DNA from: Alphaproteobacteria bacterium
GTDB lineage: Bacteria > Pseudomonadota > Alphaproteobacteria > ATCC43930 > CGMCC-115725
Direction of reading: 5' to 3'
Assembly (NCBI GenBank): GCA_030041385.1
Contig: JASHNY010000095.1
Location: forward strand, 1-48,933
DNA: 48,933 nucleotides
A program made the position numbers and the translations under genes. Positions 1-48,933 of this stretch are shown in pieces. Each line of letters opens with the position of its first letter. Positions within the stretch are counted from its first letter, which is position 1. The notes under the pieces are model-generated. The model was not told where the DNA came from. It saw nothing but the letters and a program-made list of their open reading frames with translations, and made no database searches.

Positions 1-282
1 CGTGATCATGTTCTTGATGTAGTCCGCATGCCCCGGACAATCGACATGCGCGTAATGCCGGTTCGCCGTCTGATACTCCACATGCGCCGTCGAGATCGTA
101 ATCCCCCGCGCCCGCTCCTCCGGCGCCTTGTCAATCTGGTCGTACGCCGTAAACGTCGCTCCCCCTCTCTCCGCCAACACCTTCGTAATCGCCGCCGTCA
201 GCGTCGTCTTCCCATGATCAATGTGCCCAATCGTCCCGATGTTGCAATGCGGCTTCGTCCGCTCAAACCTCGCCTTACCCAT
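1..282 (-). CDS. tuf: Elongation factor Tu, N-terminal part (cut by window edge)
   Basis: EF-Tu delivers aminoacyl-tRNA to the ribosome in a GTP-dependent way. The minus strand from the ATG at 282 reads [20 protein letters not shown], followed by the P-loop [11 protein letters not shown], the switch I region ending RGITIST, and DCPGHADY (G3). All are diagnostic of the EF-Tu GTPase domain. Only the first 94 codons lie inside the window; the gene continues beyond position 1. It sits 17 bp downstream of fusA as the last gene of the str operon and is probably co-transcribed with it. Many proteobacteria carry a second tuf copy elsewhere, which cannot be judged here. Confidence 0.97.
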
Positions 283-299
283 CGTCGCTTCTCCGTTTA

Positions 300-2375
<2,076 letters not shown>

Positions 2376-2450
2376 GACCTCAACTCCAGCGGCGCCGAGC
2401 GCCGCTATGCTTTTCCCTTGTTGCTGCGCCGCCGTTCGGCCGCCGCCTCC

Positions 2451-2933
<483 letters not shown>

Positions 2934-3305
2934 CTATTTCGGCCGCCCGGCGCCGTATTTGGAGCGGCGCTGGCGCCGGTCCTTGACGCCCTGGGTATCG
3001 TGGGTGCCGCGAATGATGTGATAGCGCACGCCGGGCAAATCCTTGACCCGCCCGCCGCGGATCAACACCACCGAATGCTCCTGCAGATTGTGGCCCTCGC
3101 CGGGGATGTAGGTCGTCACCTCGAACCCGTTGGTCAGGCGCACGCGCGCAACCTTGCGCAATGCCGAGTTCGGCTTCTTCGGCGTCGTCGTATAGACCCG
3201 CGTGCACACGCCGCGCTTCTGCGGGCAGCTTTCCATCGCCGGCACCTTGTTGCGCGCAACTTCCGGCTTCCGCGCATTGCGGATCAATTGGTTTATCGTC
3301 GGCAT
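2934..3305 (-). CDS. rpsL: 30S ribosomal protein S12
   Basis: S12 sits at the decoding centre and affects accuracy and streptomycin sensitivity. The ATG at 3305 gives the canonical [19 protein letters not shown] start and a standard 123-residue protein; the frame stays open upstream, but that extension is not S12-like. The [11 protein letters not shown] loop and [13 protein letters not shown] loop keep the lysines whose substitution usually gives streptomycin resistance, so a sensitive-type protein is expected. It is the first gene of the str operon and lies about 160 nt downstream of a strong promoter-like sequence at 3470-3498. Confidence 0.98.
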
Positions 3306-3469
3306 GCCCACGGCCTCTATAGACGCAATAGTCGCCCGACGCCTGCATACGCCGCGCGACACGATCCTTCCACCCCGTAAACGCCACCCCCTCGCAGGGA
3401 TGCCGGGCCACAATGCTGGGAAACGGGCTGCGTCTAGGTGGCCTCCTACCGCCAGCCCAAGGAGTGCCG

Positions 3470-3498
3470 GATATAATCGAGGGTTACCGCCCGGTCAA
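3470..3498 (-). promoter_or_regulatory. Probable sigma70 promoter of the str operon
   Basis: On the minus strand a TTGACC -35 box (3493-3498) is separated by exactly 17 bp from a TATATC -10 box (3470-3475). Transcription would start near 3463 and leave a leader of about 158 nt before rpsL. The position directly upstream of rpsL and the near-consensus boxes make this a good prediction. The promoter overlaps the short gap behind the soeC-like gene. Confidence 0.7.
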
Positions 3499-3514
3499 GC
3501 CGCAACGGTTGCGA

Positions 3515-4462
3515 TCAGACCTGGTCTGCCCCGTAATAAAGCGTCACCGTGTGGCGCGCCTCGGCAAAGAAAAGCCAGCGCTCGACGACGAGGCCGAGCG
3601 CCGCGCTCAGCACCGCCACCGCCGCGGCAATTCGGCCGGCGCCGCCGCCCCAGACCAGCGCGACGAGCACCGCCACGACCGGCACCAGAAACGCCGCGAG
3701 GCGGGCGATATTGCGCAGCCGCCGTCGATGCTTGCGGGCGATGCGGAAGCCCATCTCGGTCAGCAGGTAGTTCTCTTCGGTATGCGGCCGCTCCAGCATC
3801 CGCACCGCGCCGCGGCGACCGAGCCCGGTGGCGCTGGCGACGGTGCTCGCCGCCGTGCCGGCATCGATCGAGCGCCAGTAGCTTTCCTTGATCCACCACG
3901 CGACCAGCACCGCCGCCAATGACAGCAGGCCGATGCCGACCGGCCGCACCACCCAGAAGCGCAGGATCAGGTCCAGCACCAAGAAGCCGCTCATCAATCC
4001 CAGCGCGAAATAGTTCGGCACCACCCAGGGATTGTGCCACTGCCGGATCGGCTTCAGCGAGGCGTAGATCATGCCCGTGCAATAGACCGAGGCGACCGCC
4101 CCCGCCGCGGCGAGAAACCCGCACAAGCCGGCGAACCCGCCGGTCGCGCCGAAGGCCAGCCAGCCGAAGGCGAAAATCACCGCCGGCACGAAGGTCAGGA
4201 CCGACAGCGCCCCCTCGCGCGAAAGCCACGACGAACGCCATTGCGAAAACGCGCGCCACGCCCGCTCCGGCCGGCCCAGGTGAAAAGCCGACGACACGAG
4301 ACCGCCCGCGATCAGCACTGCGGCGACCAGCAGGGCGGCCGCACCGAACCCGGCGTCGTCGGGCAGCAGCGCCAGCGGCACCCCGACGCCGATCAGCAGC
4401 AGCAGCGCAAAGCCGGCGCCGGACGCGGTCGTGAAAAACACGATCGAGAAGGTCGGGTGCAT
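3515..4462 (-). CDS. soeC: DMSO reductase-family membrane anchor (DmsC/SoeC-like)
   Basis: This 315-residue polytopic protein has about eight hydrophobic segments and matches the DmsC anchor family, including the GRPERAWRAFSQWRSSWLSRE region, CTGMIYASLKPIRQW and the C-terminal ARHTVTLYYGA. Such anchors hold a molybdoenzyme and an iron-sulfur subunit at the membrane and exchange electrons with the quinone pool. It starts 1 bp after the soeB stop and completes a three-gene complex. The Soe assignment rests on its partners and their lack of a Tat signal. A DMSO, polysulfide or related oxidoreductase anchor is the alternative. Confidence 0.8.
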   Translation of the reverse strand: MHPTFSIVFFTTASGAGFALLLLIGVGVPLALLPDDAGFGAAALLVAAVLIAGGLVSSAFHLGRPERAWRAFSQWRSSWLSREGALSVLTFVPAVIFAFGWLAFGATGGFAGLCGFLAAAGAVASVYCTGMIYASLKPIRQWHNPWVVPNYFALGLMSGFLVLDLILRFWVVRPVGIGLLSLAAVLVAWWIKESYWRSIDAGTAASTVASATGLGRRGAVRMLERPHTEENYLLTEMGFRIARKHRRRLRNIARLAAFLVPVVAVLVALVWGGGAGRIAAAVAVLSAALGLVVERWLFFAEARHTVTLYYGADQV

Positions 4463-4463
4463 G

Positions 4464-5210
4464 TCAGCGCGATAGCAATCGGTCGATCCAGCGCAGCAGG
4501 CGGTTGCCCTCGGCAGGATCGGGCGCGGCCGGCGGCTCGGCCGGCCCCGGCGCCGGCGCCATGCGGTCGAGGCGCGGCGGCAGGTATTTGTTGACCGGGC
4601 GATAGCCGAGCTCGGGCATCAGGTCGAGCCCGCCGCGCCGCGCCACCATCTCCGACACCGCCGAATTCGGGTCGCCGAGATCGCCGAAATGCCGGGCATG
4701 GGTCGGGCACACCATGACGCAAGCCGGCAGCCGCTCCTCGACCGCGAGGTTGTCGTTATAGATGCGGTCGATGCACAACGTGCACTTCTTCATGACCCCG
4801 ACATCGGCGTCGAACTCGCGGGCGCCATACGGGCAGGCCCACGAGCACAATTTGCAGCCGATGCAGATCGCCTCGTTGACCAGGACGATGCCGTCTTCGG
4901 CCCGCTTGTAGGAGGCGCCGGTCGGACACACCGTGACGCAGGCCGGCTCTGCGCAATGCAGGCACGAGCGCGGGAAATGCACGGTGCGCGCGCCCTCGCC
5001 GTCGCCTTCCTCGAATGAATGGATGCGGTTGAACCAGACTCCCTGCGGGTCGCCGCCATAGGGATGGAAATCGGTCAGCGGCGCCATGTGCCCGCCGCTG
5101 TTCCACTCTTTGCAGGCGGTGGCGCAGGCGTGGCAGCCGACACAGATGTCGAGGTCGATGACGAGGCCGAGCTGCTTGCGCCCCGGCGGCGATGCCGGCA
5201 GGTCGGTCAT
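4464..5210 (-). CDS. soeB: 4Fe-4S ferredoxin-type electron transfer subunit (SoeB-like)
   Basis: This 248-residue protein carries four iron-sulfur cysteine clusters of the DmsB/NrfC type. The first is CVGCHACATACKEWN near residues 22-36, followed by CLHCAEPACVTVCPTG, CIGCKLCSWACPYG and CTLCIDR with a later CVMVCPTHAR. There is no signal peptide, so it should act in the cytoplasm. It would pass electrons between the molybdenum subunit and the membrane anchor. Its ATG overlaps the soeA TGA (ATGA at 5207-5210), which indicates translational coupling. The sequence and lack of Tat export fit the SoeABC sulfite-oxidising complex better than periplasm-facing Dms complexes, but substrate specificity is inferred. 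Confidence 0.82.
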   Translation of the reverse strand: MTDLPASPPGRKQLGLVIDLDICVGCHACATACKEWNSGGHMAPLTDFHPYGGDPQGVWFNRIHSFEEGDGEGARTVHFPRSCLHCAEPACVTVCPTGASYKRAEDGIVLVNEAICIGCKLCSWACPYGAREFDADVGVMKKCTLCIDRIYNDNLAVEERLPACVMVCPTHARHFGDLGDPNSAVSEMVARRGGLDLMPELGYRPVNKYLPPRLDRMAPAPGPAEPPAAPDPAEGNRLLRWIDRLLSR

Positions 5211-8083
5211 CGCCGCGGCGCTCCGTAGCGCAAAACCTCGGGGAGGGCCGCGAACGAGGGCGGGTGCCGCAGCGCCGGAAGGTGCGGCTTTCCGGCGCCC
5301 GCGTCGGCGTCCGGCGCCTTCTCGAGCCTAACCCGCAAATCATACCAGGCGGCCTGGCCGGTAACCGGATCGGCGTTGGCGGCCGGTGGCCCGCCCTCCG
5401 GCAACAGATCGGTGATCAGGTGGTTGAGCAGAAACCCCTTGGTGAATTCGGGCGCGTCGGCGGCGAGGTTCCAGGCGCCGGCGCGCTTGCCGATGGCGTT
5501 CCAGGTCCACACCGTGTCGGGGTTGACCCCGTCCATCAATTTGACCTGGGCGGGGATGCGCCCGGCATGGCTCGACACCCACACCCAGTCGTCGTCCTGA
5601 AGGCCGAGGCGGCGGCCCACGGCGCGGCCGACAAACAGCCGGTTGCGCCCGAGAATCTGGCGCAGCCAGGCATTCTGCGAATGCCATGAATGGTACATCT
5701 GCATCGGCCGCTGGGTGATGGCGTGCAACGGAAACTCGTGGGGGTCGATCCGCGCGCCCTCGAACGGCTCGTACCAGAACGGCAGCGGGTCAAAATAGGC
5801 CTCGATGCGGGCGGCTGAAGCGGGCGGCGGCCGCACCGGCCCATGCCCCTGCGCCGCCAGGCGAAAGCGCTGCAGCGGCTCGACATAAAGCTGCAGCACG
5901 ATCGGCTCGGCGTTGTCGATCAGCCCCATCGACACGGCGCCCTCGAGATAGGCCTTGTTGGCGTGCTTGTAATAGCGCTGCTCCGGCGGCAATTCGTATT
6001 TCCAGAAGCAGCCATTTTCGACATAGCGCTGAAGCTGGCGCGGGTTCGGCGCGCCCCGGCCATGATCGGCGCCGGCCTCGCCGCGCCAGCCGGCCAGCGG
6101 CCCGACCCCCGGCCGGCGCTCGTGCAGGGCGATGTAATCCTTGTAGCCGCCGGGAAAGCGCGGCGAACCGTCAGTGGTGACGAAAGCCGGCAGGCGCAGC
6201 CGCACCGCCAGATCGATCAGCACGTCCTGGAACGGCCGGACGTCGCGGTCGACGGCGATGACCGGCTGGCGGATCGAATCGGCGGGCCCGTCGACGCCGC
6301 CAATCGGCCGGTCGAGCAGCGAGATGCAGTCCCAGCGTTCGAGATAGGTGGTATCGGGCAGGATCAGGTCGGAATAGCCGACCATCTCGGAATAATAGGC
6401 GTCGGAATAGATGATCCGCGGGATCTTGTATTCGCCGGTCGCCGGGTCCTTGTCGGTCAGCATGCGGATCGTCTCGGCGGTGTTCATCGCCGAGTTCCAC
6501 GCCATGTTCGCCATATACATGAACAGCGTGTCGATCGGGTACGGGTCGGCGGCCCAGGCGTTGCGGATCAGCAGATGCATCAGCCCGTGCGCGGCGAGCG
6601 GCGCGTCCCACGAAAACGCCTTGTCGATGCGCTGCGGGTTGCCGTCGGCATCGACGATCAGGTCCTCGGGGCCCATCGGGTAGCCGAGCGGAGCGCCGCC
6701 GAGCGGCCGTCCCGCCGCCACCTGGTCGGCACGCCCGGCCGGCCTCGGCCCTGGCGGGCACGGCTTGGGGTGGGGCGACTTGTAGCGCCAGCCGCCCGGC
6801 ACATCGATCGTGCCGAGCAGAATCTGCAGCAGGTGCAAGGCGCGGCAGGTCTGGAACCCATTGGAATGCGCCGAGATGCCGCGCATCGCATGCACCGAGA
6901 CCGGCCGTCCGCGCATGGTTTCGTGACGCCGCCCGGCCCAATCGACCCACGGCACCGGAACCTCGATCTCGTGCGCGAACGCGGTCTCGGCGATCTCTGC
7001 GGCGAGGCGGCGGATGGTCTCGGCCGGCACCCCGCAGGTCGCCGCCACCGCCTCCGGCGCGTAAGCGGGGTCGAGGTAGCGCTCGGCGATCAGCTGGAAC
7101 ACGGGCACCGCGCGGCCGCCGCCTTCGAGCATCGCCTCGCCGACGATGCGGGCGGCCGCTCCGGGTTCCAGCGCGCTGGCGAGCGCCCCGTTGCCGTCGA
7201 GCACCAGCGGATTGCCGTCGGCGCCGCGCAGAAACAGCCCGTCATTCGCCGCGCCGGGAGACTGGATCACCAGCCAGGCGGCGTTGGTGTAATGGCCGAG
7301 ATAGTCGAGATCGACCTTGTCGGCCCGCAGCAATTCGTGGATCAGCGACAGGACGAACAACCCGTCGGTGCCGGGGCGGATGCCGATCCATTCATCGGCG
7401 ATCGCCGAATAGCCGGTGCGCACCGGGTTGATCGAGACGAATTTGGCGCCGCGGCTGCGCAAGCCCGACAGCGCCGTCTTGATCGGGTTCGAATCGTGGT
7501 CCTCGGCGACCCCGAACATCAGAAACAGGCGGGTGCGCTCCCAATCGGGCTCGCCGAACTCCCAGAAGCTGCTGCCGAGCGTATACATGCCGGCCGCCGC
7601 CATGTTCACCGAGCAGAACCCGCCATGGGCGGCGAAGTTGGGGGTGCCGAACTGGGTCGCCCAGAACCCGGTCAGCGATTGGCTCTGGTCGCGCCCGGTG
7701 AAAAAGGCGAGCTTTCTCGGGTCGTCGTCGCGGATGCGCGACAGCCAGGCGATCGCGGTGTCGATCGCCTCATCCCATTCGATCTCGCGGAACTCGCCGG
7801 CGCCGCGCTCGCCGACGCGCAGCAGCGGCTTCTGGAGCTTCGCCGGCGATTGCTGCTGCATGATGCCCGAGGCGCCCTTGCCGCAGATGACGCCGCGGTT
7901 GACCGGATGGTTGGGATTGCCCTCGATGTAGCGGATGCCGCCGTTCTTCAAGTGAACCTTGATGCCGCAACGGCAGGCGCACATGTAGCAGGTCGTGTAC
8001 TTGACCTCGTCCGACACCTTGGGCGAGGTATCGATGACCTCGCGCGGCGACCAATAGTCCCGCCAGCGTTCACCAAACGTCAT
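5207..8083 (-). CDS. soeA: Molybdopterin oxidoreductase catalytic subunit (SoeA-like)
   Basis: This 958-residue protein belongs to the DMSO reductase superfamily with a bis-MGD molybdenum cofactor. The N-terminal 4Fe-4S motif is C32, C35, C39 and C67 (CYMCACRCG, then NRGVICGKGA). The segment HGGFCSVNMAAAG offers a cysteine as likely Mo ligand, as in the polysulfide/thiosulfate reductase branch. There is no twin-arginine signal peptide, pointing to a cytoplasmic enzyme like SoeA of sulfur oxidisers, which converts sulfite to sulfate and feeds electrons to quinone. Other cytoplasm-facing relatives cannot be excluded without phylogeny. It heads soeABC and follows an SDR gene by 96 bp. Confidence 0.8.
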   Translation of the reverse strand: MTFGERWRDYWSPREVIDTSPKVSDEVKYTTCYMCACRCGIKVHLKNGGIRYIEGNPNHPVNRGVICGKGASGIMQQQSPAKLQKPLLRVGERGAGEFREIEWDEAIDTAIAWLSRIRDDDPRKLAFFTGRDQSQSLTGFWATQFGTPNFAAHGGFCSVNMAAAGMYTLGSSFWEFGEPDWERTRLFLMFGVAEDHDSNPIKTALSGLRSRGAKFVSINPVRTGYSAIADEWIGIRPGTDGLFVLSLIHELLRADKVDLDYLGHYTNAAWLVIQSPGAANDGLFLRGADGNPLVLDGNGALASALEPGAAARIVGEAMLEGGGRAVPVFQLIAERYLDPAYAPEAVAATCGVPAETIRRLAAEIAETAFAHEIEVPVPWVDWAGRRHETMRGRPVSVHAMRGISAHSNGFQTCRALHLLQILLGTIDVPGGWRYKSPHPKPCPPGPRPAGRADQVAAGRPLGGAPLGYPMGPEDLIVDADGNPQRIDKAFSWDAPLAAHGLMHLLIRNAWAADPYPIDTLFMYMANMAWNSAMNTAETIRMLTDKDPATGEYKIPRIIYSDAYYSEMVGYSDLILPDTTYLERWDCISLLDRPIGGVDGPADSIRQPVIAVDRDVRPFQDVLIDLAVRLRLPAFVTTDGSPRFPGGYKDYIALHERRPGVGPLAGWRGEAGADHGRGAPNPRQLQRYVENGCFWKYELPPEQRYYKHANKAYLEGAVSMGLIDNAEPIVLQLYVEPLQRFRLAAQGHGPVRPPPASAARIEAYFDPLPFWYEPFEGARIDPHEFPLHAITQRPMQMYHSWHSQNAWLRQILGRNRLFVGRAVGRRLGLQDDDWVWVSSHAGRIPAQVKLMDGVNPDTVWTWNAIGKRAGAWNLAADAPEFTKGFLLNHLITDLLPEGGPPAANADPVTGQAAWYDLRVRLEKAPDADAGAGKPHLPALRHPPSFAALPEVLRYGAPRR

Positions 8084-8179
8084 GATGGTACGCGGTCCTC
8101 CCGCTCCGCCAAGGCGTCAGCATGAGGCCGCGGCGAAAGCCGGGTCAACGGCTTGTTTGCGCCGCGGCTCTGCCTGCGC

Positions 8180-9034
8180 CTATGCGTCGCCGTTTTGCGG
8201 ATGGAGCACGAAGCCGGCAGGCCGCCCGGCGCGCCGCGCCGCTTCGGCGGGCGGCAACCCTGCTTCCCACAGATTGGCATCGAAGCGATAGCCGTTGACC
8301 GCGTCGGCCTCGCGCGAGACGACATAGAGCAGCGGCGGCACCATCTCCTCGGGTTCGACCAGCCGCGGCGCCCGCCCCTCGCGGCTGGCCGCCCGCATTT
8401 CGTCGGCCATGCCGGGAGTGTTGGCGCCGGCGCCGGGATTGACGATGTTGATCGTGAGCCCGGTACCGGCGACATCCTTGGCCCACACCTCGGTCGCCAT
8501 CTCGAGCGCCGCCTTCGATGCGCCGTAAGGGTGGGTGCCGAGCCGGTTCATCGTGTCCAGCTTGGTCGTCACATTGACGATTCGCCCCCACCCCGCCTCG
8601 ACCATCGCCGGGGCGACGCGCCGCGACAGCCGATCGGCGGCGAGGTAGTTGGTCGCGATCACGTTGGCGACGATGTCGTCGCCGACCTCGAAAAACCGCT
8701 GGATCGCGGGCCGGCGGTACCGCGCCGGGTCGATATAAGTGAAGGTCAGCCCGGCATTGTTGACCAGGATGTCGATCCGGCCGAAACGCGCCCGGGCCTC
8801 GGCGACGACCCGGTCGCACTCGCCCGCCTCACGCAGGTCGGCCACGACCGGGGCGAAACGCTCGCGCAGTTGCAGCGAGGCGGCCGCCTCCGCGATCTCG
8901 GGGACATCGTCGGGGATGTGGCCGACCGCGACGACAAGATGGCCGGCGCGGGCCAGCCCCAGGCTCATCGCCCGCCCGAGCCCGCGCAATCCGCCGGTAA
9001 CGAGGGCGACCTTGTGCTCGGCCGTTCCGGGCAT
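8180..9034 (-). CDS. Short-chain dehydrogenase/reductase
   Basis: This is a classical SDR of 284 residues. It has the Rossmann glycine motif TGGLRGLG near the start, VNNAGLT, a catalytic YGASK (Tyr and Lys), and a later NIVNPGAGANTPGM segment. The ATG at 9034 was chosen because it begins MPGTAEHKVALVTGG directly before the first beta strand and lies 4 nt after the stop of the upstream monooxygenase gene, implying one transcript. The C-terminal tail (about 30 residues after NGYRFDANLWE) is longer than usual. The substrate is unknown; the context suggests it processes a product of the flavin monooxygenases. Confidence 0.85.
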   Translation of the reverse strand: MPGTAEHKVALVTGGLRGLGRAMSLGLARAGHLVVAVGHIPDDVPEIAEAAASLQLRERFAPVVADLREAGECDRVVAEARARFGRIDILVNNAGLTFTYIDPARYRRPAIQRFFEVGDDIVANVIATNYLAADRLSRRVAPAMVEAGWGRIVNVTTKLDTMNRLGTHPYGASKAALEMATEVWAKDVAGTGLTINIVNPGAGANTPGMADEMRAASREGRAPRLVEPEEMVPPLLYVVSREADAVNGYRFDANLWEAGLPPAEAARRAGRPAGFVLHPQNGDA

Positions 9035-9038
9035 TTGC

Positions 9039-10061
9039 TCACACTTGCGCCAGCCCCATGGGGCTCGCAGTGTCGAAGGCCGGCATGATCTCCTCGGCAA
9101 AGGTGCGCAAATGCGCCACGGAGGCGCCCGGCGCCGCAAACAGGACATTCTCGACGCCGCCGGCCTGCAGCCGCTTCAGCCGGGCGATGATCTCCTCCGG
9201 CGTACCGAGCAGCGGGGCGTCGTCGAGTTCGAACGTGTCGGGCGCATCCTTGATGTTGATGTAGCGGTCGGCGCCCGGCCCGCGCGCCAGATCGCCGATA
9301 TTCTTCAGCACCTCGCGCCGGGTGGCGATGGCCTTCCTGCGTTCCTCCTCGTTGTGCACGATCTGTAACCCGCGGGTGACGCCGACCATCATCGGGTCGT
9401 ATTTGCGCCCGACATATTCGCATTCCTCGCGGAACACCCTCACCCGTTCGACGATCAGGTCGATCGGCGCGATCTGGTCGAGCAGCAGGTTATAGCCGTC
9501 GCGGGCGGCGCGGCGGATCGATTCAGGGCTGCCGGCGCCGAGCCAGAGCGGCGGATGCGGCTGCTGGATCGGCGCGGGCTCGACGACGACATTCTCGTAG
9601 CGGCACCATTTGCCGGCATAGGAAAACCGGCCCGGCGCCGTCCACGCCTTGCGGATCACCGCGATGGCCTCGTCGAAGCGCTCGGTCGCCTCCTCCTGCG
9701 GCACGCAGAAGCCGGAGAACTCGTAGGCGCGGTAGCCCTTGCCGACACCGAAATCGAGCCGCCCGTTTGACAGGAGGTCGAGGGTCGCGGCCTCTTCGGC
9801 AACGAGAATCGGGTTGTGCCACGGCAGCACCACGACCGCGGTGCCGAGGCGGATCCGCTCGGTGCGCGCCGCCAGATAGCTCAACAGGTTGAGCGAAGCG
9901 GAGACCTGCCCGAACCCGGTGAAATGGTGCTCGACCAGGAAAACGCTCGAAAAGCCCAGCCGCTCGGCCTCGACCACGTAGTTGATGAAGTCGTGATAGC
10001 CGTCGCTGTCATCGGCCGGTCCGCCGCGCGCCCGCGCCCCGCCAAAGAGTCCGAATTTCAT
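9039..10061 (-). CDS. LLM-class flavin-dependent oxidoreductase
   Basis: This 340-residue protein is a luciferase-like (bacterial luciferase/SsuD/F420-dependent) TIM-barrel oxidoreductase. Supporting sequence includes MKFGLFGGAR at the N terminus, FSSVFLVEHHFTGFGQ, IRLGTAVVVLPWHNPILVAEE and LDFGVGKGYRAYEF. The ATG at 10061 was preferred over an upstream in-frame start because it begins the barrel exactly and has a GGACAGGA ribosome-binding site. Members use reduced flavin or F420 to hydroxylate or cleave small organics, including sulfonates. No gene in the immediate cluster clearly supplies reduced flavin. It is followed after 4 nt by the SDR. Confidence 0.85.
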   Translation of the reverse strand: MKFGLFGGARARGGPADDSDGYHDFINYVVEAERLGFSSVFLVEHHFTGFGQVSASLNLLSYLAARTERIRLGTAVVVLPWHNPILVAEEAATLDLLSNGRLDFGVGKGYRAYEFSGFCVPQEEATERFDEAIAVIRKAWTAPGRFSYAGKWCRYENVVVEPAPIQQPHPPLWLGAGSPESIRRAARDGYNLLLDQIAPIDLIVERVRVFREECEYVGRKYDPMMVGVTRGLQIVHNEEERRKAIATRREVLKNIGDLARGPGADRYINIKDAPDTFELDDAPLLGTPEEIIARLKRLQAGGVENVLFAAPGASVAHLRTFAEEIMPAFDTASPMGLAQV

Positions 10062-10140
10062 CGTCCTGTCCCATCCCCCCAATAATTCTCGCAGTTTACG
10101 GCGCCGCGGGCCGCCGGTCGAGGCCGGCGAGCGCGCCCCG

Positions 10141-11184
10141 TCAGCGGCGGAACTGCGGCGCCACCTCGCGCATGAACAGCGAGAGGCTGGCCGCCGCTAC
10201 CTCGTGCGGCATCGGCCCCAGCCGGAAGGCGTTGATGACCCCGCCGATGCCGAGCCGCTCGATCGCGGCAAAATCCTCGGCGACGCGCGCCGGCGAGCCG
10301 TGGATCAGCCCGTCGCCGCGCGCGGTGCGCGCGCCGGGCAGATCGTTTTTCGGCACCTCGATGCGCAATCCGGTCTCGGCGAAGATGCGGTCGCGCATTT
10401 CCGCCCGCGCCCGGGTCATCGTCTCGAAGGCCGGGATGCCGATGCGCTCGGCCTCGGCGTCGGTCGCCGCGACAAAGACGTTGCGCCACACCCAGCTCGC
10501 CGCGAGCGCCGCATCGATCGCGGCATCGTCGTGGCCGGCCTCGCGCCGCGTCAGGCGGTAGAGCTCGACGCGGCGGCGGGTCGTTTCCAGCGACTGCACG
10601 TTCATCATGAACGGCTTGCCCTCGCGCGCCAGCGCCACCAGCGAGGCGTCGCCCGAGGAGCCGCGGATCACTGGCGGGTGCGGCCGGGTGAACGGGCGCG
10701 GCCGCAGCATCGGCACGCTCAATTGCCAGAACCGGCCGCGGTGCTCGAACCCGCCGCCGGTCCAGGCCGTCAGCATGATCGCCTCGGCCTCGATGAGCCG
10801 CTCCTGCGCCTCGCGGTGGTCGATGCCGAAGCCCAGGTAATCGTAGATGTTGTAGGAGCTGCCGCGGCCGAGCCCGACGATCAGGCGCCCCTTGAGCAGA
10901 TTGTCGAGCAAGGCGATCTGCTCGGCGAGGCGGATCGGGTGATGCAGCGCGGTCTGGATCACGGCAAAGCCGAGCGCGGCACGGTGCAATAAGGCGGCGA
11001 GCGCCCCGGCAATGCCGATCGGGTCGCCGTAGACCGAGATGCCGTCGAAATGGTGCTCGGCCAGCCAGACGACATCGACCCCCAGTTCCTCGGCCAGCCG
11101 AGCCTCGCGCAGCGTCTCGTCGATGACCGCCCCGTCGCGCGCCGGATCGCGGGAATCGGGAAACAGGAACGTACTGAATTTCAT
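10141..11184 (-). CDS. LLM-class flavin-dependent oxidoreductase
   Basis: This second luciferase-like monooxygenase family protein (347 residues) has MKFSTFLFPDSRDPARDG, VDVVWLAEHHFDGISVYGDP, HHPIRLAEQIALLDNLLKGR and LIVGLGRGSSYNIYDYLGFG. These match the flavin-binding barrel of the family. The ATG at 11184 is chosen over a start 45 nt upstream since it begins at the first beta strand. It lies 79 bp upstream of the other LLM gene in the same direction. The two paralogues differ clearly in sequence, so they likely act on different substrates or steps. Confidence 0.85.
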   Translation of the reverse strand: MKFSTFLFPDSRDPARDGAVIDETLREARLAEELGVDVVWLAEHHFDGISVYGDPIGIAGALAALLHRAALGFAVIQTALHHPIRLAEQIALLDNLLKGRLIVGLGRGSSYNIYDYLGFGIDHREAQERLIEAEAIMLTAWTGGGFEHRGRFWQLSVPMLRPRPFTRPHPPVIRGSSGDASLVALAREGKPFMMNVQSLETTRRRVELYRLTRREAGHDDAAIDAALAASWVWRNVFVAATDAEAERIGIPAFETMTRARAEMRDRIFAETGLRIEVPKNDLPGARTARGDGLIHGSPARVAEDFAAIERLGIGGVINAFRLGPMPHEVAAASLSLFMREVAPQFRR

Positions 11185-11378
11185 GCCGGCCTCTGATCTG
11201 CTGGGGCGGGCATCACGGACCCGCGGCATGGTGCTGTCAAGCCGCGCACCCGAAATCCCGCTTGCTAGGCAGGCGCCCGCCGCTGCGCTAGTGTCGCCCC
11301 AAGACCGCTGCCGTTCTGCCGCTGTTCGGCGCAGCCGGCGGCGGCGCAGTTTGCGGCGCAGCCGAAAGGAAACCTGCG

Positions 11379-12101
11379 ATGATCGATCTGCATTACTGGC
11401 CGACCCCCAACGGCAAGAAAGTGACGATCCTGCTCGAGGAAGCCGGGGTCGAGTACAAGATCATCCCGTGCAATATCCAACGGGGAGACCAATTCACCCC
11501 CGAATTCCTCAAGATGAACCCGAACCACCGCATGCCGGTGATGGTCGATCATGCACCAAAGGGCGGCGGGGCCCCGATCAGCGTGTTCGAATCCGGGGCG
11601 ATCATGATGTACATCGCCGAAAAGGTCGGCAAATTCTGGCCGCAGGATGTGCGCGGCAAGTACGAGGTCACGCAATGGGTCATGTGGCAGATGGCCAACC
11701 AGGGGCCTAAGCTCGGCGAATGCGGCCATTTCCGGCGCGCCGGACCCGAGGCCGGCGATCTTAGCTATGCCATCCGCCGCTTTACCGACGAGGCCAACCG
11801 GCTCTACGGCGTGCTCAACAATCGGCTGTACCGGAGCCGCTATCTCTGTGGCGATGAATACACGATTGCCGACATGATCTCGTATCCGTGGACCGTGAAC
11901 TGGAAGGCGCAGGGCCAGGACATCGACGAGTTCAAATATTTCAAGCGCTGGTTCGAGGAGATCGGCGAACGCCCGGCGGTCAAGCGCGGCATGGCGGTCG
12001 GCGCTAATTTGCCGCCGGACCCGGCGAGCCTTTCCGACGAGGAGCGCGCCGCGATCAGGAAGCGCATGTACAACCAGCGCGCGATCCCGGTGCCGGCTTA
12101 A
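11379..12101 (+). CDS. Glutathione S-transferase (YfcG/Nu-class-like)
   Basis: This 240-residue protein has an N-terminal thioredoxin-fold domain beginning MIDLHYWPTPNGKKVTILLEE, with the NPNHRMPVMVDH cis-proline loop and the ESGAIMMYIAEK glutathione-binding segment. A helical C-terminal domain contains YLCGDEYTIADMISYPW. This matches the YfcG/YghU (Nu-class) group, whose members bind two glutathiones and show disulfide reductase activity. That activity is inferred from the family. A GAAAGGAAACC ribosome-binding region precedes the ATG. It is transcribed away from the LLM gene at 10141-11184. Confidence 0.9.
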   Translation: MIDLHYWPTPNGKKVTILLEEAGVEYKIIPCNIQRGDQFTPEFLKMNPNHRMPVMVDHAPKGGGAPISVFESGAIMMYIAEKVGKFWPQDVRGKYEVTQWVMWQMANQGPKLGECGHFRRAGPEAGDLSYAIRRFTDEANRLYGVLNNRLYRSRYLCGDEYTIADMISYPWTVNWKAQGQDIDEFKYFKRWFEEIGERPAVKRGMAVGANLPPDPASLSDEERAAIRKRMYNQRAIPVPA

Positions 12102-12129
12102 AGGAGCGCGGGCGTCCGGCCCGCAACCC

Positions 12130-12690
12130 ATGCCAAACCCCGGTCCCGGCCCGTCATTGCGCGCCATTCCCGAAGGCGACAACCGCGAGCGCCTGATCTG
12201 CGCCGAATGCGGCTACATCCTCTATGACAACCCGAAGGTGGTCGTCGGCTCGGTCGCCCGCTGGGGCGAAAAAATTCTGCTGTGCCGCCGCGCGATCGAC
12301 CCGCGCAAGGGGTTTTGGACCCTGCCCGCGGGCTATCTCGAACTCAACGAATCGACCAGCGCAGGCGCCGAGCGCGAGGCGTGGGAAGAAGCGCGCGCCC
12401 GGATCGAGATCGAAGGGCTGCTCGCGGTCTACGACATCCCGCGGCTGTCTCAGGTGCAGCTGGTCTACCGCGCCCGGCTCGTCGATGCGGCAGTCGAGCC
12501 CGGGCCGGAAAGTCTCGAAGTGGGGCTTTTCGGCTGGGACGAAATCCCGTGGGACGACATCGCCTTCCCCTCGGTACGCTGGGCGCTTCACCACGAGCGC
12601 GAGGCCCAGGCGAGCGGCAATCTGTCCGCTCATATCGGCCTGCCGCCGGGCTTCCCGCCGTCCGACCCGACGGCGCCGCAGGGGTTGTAG
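12130..12690 (+). CDS. Nudix hydrolase with N-terminal zinc-ribbon-like segment
   Basis: This 186-residue protein contains CAECGYILYDNPKVVVG, typical of Nudix proteins with an N-terminal zinc ribbon; only one CxxC pair is visible. The Nudix box runs GYLELNE...REAWEEARA. The usual glycine after EE is replaced, which is a habit of this subfamily rather than damage. Such enzymes hydrolyse nucleoside diphosphate-X compounds (NADH, ADP-ribose or related), but the substrate cannot be read from the sequence. It lies 28 nt downstream of the GST gene and is likely co-transcribed with it. Confidence 0.87.
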   Translation: MPNPGPGPSLRAIPEGDNRERLICAECGYILYDNPKVVVGSVARWGEKILLCRRAIDPRKGFWTLPAGYLELNESTSAGAEREAWEEARARIEIEGLLAVYDIPRLSQVQLVYRARLVDAAVEPGPESLEVGLFGWDEIPWDDIAFPSVRWALHHEREAQASGNLSAHIGLPPGFPPSDPTAPQGL

Positions 12691-12795
12691 CGGCCGCGAA
12701 AATCGCCATCGACCTGTAACCGGGCGGTCATCGAACCGGTGTTTACCGAGCCGGTTTCACCTCACCCCGTCGATCGGCAACAGGGACGAGCGGCC

Positions 12796-13452
12796 ATGGA
12801 GTTCGATGCTGCGAAGATCCACTACATCCCGACGACCGGGGTGCGGCGAGTCGTCGAAACGCCGCTTGTCGCCGCCACGGATGAGGCGCTGAAGGGGTAT
12901 GGCTGCCTCGTCGAGACCCCGACCACCTTCCCGATCGAGATCGTGCGCTGGCCGGCTCAGGGATGGCGCCCGGTCGACGACGGCTCGGGTGACCAGGCCG
13001 GCGTGGCCGAGGGGATTTTCGAATTCTGGTGGAAGGGCGAAACGCTGTTCGCCCGCAACAACGCCGTCGGCGACAGCTATCTGTTCGCGTGGAGCACCTG
13101 GCCCGAAGAGGCGGCCGGCGACGGGCCGTCAACGGCGCGGGAGCGCGCCTTGGTGTGGCGCGCCAACTACCACCCCGACGGCGGCCAACTGTTCTACCCG
13201 ATGGGAGGCCAGGGCTTTGTCGTGCCGCTCGCCCTCCCGGGCGACGACGTAACGCCGGAGCGCTTCGTCAGCTTTCGGTGCGACGGCAGCTGCGGGCTTT
13301 ACATCCACCCCAACATCTGGCACGGCGCGGTGGTGCCGCTCGACGACCGGGCCGAGCTGCTCGACCGGCAGGGCCGCGTGCATGCCCGCGTCTCGGTCGA
13401 TTTCGCCAAGGAATTCGGGTGCTATCTCGGCGTGCCGCTGCGCCAGCCCTGA
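12796..13452 (+). CDS. Ureidoglycolate lyase (AllA)-like cupin protein
   Basis: This 218-residue protein has the cupin-type AllA signature GLYIHPNIWHGAVVPLDD, preceded by FVSFRCDG. AllA releases urea from ureidoglycolate in purine/allantoin breakdown. The protein is longer than typical AllA (about 160 residues), with an extra N-terminal part, and no other allantoin genes are nearby, so the substrate may differ. The ATG at 12796 (MEFDAAKIHYIPTTG) is chosen over one 57 nt upstream because homology-like sequence starts there. It converges on ftsY with only 4 bp between the stop codons. Confidence 0.6.
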   Translation: MEFDAAKIHYIPTTGVRRVVETPLVAATDEALKGYGCLVETPTTFPIEIVRWPAQGWRPVDDGSGDQAGVAEGIFEFWWKGETLFARNNAVGDSYLFAWSTWPEEAAGDGPSTARERALVWRANYHPDGGQLFYPMGGQGFVVPLALPGDDVTPERFVSFRCDGSCGLYIHPNIWHGAVVPLDDRAELLDRQGRVHARVSVDFAKEFGCYLGVPLRQP

Positions 13453-13456
13453 GAGG

Positions 13457-14473
13457 TCACGCCTCCAGCCCGACGAGGCTGCGCGCATACGGCTCGGCCT
13501 CGAACGGACGCAGGTCTTCGGCGCTTTCGCCCACCCCGATCAGGTGGATCGGGATGCCGTACTTCTCGGCCAGCGAGACCAGGACGCCGCCCTTGGCGGT
13601 GCCGTCGAGCTTGGTCATCACGATGCCGGTGACGCCGACCATCTGGCGGAAGATTTCGGCCTGCGCATGCGCGTTCTGCCCGACCGTGGCGTCGAGCACC
13701 AGCAGCACAGCGTGCGGTGCGCCCGGGTCGAGTTTTTTCAGCACCCGCACGATCTTCTGCAACTCGGCCATCAGGTCGGCCTTGTTGTGGAGGCGCCCGG
13801 CAGTATCGATCAGCAGAACGTCGGCGCCGTCGCGCCGCGCCATTTCCAGGGCGTCGTAAGCAAGCCCGGCGGCGTCGGCGCCTTGCGGCCTTGTGATCAC
13901 CGGGCAGCCCGCACGCTCGCCCCAAATCTGCAATTGTTCGACCGCGGCGGCGCGGAACGTGTCGCCGGCCGCGAGCACGACGCGCCGGCCCTCGTCCTGG
14001 TAGCGCCGGGCGAGCTTGCCGATCGTCGTGGTCTTGCCGCTGCCGTTGACGCCGATGACCAGGATCACGAACGGCTTCTTGGCAACATCGAGGGCGAGCG
14101 GCTTTTGCACCGGTTGGACCAGCCGGACCACCTCGGTCGCCAATGCGCCGCGGACCTCCTCGGGCGAAACCTCCTGGCCGAACCGCGTCTTGCGCAAGGC
14201 GTCGACCACCTCTTCGGCGACACCGACCCCCATGTCGCTGGCGATCAGCAGGTCCTCCAGCTCGCCGAGTGCGACATCGTCGAGCCGGCGGCGGGTAAAG
14301 ATCGCATTGATGCCGTCGGTCAGCCGCGCCGAGCTTTTCGCCAGCCCGGCACGCAACCGGGAAAACCAGCCGCGGCGCTCGTCCTCCGCCGGTTCCGCGG
14401 GCGGCGGCGGTGCCGTCGGCTCGGGCGGAGCCGCGTCCTCTGCCGCGGGCGTGCTGCGCCACCACGACCTCAT
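13457..14473 (-). CDS. ftsY: Signal recognition particle receptor FtsY
   Basis: FtsY is the SRP receptor GTPase that delivers ribosome-nascent chain complexes to SecYEG at the inner membrane. The 338-residue protein has a short Pro/Ala/Glu-rich N-terminal region, the helical N domain, and an NG GTPase domain with GVNGSGKTTTIGKLA, AGDTFRAAAVEQL, DTAGRLHN and TKLDGTAKGG. The acidic A domain is short, as in many alphaproteobacteria. The ATG at 14473 overlaps the mtaB TGA (ATGA), so it is preferred over a GTG 9 nt upstream. Confidence 0.96.
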   Translation of the reverse strand: MRSWWRSTPAAEDAAPPEPTAPPPPAEPAEDERRGWFSRLRAGLAKSSARLTDGINAIFTRRRLDDVALGELEDLLIASDMGVGVAEEVVDALRKTRFGQEVSPEEVRGALATEVVRLVQPVQKPLALDVAKKPFVILVIGVNGSGKTTTIGKLARRYQDEGRRVVLAAGDTFRAAAVEQLQIWGERAGCPVITRPQGADAAGLAYDALEMARRDGADVLLIDTAGRLHNKADLMAELQKIVRVLKKLDPGAPHAVLLVLDATVGQNAHAQAEIFRQMVGVTGIVMTKLDGTAKGGVLVSLAEKYGIPIHLIGVGESAEDLRPFEAEPYARSLVGLEA

Positions 14474-15750
14474 GGCGACCACACTCCGATCAGCCGACCG
14501 GCGGCAGCGTCGACAAACCGCATCTTCTGCACCGTGCCGGCCACCCCACCCGCGGGCAGATCGACCGCGGCATAAAACGCGGCGCGGCCGATACCGGGGC
14601 GCTCGACAAGGACCTCGCCGAAATGACCAATTCGTGAACTAAGTTCGCGCATAAGCCGTGCCGATCCCGCCTGCCGCAGCCGCGCCGCGCGCTCGCGAAC
14701 GACCGGACCGGGCACCGGCGGCATTCGCGCCGCCGGCGTCCCTGACCGCGGGCTGTATGGAAAGACATGCAGGAAGGCGATGCCGCATTCCTCGACCAGA
14801 TCGAGGCTGCGGCGGAACATGTCGTCATTCTCGGTCGGGAAACCGGCGATCAGGTCGGCCCCGATCGCGACGTCGGGCCGCAAATCCCGCGCCCGTGCTG
14901 CGACCGCGACCGCCTGCGCGCGGGTGTGGCGCCGCTTCATGCGCTTCAGCACGAGATCGTCGCCGGCCTGCAATGACAGATGCAGATGCGGCATCAGCCG
15001 TGCGTCATTGCCAAACACTTGCCACAGCTCGCCGTCGATTTCGCCAGGGTCGAGCGAGGACAATCTGAGGCGCGGCAATTCCGGCACTGCCGCGAGCAGC
15101 CGCCGCACCATCTGGCCGAGGCTCGGCCGCCCTGGCAGATCGGCGCCGTATGCGGTCAGGTCGACGCCGGTGAGGACGATCTCGCGGCAACCCGCGGCCA
15201 CCAGCCTGCGGACATCCCCGGCGATCCTGCCGATCGGCACTGAGCGGCTGGCGCCGCGGGCATACGGAATGATGCAAAACGTGCAACGGTGGTCGCAGCC
15301 TTGCTGCACCTGTACATAGGCGCGGGTGCGAACGCGGCCGGTCTCCCCCGCCTCGCTCGCGCCCTCGGCCGGACGCGGGGAAGGCGGCAGCGCGGCAATC
15401 TGCTCGACGGTTCCCGGCGCCGGCTCGCAAGAGAGGTTTGTGCCGGGGGTCGCAGCATAACTCTCCGCCTTCAGCTTCGCCGCGTTGTCCAGCACGACAT
15501 CGGCGATCGGCGCGTACGTCTCGGGCGCCAGCGTCGCGGCACAACCGGTGACGATGATGCGTCGCCCCGGATGCTCGCGCCGGGCGCGGCGGATCGCCTG
15601 TCGCGCCTGCCGCTCCGCCTCGGCGGTCACCGCGCAGGTATTGACGATGATCGCGTCGGCCAGCCCGGCCGCACCGGCGGCCGCGCGCATGATTTCGCTC
15701 TCGAGGGCGTTGAGGCGGCAGCCGAAGGTGATGATGTCGAGGCCGGCCAT
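14470..15750 (-). CDS. mtaB: tRNA t6A37 methylthiotransferase MtaB
   Basis: MtaB is a radical-SAM enzyme that adds a methylthio group to t6A at position 37 of tRNA. The 426-residue protein shows an N-terminal UPF0004 domain (ITFGCRLNALESE, VNTCAVTAEAE, VTGCAA with its three cysteines) and a radical-SAM motif GCDHRCTFCIIPYARG. A C-terminal TRAM-like region ends GRLIGVWSP. The ATG at 15750 lies 1 bp after the dapF stop; a GTG at 15759 is a weaker alternative. The order dapF-mtaB-ftsY is common in alphaproteobacteria. Confidence 0.94.
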   Translation of the reverse strand: MAGLDIITFGCRLNALESEIMRAAAGAAGLADAIIVNTCAVTAEAERQARQAIRRARREHPGRRIIVTGCAATLAPETYAPIADVVLDNAAKLKAESYAATPGTNLSCEPAPGTVEQIAALPPSPRPAEGASEAGETGRVRTRAYVQVQQGCDHRCTFCIIPYARGASRSVPIGRIAGDVRRLVAAGCREIVLTGVDLTAYGADLPGRPSLGQMVRRLLAAVPELPRLRLSSLDPGEIDGELWQVFGNDARLMPHLHLSLQAGDDLVLKRMKRRHTRAQAVAVAARARDLRPDVAIGADLIAGFPTENDDMFRRSLDLVEECGIAFLHVFPYSPRSGTPAARMPPVPGPVVRERAARLRQAGSARLMRELSSRIGHFGEVLVERPGIGRAAFYAAVDLPAGGVAGTVQKMRFVDAAAGRLIGVWSP

Positions 15751-15751
15751 G

Positions 15752-16588
15752 TCAGCCACCGATCAGCGCCGCGTCGAAACTCCCGGTGAAACTCTCCACC
15801 GCCGGGCCGGTCATGACGACGCGGTTGTCGTCGCGCCACGCGATCGAGAGGCTGCCGCCATCGACGACGACCGTCGCGGCCCGGCCGCAAAGCCCGCGGC
15901 GATGGGCCGCGACCAGCGCAGCGCAGGCGCCGCTGCCGCAGGCACGGGTGATGCCGGCGCCGCGTTCCCAGACCCGGAGCCGGATCGTGTCAGGGCCGGC
16001 GATGGCGGCGACGCCGATATTGGCCCGCTGCGGGAACAGCTCGTGATGTTCCAGCGTCGGGCCCAGCTTAGCCAAGTCGATGGTTTCCACCTGCGCGACG
16101 AAGAATGTCGCATGCGGGTTGCCGATATTGGTGCACACCGGCTCGGCAAGCGGCCCCAGCACCAGGTCAGCGCGATCGGTATTCATGGCGCGCGCCAGCG
16201 GGATGTCGCGCCAGCCGGTGCGCACCTCGCCCATATCGACCGCGACCTGCCCGCCTGCCAGCAGCTCCGCGGCAAGCAGGCCGGCGACGGTCTCGATCTT
16301 CAGCCGCGATGCCCCGGTTTCGCGCGCCAGCAGCGCGGCGATGCAGCGCGTGGCGTTGCCGCAGGCCTCGGCTTCGCTGCCGTCGGCGTTAAGAATGCGC
16401 ATAAAGGCCTGCGCCCGGGGATCGCGCGGCGCCTCGATCACGATGATCTGGTCGCAGCCGATGCCGGTATGACGATCGGCCAGCACCGGCGCCGCCGCGG
16501 CCGGAATCGCCGCGTCGCTGCGGCGGCGGTCGAGCACGACAAAATCGTTGCCGCAGCCGTGCATCTTACGAAAGGGGATCCGATCCAT
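15752..16588 (-). CDS. dapF: Diaminopimelate epimerase
   Basis: DapF converts LL- to meso-diaminopimelate for lysine and peptidoglycan synthesis. The 278-residue protein begins MDRIPFRKMHGCGNDFVVLD. It carries both catalytic cysteine motifs, EACGNATRC and TRACGSGACAAL, as well as the TGIGCDQ and NIGNPHATFF segments. Length and motifs are normal. It is the first gene of the three-gene unit with mtaB and ftsY. Confidence 0.96.
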   Translation of the reverse strand: MDRIPFRKMHGCGNDFVVLDRRRSDAAIPAAAAPVLADRHTGIGCDQIIVIEAPRDPRAQAFMRILNADGSEAEACGNATRCIAALLARETGASRLKIETVAGLLAAELLAGGQVAVDMGEVRTGWRDIPLARAMNTDRADLVLGPLAEPVCTNIGNPHATFFVAQVETIDLAKLGPTLEHHELFPQRANIGVAAIAGPDTIRLRVWERGAGITRACGSGACAALVAAHRRGLCGRAATVVVDGGSLSIAWRDDNRVVMTGPAVESFTGSFDAALIGG

Positions 16589-16642
16589 CGCGCCGCTTAT
16601 ATGGCGGGCCGACGGCCGCTGTCCAACGCGCTGCGGCAGATT

Positions 16643-17137
16643 CTAGCCCCGTCCGCTCGCCTTTGCCGGCCGGTGCTGCGCGACCGCATGCCGGGTCTTG
16701 CGGCCCGCCACGGCATGGCTGAGCGGATGCGTCGTGCGGCGGTGCCGCTCGACCCGGTGCTCTGCCGTTCGCGACGAGCGGCGCTGCCGCGGCAGCGCGG
16801 CGTGATGCTGCGTCGGCCGAGCGCGGCGATGGTGCGATGTCGCCGCCCGCCGATGGCGGCCGCGGGGGTGGTGGTGCTCGGCGGCATGGTGCGGCGGACT
16901 CGGCCGGCGCGGGGCGGCCGACACGCTGCTGCCGCGCGGCGGCGCTGTCGTATCAGGACCAAGGAACGGCTCGGATTCGTCGTTGAAATAGCCGGGCACG
17001 CTGCTCGGCGGGGTGAAGTTCTTGCTGCCGGCCGGGGACATGTCGGCGGCGCCGGCGGGCCGGCCCGCGACGATCATCGCGACGGCAACGAGCCAGGCCA
17101 GGATGCAGCGGCGCAACAGACGGGCCATCCTTTCCAT
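16643..17137 (-). CDS. Hypothetical secreted His/Arg/Pro-rich protein
   Basis: This 164-residue ORF begins MERMARLLRRCILAWLVAVA and has a clear signal peptide, with likely cleavage after GRPAGA near residue 30. The mature part is low complexity, rich in His, Arg, Pro and Ser, and contains no domain I recognise. A second start (ATG at 17128) is possible. The signal peptide and continuous frame support a real gene, but the biased composition in a high-GC genome lowers confidence. A periplasmic metal-binding role for the histidines is conceivable only as speculation. Confidence 0.5.
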   Translation of the reverse strand: MERMARLLRRCILAWLVAVAMIVAGRPAGAADMSPAGSKNFTPPSSVPGYFNDESEPFLGPDTTAPPRGSSVSAAPRRPSPPHHAAEHHHPRGRHRRAATSHHRRARPTQHHAALPRQRRSSRTAEHRVERHRRTTHPLSHAVAGRKTRHAVAQHRPAKASGRG

Positions 17138-17183
17138 AGCCGAGATTGGGCAGGAGGTGGAGCGGGACCGGCAGCAGGCCGGA

Positions 17184-17819
17184 TCAGACCTTGGCCTGCC
17201 ATTCCGCCAGGGTCATCCGCTCCATCAGGAACAGGTCGGTGGTGCGCGCATACCAGCCGCGCCCGTGCATGCGGCCGATCAGCCCGATCTCGTCGGTCTT
17301 GACGTAGAGTTTTTCGAGGTCGATCAGGTCGTCCCGGACGTGGATATGAATCACCCGCCCGACCTCCAGCGTCGAGCGCGACCCCAGCGACAGGCCCGTG
17401 ATGCGCCGGCACTCGAAGCTGACCGGGGATTCCGCGATCCGCGGTGCGCGGCACTCCACCGAGGGCGTCGTGTGCAATCTGGCCATCTCCAATTCGCCGA
17501 TCTCGCTCGGGAAATCGACCGCGCAGACGTTCATGCGCTCGGCCAGCGCCTCGTCGACAAGGTTGACGACGAACTCGCCGCTGTCACGGATGTTGCGCTC
17601 GGTGTCCTTGTAGCCGTCGCCGCCGTTGACGCCGGGGCTGATGCCGAGCACGACGACCGGCGGCACCGAACTGACGGCGTTGAAAAAGCTGAACGGCGCG
17701 GCGTTGACGTTGCCGGCCCGATCGACCGTCGTGGCGAGCGCGATGGGGCGCGGCACCACGGTGGAAACCAGCAGCTTATAGCCGTCCGCCGCCGGAATTT
17801 GCGCCAGGTCGAAATGCAT
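17184..17819 (-). CDS. Flavin reductase-like (DIM6/NTAB) FMN-binding protein
   Basis: This 211-residue protein belongs to the split-barrel flavin reductase family. It begins MHFDLAQIPAADGYKLL and contains STVVPRPIALATTVDRAGN, NAAPFSFFNAVSSVPPVVV, and a GEFVVNLVDEALAERM segment. Family members reduce flavin with NAD(P)H or bind FMN for oxygenases. The ATG at 17819 has a GGAGGG ribosome-binding site 6 nt upstream and is preferred over an in-frame start 66 nt earlier. It might supply reduced flavin to enzymes such as the LLM monooxygenases 6-8 kb away, but nothing in the sequence links them. Confidence 0.85.
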   Translation of the reverse strand: MHFDLAQIPAADGYKLLVSTVVPRPIALATTVDRAGNVNAAPFSFFNAVSSVPPVVVLGISPGVNGGDGYKDTERNIRDSGEFVVNLVDEALAERMNVCAVDFPSEIGELEMARLHTTPSVECRAPRIAESPVSFECRRITGLSLGSRSTLEVGRVIHIHVRDDLIDLEKLYVKTDEIGLIGRMHGRGWYARTTDLFLMERMTLAEWQAKV

Positions 17820-17925
17820 GAAGAACCCTCCGCCGCTGCTTGCCCGGAGGGTATAATCGGTCGCCGCCGCCGGCGCTATCGACAAGCCGCCGGCGCTTTG
17901 TTATAGACCGCGGCCTTCCCGCGCC

Positions 17926-18001
<76 letters not shown>

Positions 18002-18123
18002 ATTTTTTCAATGCGTTGTGAGGCAAACCGGTCGGGCGGGCCGGCCCGTTTCCGCGCGGAGCCGATGCGGACCGCGCAACCGGCATGTCGTTGGTGTTGG
18101 GGCCAAGATCGAGCGGTGCTCCA

Positions 18124-18270
18124 ATGCACAAGGTCGCGCTCATCGTCGTCGGCATGGTGCTGGCGTTCTGCATTGCCGCAATCATCCTGCGGCTGTCCCA
18201 GGAACCACCAGCGCCGCGGCCAGGCCAGCAGATCATCCCGCCCGCCGCCACACCGCGGGCGCCGCGCTGA
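18124..18270 (+). CDS. Small single-pass membrane protein, hypothetical
   Basis: This 48-residue ORF starts MHKVALIVVGMVLAFCIAA, one hydrophobic helix, followed by a Pro/Arg-rich tail. It could be a small inner-membrane protein. No family is recognised. The hydrophobic N terminus and clean ATG are the only support. Confidence 0.4.
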   Translation: MHKVALIVVGMVLAFCIAAIILRLSQEPPAPRPGQQIIPPAATPRAPR

Positions 18271-18409
18271 GCACAGCCCTCGCTCGCCGCGCGTGACGGC
18301 ATCCGAAAACCCAGCGTGTTCGCGCTGAGGCCAATCCTGGACCGCGCTCCCTATTTACCACTGCTTTGCTGTTGCGCGAGCGTGGACCAGCGCTTCAGCG
18401 CGAGAGGCG

Positions 18410-18643
18410 CTAATCACCGGTGTCTTCAATTGCTGATCTATAATACGAGTAAGGGGAGTAGTACCGCATATATTCCTGGTGATACCAGGCCCTCCAGCGC
18501 TGACAATAGTCAGAGTCATGCGAATTGCTGCAACCGACCGGCGGATGCGCTAGCGGAGGACTTGGTGCGCATGCTAGCAGGCCGCCCGCGACTGCAACCA
18601 TTGCCGCCAGGGTGCGGAGCTTGAAGCAACTGGCAATCGACAT
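18410..18643 (-). CDS. Small tyrosine-rich lipoprotein, hypothetical
   Basis: From the ATG at 18643 a 77-residue protein reads through a lipoprotein signal peptide with lipobox LLAC (Cys25), following a hydrophobic stretch TLAAMVAVAGG. A GGAGG ribosome-binding site lies 6 nt before the ATG, which fixes the start inside a longer open frame. The mature part has two further cysteines (CSNSHDSDYC) and a Tyr/Arg-rich tail (MRYYSPYSYYR). It is probably anchored in the outer or inner membrane facing the periplasm. Function unknown. Confidence 0.6.
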   Translation of the reverse strand: MSIASCFKLRTLAAMVAVAGGLLACAPSPPLAHPPVGCSNSHDSDYCQRWRAWYHQEYMRYYSPYSYYRSAIEDTGD

Positions 18644-18881
18644 CGCTGCCTCCGTTCCAAGACCGCCGATCCCAAGTATCTGTGAAGCGGAGCGCGCGCC
18701 CAAGCAAAAGCCCGGCACGAGGCCAGGCCGGTTCGACGGAAATCGAGGATCGGCCACGGCTCGACCACCGCGACCGTCAGCCCGGCGTTCGCGCGCCGGC
18801 TGCCCTTTACGATCTCCCGGCGGCTCGCCGATACTGCCGGAGGACGCGACCTGGTTTGCCTGGTTTCGGAGGAGCTGCCCG

Positions 18882-19337
18882 ATGCATGCCCATCGCCTGA
18901 ACGCCTATGAGATTGCCCCGGACGGAATGAGGGCGCTGCGCAATGTCGAGGCCTACCTGCACCAGTCCACGCTCGGCCCGCAATTGATCGAGCTGGTCAA
19001 GATGCGCGCCTCGCAGATCAATGGCTGCGCCTACTGCCTCGACATGCACAGCAAGACGCTGCGCAAGAACGGCGAGAGCGAGCAGCGCCTCTATCTGCTG
19101 AACGGATGGCGCGAATCGCCGCTCTACACGCCGCGCGAGCGGGCGGCGCTGGCCTGGACCGACGCGCTGACCCGCATCGCCGAAGCCCACCCGTCGGATG
19201 CGCTGTATGACGAAGTGCGCCGGCATTTCGACGAGAAGGAAGTGGTCGATCTGACCACGTTGGTCGGCATGATCAATACGTGGAACCGGCTGGCGATCAG
19301 CCTGGGCTACGAACACCCGGCCGGCGCCGGCTCCTGA
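18882..19337 (+). CDS. AhpD-like carboxymuconolactone decarboxylase family protein
   Basis: This 151-residue protein carries the family signature NGCAYCLDMHSKTLRKNGE, in which CxxC followed by His resembles the alkylhydroperoxidase AhpD active site. The preceding VKMRASQI and following ERAALAWTDALTRI segments also match. Such proteins act as peroxidases or disulfide reductases with unknown partners. The ATG at 18882 has a GGAGGAG ribosome-binding site. The gene converges on bdhA with a 19-bp gap. Confidence 0.88.
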   Translation: MHAHRLNAYEIAPDGMRALRNVEAYLHQSTLGPQLIELVKMRASQINGCAYCLDMHSKTLRKNGESEQRLYLLNGWRESPLYTPRERAALAWTDALTRIAEAHPSDALYDEVRRHFDEKEVVDLTTLVGMINTWNRLAISLGYEHPAGAGS

Positions 19338-19356
19338 GCACGACGGCGACGGGCTG

Positions 19357-20139
19357 CTACTGCGCGACCCAGCCGCCGTCGATCGACAAGGCCGCACCGG
19401 TCATCGTCGAGGCGCCGTCGCCGCACAGGAACACCGCCAGCGCGGCGATCTTTTCCGGCGTCGTAAAGTCGAGCATCGGCTGCTTTTCGCGCAGCAGGTC
19501 GGCGCTCGCCTGCGCCACCGGGATGCCCTGCGCCGCGGCCCGCGCCGCGATCTGCTGCTCGACCAGCGGGGTCAGCACCCAACCGGGGCAGATTGCATTG
19601 CAGGTGACGCCGCCATTCGCCGCCTCGATCGCGATCACCTTGGTGAGCCCGACCAGCCCGTGCTTGGCCGTGACATAGGCGGCCTTCTCGCCGCTGGCGA
19701 CGAGCCCGTGGGCCGAGGCGATATTGATGATGCGCCCCCATTTGCGGCCCAGCATGTGCGGCAATGCCGCCTTGGCCGCGTGAAACGCCGCGGACAGGTT
19801 GATGGCGAGGACCGCGTCCCATTTCTCGTCGGGGAAGTCGACCACCTTGGCGACATGCTGGATGCCGGCATTGTTGACGAGGATGTCGACGCCGCCGAAT
19901 TGGCGCACCGTCGTCGCGACCAGGTCGCGGATTTCGGCCGGCCTGGTCATATCGGCGCCGTGGTAGCCGGCGCGGATGCGATGCCGCTCGGCAAGCCCGG
20001 CGCGCAATTGCTCGATCTGCCCGGCATCGCCAAAGCCGTTCAGCATCACATCGCAGCCCTCGGCGGCCAGCGCGGCGGCGATCGCCATCCCGATTCCGCT
20101 GGTCGAGCCGGTAACGATCGCCGTCTTTCCGTTCAGCAT
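19357..20139 (-). CDS. bdhA: 3-hydroxybutyrate dehydrogenase
   Basis: This is a 260-residue SDR that interconverts 3-hydroxybutyrate and acetoacetate with NAD. It is typical of organisms that use polyhydroxybutyrate or ketone bodies. The sequence has TGSTSGIGMAIA, VNNAGIQHV and catalytic YVTAKHGLVGLTK. Segments characteristic of this subfamily are CNAICPGWVLTPLVEQQI and a C-terminal SIDGGWVAQ. The ATG at 20139 has GAGAGG upstream and is preferred over a start 66 nt earlier. Confidence 0.9.
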   Translation of the reverse strand: MLNGKTAIVTGSTSGIGMAIAAALAAEGCDVMLNGFGDAGQIEQLRAGLAERHRIRAGYHGADMTRPAEIRDLVATTVRQFGGVDILVNNAGIQHVAKVVDFPDEKWDAVLAINLSAAFHAAKAALPHMLGRKWGRIINIASAHGLVASGEKAAYVTAKHGLVGLTKVIAIEAANGGVTCNAICPGWVLTPLVEQQIAARAAAQGIPVAQASADLLREKQPMLDFTTPEKIAALAVFLCGDGASTMTGAALSIDGGWVAQ

Positions 20140-20210
20140 GCCGTCCTCTCTTTGGAAAACCTCGCCGGATCCTGTTTGCATCGGCGCCGATGCCGGGCTA
20201 AGCAAGGCGG

Positions 20211-20552
20211 ATGCCGCCCAAACGCAACCCGCTGAGCCTCAACTCGCTCCAGCTCAAGACCCTGACCCTGTTGCAGGAACTGGCCCGTGTCGCGGGCAGG
20301 ACGCCGCCCGACGACATGCCGGGCATCGCGATCACCGAATTGCCCGACCCGCACGGCGACCATTTCCATCTCGGCGAGGCCGTCGTCGCGGTGCGCGACG
20401 CCACCGGGCTGCGCAACCCCTCGGTATGGGCGGCGCTCGAACGCAAGGGGCTGATCCGTCCGAAACTGCCGGAGGCGGTGATCCTGACCCCGCTCGGCCA
20501 GGAATACGACACCGGATTGCGCGACTCGATCCTGCACAGAAGCAGCCACTGA
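20211..20552 (+). CDS. Hypothetical protein with winged-helix-like C terminus
   Basis: This 113-residue protein starts MPPKRNPLSLNSLQLKTLTL. The second half (NPSVWAALERKGLIRPK, then AVILTPLGQEYDTGL) has the look of a winged-helix recognition helix and wing, as in small DNA-binding proteins. The middle has a His/Asp-rich stretch (DPHGDHFHLGE). No named family is recognised. It diverges from bdhA (71 bp between starts) and converges on the HAD gene with a 3-bp gap. Confidence 0.7.
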   Translation: MPPKRNPLSLNSLQLKTLTLLQELARVAGRTPPDDMPGIAITELPDPHGDHFHLGEAVVAVRDATGLRNPSVWAALERKGLIRPKLPEAVILTPLGQEYDTGLRDSILHRSSH

Positions 20553-20555
20553 CGC

Positions 20556-21422
20556 CTACCAGACGAAGCGCCGCATCGCCCCGATCGGGCTGAGCCCGGC
20601 CTCGTCCAGCGCAGCGCCGATCCGGGCGGGATCGAGCGTATCGTCATCGCCGAACTCGCCGGCATGAATGCCGCCGGCAACGAACACGCTGTCGATTTCG
20701 GCCGCCTTGGCGCCGGCAATGTCGGTGCGTAGCGAATCGCCGATGACCAGCAGCCGCTCGCGGTCGATGATGCCGAGCAGCGGCAGGCAGGAATCGTAGA
20801 CCGAGCGGTGCGGCTTGCCGTGCCAGCGCACCTGCCCGCCGAGCTTCTCGTAATGCTGGGCCAGCGCACCGGCGCACAAGGCCGGCCGCCCGGCATGCAT
20901 GACGACCAGATCGGGGTTGGCGCACACCATCGGCAAGCCGCGCGCCGCCGCCTCGCGCAGCACCCGGTCGTAATCGTCGATCGTACTCTCCCACCCCGCT
21001 GGGCCGGTATTGAGGATGAACTCGGCCGTCTCGACCGTATCGACGATGGCGAGGCCGAGCCCGTCGCGGATTTCGAGATCGCGGTCGGAGCAGATGTGCA
21101 GGCAGCGCCGGCCGAGCGCCCGATGGAACGGGTCGTCGCGCTGCCGCAGGCACTGCCACGCCTCCTCGCCCGACGACATGATGCCGTGATAGAGCCGCGC
21201 CGGCACGCCGATCGCGGCGATGCGGCGGCCGACATCGTCGGCGCGGCGCGGCGCATTCGACAGCAGCACGATGCGCTTGCCGCCCGCGAGCAGCCGCTCC
21301 AGGCAATCGAGCACGCCGGGAAACGGCGCGACGCCGTCATGCACGACCCCCCACAGATCGAGGATGAACCCGTCGTACTGTGCGGCGATTTCGTTCATCC
21401 CGCCGATCGTTCGGACATTCAT
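20556..21422 (-). CDS. HAD-superfamily IIA hydrolase (TIGR01459-like phosphatase)
   Basis: This 288-residue HAD phosphatase has motif I DLWGVVHDG, motif II VLLSNAPRR, the GKPH lysine of motif III and the GDSLRTDIAGAK acidic motif. It matches the NagD-related subclass common in alphaproteobacteria. Its substrate, a phosphorylated small molecule, is not known. It follows pyrD by 12 bp in the same direction. Confidence 0.88.
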   Translation of the reverse strand: MNVRTIGGMNEIAAQYDGFILDLWGVVHDGVAPFPGVLDCLERLLAGGKRIVLLSNAPRRADDVGRRIAAIGVPARLYHGIMSSGEEAWQCLRQRDDPFHRALGRRCLHICSDRDLEIRDGLGLAIVDTVETAEFILNTGPAGWESTIDDYDRVLREAAARGLPMVCANPDLVVMHAGRPALCAGALAQHYEKLGGQVRWHGKPHRSVYDSCLPLLGIIDRERLLVIGDSLRTDIAGAKAAEIDSVFVAGGIHAGEFGDDDTLDPARIGAALDEAGLSPIGAMRRFVW

Positions 21423-21434
21423 GTGGCTGCGCCG

Positions 21435-22535
21435 TCAGGGTTGAGCCGCAGGGCAGGTTGTAGCACAAGCCCGGGATGCGCTGCTGCGATGGTCGGCGCC
21501 CACGGCCTCGCCGACCGAGGCAAACCCGTCGCGCCGCAACAGCGCGGCGAGCCCGGCCTTGATCCGGCCAATCAGTGCCGGACCGGCGAAGACCAGCCCG
21601 GTGTAAAGCTGTACCAGCGACGCGCCGGCACGAATCTTGGCATAGGCGTCCTCGGCGCTCGCCACCCCGCCGACCCCGACGAGCGGGATCGTGCCGCCGG
21701 TCAGTCGGTACAGGTCGGCGAGCACGGCGGTCGAGCGCGCGAAGAGCGGCCGCCCGCTGAGGCCGCCCGCCTCCTGTGCCTCCGGGCTCTTCAATTCCGG
21801 CGGCCGCGCGGTCGTGGTGTTGCCGATGACGATCCCGTCGACCTCGCGATCCTTGGCGATCGCCGCGATATCTGCACATTCCTCGGGGCCAAGGTCCGGG
21901 GCGATCTTGACTAACAGCGGAACCAGGCGGCCGCTCTGGCGCCGCGCCGCCATTACCGCGGTCACCAGCGCGTCGAGCGCGGCGCGCGCCTGCAGATCGC
22001 GAAGACCCGGCGTGTTCGGCGACGAGATGTTGATGACGAGATAATCGGCGAGCGGTGCTGCGCGGCGCACGCCCAGGGCGTAATCGGCGACGGCATCCGT
22101 GCTGTCGCGGTTCTTGCCGAGATTGACGCCGACGATGCCGTTGCGGCGCCGGGCGCCGAGCCGGGCGACGGCCGCGTCGAGCCCGCCGCTGTTGAAGCCG
22201 AGGCGGTTGATCAACGCGCCGTCGGCAGCCAGGCGAAAGACGCGCGGCCGGGGGTTGCCCGGCTGCGGCAGCGGCGTCACCGTACCGACTTCGGTAAAGC
22301 CGAAACCGAGCCGCAACACCGCGTCGGGCACGCGCCCGTCCTTGTCGAACCCGGCCGCCAAGCCGAGCGGGTTGGGGAAATGCAGGCCCCACAGCGATTG
22401 CGCCAATATTGGCGGATCGGGCGCGGCGGCGGCGCCGGCGAACCCGGCGGCGAGCGCCCGTAAGGTCAGTTCGTGGGCACGTTCCGGCGGCAATGCCCAC
22501 AATAGCGGACGGGCAAACCGGTAGAGGTCCGGCAC
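21435..22535 (-). CDS. pyrD: Dihydroorotate dehydrogenase (quinone), class 2
   Basis: PyrD oxidises dihydroorotate to orotate in pyrimidine synthesis and passes electrons to quinone. Class 2 features are the N-terminal membrane-associating helix (FARPLLWALPPERAHELTLRAL), FNSGGLDA, GVNLGKNRDS and catalytic serine in INISSPNTPGLR, with later GNTTTARP and VGVGGVAS. The start is a GTG at 22535, which gives the expected VPDLYRFARPLL beginning and lies 4 bp after the upstream stop. A GTG at 22565 would overlap the neighbour. Confidence 0.94.
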   Translation of the reverse strand: MPDLYRFARPLLWALPPERAHELTLRALAAGFAGAAAAPDPPILAQSLWGLHFPNPLGLAAGFDKDGRVPDAVLRLGFGFTEVGTVTPLPQPGNPRPRVFRLAADGALINRLGFNSGGLDAAVARLGARRRNGIVGVNLGKNRDSTDAVADYALGVRRAAPLADYLVINISSPNTPGLRDLQARAALDALVTAVMAARRQSGRLVPLLVKIAPDLGPEECADIAAIAKDREVDGIVIGNTTTARPPELKSPEAQEAGGLSGRPLFARSTAVLADLYRLTGGTIPLVGVGGVASAEDAYAKIRAGASLVQLYTGLVFAGPALIGRIKAGLAALLRRDGFASVGEAVGADHRSSASRACATTCPAAQP

Positions 22536-22539
22536 GCGA

Positions 22540-23322
22540 TCAACGCACGACGAGTTCGGCGGCACCGAGCCCTTCGACCTCGACGACGGCGCGGTCGCCC
22601 GGTTGCGGGAACTGGATCGGCACCATGCTGCCGGTCATCACGATCTGCCCGCGCCGCAGCGGGTTGCCTTCGGCGGCGCGCTTGTTGGCGAGCCAGGCCA
22701 GCGCGTTGAGCGGATGGCCCATCACGTCGCCGCCCTTGCCGGCGCCGATCTCCCGCCCGTTGATGGTCAGCCGTGCCGTCGCCGACGCCAGGTCGAGACC
22801 GCGCCATTCGGTCACCGGCGCGCCGATCACGATCCCGGCGTTCCACACGTTTCCGGCAACCATCGCGGCGGCGCTGAGGCGCTTGTAATCGTGCCGCAGA
22901 TCTTCGAGCAGCTCGATCGCCGCCATGCAGCTCTCGACCGCCGCGCCGACCCGCTCGCGGTCGCCGCCCTGCGGCAGGTCTTCGCCGAGCTGCACCGCAA
23001 TTTCGGTTTCGACTCCGAGCCGGCAATAGTCCGCCGCGGCGAGCTCGGCCCTGCCGCGATGGACCTCGCGACCGAAGACCGCGCCGTAACACGGTTCGTT
23101 AACCCCGCAAAGTCGCTGCATGATCGGGGTGGTTAGTCCGATCTTGAACCCGGCCGTCGCGCCGCGTTCGGATATTTCGAGCGTCTCGAAGGCGGCGCGG
23201 ATCGCGTAGGCCTCGTCGAGGCTCGCGGGCATCAGGTCGGGCGGCAAGATGTCGATCGGCCGGCGGGCGCGAAACACTGCGGCGATGCCTTCGGCTTTTT
23301 GCCGCACGCTGGGATCGGGCAT
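22540..23322 (-). CDS. 2-keto-4-pentenoate hydratase-like (MhpD/FAH family)
   Basis: This 260-residue protein resembles MhpD-type hydratases, which add water to 2-hydroxypentadienoate in meta-cleavage pathways of aromatics. Supporting sequence includes GFKIGLTTPIMQRLCGVNEPCYG, the metal-site region GVETEIAVQLGEDLP, and GHPLNALAWLANKRAAEGNPL. It lies between pyrD and an acyl-CoA synthetase (18 bp) in the same direction. No other meta-cleavage genes are visible, so the true substrate is uncertain. Confidence 0.8.
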   Translation of the reverse strand: MPDPSVRQKAEGIAAVFRARRPIDILPPDLMPASLDEAYAIRAAFETLEISERGATAGFKIGLTTPIMQRLCGVNEPCYGAVFGREVHRGRAELAAADYCRLGVETEIAVQLGEDLPQGGDRERVGAAVESCMAAIELLEDLRHDYKRLSAAAMVAGNVWNAGIVIGAPVTEWRGLDLASATARLTINGREIGAGKGGDVMGHPLNALAWLANKRAAEGNPLRRGQIVMTGSMVPIQFPQPGDRAVVEVEGLGAAELVVR

Positions 23323-23340
23323 TCGGCTGTTTCCTCGCCC

Positions 23341-24945
23341 TTATTTTCGCTCGCGCAATTCGCGGCGCATGATCTTGCCGGTAGCGGTCAACGGCAATTC
23401 GCCGACGAACACGATCTCGCGCGGCGCCTGATACCAGGCCAGATGCTTGCCGACAAAGCCGCGGATCTCGTCGGCCAGCGCCGGCCCGGTCTCGACCCCC
23501 GGCCGGGGCACGACAAAGGCCTTGACGATCTCGCCGCGCACCGGGTCGGGGGCGCCGACCGCCGCGGCCATCAGCACCGCGCCGTGCTTGATCAGGCAAT
23601 CCTCGATGTCGGTCGGGCCGATGCGATAGCCGCCGCTCGAGATCAGATCGTCCTCGCGGCCCTTGTACCAGATGTATCCGTCGCCATCCTCGACCGCGAC
23701 ATCGCCGGTCAGGCACCACTCGCCGGCGAATTTGGCCGCGGTCGCCGCCGGGTTGTTCCAATAGCCGAGAAACATCACCGGGTCCGGCCGGCGCACGGCG
23801 ATGATGCCGGTCTCGCCCGGGGGCACCTCCTCGCCCGCCGCCGAGACCACGGCGACCCGATGGCCCGGAACCGCGCGGCCCATCGAGCCCGGCCGCGCCG
23901 GATAGAGCGAGGCGCAGTTTGCCACCAATACATTCGCCTCGGTCTGGCCGTAGAATTCGTTGACCTGGACCCCGAGCGCCGCTTTCGACCAGGTAAGGAT
24001 GTCCTCGCCCAGCGCCTCGCCGCCGCTCGCCACCGAGCGCAGCGCAAACCCCGGGTGGACTTGGCTGCTAGTCAACCCTCGCATCATCTTCAGCGCGGTC
24101 GGCGGCAGGAAGGCGTTGCGCACCCCGTGTCGGCCCATCAGGGCGAACGCCTCCTCGGGATCGAACTTGCGCGCCCGATGCGCCAGTACCGGCACGCCGA
24201 AATAAAAGCTCGGCAGCAGCACGTCGAGGAGCCCGCCGATCCATGCCCAGTCGGCCGGCGTCCAGTAGAAATCGCCCGGCTGCGGAAAGAAATCGTGCGG
24301 CAATTGCACGCCCGGCAGGTGGCCGAGCAGCACGCGGTGGGCATGCAGCGCGCCCTTCGGCTTTCCGGTCGTGCCCGAGGTGTAGATGATCAGCGCCGGG
24401 TCGTCGGCCCCGGTATCGAGTGGCGCAAACTCCTCGCGCGCGCGGTCCAAGGTCGGCCAGAACAGCGGGTTTCCGCCGCTGTCGCCATCGGTCACCAGGA
24501 TGGTTTCGAGGTCGGCGAGTCCCGACGGGATCTTGGCCAGGTTTTCGCCGTCGGTGATCAGTGCCTTGGCCGCGCTGTCCGCGAGCCGATGTTCGATCGC
24601 GTCGGGGCCGAACTGCACGAACAGCGGCACCGCGACCGCGCCCAGCTTGTAGATCGCCAGATGCGCGATTGCGGTTTCGGGCCGCTGCGGCAACAGCACA
24701 CCCACCCGGTCGCCGGCGCCGACTCCGAACCCAGCCAGGGCGTTGGCGCAGCGGTTCGACAGCCGCTTCAGGTCGTCGAAGCCAAAGCGCTCGACCTTGC
24801 CGTCCGGCGCTTCGTAGACGAGCGCGAGGCGATTGGTGCCGTCGGCGTGGCGGTCGCAGGCTGCGACGCCGATATTGAACCGGTCCGGGACCTGCCAGCA
24901 AAACTCGCGGTAGGTTGCATCGTAGCTGTCGCGGCGCCTAAGCAT
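23341..24945 (-). CDS. AMP-forming acyl-CoA synthetase
   Basis: This 534-residue adenylate-forming enzyme carries the P-loop IIYTSGTTGKPKGA, the GQTEANV acyl/ATP motif, LTGDVAVEDGDGYIWYKGREDD and the C-terminal lysine region LPLTATGKIMRREL. The overall pattern, including WTPADWAWIGG and SSGGYRIGPTDIED, resembles medium-chain acyl-CoA or acetyl-CoA synthetases. It activates a carboxylic acid to its CoA thioester; chain length cannot be read. It is the first gene of a likely operon with the hydratase and pyrD. Confidence 0.88.
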   Translation of the reverse strand: MLRRRDSYDATYREFCWQVPDRFNIGVAACDRHADGTNRLALVYEAPDGKVERFGFDDLKRLSNRCANALAGFGVGAGDRVGVLLPQRPETAIAHLAIYKLGAVAVPLFVQFGPDAIEHRLADSAAKALITDGENLAKIPSGLADLETILVTDGDSGGNPLFWPTLDRAREEFAPLDTGADDPALIIYTSGTTGKPKGALHAHRVLLGHLPGVQLPHDFFPQPGDFYWTPADWAWIGGLLDVLLPSFYFGVPVLAHRARKFDPEEAFALMGRHGVRNAFLPPTALKMMRGLTSSQVHPGFALRSVASGGEALGEDILTWSKAALGVQVNEFYGQTEANVLVANCASLYPARPGSMGRAVPGHRVAVVSAAGEEVPPGETGIIAVRRPDPVMFLGYWNNPAATAAKFAGEWCLTGDVAVEDGDGYIWYKGREDDLISSGGYRIGPTDIEDCLIKHGAVLMAAAVGAPDPVRGEIVKAFVVPRPGVETGPALADEIRGFVGKHLAWYQAPREIVFVGELPLTATGKIMRRELRERK

Positions 24946-25207
24946 AACGCCACTTTAACCCCCTCGACGCGCGAGGCAAGCCCGCGCGATACGCGCTGCG
25001 GCGGCAGCGGCGCAGCGGGATTTTTGATCGAAGCACGGGTTCAGCCGACGCTCGATCTTGTCGCCGCGCACACCGAATGGGCGATCCTCCTCATGTGCCC
25101 GGTACCAGCCTGTTGATCGCGCCCGGCCGGACAGGCGATCGCATCGCCGGCCCGGCCGGTACGGCGGTGCCGGGGTTCGACGGGCCGGTCGAGGCGGCGC
25201 CGCGGCG
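24946..25207. other. Intergenic region, no gene seen
   Basis: This very GC-rich spacer separates the alpha/beta hydrolase (stop at 25208) from the acyl-CoA synthetase (start at 24945), both on the minus strand. Frames crossing it lack plausible starts or protein-like sequence. The promoter for the acyl-CoA synthetase should lie here, but I could not identify convincing boxes. Confidence 0.5.
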
Positions 25208-25897
25208 TCAGCGGCTACGGCCGGGCGGCGCCGCGATGGCCGGCTCTGACGGACCGGCGCCCGGCAGATGGTCGCCGATATAGGCATCGACGTGCTGCGT
25301 GATCGTATCGACGCGATCGGCAAAATTATGGTCGGCACCGGCAATCTTGCGGAAATCGATCTTGATGTCGCGCTGGTGCGACAGTTTCTGGACCAGCTTC
25401 TGCACCGAGTCGACCGGCACCAAGCTGTCCGCGTCGCCATGCAGGATCAAGCCAGATGACGGGCACGGCGCAAGAAAGGTGAAATCGTACTGGTTGGCCG
25501 GCGGCGCAACCGCGACAAACGCCTCGATCTCGGGCCGGCGCATCAACAATTGCATCCCGATCCAGGCGCCGAACGAATACCCGGCGACCCAGCAGGTTTC
25601 GGCATTGGCATTATAGGTTTGCAACCAATCGAGCGCCGCTGCGGCGTCGGCCAGTTCGCCCTCCCCGCGATCGAAGCTGCCCTGGCTGCGCCCGACGCCG
25701 CGAAAATTGAAGCGCAGCGTCGAAAACCCGCGCCGCACAAAGCACTGGTAGAGCGCGTAGACGACCCGGTTGTTCATCGTCCCGCCATGCAGCGGATGCG
25801 GATGCAATATCAGCGCCATCGGCGAAGCCGCGCGGCGGGCATGATGGTATCGCCCTTCGAGCCGCCCCTCCGGGCCGTTGAAGATAACGTCAGGCAT
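25208..25897 (-). CDS. Alpha/beta hydrolase
   Basis: This 229-residue alpha/beta hydrolase resembles the COG2945 type. It has the oxyanion region HPHPLHGGTMNNR, the nucleophile elbow GYSFGAW, an acid in LHGDADSLVP and a catalytic histidine in GADHNF. Substrate unknown. It is transcribed away from cysE, and the IscR-like site at 25911-25935 lies 13 bp in front of its ATG. On the minus strand TATAAA overlaps that site and could serve as a -10 element, so this gene may share IscR control. Confidence 0.85.
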   Translation of the reverse strand: MPDVIFNGPEGRLEGRYHHARRAASPMALILHPHPLHGGTMNNRVVYALYQCFVRRGFSTLRFNFRGVGRSQGSFDRGEGELADAAAALDWLQTYNANAETCWVAGYSFGAWIGMQLLMRRPEIEAFVAVAPPANQYDFTFLAPCPSSGLILHGDADSLVPVDSVQKLVQKLSHQRDIKIDFRKIAGADHNFADRVDTITQHVDAYIGDHLPGAGPSEPAIAAPPGRSR

Positions 25898-25910
25898 GGC
25901 CGTCTCGTTT

Positions 25911-25935
25911 ATATCCGATTGATTTACTCAGGTAT
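25911..25935. promoter_or_regulatory. Candidate IscR type 1 binding site
   Basis: This 25-bp sequence matches the E. coli type 1 IscR consensus (ATASYYGACTRWWWYAGTC then RRSTAT) at 22 of 25 positions by eye. The mismatches are at positions 4, 9 and 17. It lies between the divergent alpha/beta hydrolase and cysE-iscR genes, where negative autoregulation by [2Fe-2S] IscR would be expected. The consensus comes from gammaproteobacteria, so the match is suggestive, not proof. The half site ending CAGGTAT is the best preserved. Confidence 0.55.
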
Positions 25936-25981
25936 GAAAGGCCGCGGCCGGTGGGCGGTTGCAACCCGCTTCGGCGCTTAC

Positions 25982-26009
25982 TTGATCGGCGAAGTCGGAT
26001 AATTATATG
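25982..26009 (+). promoter_or_regulatory. Possible promoter of the cysE-iscR-isc operon
   Basis: TTGATC (25982-25987) is followed after 16 bp by TATATG (26004-26009) in an AT-rich patch that stands out in this GC-rich region. This gives a leader of about 65 nt before cysE. The spacing is one short of ideal and the -10 matches four of six positions, so this is a moderate prediction. Confidence 0.4.
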
Positions 26010-26081
26010 TTCTCTTCCGCGGCTGCGATGGCCGCAGGGGGAGCGGTGCATCGCCATGGTGACGATAACATAGGGATGGCG

Positions 26082-26828
26082 ATGGCTTTCAAGAACCTGC
26101 GCGATGAAATTGATGCGACTCTCGCGCGCGATCCGGCCGCCCGGTCGCGGATCGAGGTCGTGCTGTGCTATCCCGGCTTTCATGCGCTCCTCTATTACCG
26201 GCTCGCTCATTGGTTGTGGGAGCGCCGGTGGTTCCTGCTTGGCCGCTTCGTCTCCCATTTCGGGCGCATCCTGACCGGGATCGACATCCATCCCGGCGCC
26301 CGCATCGGCCGGCGCCTGTTCATCGACCATGGCGTCGGCGTCGTCATCGGGGAGACCGCCGAGATCGGCGATGATTGCACGCTCTACCAGGGTGTGACCC
26401 TTGGCGGCACGCGGCCGTCGCAGGATCAGAGCGGGCAGAAGCGCCATCCCACTCTCGGCAACAACGTGATCGTCGGCTCGGGCGCGCAGGTGCTGGGGCC
26501 GTTCAAGGTCGGCGACGGCGCCCGCATCGGTGCGGCGGCGGTGGTGCTGCGCGAGGTGCCGGCGGGCGCGACGATGGTCGGCAACCCGGCGCGCCAGATG
26601 CCGCGGCGCAGCGCCCGCGACGAGGCGCGGCCGGAATTCGAGCCCTACGGGGTGACCGGCGAGATCCCGGATCCGATCGCCCGTGCGCTGAACGGCCTTC
26701 TCGGCGAGGTCGCGACGCTGCGGGCCCGGCTCGACGAGGTCGAACGCGAGCGCAGCGGCGCAGACGGCTCGGCATTGCCACTGGCGGCCCGGCAGGATTG
26801 CAGTTGCGATGGCGAGCGCGCCTCGTGA
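26082..26828 (+). CDS. cysE: Serine O-acetyltransferase
   Basis: CysE makes O-acetylserine from serine and acetyl-CoA, the first step of cysteine synthesis. The 248-residue product has an N-terminal helical part ([20 protein letters not shown]) and the left-handed hexapeptide-repeat helix ([39 protein letters not shown]). The start at 26082 is chosen because AGGG lies 6 nt upstream; an ATG 6 nt earlier lacks spacing. The C terminus overlaps nothing and iscR begins 10 nt after the stop. Cysteine supply and the desulfurases downstream form one logical unit. Confidence 0.93.
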
Positions 26829-26838
26829 GGGCGAAGCG

Positions 26839-27315
26839 ATGAAGTTGAGCACCAAAGGCCGCTATGCCGTGATGGCGATGGTCGATCTCGCCCGCCACAG
26901 CAACGGCAACCCCGTCTCCCTCGCCGAGATTGCCGAGCGGCAGGAAATCTCATTGTCCTACCTCGAACAGCTGTTCGCCCGGCTGCGCCGCGGCGGCCTG
27001 GTCAAGAGCGTGCGCGGACCGGGCGGCGGCTATCTGCTCGCGCATGACCGCGATACCACCCGCATCTCCGACATCATCCTTGCCGTCGACGAGCCGATCC
27101 GGGCGATCCGCTGCACGCCGGGCATGTCGGTCGGCTGCCGCGGCGACCGCAGCCGCTGCCTGACCCATGATCTGTGGGAGGAACTGGCCAACCAGATCCA
27201 CCTGTACCTGAGCTCGGTGTCGCTCGGCGATGTCTGCGAGAAGCGCGTGCTCGGCACCAGCGGCATCGTCCAGCGCGAGGCCTATCGCGCGATGGAAGCG
27301 GTCGTACTGCGCTGA
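26839..27315 (+). CDS. iscR: Rrf2-family Fe-S regulator IscR
   Basis: This 158-residue Rrf2-type winged-helix regulator begins MKLSTKGRYAVMAMVDLA. The cluster ligands are C92, C100, C107 and H110 (RCTPGMSVGC, then CLTHDLW). The cysteine spacing is wider than in E. coli IscR (92, 98, 104, 107). It would bind a [2Fe-2S] cluster and repress the operon when clusters are plentiful; the site at 25911-25935 is a candidate target. The ATG at 26839 is favoured over a start 30 nt upstream that would overlap cysE. Confidence 0.93.
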   Translation: MKLSTKGRYAVMAMVDLARHSNGNPVSLAEIAERQEISLSYLEQLFARLRRGGLVKSVRGPGGGYLLAHDRDTTRISDIILAVDEPIRAIRCTPGMSVGCRGDRSRCLTHDLWEELANQIHLYLSSVSLGDVCEKRVLGTSGIVQREAYRAMEAVVLR

Positions 27316-27324
27316 CGGGCCGGT

Positions 27325-28434
27325 ATGACCGCACGCGAAACCTATCTCGACTGGAATGCCACGACTCCGCTGCGGCCCGCGGCGGCGGCGGCGATGCAGG
27401 CGGCGATGGCGCATTGCGGCAACGCGTCCTCGGTGCATCGCTGGGGCCGCGCGGCGCGGCGGGGCGTCGAGCGGGCGCGCGAGAGCGTGGCCGCGCTCGT
27501 GAACCTGCCCGGTGCCCAGGTTGTCTTCACCGGCGGCGGCACCGAGGCGAACCATCTCGCGTTGATCGGCAGCGGCCGCGAGCGGGTGCTGGTGTCGGCG
27601 GTCGAGCATAGTTCGGTGTTGCAGGCGGTGCCGACGGCGGAAGCGATCCCGGTCGATGCCGACGGCATCGTGGACCTGGCTTGGCTCGAACGGCGCCTCG
27701 CCGCCGACGCAAGGCCGAGCGTGGTGTCGGTGATGTTAGCCAACAACGAAACCGGGGTGATCGAGCCGGTGCAGGAAATCGCAAAAATTGCACACTCTTA
27801 CGGCGCTTTGTTGCATTGCGACATGATCCAGGCGGCCGGCAAGATGGCGATCGATATCGGCGCGTTCGGCGCCGACCTCGCCACCCTGTCGGCGCACAAG
27901 ATCGGCGGGCCGGCGGGTGTCGGTGCACTGGTAGCCGCTCCGGGTGTCGAATTGGCGCCGATGATCCGCGGCGGTGGACAGGAGCAGGGCCGCCGCGCCG
28001 GCAGCGAGAACACGATCGGCATCGCCGGCTTTGCCGCCGCCGCCGAGACCGCCGCGGCCGAAATCGGGACTTACGACCGCGTCCGCGAGCTGCGCGACCG
28101 GCTCGAAGCGGCCTTGCCCGACGCTGCGCTCGTGATCGCCGCCGCCGCGCCGCGCCTGCCGAATACCTCGGCGATTGCGATGCCGGGGGTCGCCGCCGAA
28201 ACCCAGGTGATCGCGCTCGATCTCGCCGGGATCATGGTCAGTGCCGGCGCCGCCTGCTCGTCGGGCAAGGTCGGGCCAAGCCATGTCTTGGCGGCGATGG
28301 GGGCGGCGCCCGAAATCCTCCGCTCGACGATCCGCGTCAGCCTCGGCTGGGCCACCACCCAGGCCGATATCGAGCATTTTCTCGACGCCTGGACGGGGCT
28401 GCATCGCCGGCTGCGGCGCAGGCGGGCGGCATGA
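27325..28434 (+). CDS. Cysteine desulfurase (NifS-like), first of two
   Basis: This 369-residue class V PLP enzyme removes sulfur from cysteine as an enzyme-bound persulfide. It has YLDWNATTPL, the VFTGGGTEANHLAL loop, the PLP lysine K192 in LSAHKIGGPAG and the persulfide cysteine in SAGAACSSGKVGPSHVL. Both catalytic residues are present, so it is likely active. The gene follows iscR by 9 nt, and its stop overlaps the next start (ATGA at 28431-28434). A second, clearly different desulfurase follows directly. Confidence 0.92.
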   Translation: MTARETYLDWNATTPLRPAAAAAMQAAMAHCGNASSVHRWGRAARRGVERARESVAALVNLPGAQVVFTGGGTEANHLALIGSGRERVLVSAVEHSSVLQAVPTAEAIPVDADGIVDLAWLERRLAADARPSVVSVMLANNETGVIEPVQEIAKIAHSYGALLHCDMIQAAGKMAIDIGAFGADLATLSAHKIGGPAGVGALVAAPGVELAPMIRGGGQEQGRRAGSENTIGIAGFAAAAETAAAEIGTYDRVRELRDRLEAALPDAALVIAAAAPRLPNTSAIAMPGVAAETQVIALDLAGIMVSAGAACSSGKVGPSHVLAAMGAAPEILRSTIRVSLGWATTQADIEHFLDAWTGLHRRLRRRRAA

Positions 28435-29645
28435 GCGCGGCCTCCCCGGCAGCGGCCGAGCGCGCCAACGCGTTGCCGGTCTATCTCGACAACCAGGCCT
28501 CGACGCCGGTCGACCCGCGCGTGCTCGAGGCGATGCTGCCGTATTTCACCGAGCATTTCGGCAACCCGCACAGCGAAAGCCATGTCTACGGCAGCAACGC
28601 GATGGCGGCGATCGAGGCGGCGCGCGGCGACATCGCCCGGCTGATCGGCGCCGACCCCCGCGAGATCGTGTTCACCTCCGGCGCGACCGAGGCGAACAAC
28701 CTCGCGATCAAGGGCGCGGCCCATTTCGCCCGCGCCCATCCGCCGGCGAACGGCACCGCGCGCGACCACATCGTCGCCCTGGCGACCGAGCACAAATGCG
28801 TGCTCGAAAGCTGCGCCGCGCTCGAACGCGAAGGGTTCGCGGTCACCTATCTCGCGGTCGAGCCCAACGGGTTGGTATCGCTCGACCGATTGGCGGCCGC
28901 AATCGGCGAACGCACGCTGCTGGTTTCGGTGATGGCGGCGCATAACGAGATCGGCGTGATCCAGCCCCTGGCCGAGATCGGCGCGCTGTGCCGGGAGCGT
29001 GGCGCGCTGTTCCACAGCGACGCCGCCCAGGCCTTCGGCAAGATCACGCTCGATGTCGAGGCGATGAAGATCGACCTGATGTCGATCTCGGGCCACAAAA
29101 TCTATGGCCCGAAGGGCATCGGCGCGATTTATGTGCGGCGGCGGCCGCGGGTGCGCCTGATCCCGCTGATCGACGGCGGCGGGCAGGAGCGCGGGCTGCG
29201 CTCCGGCACCCTGCCGACGCCGCTTTGCGTCGGCCTCGGCCGCGCTGCGGCGATCGCCGGTGCCGAAATGGCGGCGGAGGCCGAGCGCGTCGGCCGGCTG
29301 CGCGACCGGCTGCGGCAGAATCTGATGCGCCGCATTGCCGGGCTGCAGATCAACGGCGATCAGCAGCATCGCCTGCCCGGCAACCTGAATGTCTCGTTCC
29401 CGGGCATGACCGCGCCGGAACTGATCGAGGCCTGCCCGTCGATCGCGATCTCGACCGGGTCGGCCTGCACCTCGGCGACGGTCGAACCCTCTTACGTGTT
29501 GCGCGCGTTGGGGCTTTCCGATGCAGCGGCAAACGCTTCCATCCGCATCGGCATCGGCCGTTTCAATACCGCGGATGACGTGGATTTCGCCGTCGACGCG
29601 CTGACCGCCGCTGCGACCCGGCTCGGCCGCGCGCGGCACGGTTGA
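28431..29645 (+). CDS. iscS: Cysteine desulfurase IscS
   Basis: This 404-residue product is closest to housekeeping IscS. It has VYLDNQASTPVDPRVLEAM, FTSGATEANNLAIKG, the PLP lysine in SISGHKIYGPKGIGA and the catalytic cysteine loop STGSACTSATVEPSYVLRALG. IscS supplies sulfur for Fe-S clusters and, directly or through carriers, to MnmA. The ATG at 28431 overlaps the upstream desulfurase stop. No IscU follows: the 69 bp to iscA contain no gene. Confidence 0.94.
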   Translation: MSAASPAAAERANALPVYLDNQASTPVDPRVLEAMLPYFTEHFGNPHSESHVYGSNAMAAIEAARGDIARLIGADPREIVFTSGATEANNLAIKGAAHFARAHPPANGTARDHIVALATEHKCVLESCAALEREGFAVTYLAVEPNGLVSLDRLAAAIGERTLLVSVMAAHNEIGVIQPLAEIGALCRERGALFHSDAAQAFGKITLDVEAMKIDLMSISGHKIYGPKGIGAIYVRRRPRVRLIPLIDGGGQERGLRSGTLPTPLCVGLGRAAAIAGAEMAAEAERVGRLRDRLRQNLMRRIAGLQINGDQQHRLPGNLNVSFPGMTAPELIEACPSIAISTGSACTSATVEPSYVLRALGLSDAAANASIRIGIGRFNTADDVDFAVDALTAAATRLGRARHG

Positions 29646-29714
29646 CGCCACGGCCCGGGCTGGCGATATGAAGGGACGCACAAACCCGGCGCGATCCCGG
29701 GAAGCAGGTGGAAG

Positions 29715-30053
29715 ATGGCGCTGAAACAGGCCCTGTCGGTAACCGATTCCGCGGCGCAGCGGATTCAGGCATTGCTCGCGCGGCGCGGCAAGCCTTCGGT
29801 CGGGGTGCGCGTCGGGGTGCGCGCGCGCGGCTGCTCGGGGCTCAGCTACACGCTCGAATACGCCGACGAGAAGGGCAAGTTCGACGAGGTCGTCGAGACC
29901 AAGGGAGTGACGGTGCTGGTCGACCCCAAGGCGATCATGTTCATCCTCGGCACCGAGATGGACTATGTCGAGGAAAAGCTCGAATCCGGCTTCGTCTTCC
30001 GCAATCCGAACGAGAAGGGGCGCTGCGGTTGTGGCGAGTCGTTTCACGTTTGA
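29715..30053 (+). CDS. iscA: A-type Fe-S carrier protein IscA
   Basis: This 112-residue A-type carrier has the three conserved cysteines in VRARGCSGLSYTLEY and GRCGCGESFHV. It delivers or stores clusters during Fe-S assembly. A GAAGCAGGTGGAAG region before the ATG provides a ribosome-binding site. It stands where iscU-iscA-hscB-hscA would be in a full isc operon; only iscA is intact here. Confidence 0.94.
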   Translation: MALKQALSVTDSAAQRIQALLARRGKPSVGVRVGVRARGCSGLSYTLEYADEKGKFDEVVETKGVTVLVDPKAIMFILGTEMDYVEEKLESGFVFRNPNEKGRCGCGESFHV

Positions 30054-30071
30054 GGCGCCATGGCGGCACGG

Positions 30072-30111
30072 CGTCCTTCGACTGCTCGCTTCGCCAGCGC
30101 TCAGGACGAGG
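30072..30111 (+). repeat. Dispersed palindromic repeat, copy 1
   Basis: This 40-nt element begins CGTCCTTCGA and ends CTCAGGACGAGG. It resembles a small repeat family common between genes in alphaproteobacteria. A related copy in opposite orientation lies at 30173-30214. Only these two copies were noticed in the window. Confidence 0.5.
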
Positions 30112-30172
30112 AACCATGAGGGACGGCATTCACTGTCCTCTCCGTTTCCCACCGCTCCTTATCCGCCGCGCC

Positions 30173-30214
30173 CCTCATCCTGCGGAGCCTGCACAGCGGG
30201 CATCTCGAAGAACG
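30173..30214 (-). repeat. Dispersed palindromic repeat, copy 2 (inverted)
   Basis: On the minus strand this 42-nt element begins CGTTCTTCGA and ends CGCAGGATGAGG, matching both ends of the copy at 30072-30111. It contains an internal short inverted repeat (GCCTGC/GCGGGC). Both copies lie in the gap where hscB and most of hscA would be expected. Confidence 0.5.
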
Positions 30215-30249
30215 CAATCCGGTAGTGAATCAAAACGGCTGATGGTGCG

Positions 30250-30693
30250 GTGAAACTGTTCCAGATCGAGGAACCGGACGGGTCGCCGAATGACCCGGAA
30301 GCACCCGGAGCGGCGGTCGGTATCGACGTCGCCGGCGGCGCACCCGAGGTCGCGTTTGCGGTCGGCGGCAACGCGGCCGTGCTCGGCGACCGCGACGGCT
30401 TTTCGCTCGACCTGGCCGTACCGCCGGCGGCGGCGCCGCAAGCGGCATGGCTGGCCCTGTTCGAGGGCGTCCGCCTGCGCGCCGAGCGGGCGCTCGGCCG
30501 CCCGGTCACCCATGCCGTCGTGGCGGTCGCGGCGCGCCCTGCCCCGTCCTTCATCGAATTCCTGGGCGAGGCCGCGGCCGCCGCGGGCATCGCAGTGTTG
30601 CGCGTGGAGGCGATGCCGATGAGCGGTGACGGGCGGGCATGCGCCGCGGCGATGCTCGCGGAAGACCTCGCGCCGCGCCCGGCCGGACTCTAG
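30250..30693 (+). CDS. Shortened HscA/Hsp70-like protein
   Basis: This 147-residue ORF starts with GTG (an in-frame TGA at 30226-30228 excludes longer versions). Its beginning, LFQIEEP...AAVGID, parallels the HscA start LLQIxEP...AAGIDLGTTNS, but the phosphate loop is replaced by GIDVAGGAPE. Residues around 75-120 (LRAERALGRPVTHAVVAVAA, then EAAAAAGIAVLRVEAMP) parallel the HscA segment ending VPAYF...AARLAGLxVLRLLNEP. The roughly 90 residues between, and everything after that point (the rest of the ATPase and the substrate domain), are missing. It lies between iscA and fdx, exactly where hscA normally sits. It is either a relic or a repurposed fragment; the frame is intact. Confidence 0.6.
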   Translation: MKLFQIEEPDGSPNDPEAPGAAVGIDVAGGAPEVAFAVGGNAAVLGDRDGFSLDLAVPPAAAPQAAWLALFEGVRLRAERALGRPVTHAVVAVAARPAPSFIEFLGEAAAAAGIAVLRVEAMPMSGDGRACAAAMLAEDLAPRPAGL

Positions 30694-30705
30694 CAGGGGC
30701 ACGTC

Positions 30706-31038
30706 ATGCCCAAGATGGTATTCATCGAGCGCAACGGCACCGCGCATGAGGTTGATGCGCCGCTCGGCCTGTCGGTGCTCGAAATCGCCCACCGCAACGA
30801 CATCGACATCGAGGGCGCGTGCGAGGGGTCGCTCGCCTGCTCGACCTGCCACGTGATCGTGGACCCCGAATGGTACGAGCTGCTGAAGGAGGCCAGCGAG
30901 GACGAGGAGGACATGCTCGACCTCGCTTTCGGGCTGACCAACACCTCGCGGCTCGGCTGCCAAATCATCATGACCGAGGAACTGGACGGGCTGACCGTGC
31001 GGTTGCCCGCCGCAACCCGCAATCTGTTGAACGGCTGA
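30706..31038 (+). CDS. fdx: Adrenodoxin-type [2Fe-2S] ferredoxin of the isc operon
   Basis: This 110-residue ferredoxin has the [10 protein letters not shown] motif plus a fourth cysteine in SRLGCQI and the acidic partner-binding helix around [13 protein letters not shown]. Isc ferredoxin gives electrons for cluster assembly. An AGGGG site precedes the ATG. tenA starts 4 nt after its stop, so the genes are probably one transcript. Confidence 0.95.
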
Positions 31039-31042
31039 AGCG

Positions 31043-31714
31043 GTGGCAGGCGCGCTGTTCGCCCGCCTGGTCGCCGCCGCCCAACGCGACTGGCACCGCT
31101 ACACGCGCCACGAGTTCGTCCTCGCGCTGGCGCGCGGCGACCTGCCCGAGCCGGCGTTCCGCCGCTACCTGGTGCAGGATTACCTGTTCCTATTGCATTT
31201 CGCCCGGGCCTGGGGCCTCGCGATCTATAAATCCGAGACCCTTGCGGAGATGCGCCGCGCCCAGGGGTTGGTTGCCGCGACGCTCGAAACTGAGATCGGC
31301 CTGCATATCGCCTATTGCCGCGCCTGGGGCCTCAGCGAGGCGGCGATGGCGGCCGAGCCCGAAGCGCTCGCAACGATCGCCTATACCCGCTTCGTGCTCG
31401 ACCGCGGGTTGGCCGGCGACCGGCTCGACCTCGAAGTGGCATTGGCGCCGTGCATCATCGGCTATGCCGAGATCGCGGCGGAACGCATGGCCGACCCGGC
31501 AACGCGCCGCGACGGCAACCGCTACCGCGAATGGCTCGACATGTATGCCGGTGCCGACTACCAAAGCCTGGCGCGCGAGGCGATGGCCGCGCTCGACGAG
31601 CAATTCGCCCGCCGCGGCGGCGAAGGGCGCTTTCCGGCGCTGGCTGCGATGTTTGCCGCCGCGACGCGGCTCGAATCCGATTTCTGGCAGATGGGCCTCG
31701 ACGCCGCTAAATAA
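31043..31714 (+). CDS. tenA: TenA-family aminopyrimidine hydrolase (thiaminase II)
   Basis: This 223-residue all-helical protein matches TenA, which salvages thiamine pyrimidine from degraded thiamine. It has the [19 protein letters not shown] segment (the D of QDY is an active-site residue), the cysteine in [16 protein letters not shown] and the C-terminal glutamate region [10 protein letters not shown]. It begins with GTG at 31043. Its place between fdx and mnmA suggests co-expression with sulfur metabolism; thiamine thiazole synthesis also uses desulfurase sulfur. Confidence 0.87.
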
Positions 31715-31719
31715 GGGCC

Positions 31720-32862
31720 ATGAACCCGTCGCTCGACGATATCGACCTTCCTGGCGCCCCGTCCGGTCACCGCGTCGTCGTGGCGATGTCGGGCGGGGTC
31801 GATTCGTCGGTGACGGCGGCGTTGCTGGTCGAGGCCGGGTTCGATGTGGTCGGCATCACCTTGCAGCTTTACGACCACGGCGCCGCGACCGGAAAAAAGG
31901 GCGCCTGCTGTGCCGGGCAGGATGTGCGCGACGCGGCCGCCGTTGCCGGGCGGCTCGGCATCCCGCATTACGTGCTCGACTACGAAGCCCGCTTTCGCGC
32001 CGCCGTGATCGAGGATTTCGCCGACAGCTATCGCCGGGGCGAGACGCCGATCCCGTGCATCCGCTGCAACGAGCGCGTGAAGTTCCGTGATCTCTTGGCG
32101 ATGGCGCGCGATTTGGGGGCAAGCGCGCTGGCAACCGGGCACTATGTGCGCCGGCGGCAGGGACCGGATGGGCCGGAGTTGCACCGCGCTGCCGACCTCA
32201 CGCGCGATCAGAGCTACTTCCTCTACCGCACTACTTTTGCTGAGCTCGAATTCCTGCGCTTCCCGCTCGGAAGCCTAGTCAAGCAGCAGACTCGGGCGCT
32301 CGCGCACCGCTTTGCCTTGCCGGTCGCGGCGAAGCCCGACAGCCAGGACATCTGCTTTGTTCCGCACGGTTCCTATGCCGCGCTGGTGACGCGGCTGCGG
32401 CCCGATTCCGGCGAGCCCGGCGAGATCGTCGACCGCGACGGCAACGTGCTCGGGCATCATCGCGGCATCGCCCATTTCACGATCGGCCAGCGCAAGGGGC
32501 TCGGCATCGCCGCGCCCGAACCGCTCTACGTGTTGCGGATCGAGCCGCAGACGCGCCGCGTCGTGGTCGGACCCGGCCCGGCGTTGGCGCAGACCCGGGT
32601 GCGGCTCGGCGAGGTCAACTGGCTGGGCCCGTCGCCCGATGCATCGGGGATCGCGGTCGCGGCCAAATTGCGCTCGGCGCAGCCGCCAGTGCCGGCGACG
32701 GTCTATGCCGGCGACACCCCCGGTACGGCCGAACTGACGCTTGCCGCGCCGTCGGGCGCGGTGGCGCCGGGTCAGGCCGCCGTATTGTACGATGGCGAGC
32801 GCGTGCTCGGCGGCGGCTGGATCCTGCGGCCGGATGCCGAGGCGACGCGACCCCGAGCTTGA
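31720..32862 (+). CDS. mnmA: tRNA-specific 2-thiouridylase MnmA
   Basis: MnmA makes 2-thiouridine at wobble position 34 of Lys, Glu and Gln tRNAs using ATP and persulfide sulfur. The 380-residue protein has the PP-loop [11 protein letters not shown] (residues 21-31), the nucleophile cysteine in [14 protein letters not shown] and the second active-site cysteine in [10 protein letters not shown], plus GHYVRRRQ and IGQRKGLGI. It starts 5 bp after tenA and closes the cysE-isc transcript, placing a main sulfur consumer beside its supplier. Confidence 0.95.
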
Positions 32863-32898
32863 CCGCCTGCGGGCCATCTCCTATATCCGAGGCCCCGC

Positions 32899-32975
32899 GG
32901 CGGGGTAGCTCAGTTGGTTAGAGCAGGGGAATCATAATCCCAAGGTCGGGGGTTCAAATCCCTCCCCCGCTACCA
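32899..32975 (+). tRNA. tRNA-Met (CAT), elongator type
   Basis: The 77-nt sequence folds fully. It has acceptor GGCGGGG with CCCCGCT and encoded ACCA (1-72 is a G-T pair), D arm TAGCTCAGTTGGTTAGAGC, and a T arm GGGGGTTCAAATCCCTC. The anticodon loop is ATCATAA, with anticodon CAT. The paired 1-72 position excludes initiator tRNA. Sequence memory favours elongator Met, but lysidine-modified tRNA-Ile2, which also has CAT, cannot be fully excluded. It borders the accessory cassette at 33.0-45.6 kb. Confidence 0.92.
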
Positions 32976-33008
32976 TCGTTCCAGTACCCGCGTTCGCCCT
33001 TTGCCTCA

Positions 33009-33030
33009 GTCGGTCGTTCTTCGAGCCGAC
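33009..33030 (-). terminator. Possible hairpin downstream of the accessory operon
   Basis: GTCGG and CCGAC arms, extended by TCG/CGA around an AAGAA loop with one bulged base, form a stem-loop 6 bp after the stop of the 565-residue gene. It lies between the converging tRNA-Met and the operon. There is no T run, so termination activity is doubtful. Confidence 0.3.
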
Positions 33031-33035
33031 CGCAC

Positions 33036-34733
33036 TCACGGCGGAGCCTCGCCCGCGAGGCCGGCTTCGATGAAGCCGCAGAAATGATCCGCCATAATGC
33101 CCACTTCCGGGGCGGTAGACCCCTGCTGCACGACCGGCTCCACGGCGGCGAGTTGCGCCGGGGTGATCTTGCTGACGAAAGCCAGCTTCCGGTAGGCAAA
33201 GAGCAAAGCGTAGTGGGCAAACCTCTGGCGGCTGGCGGGATCGAGCTTGGGCTGGCCAGGGATTAGCGTAAACAGCGGCTTGCCGACGTCATCGGTGGCA
33301 TTGGCGACAAAAGAATGAAAACGGCGGAGCGGCTTCGTTCCGTAATAGCCGCGCAGGTTATCGCCCAGGGATTTGTTCTCATCATAAGCCGCGCCGATAT
33401 TGATGCCGTCGATGTCGCCGATCAGGTCGGCGACCCCGGCATGAGCATTCACGTAGGTGCGGATATCGACCGTCTTGCCGTTCACCTTGTCTTCAAGGTA
33501 GCTGGCCAGCGCCAGACCGTAATCGCCGCCCCACGTTATCGTGGCTTCGAGGTCGTCGCTGGCGAGCAGCGGCCAGTGCCACGGACCGATGCCAGGGCTG
33601 CCGAGCTGCGGCTGCTGTCGCCGAAACCCCTCGATCGCGGTCAATACGTGGCCGATATCGACCGGCTTTCCGCCGATCTCCATATTCTCGAAGCGGTGAA
33701 GCCGGACGTCTTCCGCTGTACCGGGCGCGAAAAGCGCCGGGATGTCGTGGCTGCGATACAGCAATTCGTCGAAATGGCGGGCAAACGGGCTGCCGGGCGG
33801 CGGCTGAAAGATTTTCCGTACCGCATGCAGGAATTGCAGGTGCGTCAATCCCGGCGGCGCACCGACGAGGAACTGCTCCTGCTTATCGACGATGGCGATA
33901 AAAACCTCGAGATCGTTGCGTTGCAGCACCGCATCGGCGGTGATGTCGCGCCCGTCCCGCAACCGCGATTGCACCATGATGTGCAGGCGCTGCGTTCCCG
34001 GGTCGGTGGTCACCGTGGACTGGGCGGCAAATGTGCCGTCATCGCCGACAGCGGCGACCGGGCTGGAGGCGTTCTTGGCGCCCGGGCCGCGCGGCATGTA
34101 TACTTGGTTGTTTACTGCAAGCGGCCACCAGGCCTCATTTTTGTCGAGCTTGCGAAGCGGGCGGCGCGTGCCCCCATCGTCGATCATGACGCGCCCGACG
34201 ATCCGCAGCGACAGCATCGGCGAGGGCAGGTCGGTGCCGGCGAAGAGCGCTTCAAACCCTCCTGCCGGCGTGCCGATGAAGGGAACGCTCCAGCTGCCGA
34301 TTTCGATTTTATCGAGCTGCAGACCCGGGGTGCGCGGCGCGCCCGCGGGAGCCGTCCCCGGCGGCACCTGGAACTCCGTCGCGCCCGGCGCTTCGCGCGC
34401 CATCGCGCCGACGCCGTATTCGCCATGCCCGGCTGCCTCGGCACACAGCCGCGCCAGCATCCGCATCGTCGGCGGCGCGGCCAGCGTGGGCGGTTGCGCC
34501 AGCAGCCCCGACAAGGCGACCGCCGCTGCGCGCGGCCCGAGCGCGGCCGTTAGTTCGTCGGCGGAGAGACCGGCAAATTCGGGGGCCAAAGCCGGCCGGA
34601 TCGCAGCGTACGGATCAATGCCGGGGAGCGTCTGCCCGTGCGGCCCGGCGGCGGCCGGCGCGCTGCCGAGCCCGTGCCCGTATTCCTGTTCGGGCGGCGG
34701 AGACTCGGATGGGTTCATTTCCCAATGCGGCAT
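33036..34733 (-). CDS. Unknown 565-residue protein of the accessory cassette
   Basis: I do not recognise this protein. The N terminus is low complexity (MNPSESPPPEQEYGHGLG from residue 6). The middle is beta-rich (GSWSVPFIGTPAGGFEALF, then SLRIVGRVMIDDGGT). The second half has distinctive motifs KPVDIGHVLTAIEGF, ITWGGDYGLALASYL, ADLIGDIDGINIG and LRGYYGTKPLRRFHSF, which look like a conserved enzyme or structural core. There is no signal peptide or transmembrane helix. It starts 6 nt after the muramidase stop and is the last gene of the operon. An ATG at 34718 is an alternative start. Confidence 0.75.
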   Translation of the reverse strand: MPHWEMNPSESPPPEQEYGHGLGSAPAAAGPHGQTLPGIDPYAAIRPALAPEFAGLSADELTAALGPRAAAVALSGLLAQPPTLAAPPTMRMLARLCAEAAGHGEYGVGAMAREAPGATEFQVPPGTAPAGAPRTPGLQLDKIEIGSWSVPFIGTPAGGFEALFAGTDLPSPMLSLRIVGRVMIDDGGTRRPLRKLDKNEAWWPLAVNNQVYMPRGPGAKNASSPVAAVGDDGTFAAQSTVTTDPGTQRLHIMVQSRLRDGRDITADAVLQRNDLEVFIAIVDKQEQFLVGAPPGLTHLQFLHAVRKIFQPPPGSPFARHFDELLYRSHDIPALFAPGTAEDVRLHRFENMEIGGKPVDIGHVLTAIEGFRRQQPQLGSPGIGPWHWPLLASDDLEATITWGGDYGLALASYLEDKVNGKTVDIRTYVNAHAGVADLIGDIDGINIGAAYDENKSLGDNLRGYYGTKPLRRFHSFVANATDDVGKPLFTLIPGQPKLDPASRQRFAHYALLFAYRKLAFVSKITPAQLAAVEPVVQQGSTAPEVGIMADHFCGFIEAGLAGEAPP

Positions 34734-34739
34734 GACGGC

Positions 34740-37178
34740 TCACCCGACGCCGATGCTGAGGTCGCAATTCCACCGCGTGCCGTCGAATATCGACGCCTGA
34801 ATGGTCCCATCCATCGCCCGCGCCGCCACCATCGCGGTTGTGCCGTCTGTCGCTGCGACCGGGTCGGCGGCCGCCTTGACGGTGCAGATCTGCTGCACCT
34901 TCCAGGCTCCGCCGTCGGGCCAGATCTCGTGAATGGCGCGGTCGGTTCCGCGGTAGACGATGTGCGGCGTGTGCTGCATGACAAAACAGGCCGGATGCCC
35001 GGCCGCCGCCACCGCGTGCGCCGCCGCGGTCAGGTTCGTCGCCGCGTTGTCGCGGCGCCTGATAACCCAGAGGTCGCCGCCGACGCCGCGAAACACGATG
35101 CCGACGCCGTCCGGTGTCTCGAAGGCGCACGGCGAATATGTTGCCGCGGGCAGCGCAGCGGCGCGAACCTGCGCCAAGGCGGTGACGTCATCCGCCCGCC
35201 AGCTGCCATGCGCGTCCTGCCAGACATCAAAGAGGTGTCCTTCGTCACCGACCCGACCGATCAGGTGCACCTCGCCGCCGGTCACATAAAGGCTTGGCTG
35301 ACCGGTCGATTGTCCGTGAGCCGGCGATGCCTTGACCCCGGCCGCGCTGAGCACGCGCGTCGAGGTGACGCGGCCGCCCGCTATGGTCAGCAGATGCCAG
35401 TCGTCGTCATCACCCCAATAGCAGGCGTATCGCGTGTCGCCGGCGGCGACGGCGTGCGGGTCATGGATCGGCTTGGCGTCTCCCGGCCGATCGATCTGGT
35501 TCGCATGCCAAACCGAGGGGTTCCGCACGCTCATCGTCGCTTCGACAACGTGGTCGCCGCTGCGAAAATAGAGGGCGAGACCGTCCGCGACCGCCAGCAG
35601 CGCCGGATCGCCGCCCACGGGCACGCCGGCGCCCGACAGATCTTGGTCGGCCCAGGCGGGACCGAGATGGAGATGCTGGCGTCCATCCGGCCATTGCGCA
35701 TGCGCCATGCAGCGTGTGTCACCGACGAAAGCGACGCCGACGCGGCCGATATCGGCGAGACCCAATAGCCCGTGTACGGTTCCGTGATAAGCGGTGAAAT
35801 CGATCCCGGTCACATGAATGTTGGGCTCATGATAGGGGTTCATCCCCCAGTAATTCTTGCCGTCCTCGGCGTATTGGATGAAATCCCAGTCTCTGCCCCA
35901 AGCACCGACGCTGATCGTCGTCAAGTCCCGCTCGCCGTGATACACGGTCCATAATGGATATTCCGACATGATTTTTGGATCGTTCATCATGTCGCTATCC
36001 CTCCACATATGGGAGGTGTAGATCATCGGCGTCCGCCCCAGGGCGGTCTCGACCCGCTCCATAAAACTGCGGATGTCGGCCAGCAGCTCGGCGACCCCGT
36101 CATGCCAGTGCGGGTTGCCGGCGATGCGACGGTAATGATAGCCGCGCTGCGCCGGCGTCATGCCCTGGTCGAGCGGATATCGGTTGGCAGGGCCGCGCGG
36201 CTCGTCTTCGAGGTCGAGTGCCGGCGGCAGATCGCCCGGAACCAGGCGTTTGACAAGGCGGACGACCGTATTGGCCTGATCGGCGATCGCGCCGTGCAGC
36301 CACGCCTGCGGCACCCCGTCCCACTTGTTGGCGAAGAAGTGGTAGGAGCCGCGCAGCAGCCCGGCGGCCTTTGCCATGTCGTAATACTGCGCGAACCGGG
36401 CATCGGCCAGGGTGCCTTGCGACGACTTCACGATGGCGAACAGCTTTCCCTGGCGCCTGAGGTTGGCGAACGCAGCGGCATCCATCTGCTGACCGGCATA
36501 GAGGTCGACGCCCAGCGGCCAGCCCGCGACCGCATGCGGCGGCGCAGTTACCGCCTGCGCCGCTTGCGGCCGCGGCGCCCTCGCCGCCTCCGCCTCGTAG
36601 AGCACCGGCTCGCCGTGCGCGCCGAGCCGGCTTTCCTGATGATCCGCTGCTTCCCGGAAGAGCTGGCCGAGATGGCGCAGATAGGTTGCGACCGGGATGT
36701 CGACGCCGTGCACCGGCAGCGAGTGCCGGCCGGCCGGGCCGAGGAGCACCGCGAGCGTGGCGTGCAGGGGCGTCGCCGAGAGCAGCGCCTGATGCAGCGC
36801 AATGACCGCCGGCAGACCGCCAAGACCGGAGGCAAGCGGCTCTGCGGGCAGCGACGAATAGAGCGGCGACAGGGCTGCGCCGATCCCATGGAAAGCGTCG
36901 AATTCGGTCGAGGCTGCCGGCGGCTCTGCCGCCTCCGGCGTATCGGCCAGAAACTGCTCGGCCGTTAGCAGCGGCTCATTGGCCCCGTTCGCACGCGATG
37001 CCGCCGCAGCCCACTTGCCTTCGGGCTCGGCGGCGGGCGCCGTTTCTCCGGCCGATGGCAGCAGGAATGGGCTTTGCGCCAGTTCCCCGGCCGCAGCGCC
37101 GCCGCTCAATTCGCCCGGGCTGACGGCCGGCAAGTGCCACTCGCGGTTCCCGACCCCGTTTGGCAATGTCCGCAGCAC
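34740..37178 (-). CDS. GH25 muramidase fused to a probable beta-propeller
   Basis: The 812-residue protein starts at a GTG (37178) with AGGAGAGAG just upstream; the frame is open further upstream only as the shadow of the previous gene. Residues 1-210 are Ala/Pro-rich with QSPFL at 35-39. Residues 219-470 form a GH25 lysozyme domain: GVDLYAG (D225), GSYHFFANK, catalytic ALDLED (D322, E324), WDFIQYAED and GIDFTAYHG (D460). GH25 enzymes cut peptidoglycan glycan strands. Residues 470-812 are repetitive beta-rich sequence with a recurring pattern (for example QPSLYVTGGEVHLIGRVGDE and HIVYRGTDRAIHEIW), probably a carbohydrate-binding propeller. No signal peptide exists, so export would need a specialised route or lysis. 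Confidence 0.85.
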   Translation of the reverse strand: MLRTLPNGVGNREWHLPAVSPGELSGGAAAGELAQSPFLLPSAGETAPAAEPEGKWAAAASRANGANEPLLTAEQFLADTPEAAEPPAASTEFDAFHGIGAALSPLYSSLPAEPLASGLGGLPAVIALHQALLSATPLHATLAVLLGPAGRHSLPVHGVDIPVATYLRHLGQLFREAADHQESRLGAHGEPVLYEAEAARAPRPQAAQAVTAPPHAVAGWPLGVDLYAGQQMDAAAFANLRRQGKLFAIVKSSQGTLADARFAQYYDMAKAAGLLRGSYHFFANKWDGVPQAWLHGAIADQANTVVRLVKRLVPGDLPPALDLEDEPRGPANRYPLDQGMTPAQRGYHYRRIAGNPHWHDGVAELLADIRSFMERVETALGRTPMIYTSHMWRDSDMMNDPKIMSEYPLWTVYHGERDLTTISVGAWGRDWDFIQYAEDGKNYWGMNPYHEPNIHVTGIDFTAYHGTVHGLLGLADIGRVGVAFVGDTRCMAHAQWPDGRQHLHLGPAWADQDLSGAGVPVGGDPALLAVADGLALYFRSGDHVVEATMSVRNPSVWHANQIDRPGDAKPIHDPHAVAAGDTRYACYWGDDDDWHLLTIAGGRVTSTRVLSAAGVKASPAHGQSTGQPSLYVTGGEVHLIGRVGDEGHLFDVWQDAHGSWRADDVTALAQVRAAALPAATYSPCAFETPDGVGIVFRGVGGDLWVIRRRDNAATNLTAAAHAVAAAGHPACFVMQHTPHIVYRGTDRAIHEIWPDGGAWKVQQICTVKAAADPVAATDGTTAMVAARAMDGTIQASIFDGTRWNCDLSIGVG

Positions 37179-37246
37179 ATCTCTCTCCTGTCGAACGACA
37201 CGACGAGCGGGCGACGGCGACAGCGCGCGGCCGAAGCGGCCAGCCG

Positions 37247-38632
37247 CTAACCCTGGGGCGCGTGCCCGTTGGGCCGCGGCGCCGGCCGGGCGGCCGCGTG
37301 ATGGGCCGTCGCCGCGGGCAGCGCATGGGCAGCGGCATGTGGAGCATGAGCGGGCGCCGCATGTGATGCCGCCGTCGCCGGCGGCAGGACGTGTGGCGCC
37401 GGGCGCGGTGCGGTTGCCGCGCGGGGCGTCATCGTCATCGCCGACGCCTTCAGGTCGCGGCCGCTCGCCAGCGAGTATTGGTCGATGACGATCTCGGCAT
37501 TGGCTGCGATCGTCGATGGCGGCGTGTAAAGCGAGACGACGCTGCCCGGGTCGTTGAGCAAACCGGTCTCGATCGACTGCATCAGCGACGAGAACGGCTG
37601 CGCCAGGTCGAACAGCGCCTTGGACTTCGAGTGTGCCGACATGCCGACGCGCTCCGCTATTTTTTGCAACCGCTGCTCCGGGCTGCTGGCGCTGGCGTTC
37701 AGCGCCAGCACGATCGCCGAGTCGTAGAGCACCGCGAGGTGCAGCCACGCCATGATGCTCACCGCGCGATAGCGCACGTTGCCGTTGAAGTCGTTGAGCT
37801 GCCGGGTCGCCATCATGTCGTAGATGCGCCGCGCCGCGGTGGCCATCGCCTCGTTGTCGGTGGGGTTGGCGCCGCTGCTGTTTTTTGCGTTCTCGATGCC
37901 TTTCCACACCTCGCTCGCCAGGGCCTCGAAGGTCGGAATGAAATCCCGGTTCGCCGCTTCCGGCCGCGGGTACGGATGGTGCGCGGACAGTTCCGGCGCG
38001 TGCGACAGATCGATCCCGAACATCCAGTAATACAGCGTCATCCGGTTGGCGATCTCGTCGCTGCGCAGGCGGCTGGCGGTCGTCCACACCATCGTCGGCA
38101 GCGCGTCGCTGTAGACCAGATATTCGGTGTTGCGGAGAAACTGCTGCGCCGCAAAACTCGGCGACGGCAGTTGCTCGCTGAACATGTAGGTCTCCAACAC
38201 CTTGGCGAAGATGTCGTAGATCCGCGTGTTTTCGATCAGGTAGGCGTAGATCAGGTGGTCGAAATTGGTCATGCCCGGAACCGCCTTCAAACCGGGCTGG
38301 TCGAGCGGCGCCACGAAGATCTCGCCGGCCGGCATGAACAACTGCCCCGTGGTGATGGGTGTTGGCGGCTGGTCGTTCGCGACGCCGGGCGGGTTGTAGC
38401 CGAGCCTGTAGTCGTCGCTGAGCAGCGCCTGGGTGGTCCCGACCGGCCACGCGACAAACGGCGAATTCGCCAGGCCCGGCCCGTTGAGAGCGTTGTAGCG
38501 GTTGCGCCAGAACATCTCGACGATGGCCGAGAGCTGCAACGGGTGATAGAGGAACAGGCTGTCGGCGTTCGCCTGCACCACCGAGGTGACCGGCGGGCCG
38601 AACGGCGGCGGCGTTACCAGTTGAAGAAACAT
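37247..38632 (-). CDS. Unknown 461-residue protein with His/Ala/Pro-rich tail
   Basis: This protein starts MFLQLVTPPPFGPPVTSVVQ and appears largely helical in the middle (NFDHLIYAYLIENTRIYDIF, LRSDEIANRMTLYYWMFGID, RAVSIMAWLHLAVLYDSAI). The last 70 residues are a low-complexity Ala/His/Pro tail, a possible flexible linker or metal-binding tail. There is no signal peptide and no family I know. A GGAGATT ribosome-binding site precedes the ATG. It lies between a small helical protein and the GH25 gene in the same direction. Confidence 0.75.
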   Translation of the reverse strand: MFLQLVTPPPFGPPVTSVVQANADSLFLYHPLQLSAIVEMFWRNRYNALNGPGLANSPFVAWPVGTTQALLSDDYRLGYNPPGVANDQPPTPITTGQLFMPAGEIFVAPLDQPGLKAVPGMTNFDHLIYAYLIENTRIYDIFAKVLETYMFSEQLPSPSFAAQQFLRNTEYLVYSDALPTMVWTTASRLRSDEIANRMTLYYWMFGIDLSHAPELSAHHPYPRPEAANRDFIPTFEALASEVWKGIENAKNSSGANPTDNEAMATAARRIYDMMATRQLNDFNGNVRYRAVSIMAWLHLAVLYDSAIVLALNASASSPEQRLQKIAERVGMSAHSKSKALFDLAQPFSSLMQSIETGLLNDPGSVVSLYTPPSTIAANAEIVIDQYSLASGRDLKASAMTMTPRAATAPRPAPHVLPPATAASHAAPAHAPHAAAHALPAATAHHAAARPAPRPNGHAPQG

Positions 38633-38666
38633 GGTTTAATCTCCTCGATCATCGCACGCCGGCGGA

Positions 38667-39002
38667 TCAGCGTCCGACGGTGCGGGGCGGCGTCGCCGGA
38701 AAAACCGGCCGGCTGAAGCCGCCGCTGGTTTCGAGCGGGCGCTGCGGGCCGCTGAGGCTGTAGTGCAGCCGCAACAAATTGGCCAAAGCATCCTTCGCCT
38801 GGGGGCTGAGGGGCGGGTTGAACGATACGATTTCCGCGTTTATCGCCTGGGTAACCGGATCGGCAGAAGCCAGCAGATCGGCGGCGAGTTCGCGCGCCAT
38901 CTCGGCGGCTTCCTCGCGTGCGGTCTCGACAGCCGCCTCGCGCGCCGCTTCCGCGATGCGTTCGTGGTGGGGCGTCTGGTGCGGCCCTCTCGACTCGCTC
39001 AT
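38667..39002 (-). CDS. Small helical protein of the accessory cassette
   Basis: This 111-residue protein begins MSESRGPHQTPHHERIAEAA. A strongly charged Ala/Glu/Arg helix follows (about residues 15-45, EAAREAAVETAREEAAEMAR), and the C terminus is Pro/Arg-rich. The start at 39002 has AGGAG 7 nt upstream and is preferred over one 24 nt earlier. It could be a coiled-coil adaptor. No homologue is recognised. It lies 37 bp after the metalloprotease-like gene and 34 bp before the 461-residue gene. Confidence 0.65.
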   Translation of the reverse strand: MSESRGPHQTPHHERIAEAAREAAVETAREEAAEMARELAADLLASADPVTQAINAEIVSFNPPLSPQAKDALANLLRLHYSLSGPQRPLETSGGFSRPVFPATPPRTVGR

Positions 39003-39039
39003 CGGTGATCTCCTACCCTTGGTCACAGCCTTCCTCGCC

Positions 39040-40329
39040 TCATGCTGCCTGCTGCGCTGTCATGTGGCCGAGCCGGATCATCAAATCCTCCTGCTGCTGC
39101 AGGATCTCGCGCCCGGCTTCGGGTTCGAGCGCGTAGCGCAGGCCCGACAGCGCGGTCAGCCGCAGGCATTCCGTCCAGATCCAGTGACTTGAGTTGAACG
39201 CGGCACCGCCGGCGTCGCGCTGCATCAGGCGCAGCGCGGCCGGCGCGACGCGCTGCGGGTCGACGAGATCGGCAAGCCGGCGCTGCCTGAAGCAGGCAAG
39301 CGGCGTGAGCAACGCCAGATCGACAATGCGCGGCAGCAGCGGCCGGATCGCCGACACCACCCCGGCGACGAGAGCTGGCGCCTCCCCGAGCGGATGCAGC
39401 TCCTCCCACGCCGCCGCCAGCTCGTCCCACGGCCCGAGGCCATAGAAGCGCCGGCACATCTCGACGCCGAGAAGCACCCGCAGGAAGGCGATCGGGTGCA
39501 CGTCTGCCGGCAAAAACCGGAAAACCTCAGGTCCCTGGCCGGCCACCACATCCGAGAGCGCGACGACGGCGGCGTACCCGGTATGCGCGAAGGCGAAACT
39601 GTCGGCGGCGATCTCGCTGGCCCAGTTGGCCACCTGCGCCGCGATTTCCGGCGGGGTGCGGCCGAGACCGGTGCGCAGCGCGGCAGCAAAGGCGCTGTTC
39701 CAGCGGGTCAGTCCCGCCACCTGATGGCCGCATTCGTGGACCAGCGCCGTCGGCCGCAGACGGTTGTGCCAGGTGATCTTGATCGCGGCGACCTGGCTCA
39801 GAGAACCGTCCCACAGCCGGGTGCCGATACGCAGGATCGATGCGCCGATCCCGGGCTTGAAATAGGTCAGCACCGGCGGTGTCGCAACGCCCAGCGGCTC
39901 CAGCGCCGTCAGGATCGCGCGCTCCGCCATCACATCGCAGGCCCGCAGCTGGGCGCCGACCTCGGGGTTGCCGCGCGACCGAACCGCGTCGACGTAAAAA
40001 TCGACGAGAAGCTCGGTCTGCAGGTAACGGTCGCGCAGGTGGCTGACCTGATCGGCGATCCTTTCCAGGTCGCGGCGCCCGCGCGCCGCGTTAAACGCCG
40101 CGCGCACCGCGACCGCCTCGCGCTTCAGCTGGTCGCGCGCCTGCTTGAGCTCTCCGCGCAGGGTCACCCCGACATAGCGCTCGAGCGTCGCCCAGGCGGC
40201 CGGTGACGCGGTGGCCTCGAAATCGTCGAGCCGCTCGGCTGCGCCTTCCCAATGCGTCAGCTGCCGCAGCACCTGGCGGCGCAGATTGGCGGTGGCGCGG
40301 TCGGCGCGTTCGGTGACGGTGTCGTTCAT
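39040..40329 (-). CDS. HExxH putative metalloprotease (gluzincin-like)
   Basis: This 429-residue protein has a helical N-terminal half and a zinc-protease signature ALVHECGHQVAGL (H198, E199, H202). A likely third ligand, E239, lies in NWASEIAADSFAF, and a conserved-looking ADVHPIAFLR (H278) follows. This order resembles gluzincin peptidases of the M48-like kind, but I cannot name the family. There is no signal peptide or membrane segment. Its ATG overlaps the stop of the 818-residue gene (ATGA at 40326-40329), so the two proteins are probably made in step and may act on or with each other. Confidence 0.75.
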   Translation of the reverse strand: MNDTVTERADRATANLRRQVLRQLTHWEGAAERLDDFEATASPAAWATLERYVGVTLRGELKQARDQLKREAVAVRAAFNAARGRRDLERIADQVSHLRDRYLQTELLVDFYVDAVRSRGNPEVGAQLRACDVMAERAILTALEPLGVATPPVLTYFKPGIGASILRIGTRLWDGSLSQVAAIKITWHNRLRPTALVHECGHQVAGLTRWNSAFAAALRTGLGRTPPEIAAQVANWASEIAADSFAFAHTGYAAVVALSDVVAGQGPEVFRFLPADVHPIAFLRVLLGVEMCRRFYGLGPWDELAAAWEELHPLGEAPALVAGVVSAIRPLLPRIVDLALLTPLACFRQRRLADLVDPQRVAPAALRLMQRDAGGAAFNSSHWIWTECLRLTALSGLRYALEPEAGREILQQQEDLMIRLGHMTAQQAA

Positions 40330-42782
40330 TTGATCGCGTAACCCGGATGCGCGACGACGGCGAAAACCGGCGTGCCGTTGAGCCAGGCGCCGCGGTGCGG
40401 GTCCGCCGGGCGGTGCCCTTGAGCGAGCAGGCGCAGCGTTTCGACCCCGGGGATGCTCATCGTCAGCCGCAGGGTCAGCCCGTCGTGCTGGGCGGTGACG
40501 AGGCGACGGAATTCGTCGGCATGGTTCGCCAGGTACTGCGCAACCTGGTGCGACGCCCATTCGTCGATCTTGCCGGCCAATTCCCTGCCGACCGACACCA
40601 GCCACGCCGGCACCACCGCATCGAAATTGGGTGCCTCGCTGATCACCCGCAGGTCCGGCGGCAGGTGCCGCCCGGCAAGCGCCGCCCGCAATTCACCCGC
40701 GGTGTGCTGCACCAGGGGCTGAACCAGGCGAAAGGCCGCCGTGGGGCCACCGGGCTGGCCGAGCGCGGCCGCGACCTGCTGGCACAGCCGCTCGCTCAGA
40801 TAGAGCCACAGCCGGATCTCGCCTTTGCGCAGGTTGATCGTCAGTTCCGTATGCGCGCGCCTTGCGTGGTGGCGATGGTGCAGATGCTGCCGGCCGTTCG
40901 GCGGCTCGATGTAGTAGAGCCGCTGACCCACGTGCAGCCGATGCAGCCGCGACGGATGGCCGTGTTGTGCATGACGGTAGCCGAGCCCGGCATTCGGCCC
41001 GAGGAGAATCCCCGCGGCGTGCGCCGTCAACGGGTGGAGGTCGTGTTTGCGAATACCCTCGGCGCGGGCGATCGTCGCCGCGCGGGCGCCGGGCATCGGC
41101 TCGATCAGATGGATGCGGCCCTTGAAGGTGCGGCCGGCGGGCAGGTCCAAGCGATCGCGCAGGTGATCCGTCAGCGTGGCGCCGCCGAAGCTGTGCACCA
41201 TGCCGGCCGCCCGCGGCGTGATCGTGACCTCGGGCGCGTGGCTGTATTTCGCGTAGCGCTTGCGATGCGAGCCGTGCGGCAGGCGGTGCCAGACTCCCGG
41301 CTGGTCCGCGGTCTCGCGCAGTTCCGGCTTGATCAGGGCGTCCGGAAAATGTGACGACGCCGCCTCCTCGAAGGCCTCGCGGACCGCGGCGTCGAGCATC
41401 GTGTCGTTGTCGAAAACGCGGGGCGGCAGCTCGGCCAGCCGGGTCGCCGTGTCCTCGATCGTCGCCGCCAGAGCCTCGGTTGCCACGGCATGCGGATCGG
41501 ACGGCGCGGTTTCCAGGCCGACCACGCTCAAGCCGGTGCTGGCCATGGCCGGCGCGAGCATTTTGGCGGCGTCGGCGCCGAGCATCGGCTTGATGAGCTG
41601 CGCCAGCAAGCCGCTGACAAAGCTGACGACCCGCGGCCGACCGATCACCGCGATGCCGCCCTTGAGCGCCGGCCAGAGGGCCGCCAGAGCCGGCAGGAAC
41701 TGCTCCATCGCCGGCTGCGGGCTCTCGCCGGGCTGCAGCCGGGCGAGCCCGGTGCTCAGTTCGGCGCGCGCGCGATCGAGCACCTCCAGCGGCGATGCTT
41801 CGTAACTCTCCTGCGCCTCCTCGCCGTAGGATGAGACGAGATGATCGGCCTCGCCCTCGTCGGGCGTCATCGCCAGCTGGGCGGCATGGAGATCGAACTC
41901 GGCCTCAAGCCGGGCAATGTCGGGCGCAGCCGGGAGGCTTTCAGCCTCGGTCTGCTCGTAATGCCCGGCCTCGCCCTCGTGAGCGTCGCCGAGCTCGTGA
42001 AAGAGGCGGTCGGACAGTTTTTGCGCGAGCGGCCGGACCTGCGGCGGCAGCTTGTTGAGCGCAAACTTTACGACATGGCCGAGCAGAAAGCGGGCGAGCT
42101 TCTTTAACGGTTCGAGCAGGGGACCGAAGGCCAGTTTGCCGGCGAACGCCAGCCCTTTTCCGACCAGCTTGAGCGGCGCCTTGACGGCGGCGGAGACCAG
42201 CTTGCCGGCCTTGCGCAGCAAGCCGCCGAGAAAATGCTCGGTGGCCGGCGAGCTTGGCTCGGCGGTCGCCAGCGCCTCGGTGGCGAGGCGCTCGATCTCC
42301 ATCTCGGTCAAGGCGCTCGGCTCGTGACCTTCGAGCCGTTCGAGGAAGCGATCGAGTGCGGCATCCGATTGCGCGGCGAGCGGCGCAAAATGCTCGTTGA
42401 GGAGCCGTTCGGCGGCCAAGTCGCGCATCTCGCGATCGCCGTACTCGCCCGCGAGCTGATCGCCGTGCATCTCCAGCGCCTCGTCGGCCAGCTGCTCCAG
42501 CGCATCGCGGAATTCGCTGTCTTTCAGTTCGGTCGCCAGCTCGGCGAGGCCGGCGATTTCGGCCGGCGGCAATTCGATTTCGCCAAGCGCCGGCGCGCCG
42601 ATCGACAGGAACGGCGTCGGCAGCTCCAGTGCGGGCGCAGCCCCGCCAGGGATTTCGCCCGGCAGCATTCCCCACTGCGGCTCTTCAAAGGATTCGTGCC
42701 CCGAAATCTCAAGGAACGGCGTTTCCGCGAACGACCGGTCCTCGTACCCGTCGGAGTAACGGTCTCGTAGCGATTGGGACAT
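40326..42782 (-). CDS. Unknown 818-residue protein with Lys-rich hydrophobic segment
   Basis: The acidic N terminus (MSQSLRDRYSDGYEDRSFAE) carries TPFL at residues 21-24 and again at 56-59. Residues 75-180 are acidic helices. Residues 184-256 form an alternating hydrophobic/lysine region (LVSAAVKAPLKLVGKGLAFA, LLEPLKKLARFLLGHVVKF) that could insert into or lie on membranes. A second hydrophobic stretch lies near 360-425. The C-terminal part is His-rich near 600-650, then beta/alpha sequence ending AHPGYAIK. No known domain is recognised. The start at 42782 has GAGG 5 nt upstream; an ATG at 42800 has poorer signals. Confidence 0.8.
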   Translation of the reverse strand: MSQSLRDRYSDGYEDRSFAETPFLEISGHESFEEPQWGMLPGEIPGGAAPALELPTPFLSIGAPALGEIELPPAEIAGLAELATELKDSEFRDALEQLADEALEMHGDQLAGEYGDREMRDLAAERLLNEHFAPLAAQSDAALDRFLERLEGHEPSALTEMEIERLATEALATAEPSSPATEHFLGGLLRKAGKLVSAAVKAPLKLVGKGLAFAGKLAFGPLLEPLKKLARFLLGHVVKFALNKLPPQVRPLAQKLSDRLFHELGDAHEGEAGHYEQTEAESLPAAPDIARLEAEFDLHAAQLAMTPDEGEADHLVSSYGEEAQESYEASPLEVLDRARAELSTGLARLQPGESPQPAMEQFLPALAALWPALKGGIAVIGRPRVVSFVSGLLAQLIKPMLGADAAKMLAPAMASTGLSVVGLETAPSDPHAVATEALAATIEDTATRLAELPPRVFDNDTMLDAAVREAFEEAASSHFPDALIKPELRETADQPGVWHRLPHGSHRKRYAKYSHAPEVTITPRAAGMVHSFGGATLTDHLRDRLDLPAGRTFKGRIHLIEPMPGARAATIARAEGIRKHDLHPLTAHAAGILLGPNAGLGYRHAQHGHPSRLHRLHVGQRLYYIEPPNGRQHLHHRHHARRAHTELTINLRKGEIRLWLYLSERLCQQVAAALGQPGGPTAAFRLVQPLVQHTAGELRAALAGRHLPPDLRVISEAPNFDAVVPAWLVSVGRELAGKIDEWASHQVAQYLANHADEFRRLVTAQHDGLTLRLTMSIPGVETLRLLAQGHRPADPHRGAWLNGTPVFAVVAHPGYAIK

Positions 42783-42804
42783 GCCTACCTCGTGCTCCAT
42801 GCGC

Positions 42805-43209
42805 CTAGCTGGGACGCGATTTTCCGGCCGAGGTCGCCGGCGCGGCCGGCCTGCCGGGTCGGCGCGAAGGAGCGCCCTCGGTCAGTGCCGCCAGCAAGCT
42901 TTCCGCCGACAGCTCCACAAGCTGCGTCGACCATGGCCGCAACTCGTGGAGGAAACCGCCCTTGCCGTCGCTCGCGATGGCAATGACCTTGAGCCTGGGA
43001 AAGCTCGACAGCAGGTCGCGGTAGCGCGCCGTGGCGCCCGGTTCGGCGGTCTGCAATACCACCGCGTCGGCTTTCGTCGCACGGATCGCGGTCGCCAGAT
43101 CTTCAGGATCCGCGATGACGCCGGCAAGCGTCGTCTGCGGCGCCTCTTCGAGAACGGCGGTGATGATGCTGTTCAGCATGTTCGACATACCGGCCAAGAG
43201 AATCCGCAT
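42805..43209 (-). CDS. Stand-alone pseudo-receiver protein
   Basis: This 134-residue protein has the alternating beta/alpha pattern of a response-regulator receiver domain (MRILLAGMSNMLNSIITAVL, ADAVVLQTAEP, LKVIAIASDGKGG). At the phosphoacceptor position it has Q53 instead of Asp, and the N-terminal acidic pair is absent, so it cannot be phosphorylated in the normal way. The C-terminal 25 residues are a basic Pro-rich tail. It lies 22 bp before the 818-residue gene and is probably the first gene of the operon. A GTG at 43221 is an alternative start. Confidence 0.7.
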   Translation of the reverse strand: MRILLAGMSNMLNSIITAVLEEAPQTTLAGVIADPEDLATAIRATKADAVVLQTAEPGATARYRDLLSSFPRLKVIAIASDGKGGFLHELRPWSTQLVELSAESLLAALTEGAPSRRPGRPAAPATSAGKSRPS

Positions 43210-43521
43210 CCGAACCGACACCTCGTTGTCGAATTAGGCTACCGGTTCCCCCGCGCCGGCTAAATGAACCCGGTGGTCCGGTTGGTGGGCTAAAAGCGGC
43301 CCGGACCTTCATCCGGCATGCGAGGTTCGCAACCCGCACTGCGCTCCGCACCGGCCCTTTGCCACAGCGTCCTTGTCAACGGGTCTGATGATCCGGATTC
43401 GGTCCGGACCTGGATCTGGATCGCTGCCCATCCGCGGGAACGCGCGGTCCACGCCACCCGACCGTAGCGCGGCTGCGGAGCATTGTTTCACGGAACGCGC
43501 CCGGCTGGCTGGCGCCGGCGG
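43210..43521. other. 312-bp upstream region of the accessory operon
   Basis: No gene is seen. It holds a perfect 10-bp palindrome GGTCCGGACC at 43401-43410 and a good -35-like TTGACA on the minus strand near 43375-43380, but no matching -10 at 16-18 bp. An activator-dependent promoter for the operon would fit this arrangement. Short frames inside it look like noise. Confidence 0.4.
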
Positions 43522-44199
43522 CTAGAGCCCGGGCCCACGCGGCTGCATCGCGACCTGCCCTTGCCACGGCCGCACCTCGAAGCGCCGCCCGAAAATCTCG
43601 CTGCGCCGGCCGATCTTCAGTTTCTGCAGGATGTTGTGGACGTGGTTTTTCACGGTCGCGTTGCCGAGGCGCAGGCGGCGGGCGATTTCTTTGTTCTGCA
43701 GGCCCAGGGCCAGCAGCGCGGCGATCTCTCGCTCGCGCGGGGTCAGCCCCTCGGTCGCGGCGGCCGACAAGCCGGCTTTGGCCAGGGTCGCGATCCTGTC
43801 AAACAACAAAGCCGTGATTCTTGGCGGACAGACAAGTTCGCCGTTGAGCGAGCGCATTATCGCCGCCACCAATTCCTCGACTGTGGCGGTCTGCGGAACG
43901 TAGGCGCAGATGCCGGCCTCGGCGCAGGCAAGGACGTCTGCCTCCTGTTCGGCCAGAGCGACCGCCACGATTCGCAGATCGGGAAGCAGCAGATGGAGTT
44001 GCGTCGGAATGCGCAAACTCTCGGGCCCGGTCATATCGAGCAGAACCAGGTCGGGCGCCAAATCTTCGATCTCGCTCAACGCATCGGCGAACGCACCGTG
44101 GCCAACCACGACCAGCCGGCTCTCGCGCCGCAACATCGCGCTGAGCCCTTCGCGAAAGAGCCGCGTGTCGCTGATAAGGTAGATCCGGGGCGCCGCCAT
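43522..44199 (-). CDS. NarL/FixJ-type response regulator with atypical receiver
   Basis: This 225-residue protein has a receiver domain (residues 5-120) and a LuxR-type helix-turn-helix (GLTPREREIAALLALGLQNK, then EIARRLRLGNATVKNHVHNI). The phosphoacceptor D55 is present in LVLLDMTG. The N-terminal acidic pair is reduced to SD (S10, D11), and the conserved lysine is replaced by Q103 in YVPQTA, so phosphorylation signalling may be altered. No histidine kinase is nearby. It probably controls the cassette to its left, 312 bp upstream of the first gene. Confidence 0.88.
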   Translation of the reverse strand: MAAPRIYLISDTRLFREGLSAMLRRESRLVVVGHGAFADALSEIEDLAPDLVLLDMTGPESLRIPTQLHLLLPDLRIVAVALAEQEADVLACAEAGICAYVPQTATVEELVAAIMRSLNGELVCPPRITALLFDRIATLAKAGLSAAATEGLTPREREIAALLALGLQNKEIARRLRLGNATVKNHVHNILQKLKIGRRSEIFGRRFEVRPWQGQVAMQPRGPGL

Positions 44200-44487
44200 C
44201 GCGATATCTCCGGTACACCCTACTGGCCTACGTATCGCAGCCTGAGAACATCAACTCGCCACCCGCGTTGCGACGAGGGCGCATATCGGCAAATACGTCT
44301 CGGTCGGCATCTCCACGACTTTGGACATTTATCAAGTATTTCTTGCTTTCTGTGAAAGCAGCCCGGGACGATCGAGATGACGATCGGCTGCCCAATGTTC
44401 CGGTATTAGGCACGGGTTGGATGCACTGCGCATCAGCCGTTTGGTGGAGACACGCTCTTTGCGAAACCGTTGCTCGCACAGACGCGT
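44200..44487. other. Intergenic region with inverted repeat
   Basis: This 288-bp gap between the two LuxR-type regulators is more AT-rich than its surroundings around 44320-44360. It contains a perfect inverted repeat TGCTTTC/GAAAGCA at 44344-44360. No gene is seen. It should hold the promoter of the response regulator gene, but no clear -35/-10 pair was identified. Confidence 0.45.
44344..44360. promoter_or_regulatory. 17-bp inverted repeat, candidate operator
   Basis: Seven-bp arms TGCTTTC and GAAAGCA are separated by TGT in an AT-rich patch, 145 bp upstream of the response regulator start. The dimension suits a dimeric LuxR-type or other helix-turn-helix regulator. No second copy was found in the window. 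Confidence 0.35.
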
Positions 44488-45630
44488 TCAGGACGCGGCG
44501 TCTGGACGCCCGTGCAATGGCTGCGTCTCCTGCAGGATGACCCGCACCAGTTCTGCCTGCCGGCTGGTGTTGGTGCGCTGAAAGCACTGGAGAAGATGCG
44601 TGCGTGCCGTAGCCCGGGAGATGCCGAGACGACGAGCCGCCGCCTCGACGCCGTCTCCGTGCAGGATTTCGCGCGCCAATGACGCCTGCGCCGGCGTCAG
44701 GCCGAACAGCGATCGCAGCTGCTCGCGCGACGGCAACGAGCGTACCGCCAACTCGTCGGCGAAGACGACCGCCGCCGGACGTCCCGCCAGCCACGGGGCG
44801 CATTTCTGCACCGGCCACACTTGAAGCGACAGCACGCTCGCGTCGCCATCGCGCAAAACAAGCTTGCCGCTCGGCGCCGCCGGGTCACCGGCGATCATTG
44901 CCCGCAGCCAGGCCGTGTCCGACGGTGCACAGGCGGCGAGGCGACCGGCGCGGCCATGCAGGCCCTTGCCCTTGTACAACAGCGCCTCCGCGGCAGCATT
45001 TGCCTGCAGGATGCGGGCGTGGCGATCGACCAGAAACGCTGCGGAACTGCAGCGGTCGAGCATTTCGACCGCACCGTCACGCTCCAACTCGATCTGGCCA
45101 AACCGCAGGTTCAAATTCAGCACGCGCTGCAGATGCGGCGCCAGAGCGTTCAGCGTGCGCTCCTCGACAGCTGTAAAACGACCCTCTTTGGCAGAGCGAT
45201 AAAAGCCGATGCCGGCAACCGCCTCCCGGCCGTTCGCAAGATTGCTGAACAGCGCGAAATCGTGGCGTTGCGGGGCCCAGAACTCGTTGTAAAACGCCGT
45301 GCCCTCGAAGTCGCGGCGCGGCATCAGATTTTCGAATTGGTAGATGGCCCCGACCGGGAGAGCCAAGCCTCGCTCACGCACCGGATTGGATCTGGACCAG
45401 CGTTCGCCGTAAGCGTGCAGCCATTGCGGATCGGTGCGCGGCGCGATCAGCAGAAACGTTTTCCCGTCGGGGCCGATGACATGAAGGCTCACAGCACGCG
45501 CCCGCAAGGCGTCTGCTATGGCCGCCATCTGCTGCGGCCATGCACTCAAATCGGCCGCAGCCTCATAGACGCGGTGGATCAGGCTCTGGATATCCGGCGC
45601 TGGTCTCATCATTCCCGCCGCAAGCCGCAT
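44488..45630 (-). CDS. LuxR-family transcriptional regulator with PAS-like sensor region
   Basis: This 380-residue protein has an N-terminal sensor-like region (QSLIHRVYEAAADLSAWPQQ), a central PAS-like part (SAAFLVDRHARILQANAAAE, around residue 200) and a C-terminal LuxR helix-turn-helix (FGLTPAQASLAREILHGDG, then AAARRLGISRATARTHL). It has no receiver domain, so it may sense a ligand or redox state directly. It is the outermost gene of the accessory region and is separated from the response regulator by 288 bp. A start at 45612 is also possible. Confidence 0.87.
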   Translation of the reverse strand: MRLAAGMMRPAPDIQSLIHRVYEAAADLSAWPQQMAAIADALRARAVSLHVIGPDGKTFLLIAPRTDPQWLHAYGERWSRSNPVRERGLALPVGAIYQFENLMPRRDFEGTAFYNEFWAPQRHDFALFSNLANGREAVAGIGFYRSAKEGRFTAVEERTLNALAPHLQRVLNLNLRFGQIELERDGAVEMLDRCSSAAFLVDRHARILQANAAAEALLYKGKGLHGRAGRLAACAPSDTAWLRAMIAGDPAAPSGKLVLRDGDASVLSLQVWPVQKCAPWLAGRPAAVVFADELAVRSLPSREQLRSLFGLTPAQASLAREILHGDGVEAAARRLGISRATARTHLLQCFQRTNTSRQAELVRVILQETQPLHGRPDAAS

Positions 45631-45833
45631 GATGTCCCGGACCGGGCATTGCTGTGCGCGTCGGCTAACCAGCCGCAGATCGTAAACGATGCGACAATCC
45701 GATTTTAAACGAGACGCGGCACGAGTACAGGTCGCTGCAAATGCCTGCTCCGCGCGCTCAGCCGCTCAAGGAATGAACCTCGCGGTTTCGGGGGTTTAGG
45801 ACACCCGTCATGCCGCAGGCGCGGCAGACCGGG

Positions 45834-46244
45834 TCACAGCAGGTCGCGCAGTTGCGCGACCAGCGGCTTGTCGGCAGGCGGCATCGGGTAATCGGCAAGC
45901 TGCGCCGGGCGCACCCATTTGAGGCGCTGGCCTTCGCGGGCAACCGCGATGCCCTGCCATCTGCGGCAGACATAAAGCGGCATGAGCAGGTGGAACTCGG
46001 GGTAGGCGTGCGAGGCAAAGGTGAACGGCGCAAGGCAGTTCGCCGCGACATCGATGCCGAGTTCTTCGTTCAATTCGCGGATCAGCGCCGCCTCGGGGGT
46101 TTCGTCCGGCTGCACCTTGCCGCCGGGAAACTCCCACAGCCCGGCCATCGGCTTGCCCGCCGGGCGCTGCGCCAGCAATACCCGGCCGTCGACGTCGATC
46201 AACGCCACCGCGGCGACGAGAAGGATCCGACGCGCCTCGCTCAT
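45834..46244 (-). CDS. mutT: MutT-type 8-oxo-dGTP diphosphatase
   Basis: This 136-residue Nudix protein has the full box GGKVQPDETPEAALIRELNE followed by ELGI, and the MutT-like context LLAQRPAGKPMAGLWEFPGG. It cleans oxidised dGTP from the nucleotide pool. It follows argJ, an arrangement common in alphaproteobacteria. The region between its stop and the cassette's LuxR gene (45631-45833) has no gene and no clear terminator. Confidence 0.92.
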   Translation of the reverse strand: MSEARRILLVAAVALIDVDGRVLLAQRPAGKPMAGLWEFPGGKVQPDETPEAALIRELNEELGIDVAANCLAPFTFASHAYPEFHLLMPLYVCRRWQGIAVAREGQRLKWVRPAQLADYPMPPADKPLVAQLRDLL

Positions 46245-46249
46245 CGTTC

Positions 46250-46270
46250 CCCGCGGGTCACGCCCGCGGG
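46250..46270. repeat. GC-rich inverted repeat between argJ and mutT
   Basis: Two copies of the self-complementary CCCGCGGG (46250-46257 and 46263-46270) surround TCACG in the 54-bp gap. They can form a strong stem-loop in RNA of either strand. Without a T run it may be an mRNA processing or stability element rather than a terminator. Confidence 0.4.
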
Positions 46271-46298
46271 TCGCAATGACACCGCGATGGGGCGCGCC

Positions 46299-47528
46299 CT
46301 AGCTGCGATAGGCGCCGTTGATTTCGAGATAGCCATTGGTCAGGTCGCAGGTCCACACCGTCGCCTTGCCGCGGCCGAGCCCGAGATCGACGGCGACGCG
46401 CACGTCGCGGCCCGCCATGTGCGCAGCGACCGGCTTTTCGTCATAGCCCGGCACCGGCGCGCCGCGCTCGACGATCGCGACGTCCCCGATCGAGATCGAC
46501 AGGCGGTCGCGGTCGGCCTTTTCGCCGGCCTTGCCGACCGCCATGACGATCCGGCCCCAATTCGGGTCGCCGGCGGCGACGGCGGTCTTGAACAGCGGCG
46601 AATTGCCGATCGACAGGCCGATGCGGCGCGCCGCCCGCGCGCTGGTCGCGCCGGTCACGTCGATCGTGATGAATTTCTGCGCGCCCTCGCCGTCGCGCAC
46701 GATCTGCTGGGCGAGATCGATCATGACCCGGTCGAGAGCCCGGCGAAACCCGCCGAGCCGCGGGTCGACGGGGCTGTCGATTGCCGCGTGCCGCGCCTGC
46801 CGGGTGGCGCAGAGCAGCACCGTGTCGCTGGTCGAGGTGTCGCCGTCGACTGTGATCGAGTTGAACGAGCGCGCGGCGGCGGCGGCGAGCAACGGCTGCA
46901 ACACGGCGGGCGTCAAGGCCGCGTCGGTGAAAACATAGCCGAGCATCGTGCCCATGTTGGGCGCGATCATCCCCGACCCCTTGGCAAAGCCGCTGAGCCG
47001 CACCGGGGTGCCGTCGATCGTGGCTTCGGCGGTGGCGCCCTTGGGGAAGGTGTCGGTGGTCATGATTGCGCGCGCTGCCTGTTCCCAGGCATCTGCCGCC
47101 AATCCCGGCACGAGCCGCGGCAAAGCGCCGGGGATGCGGTCGGCCGGTACCGGCTCGCCGATGACGCCGGTGGACGAGATGAACACCTCGTCGGTGCTGC
47201 ACCCGAGGCAGCGCGCCGCGGCCGCCGCCGTGGCTTCGACCACCTCCCGCCCGGCGCGCCCGGTGAACACGTTGGCATTGCCCGAATTGACCACGATCGC
47301 GCGCACCTTGCCGCCGGGAAGCCGCTCGCGGTCCCACAGCACCGGCGCCCCCGCGGTCAGCGAGCGGGTGAAGACGCCGGCAATCGCGGTGCCGGGTACC
47401 AATTCCGCCAGCATCAGGTCGGTGCGGCCCTTGTAGCGCACGCCGCATTCGATCGCCGCGAGGCGAACCCCGGCAATTGGCGCGAGGTCGGGAAAGCGCG
47501 CGGGAGCGAGCGGCGAGATTGCGGGCAT
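46299..47528 (-). CDS. argJ: Bifunctional ornithine acetyltransferase/N-acetylglutamate synthase
   Basis: ArgJ recycles the acetyl group in arginine synthesis. The 409-residue precursor has the self-cleavage region [15 protein letters not shown], where Thr becomes the new N-terminal nucleophile; the residue before it is Gly instead of the usual Ala. Other family segments are [42 protein letters not shown] and [16 protein letters not shown], with the C-terminal [12 protein letters not shown]. Length is normal. Confidence 0.95.
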
Positions 47529-47791
47529 CGAGGGGTCCCTGCACAGTTACGGGAGCGATGATGTCGCATATCGCCGCCGCCCCGACAAGACCTGGGAGAA
47601 GCCCGCCGGGCGAACCACAGCATCTCGTTTCGACGCCCGGCCGCCCCCAGCCGCGGGCCCACGCCGGCCCGGCCGAAAGGCGCAGCCTGCCCGGCGGCCC
47701 CGACGAATTGACACCCCGCCCCGCCCAGCCTATCTGTCCTCAGTCGCCGCGTGCTTGCGCTTTGCCGTGTCATTCGCGTATCGAGGATTCC
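47529..47791. other. Divergent argJ-secA intergenic region
   Basis: This 263-bp region separates argJ (minus) and secA (plus). It contains the secA promoter at 47708-47736. No gene is seen, in particular no peptidyl-prolyl isomerase gene, which often stands here in alphaproteobacteria. Confidence 0.55.
47708..47736 (+). promoter_or_regulatory. Probable sigma70 promoter of secA
   Basis: A consensus TTGACA -35 box (47708-47713) is followed after exactly 17 bp by TATCTG (47731-47736), about 55 bp before the secA ATG. The spacing and -35 are ideal and the position is right. Confidence 0.7.
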
Positions 47792-48933
47792 ATGTTCGGC
47801 GCCTTCGCCCGGCGGCTGTTCGGCTCCGCCAATGATCGTTTCGTCAAGAGCCTGGGGCCGCTAGTCGCCCAGATCAACGAGCTCGAACCCGAGCTCGAAG
47901 CGCTGTCGGACGACGCCTTGCGGGCGCGCACGGCCGAATTCCGCCAGCGCCTCGAGGACGGCGCCGAGCTCGACGATTTGCTGGTCGAGGCGTTCGCCAC
48001 CGTGCGCGAGGCGGCCAAGCGCACGCTCGGCCAGCGCCATTTCGACGTGCAATTGATGGGCGGCATCGTGCTCCACCGCGGCATGATCGCCGAAATGAAG
48101 ACCGGCGAAGGCAAGACCCTGGTCGCCACCCTGCCGGTCTATCTGAACGCCCTGCCAGGCAACGGCGTGCATGTCGTTACCGTCAACGACTACCTGGCCC
48201 AGCGCGACGCCGAGTGGATGGGGCAGATCTATCGCTTTCTCGGCATGACCGTCGGCTGCATCGTCCACGATCTCGACGACCACCAGCGCCAGGCGCAGTA
48301 CCGCTGCGACATCACCTACGGCACCAACAACGAATTCGGCTTCGACTATCTGCGCGACAACATGAAGTTCCGGCTGGAGGACATGGTCCAGCGGCCGTTC
48401 CACTACGCGATCGTCGACGAGGTCGATTCGATCCTGATCGACGAGGCGCGCACGCCCCTGATCATCTCCGGCCCGACCGAAGACAATTCCGAACTCTACA
48501 TCTCGGTCGACAAGCTGATCCCCGCCCTCGATCCCGATGATTACGAGAAGGACGAAAAGCAGAAGACCGTCACGCTGACCGAATCCGGCCAGGAAAAGAT
48601 CGAGACGATGCTGCGCGAGCGCGGCCTGCTTGAAGCCGACAGCCTGTACGACATCCACAATGTCTCGCTGGTTCATCACGTCAATCAGGCGCTGCGGGCG
48701 CACAAATTGTTTGCGCGCGACACCGAATACATCGTGAGAGACGACAAGATCATCATCATCGATGAATTCACCGGCCGCATGATGGAGGGGCGGCGCTATT
48801 CGGAAGGCCTGCACCAGGCATTGGAAGCCAAGGAAGGCGTCACGGTGCAGAACGAAAACCAGACGCTGGCGTCGATCACGTTCCAGAATTATTTCCGCAT
48901 GTATCCGAAGCTCGCCGGCATGACCGGCACGGC
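47792..48933 (+). CDS. secA: Preprotein translocase ATPase SecA, N-terminal part (cut by window edge)
   Basis: SecA is the ATPase motor that drives proteins through SecYEG. From the ATG at 47792 (GAGGATT upstream) the frame reads [20 protein letters not shown] and stays open to the window end (about 380 codons of roughly 900). The Walker A motif [44 protein letters not shown], the [23 protein letters not shown]-like motif and [12 protein letters not shown] are all SecA-specific. Confidence 0.97.

Follow-up and report, generated by a model that had tools for sequence, protein, structure and literature searches.

A short, selectively retained descendant of the chaperone HscA between iscA and fdx in a family of Alphaproteobacteria

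Hsp70 proteins are commonly regarded as ATP-driven two-domain machines. Variants with deletions within the NBD relative to DnaK, HscC among them, have been described, with ATP site and substrate domain both still present; the same review describes the role of the HscA N-terminal tail as unclear (PMC8215388). For Alphaproteobacteria, a survey infers that ISC is ancestral and was lost in many lineages, ISC and SUF being largely mutually exclusive (PMC10631705). In Mycobacterium tuberculosis, a truncated isc operon with iscS alone stands beside a full SUF system (PMC10848736).

The protein described here, mini-HscA, shares with the NBD-deleted variants the presence of deletions within the NBD, but it keeps neither the ATP site nor the substrate domain. 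Its locus is similar to the M. tuberculosis one in that ISC genes persist alongside SUF; however, a whole enzyme, IscS, persists there (PMC10848736), whereas here a piece of a chaperone is retained as well. The closest relative is HscA itself (TIGR01991 / NF003520), with which mini-HscA shares a site flanked by iscA and fdx, an N-terminal tail with LxQIxEP, and the three pieces of subdomain IA. Unlike HscA, it has no nucleotide motifs, no subdomains IB, IIA, and IIB, and no substrate domain, and it is encoded in a genome without HscB and IscU.

The mini-HscA gene (positions 30250..30693, + strand; 147 aa, GTG start) lies in a window of 48,933 nucleotides, the whole stretch of DNA analysed (contig JASHNY010000095.1, assembly GCA_030041385.1). 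The genes around it follow an operon-like order: iscR, NifS-like desulfurase, IscS-like desulfurase, iscA, the mini-HscA ORF, fdx, tenA, and mnmA; those from iscR to fdx are on the + strand. Profile matches identified the IscR-like regulator (26809..27315) and the NifS-like cysteine desulfurase (27325..28434), and sequence comparison together with NCBIfam identified an IscS-like cysteine desulfurase (28431..29645) in which the cysteine loop is present and the C-terminal tail is absent. The 5′ neighbour is iscA (29715..30053; Pfam PF01521, NCBIfam IscA) and, 12 bases 3′, there is an ISC-type ferredoxin gene, fdx (30706..31038; Pfam PF00111, NCBIfam fdx_isc). The open frame and these Pfam and NCBIfam neighbours bear out the sequence-only reading, which had placed a 147-residue ORF at the normal hscA site. 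A TenA-like gene follows fdx (31043-31714 of the window); its presence extends to relatives in g1 and g11 and to the sister family, but in most of the family's other genera none was found after fdx.

The region is GC-rich, and 88 ORFs of at least 60 aa overlap 13 kb of it, making a lone ORF weak evidence. Moreover, the match of the window ORF to Pfam HSP70 (E 0.46, 9.1 bits) is below the cut-off of 20.6 bits and non-significant, so that a single sequence cannot settle whether it derives from HscA. A chance ORF is ruled out by the conservation of the frame throughout the family.

Strong matches among the 99 related genomes searched were confined to the window's own family, where complete copies of mini-HscA, including that of the window, were present in 26/39 genomes and in nine of the eleven genera, with lengths from 117 to 161 residues; two further copies (L023 and L033) are interrupted by contig ends. 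All 26 complete copies lie between iscA and fdx and have no internal stop. Indeed, every readable iscA-fdx interval (28/28) contains a gene, the 26 mini-HscAs plus two forms of 265 aa; in the remaining family genomes, the locus is cut at contig ends or missing from the assembly. In one genome of genus g4 (G010, listed as 100% complete), neither ISC-type fdx nor iscA was found at the thresholds used, so the ISC remnant module may be dispensable and its loss as a whole is possible there. A scan of 84,980 species, one genome per species, recovered a metagenome-assembled Rhodospirillales/Alphaproteobacteria group plus two full-length HscAs sharing the tail only. Among 385 genomes of the class, the matches listed outside the family were long Hsp70-type frames, bar one 186-aa frame, which represents the beginning of a DnaK-like gene at a contig end; rare short forms may occur elsewhere. 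All the mini-HscA members come from metagenome assemblies, the bacteria of the family being uncultured. In genus g8 (L028, L030, and L031), ATA stands at the aligned start and an in-frame start is available seven codons upstream, so the tail may be slightly longer there.

The codon model (IQ-TREE) gave an omega of 0.138 for the 26 mini-HscA genes, and fixing omega at 1 moved the log-likelihood from −9321 to −9873, a cost of 552 units. Summed over ten pairs, dN/dS was 0.26 for mini-HscA versus 0.08 for iscA and fdx, which indicates a real but looser constraint; partial saturation of the synonymous sites makes single ratios rough. Constraint is strongest in the tail (residues 3-13: entropy 0.39 bits, pN/pS 0.09), followed by the IA pieces (pN/pS 0.25-0.32), while the junctions, the linker, and the C-terminal end range from 0.39 to 0.75, the last value being that of the C-terminal end. 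It could be supposed that the frame serves translational coupling into fdx, with the protein secondary: only 12 bases separate the two genes in the window, and stop and start overlap in the relative L013. We consider this very improbable, since pN/pS is patterned along the gene (0.09 in the tail versus 0.75 at the C-terminal end) and an open frame alone offers no explanation for it. Overall, we are highly confident that mini-HscA is a selected protein.

The sequence-only reading had also raised decay after the loss of the HscBA/IscU pathway. A decaying hscA pseudogene, left behind by a switch from ISC to SUF, would be in line with a length far below that of HscA and with the loss of catalytic motifs and ISC partners. 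This interpretation is not supported: the 26 orthologues are under purifying selection, the frame is conserved across ten genera, and the stop-free complete copies in nine genera, the omega of 0.138, and a confident compact fold with three IA pieces leave a pseudogene hardly credible.

Family profile comparison gave a clear answer on the origin of the protein. The alignment of the 26 mini-HscAs matched that of eight full HscAs in hhalign with an E-value of 5e-16 (98.6% probability, 127 columns), and 14/26 mini-HscAs individually matched Pfam HSP70, the best at 1e-10; the profile search is thus significant for the family, the window ORF alone being sub-threshold. Matches to the NCBIfam HscA models were obtained for one mini-HscA (8e-12) and, over its first 50 residues, for the window ORF (0.001). 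The HscA equivalog cut-off of 708.55 bits was not reached, the window ORF scoring 17.5 bits to NF003520 and having no TIGR01991 match among those listed. The LxQIxEP motif of the tail is common to mini-HscAs and full HscAs, and AAAMLAEDL, at the C-terminal end of mini-HscA, aligns with GAALQAEAL, the helix that closes the HscA ATPase domain. On the basis of the family profile comparison and of the gene position, which agree with the origin first proposed, we regard descent from HscA as practically certain. A full-length hscA elsewhere in the same genome, part of one of the findings that had been named as refuting this origin, was not found: the matches are DnaK plus weaker Hsp70-like sequences.

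In two full-length HscAs of other bacteria (L086:6001 and L087:4832; the label of one is Deltaproteobacteria), the tail motif reads LFQIEEPD, exactly as in the mini-HscAs. This identity suggests that the tail has a function under constraint in HscAs at large.

Mini-HscAs are about 145 aa long versus about 630 aa for HscA. The alignment shows that subdomains IB, IIA, and IIB, the DLGGGTFD and VGGSTR regions, and the substrate-binding domain are deleted; the latter, which binds the LPPVK peptide of IscU, is absent in 26/26 mini-HscAs. What is retained begins with the HscA-type N-terminal tail (residues 1-18, KLFQIEEPDGSP..., 30250..30303, + strand), the best-conserved stretch on the basis of entropy, pN/pS, and the alignment with full HscAs. 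Three pieces assigned to subdomain IA follow on the same strand. The first (residues 19-48, 30304..30393), defined by the alignment, has three strands (21-26, 33-38, and 41-44 in the model) and carries DVAGGAP in place of the phosphate-1 loop DLGTTNS, whose loss had been correctly noted from the single sequence. The second (residues 64-122, 30439..30615) is a helix-strand-helix-strand segment supported by the alignment, the model, and the structure match. The third (residues 127-140, 30628..30669) is the helix with which the ATPase domain ends, and it rests on a model helix at 127-139, on the Hsc70 match reaching residue 381, and on the alignment.

The structures of mini-HscA and of the 265-aa proteins discussed here are predictions throughout. 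The AlphaFold2 model of mini-HscA, obtained from the family alignment, has a pLDDT of 90.4 and a pTM of 0.83, with the predicted order strand-strand-strand-helix-strand-helix-strand-helix. Its best Foldseek matches in the PDB are Hsp70 NBDs (E 2.7e-5), and VIA-align superposed it on 123 residues of yeast BiP with Z 16.4 and rmsd 2.5; structure prediction, proposed earlier as a check for an actin-like subdomain, thus returns the fold of NBD subdomain IA. The model spans Hsc70 residues 4 to 381, and subdomain IA of Hsc70 comprises residues 1-39, 116-188, and 361-384, from which it follows that all three IA pieces are retained. This corrects the sequence-only reading. It had described two remaining blocks with everything after the second one lost, whereas the final IA helix is kept and the remnant is therefore a complete folding unit. 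The model strongly suggests that mini-HscA folds independently. It is very probably no ATPase.

The loss of the HscBA/IscU pathway, assumed from one locus, is borne out family-wide. The HscA cut-off was reached in 0/39 family genomes, HscB_C was matched in 0/39, and the IscU cut-off was also reached in 0/39, the candidates for an IscU elsewhere in the genome being just SufU-like matches of 38-52 bits. In the sister family, HscB is present in 4/4 genomes, and one locus (L039) has IscU, HscB, and HscA in one operon. The opposite pattern is seen for SufB, found in 37/39 family genomes (34 above cut-off, the rest partial) versus 0/4 sister-family genomes; the suf genes are on contigs other than that of the mini-HscA locus. 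In E. coli, the C-terminal tail of IscS binds IscU. Among the loci read (28431-29645 in the window and L037-L056), this SPLWEM...WAAH tail is missing in 18/18 of the family, where the cysteine loops are kept, and it is retained in both of the sister family. With HscA, HscB, and IscU below cut-off and the IscS tail gone, mini-HscA is kept without any known HscA partner. At one locus (L054:11749-13161, G000:C190), we also observed a SufS-type desulfurase with about 70 additional N-terminal residues, whose best NCBIfam match, to the encapsulin cargo desulfurase of family 2A (E 1.3e-171), is under the model cut-off.

Both genus g2 genomes have a 265-aa ORF in the iscA-fdx interval (L040:8215-9009 and L041:7518-8312). 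It is similar to mini-HscA in its position, its tail, and the loss of both the phosphate loops and the substrate domain, but it retains a second, subdomain IIA-like lobe that mini-HscA does not have; its model is a shrunken two-lobed NBD (pLDDT 77, Z 26.5 to DnaK). In a five-protein tree of the operon, for which the sister family served as outgroup, g2 is sister to all the sampled mini-HscA-bearing genomes (98% ultrafast bootstrap). These comparisons fit a stepwise shrinkage from about 630 to about 265 and then to about 145 residues, in which the g2 remnant would be a possible intermediate; alternatively, g2 may have shortened its copy separately. A separate, milder HscA reduction is found in a small alphaproteobacterial genome (L127:5343-6584, G220:C5), where a 414-aa HscA with DLGTTNS and DLGGGTFD has an internally shortened NBD and a truncated substrate domain, and iscU and hscB adjoin it.

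Regarding function, the earlier suggestion of a new non-ATPase function stands in part: a retained non-ATPase role is supported, and the specific roles considered below are putative. Selection keeps the remnant without the ATP motor or the partners, so this part of HscA probably does a job that is independent of both. The lineage, which has SUF, has shed the parts serving IscU, namely IscU itself, HscB, the IscS tail, and the client domain and motor of HscA; it has retained IscA, the ferredoxin, the desulfurases, and, from HscA, the tail plus a single folding unit. On the simplest reading, the remnant binds one of these retained proteins. Docking of IscA, of ferredoxin, or of both, or else of the IscS that lacks its tail, could fall to the HscA tail and the IA surface, both of which are conserved. 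The best explanation overall, to which we give an even chance, is that mini-HscA acts as an ATP-independent adaptor in the leftover IscS-IscA-Fdx module; the assignment of these three proteins as what the putative adaptor serves is tentative.

Other roles can be conceived for the same protein. A small ATP-independent holdase or client binder, stabilising apo-IscA or ferredoxin with no bridging, would agree with the chaperone ancestry and with the adjacent iscA and fdx in the operon, but the substrate-binding domain, the part with which HscA binds clients, is wholly missing, and we regard this role as unlikely. In DnaK, NBD subdomain IA bears part of the J-domain contact surface; mini-HscA, which retains this subdomain in a genome that has DnaK, could therefore occupy J-proteins as a decoy or bind DnaK partners as a regulator. 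Against this, HscB is absent and the helix of piece 2 that forms part of the DnaK contact (residues 99-111) is poorly conserved and missing in L027, making such a role improbable. We consider similarly improbable a function unrelated to IscA and Fdx, for instance that of a sensor for IscR or of a protein that binds the SUF complex: iscR is first in the same gene run and SUF is present in the family, but nothing points specifically to SUF and the suf genes are on other contigs.

If the adaptor explanation is extended to HscA itself, its tail and subdomain IA may hold a hidden function independent of ATP, IscU, HscB, and the substrate domain, a possibility that we put forward with considerable reserve. 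Such a function would be the docking to IscA, ferredoxin, or a desulfurase, normally masked by the chaperone cycle and exposed in the mini-HscA-bearing family.

The open-access papers searched yielded no prior report of a trimmed HscA. Mini-HscA, while descended from HscA, does not pass the tests by which HscA is defined. The family and its sister offer a natural deletion series of one Hsp70, from full length (sister family) to 265 aa (g2) and about 145 aa (the rest), the smallest of which is still under selection. Since the survivors are the N-terminal extension and one folding unit of the motor, the other roles of HscA may become approachable with a protein of 147 residues and few candidate partners.

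Follow-up and report, generated by a model that had tools for sequence, protein, structure and literature searches.

A conserved four-gene core linked to exchangeable enzyme genes in Alphaproteobacteria and Acidobacteriota: a candidate effector cassette

Results

Layout of the locus

The window, by which we mean the whole 48,933-nucleotide stretch of alphaproteobacterial DNA analyzed here, carries a compact cassette of seven minus-strand ORFs, flanked by a NUDIX/argJ-like region on one side and by tRNA-Met/mnmA on the other. Four of its genes form a core (A to D), and the two that follow are termed cargo (E1 and E2). L004 denotes a locus of the same genus, and dom a domain found in cargo genes.

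44488..45630, minus strand: LuxR-type regulator, 380 aa; weak GerE/HTH matches only; upstream, membership in the unit uncertain
43522..44199, minus strand: response regulator with LuxR HTH, 225 aa; Pfam GerE 7e-17, Response_reg 2e-8
42805..43221, minus strand: pseudo-receiver protein, 138 aa; no confident family; weak L004 counterpart, E 9e-7
40326..42800, minus strand: core gene A, 824 aa (818 aa from 42782); relatives 64/55/52% identical
39040..40329, minus strand: core gene B, 429 aa, gluzincin-like probable metalloprotease; HExxH at residues 198-202, ExxxD at 239-243
38667..39002, minus strand: core gene C, 111 aa, small helical protein; C-terminal LxRLxxSLxGP...RP conserved
37247..38632, minus strand: core gene D, 461 aa, predicted all-helical, with a Pro/His/Ala-rich tail
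34740..37178, minus strand: cargo E1, predicted GH25 muramidase, 812 aa; Glyco_hydro_25 68.9 bits, cut-off 27
36627..36911, minus strand: dom in E1; profile match E 7e-40
33036..34733, minus strand: cargo E2, uncharacterized 565-aa protein with a shortened dom
34410..34622, minus strand: shortened dom in E2; two profile pieces, E 1e-14 and 5e-4
32899..32975, plus strand: tRNA-Met (ARAGORN); adjoins the cassette end

An earlier, sequence-only reading of this DNA had described seven co-directional genes with short junctions, two LuxR-type regulators upstream, and no Sec or Tat signal in any product. The seven ORFs, their coordinates, and the junction lengths were all reproduced when A is taken from its inner start (42782), which is also the start that matches the alignment with its relatives. 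The pseudo-receiver gene and A are then separated by 22 bp (4 bp with the outer ATG), A and B overlap by 4 bp, and the remaining gaps are 37 bp (B-C), 34 bp (C-D), 68 bp (D-E1), and 6 bp (E1-E2). E1 starts at a GTG (37178) with a purine-rich site upstream. One of the two LuxR-type genes exceeds the Pfam cut-off and the other is weak. A counterpart of the 225-aa response regulator adjoins A in L004, where it is divergently transcribed (tblastn E 3e-37), and the modules of L004, L039, and L050 likewise have LuxR-type genes nearby. Indeed, none of the seven products has a hydrophobic N-terminal signal. Only the GH25 domain scores above the Pfam cut-off among them; for the other six, NCBIfam and PHROGs gave no further assignment, the GH25 protein having the only PHROG match (endolysin). 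No outer-membrane channel or energized transporter was identified in the cassette. In the window and in L004, no small extra gene that might confer immunity lies between or directly after the cargo genes, as judged by ORF reading, and immunity proteins can be hard to recognize.

A conserved core across two phyla

A scan of ~85,000 species genomes with D led to three loci, L004 in an alphaproteobacterial MAG of the same genus and L005 and L006 in Acidobacteriota MAGs. All three carry A-B-C-D in the same order and on the same strand, with C counterparts between B and D. A third Acidobacteriota genome has a diverged locus (L025) with A, B, and D likewise ordered and oriented, and diverged versions occur in ~10 further loci. 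Ensifer adhaerens and Paraburkholderia phymatum are among the cultured carriers of a diverged version. Identity to the window across L004, L005, and L006 is ~50-64% for A and ~77/71/67% for B (overall range 67-78%); for D, it is 68-73% in L004 and 53-59% in L005/L006, and D is diverged in L025. Between the window and L004, dN/dS is ~0.28 for A and ~0.20 for both B and D. Since gene order is kept across phyla and purifying selection acts on A, B, and D, the cassette is more than a chance assembly. The expectation that the gene set would co-occur as a block thus holds for A-B-C-D in L004, L005, and L006, but not for all seven genes as one fixed set, because the GH25 and 565-aa genes are interchangeable cargo.

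The N-terminus of A is acidic and disordered and carries two TPF motifs. Its charge profile reveals a cationic amphipathic segment at residues ~187-265; the middle of the protein is helical, and the AF2 model predicts an alpha/beta C-terminal domain at ~520-820. The corresponding proteins of the diverged modules, A', are homologous to A (hhalign probability 93.7%) and are also acidic, and charge profiles place a cationic amphipathic segment in most of them. We infer from these features that A may be membrane-active. Structure prediction yielded no usable fold. The AF2 model of A is partly ordered, with no Foldseek match at E<=0.001, a best Z of 6.7 among scattered helical matches in the VIA structure search, and no relative in the PDB sequence search; such absences do not amount to a new fold. 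For D, a model from four sequences was meaningless (pLDDT 35).

A glycine zipper was considered for the window's A and rejected, as it has no GxxxG excess; the feature holds only for some diverged A' proteins (L038, L039, and L047), which are glycine-zipper-like and membrane-active-looking. The A' of L039 (7439-8359) is a very acidic protein with a strongly cationic amphipathic stretch and then a glycine zipper inside, with 7 GxxxG observed against 1.9 expected, and it resembles a self-neutralized antimicrobial peptide.

The HExxH motif read earlier in B is present and is accompanied by ExxxD; residues H198, E199, H202, E239, and D243 are invariant in nine aligned homologues. B has no sequence match to known peptidase families in Pfam, NCBIfam, or the PDB. 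These residues make it a probable protease, with A and/or the cargo as its putative substrate. Six of 396 Acidobacteriota genomes and five of 299 Pseudomonadota genomes carry homologues with invariant HExxH and ExxxD, which also occur on rhizobial and Paraburkholderia megaplasmids. Most of these homologues are flanked by an acidic A' and a helical D'; at L040, a B homologue is present and no A' was identified. The B relatives of Bradyrhizobium quebecense and Sinorhizobium terangae instead adjoin CHAT, PLD, patatin, or C25 peptidase genes. On two rhizobial plasmids, B-type zincins (L048 7743-9164, L049 7737-9125) neighbor CHAT, PLD, patatin, C25 peptidase, or ATP-binding protein genes, with neither A nor D present, and may represent a separate conflict system that shares the protease family.

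D has no PDB sequence relative and no match in the plasmid search. Compared with a merged D' profile, it gives an hhalign probability of 28%, collinear across 252 columns, which is suggestive only; unrelated-profile controls give 0-4%, and comparisons with single D' sequences are not significant. In L006, D (10001-11301) is apparently split by a frameshift. The beta-lactamase-like cargo of the same locus (11320-13108) is also split over two reading frames, and these split genes reflect either decay or an assembly error.

Cargo genes share a constant domain

The genes after D, one to three per cassette, differ in every close-version genome. Their catalytic parts are unrelated, comprising GH25, Glucosaminidase, PLD plus trypsin (in a 1799-aa protein of L005), Beta-lactamase2-like, and PG_binding. 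In E1, an N-terminal SPF motif and dom precede the GH25 domain (residues 225-441), followed by C-terminal propeller-like repeats. E1 scores above the curated Pfam cut-off for GH25 muramidases and matches PDB muramidase 6zmv (E 2e-7); hydrolysis of muramyl bonds is predicted. For E2, searches of Pfam, NCBIfam, PHROGs, and the PDB returned no relative.

What joins these proteins is dom, a region of ~100 aa. The window and L004 each have two genes that carry it and L005 has three; one gene of L006 matches weakly. A constant region is thus combined with exchangeable catalytic domains in at least seven genes of the cargo, whose enzymes differ. Within the core genomes searched, every dom match lies in a gene adjoining the core. 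A search of 395 other Acidobacteriota genomes gave no dom match, and a search of further genomes from the class gave a single marginal one (E 1e-3), with only some candidates per genome scored in both; the domain was not detected in the cargo of L025. A second cargo domain, dom2, occurs in the 1799-aa protein of L005, an OmpA protein of L027, and an M74 protein of L039, and four of its five matches in the 13 module genomes searched adjoin the module. Neither dom nor dom2 matches a Pfam family, and the window's two dom copies also lack NCBIfam and PHROGs matches. Homology of dom to part of A, B, or D, or to dom2, was rejected, since profile comparison gave no support. An orphan protein away from the module (L046 6074-7213, G729:C14) combines a dom2-like stretch with an apparent SLT-like transglycosylase part; its neighbors, also judged by eye, are a type III secretion inner-rod-like gene and an FHA protein.

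A and several cargo proteins also have an N-terminal [ST]PF motif in common. It lies within the first 100 aa of 11 of 30 module proteins (A-type and cargo); the background count is 5 of 211 (p 5e-8). Because the A proteins are related to each other, a fairer comparison uses only the cargo proteins (5/15, p 1e-4). As the motif had been spotted ahead of the test and the background takes in mechanically called genes, we treat it as a lead and not as proof. Effector trafficking domains include the MIX, FIX, PAAR, and LXG types. Neither E1, E2, nor the other cargo has a Pfam match to the marker domains PAAR or DUF4157.

Probable movement between genomes

Downstream of the diverged A'-B'-D' modules lie VanY, OmpA, M74 endopeptidase, trypsin, or beta-lactamase-like genes. 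At several well-supported places in the B tree, sequences from Alphaproteobacteria, other Pseudomonadota, and Acidobacteriota are intermixed. In three genomes of the same genus (G023, G024, and G021), mnmA-tRNA-Met is followed by other genes, unrelated and different each time, so that this site looks like an insertion hotspot. In G023, the cassette lies on a different contig, and thus two genomes of one genus differ in its site. The best reading of these patterns is that the cassette moves horizontally.

Other genes recur near diverged modules. Closely similar amidohydrolase-like genes, with products starting M[IL].DCHCHAG.GDG.T.PW.T, lie near three of them in different phyla (L028 3950-4708, L029 17969-18832, L038 12965-13750). 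GIY-YIG-nuclease-like proteins, identified by eye, are encoded downstream of three (L037 13871-14707, L038 12104-12955, L040 16151-16840).

Markers of delivery, phage, and defense

Contractile-sheath (PF04984) and T6SS (PF05943) markers are both absent from G000, G023, G421, G422, and G486, which are all the genomes found with a close version, the window's included; these are draft genomes, and the absence is strong rather than absolute. Among genomes with diverged versions, only some have these markers. Relatives of D were absent from IMG/VR, and relatives of B from INPHARED and IMG/VR, for which reason a phage origin was rejected. The earlier observation that the locus has no phage or contractile-injection content is therefore borne out. 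PADLOC found nothing confident on the cassette, and no NTPase or MoxR-vWA core was seen, the core proteins having no Pfam match.

Discussion

The A-B-C-D core and its exchangeable cargo recur as a linked set in two phyla. Four uncharacterized proteins accompanied by changing, envelope-attacking enzymes with a docking-like domain in common look like an undescribed mode of handling or delivery. We propose, tentatively and with a confidence just short of even, that this is an effector cassette, regulated and horizontally moving, in which the core would dock, mature, and release signal-less envelope-degrading enzymes. A would be a membrane-active carrier, held quiet by its own acidic N-terminus, and the zincin B would activate the system by cutting A and/or the cargo. 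C and D could serve as chaperone or scaffold. Cargo may dock onto A or D through dom, or alternatively dom2, together with the SPF motif, and would then be released across the envelope of the producer to attack other cells by degrading their peptidoglycan, lipid, and protein. The sequences by themselves cannot decide between export and lysis of the producer, but export against neighbors is favored, given the rapid turnover of the cargo and the non-lytic enzymes in it. A weapon aimed at kin should come with an immunity gene, and the lack of a recognizable one counts against the effector-cassette reading, as do the lack of an identified outer-membrane channel or energized transporter in the cassette and the failure to detect dom in the cargo of L025. 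A bolder version, which we consider somewhat unlikely, joins A-B-C-D and A'-B'-D' into one undescribed protein-delivery or release system of Proteobacteria and Acidobacteria, in which a protease-activated membrane-active carrier, a docking domain, and [ST]PF would act independently of Sec, Tat, and contractile machines.

The same genes could instead serve the death of the producer. The sequence-only reading had offered a regulated lytic or effector package, either delivered by a system encoded elsewhere or released by self-lysis; the co-occurring package stands, and self-lysis is possible, if unlikely. In such autolysis or altruistic release, A would act like a holin on the producer's inner membrane and let signal-less hydrolases reach the wall under LuxR/response-regulator control. 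The absence of signal peptides from all cargo, the cationic amphipathic segment that A shares with most A', the prominence of wall hydrolases, the PHROG endolysin matches for GH25, and the lack of a detectable contractile machine in close-version genomes are all consistent with it. However, lysis has no use for trypsin, PLD, or beta-lactamase-like cargo, nor does such a device need a shared adaptor domain and rapid cargo exchange; there is also no phage gene, and neither D nor B has relatives in phage or viral collections. The other half of that proposal, delivery by a contractile system encoded in trans (eCIS or T6SS), fared worse. An effector-like repertoire without signals would suit it, as would the T6SS or sheath genes of some diverged-version genomes, but we disfavor it as highly improbable, since sheath and T6SS markers are both missing from all five close-version genomes.

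A different possibility is that the targets lie inside the producing cell. B and cargo of the trypsin or PLD type could be suicide effectors recruited by adaptor domains in an abortive-infection-like response, as in EAD-type conflict systems, where the EAD1 adaptor occurs in fusions with lysozyme and papain-like effectors (Kaur et al. 2020, PMC7159879). Homologues of B near CHAT, PLD, patatin, C25 peptidase, and ATP-binding genes on rhizobial plasmids, where A and D are missing, suggest a possible role of B in intracellular conflict systems. We nonetheless find this explanation quite unlikely for the cassette, in which no NTPase, MoxR-vWA, STAND, or sensor gene is recognized and PADLOC is silent; moreover, the cytosol offers muramidases no substrate polymer.

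If the effector-cassette reading is correct, bacteria of different phyla would be exchanging an undescribed weapon or lysis device, and dom/dom2 with [ST]PF would provide a genetic handle for signal-less effectors that current pipelines assign to no secretion route. With A, B, and D as uncharacterized families in a conserved operon, and with a division of labor that can be tested, the question of how signal-less wall hydrolases exit becomes directly testable.

It is useful to contrast the cassette with systems already described. The GH25 region of E1 scores above the Pfam cut-off, as in other GH25 muramidases, whereas in E1 this region is combined with an SPF motif, dom, and propeller-like C-terminal repeats, and the protein has no signal peptide. 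Like holin-endolysin modules, the cassette places a membrane-active-looking protein next to a signal-less muramidase; unlike them, it has no phage genes, adds a protease and helical partners, and carries exchangeable non-lytic cargo. The Cdz bacteriocin of Caulobacter (PMC5380434) recalls the glycine-zipper-like A' proteins of L038, L039, and L047, but the window's A has no GxxxG excess, no exporter was identified in the cassette, and the cargo enzymes are extra. EAD-type systems (PMC7159879) also set an adaptor on diverse effectors, including lysozyme-like, trypsin, and metallopeptidase domains, and share with relatives of B the proximity to CHAT genes; the cassette differs from them in having no recognized NTPase core and in a close-version cargo centered on the cell envelope. 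As the sequence-only reading had supposed, we found no paper on this gene set, within incomplete coverage of the literature, and by sequence the core proteins match no described family. Polymorphic toxin and effector systems (Zhang et al. 2012, PMC3482391) also combine a constant effector region with changing catalytic domains and move between lineages. In contrast to them, dom and dom2 have no Pfam family, no immunity gene was seen, and A-B-C-D has no recognized homologue in known secretion systems. The scheme of a constant adaptor with variable enzymes nevertheless works like that of polymorphic toxin systems.
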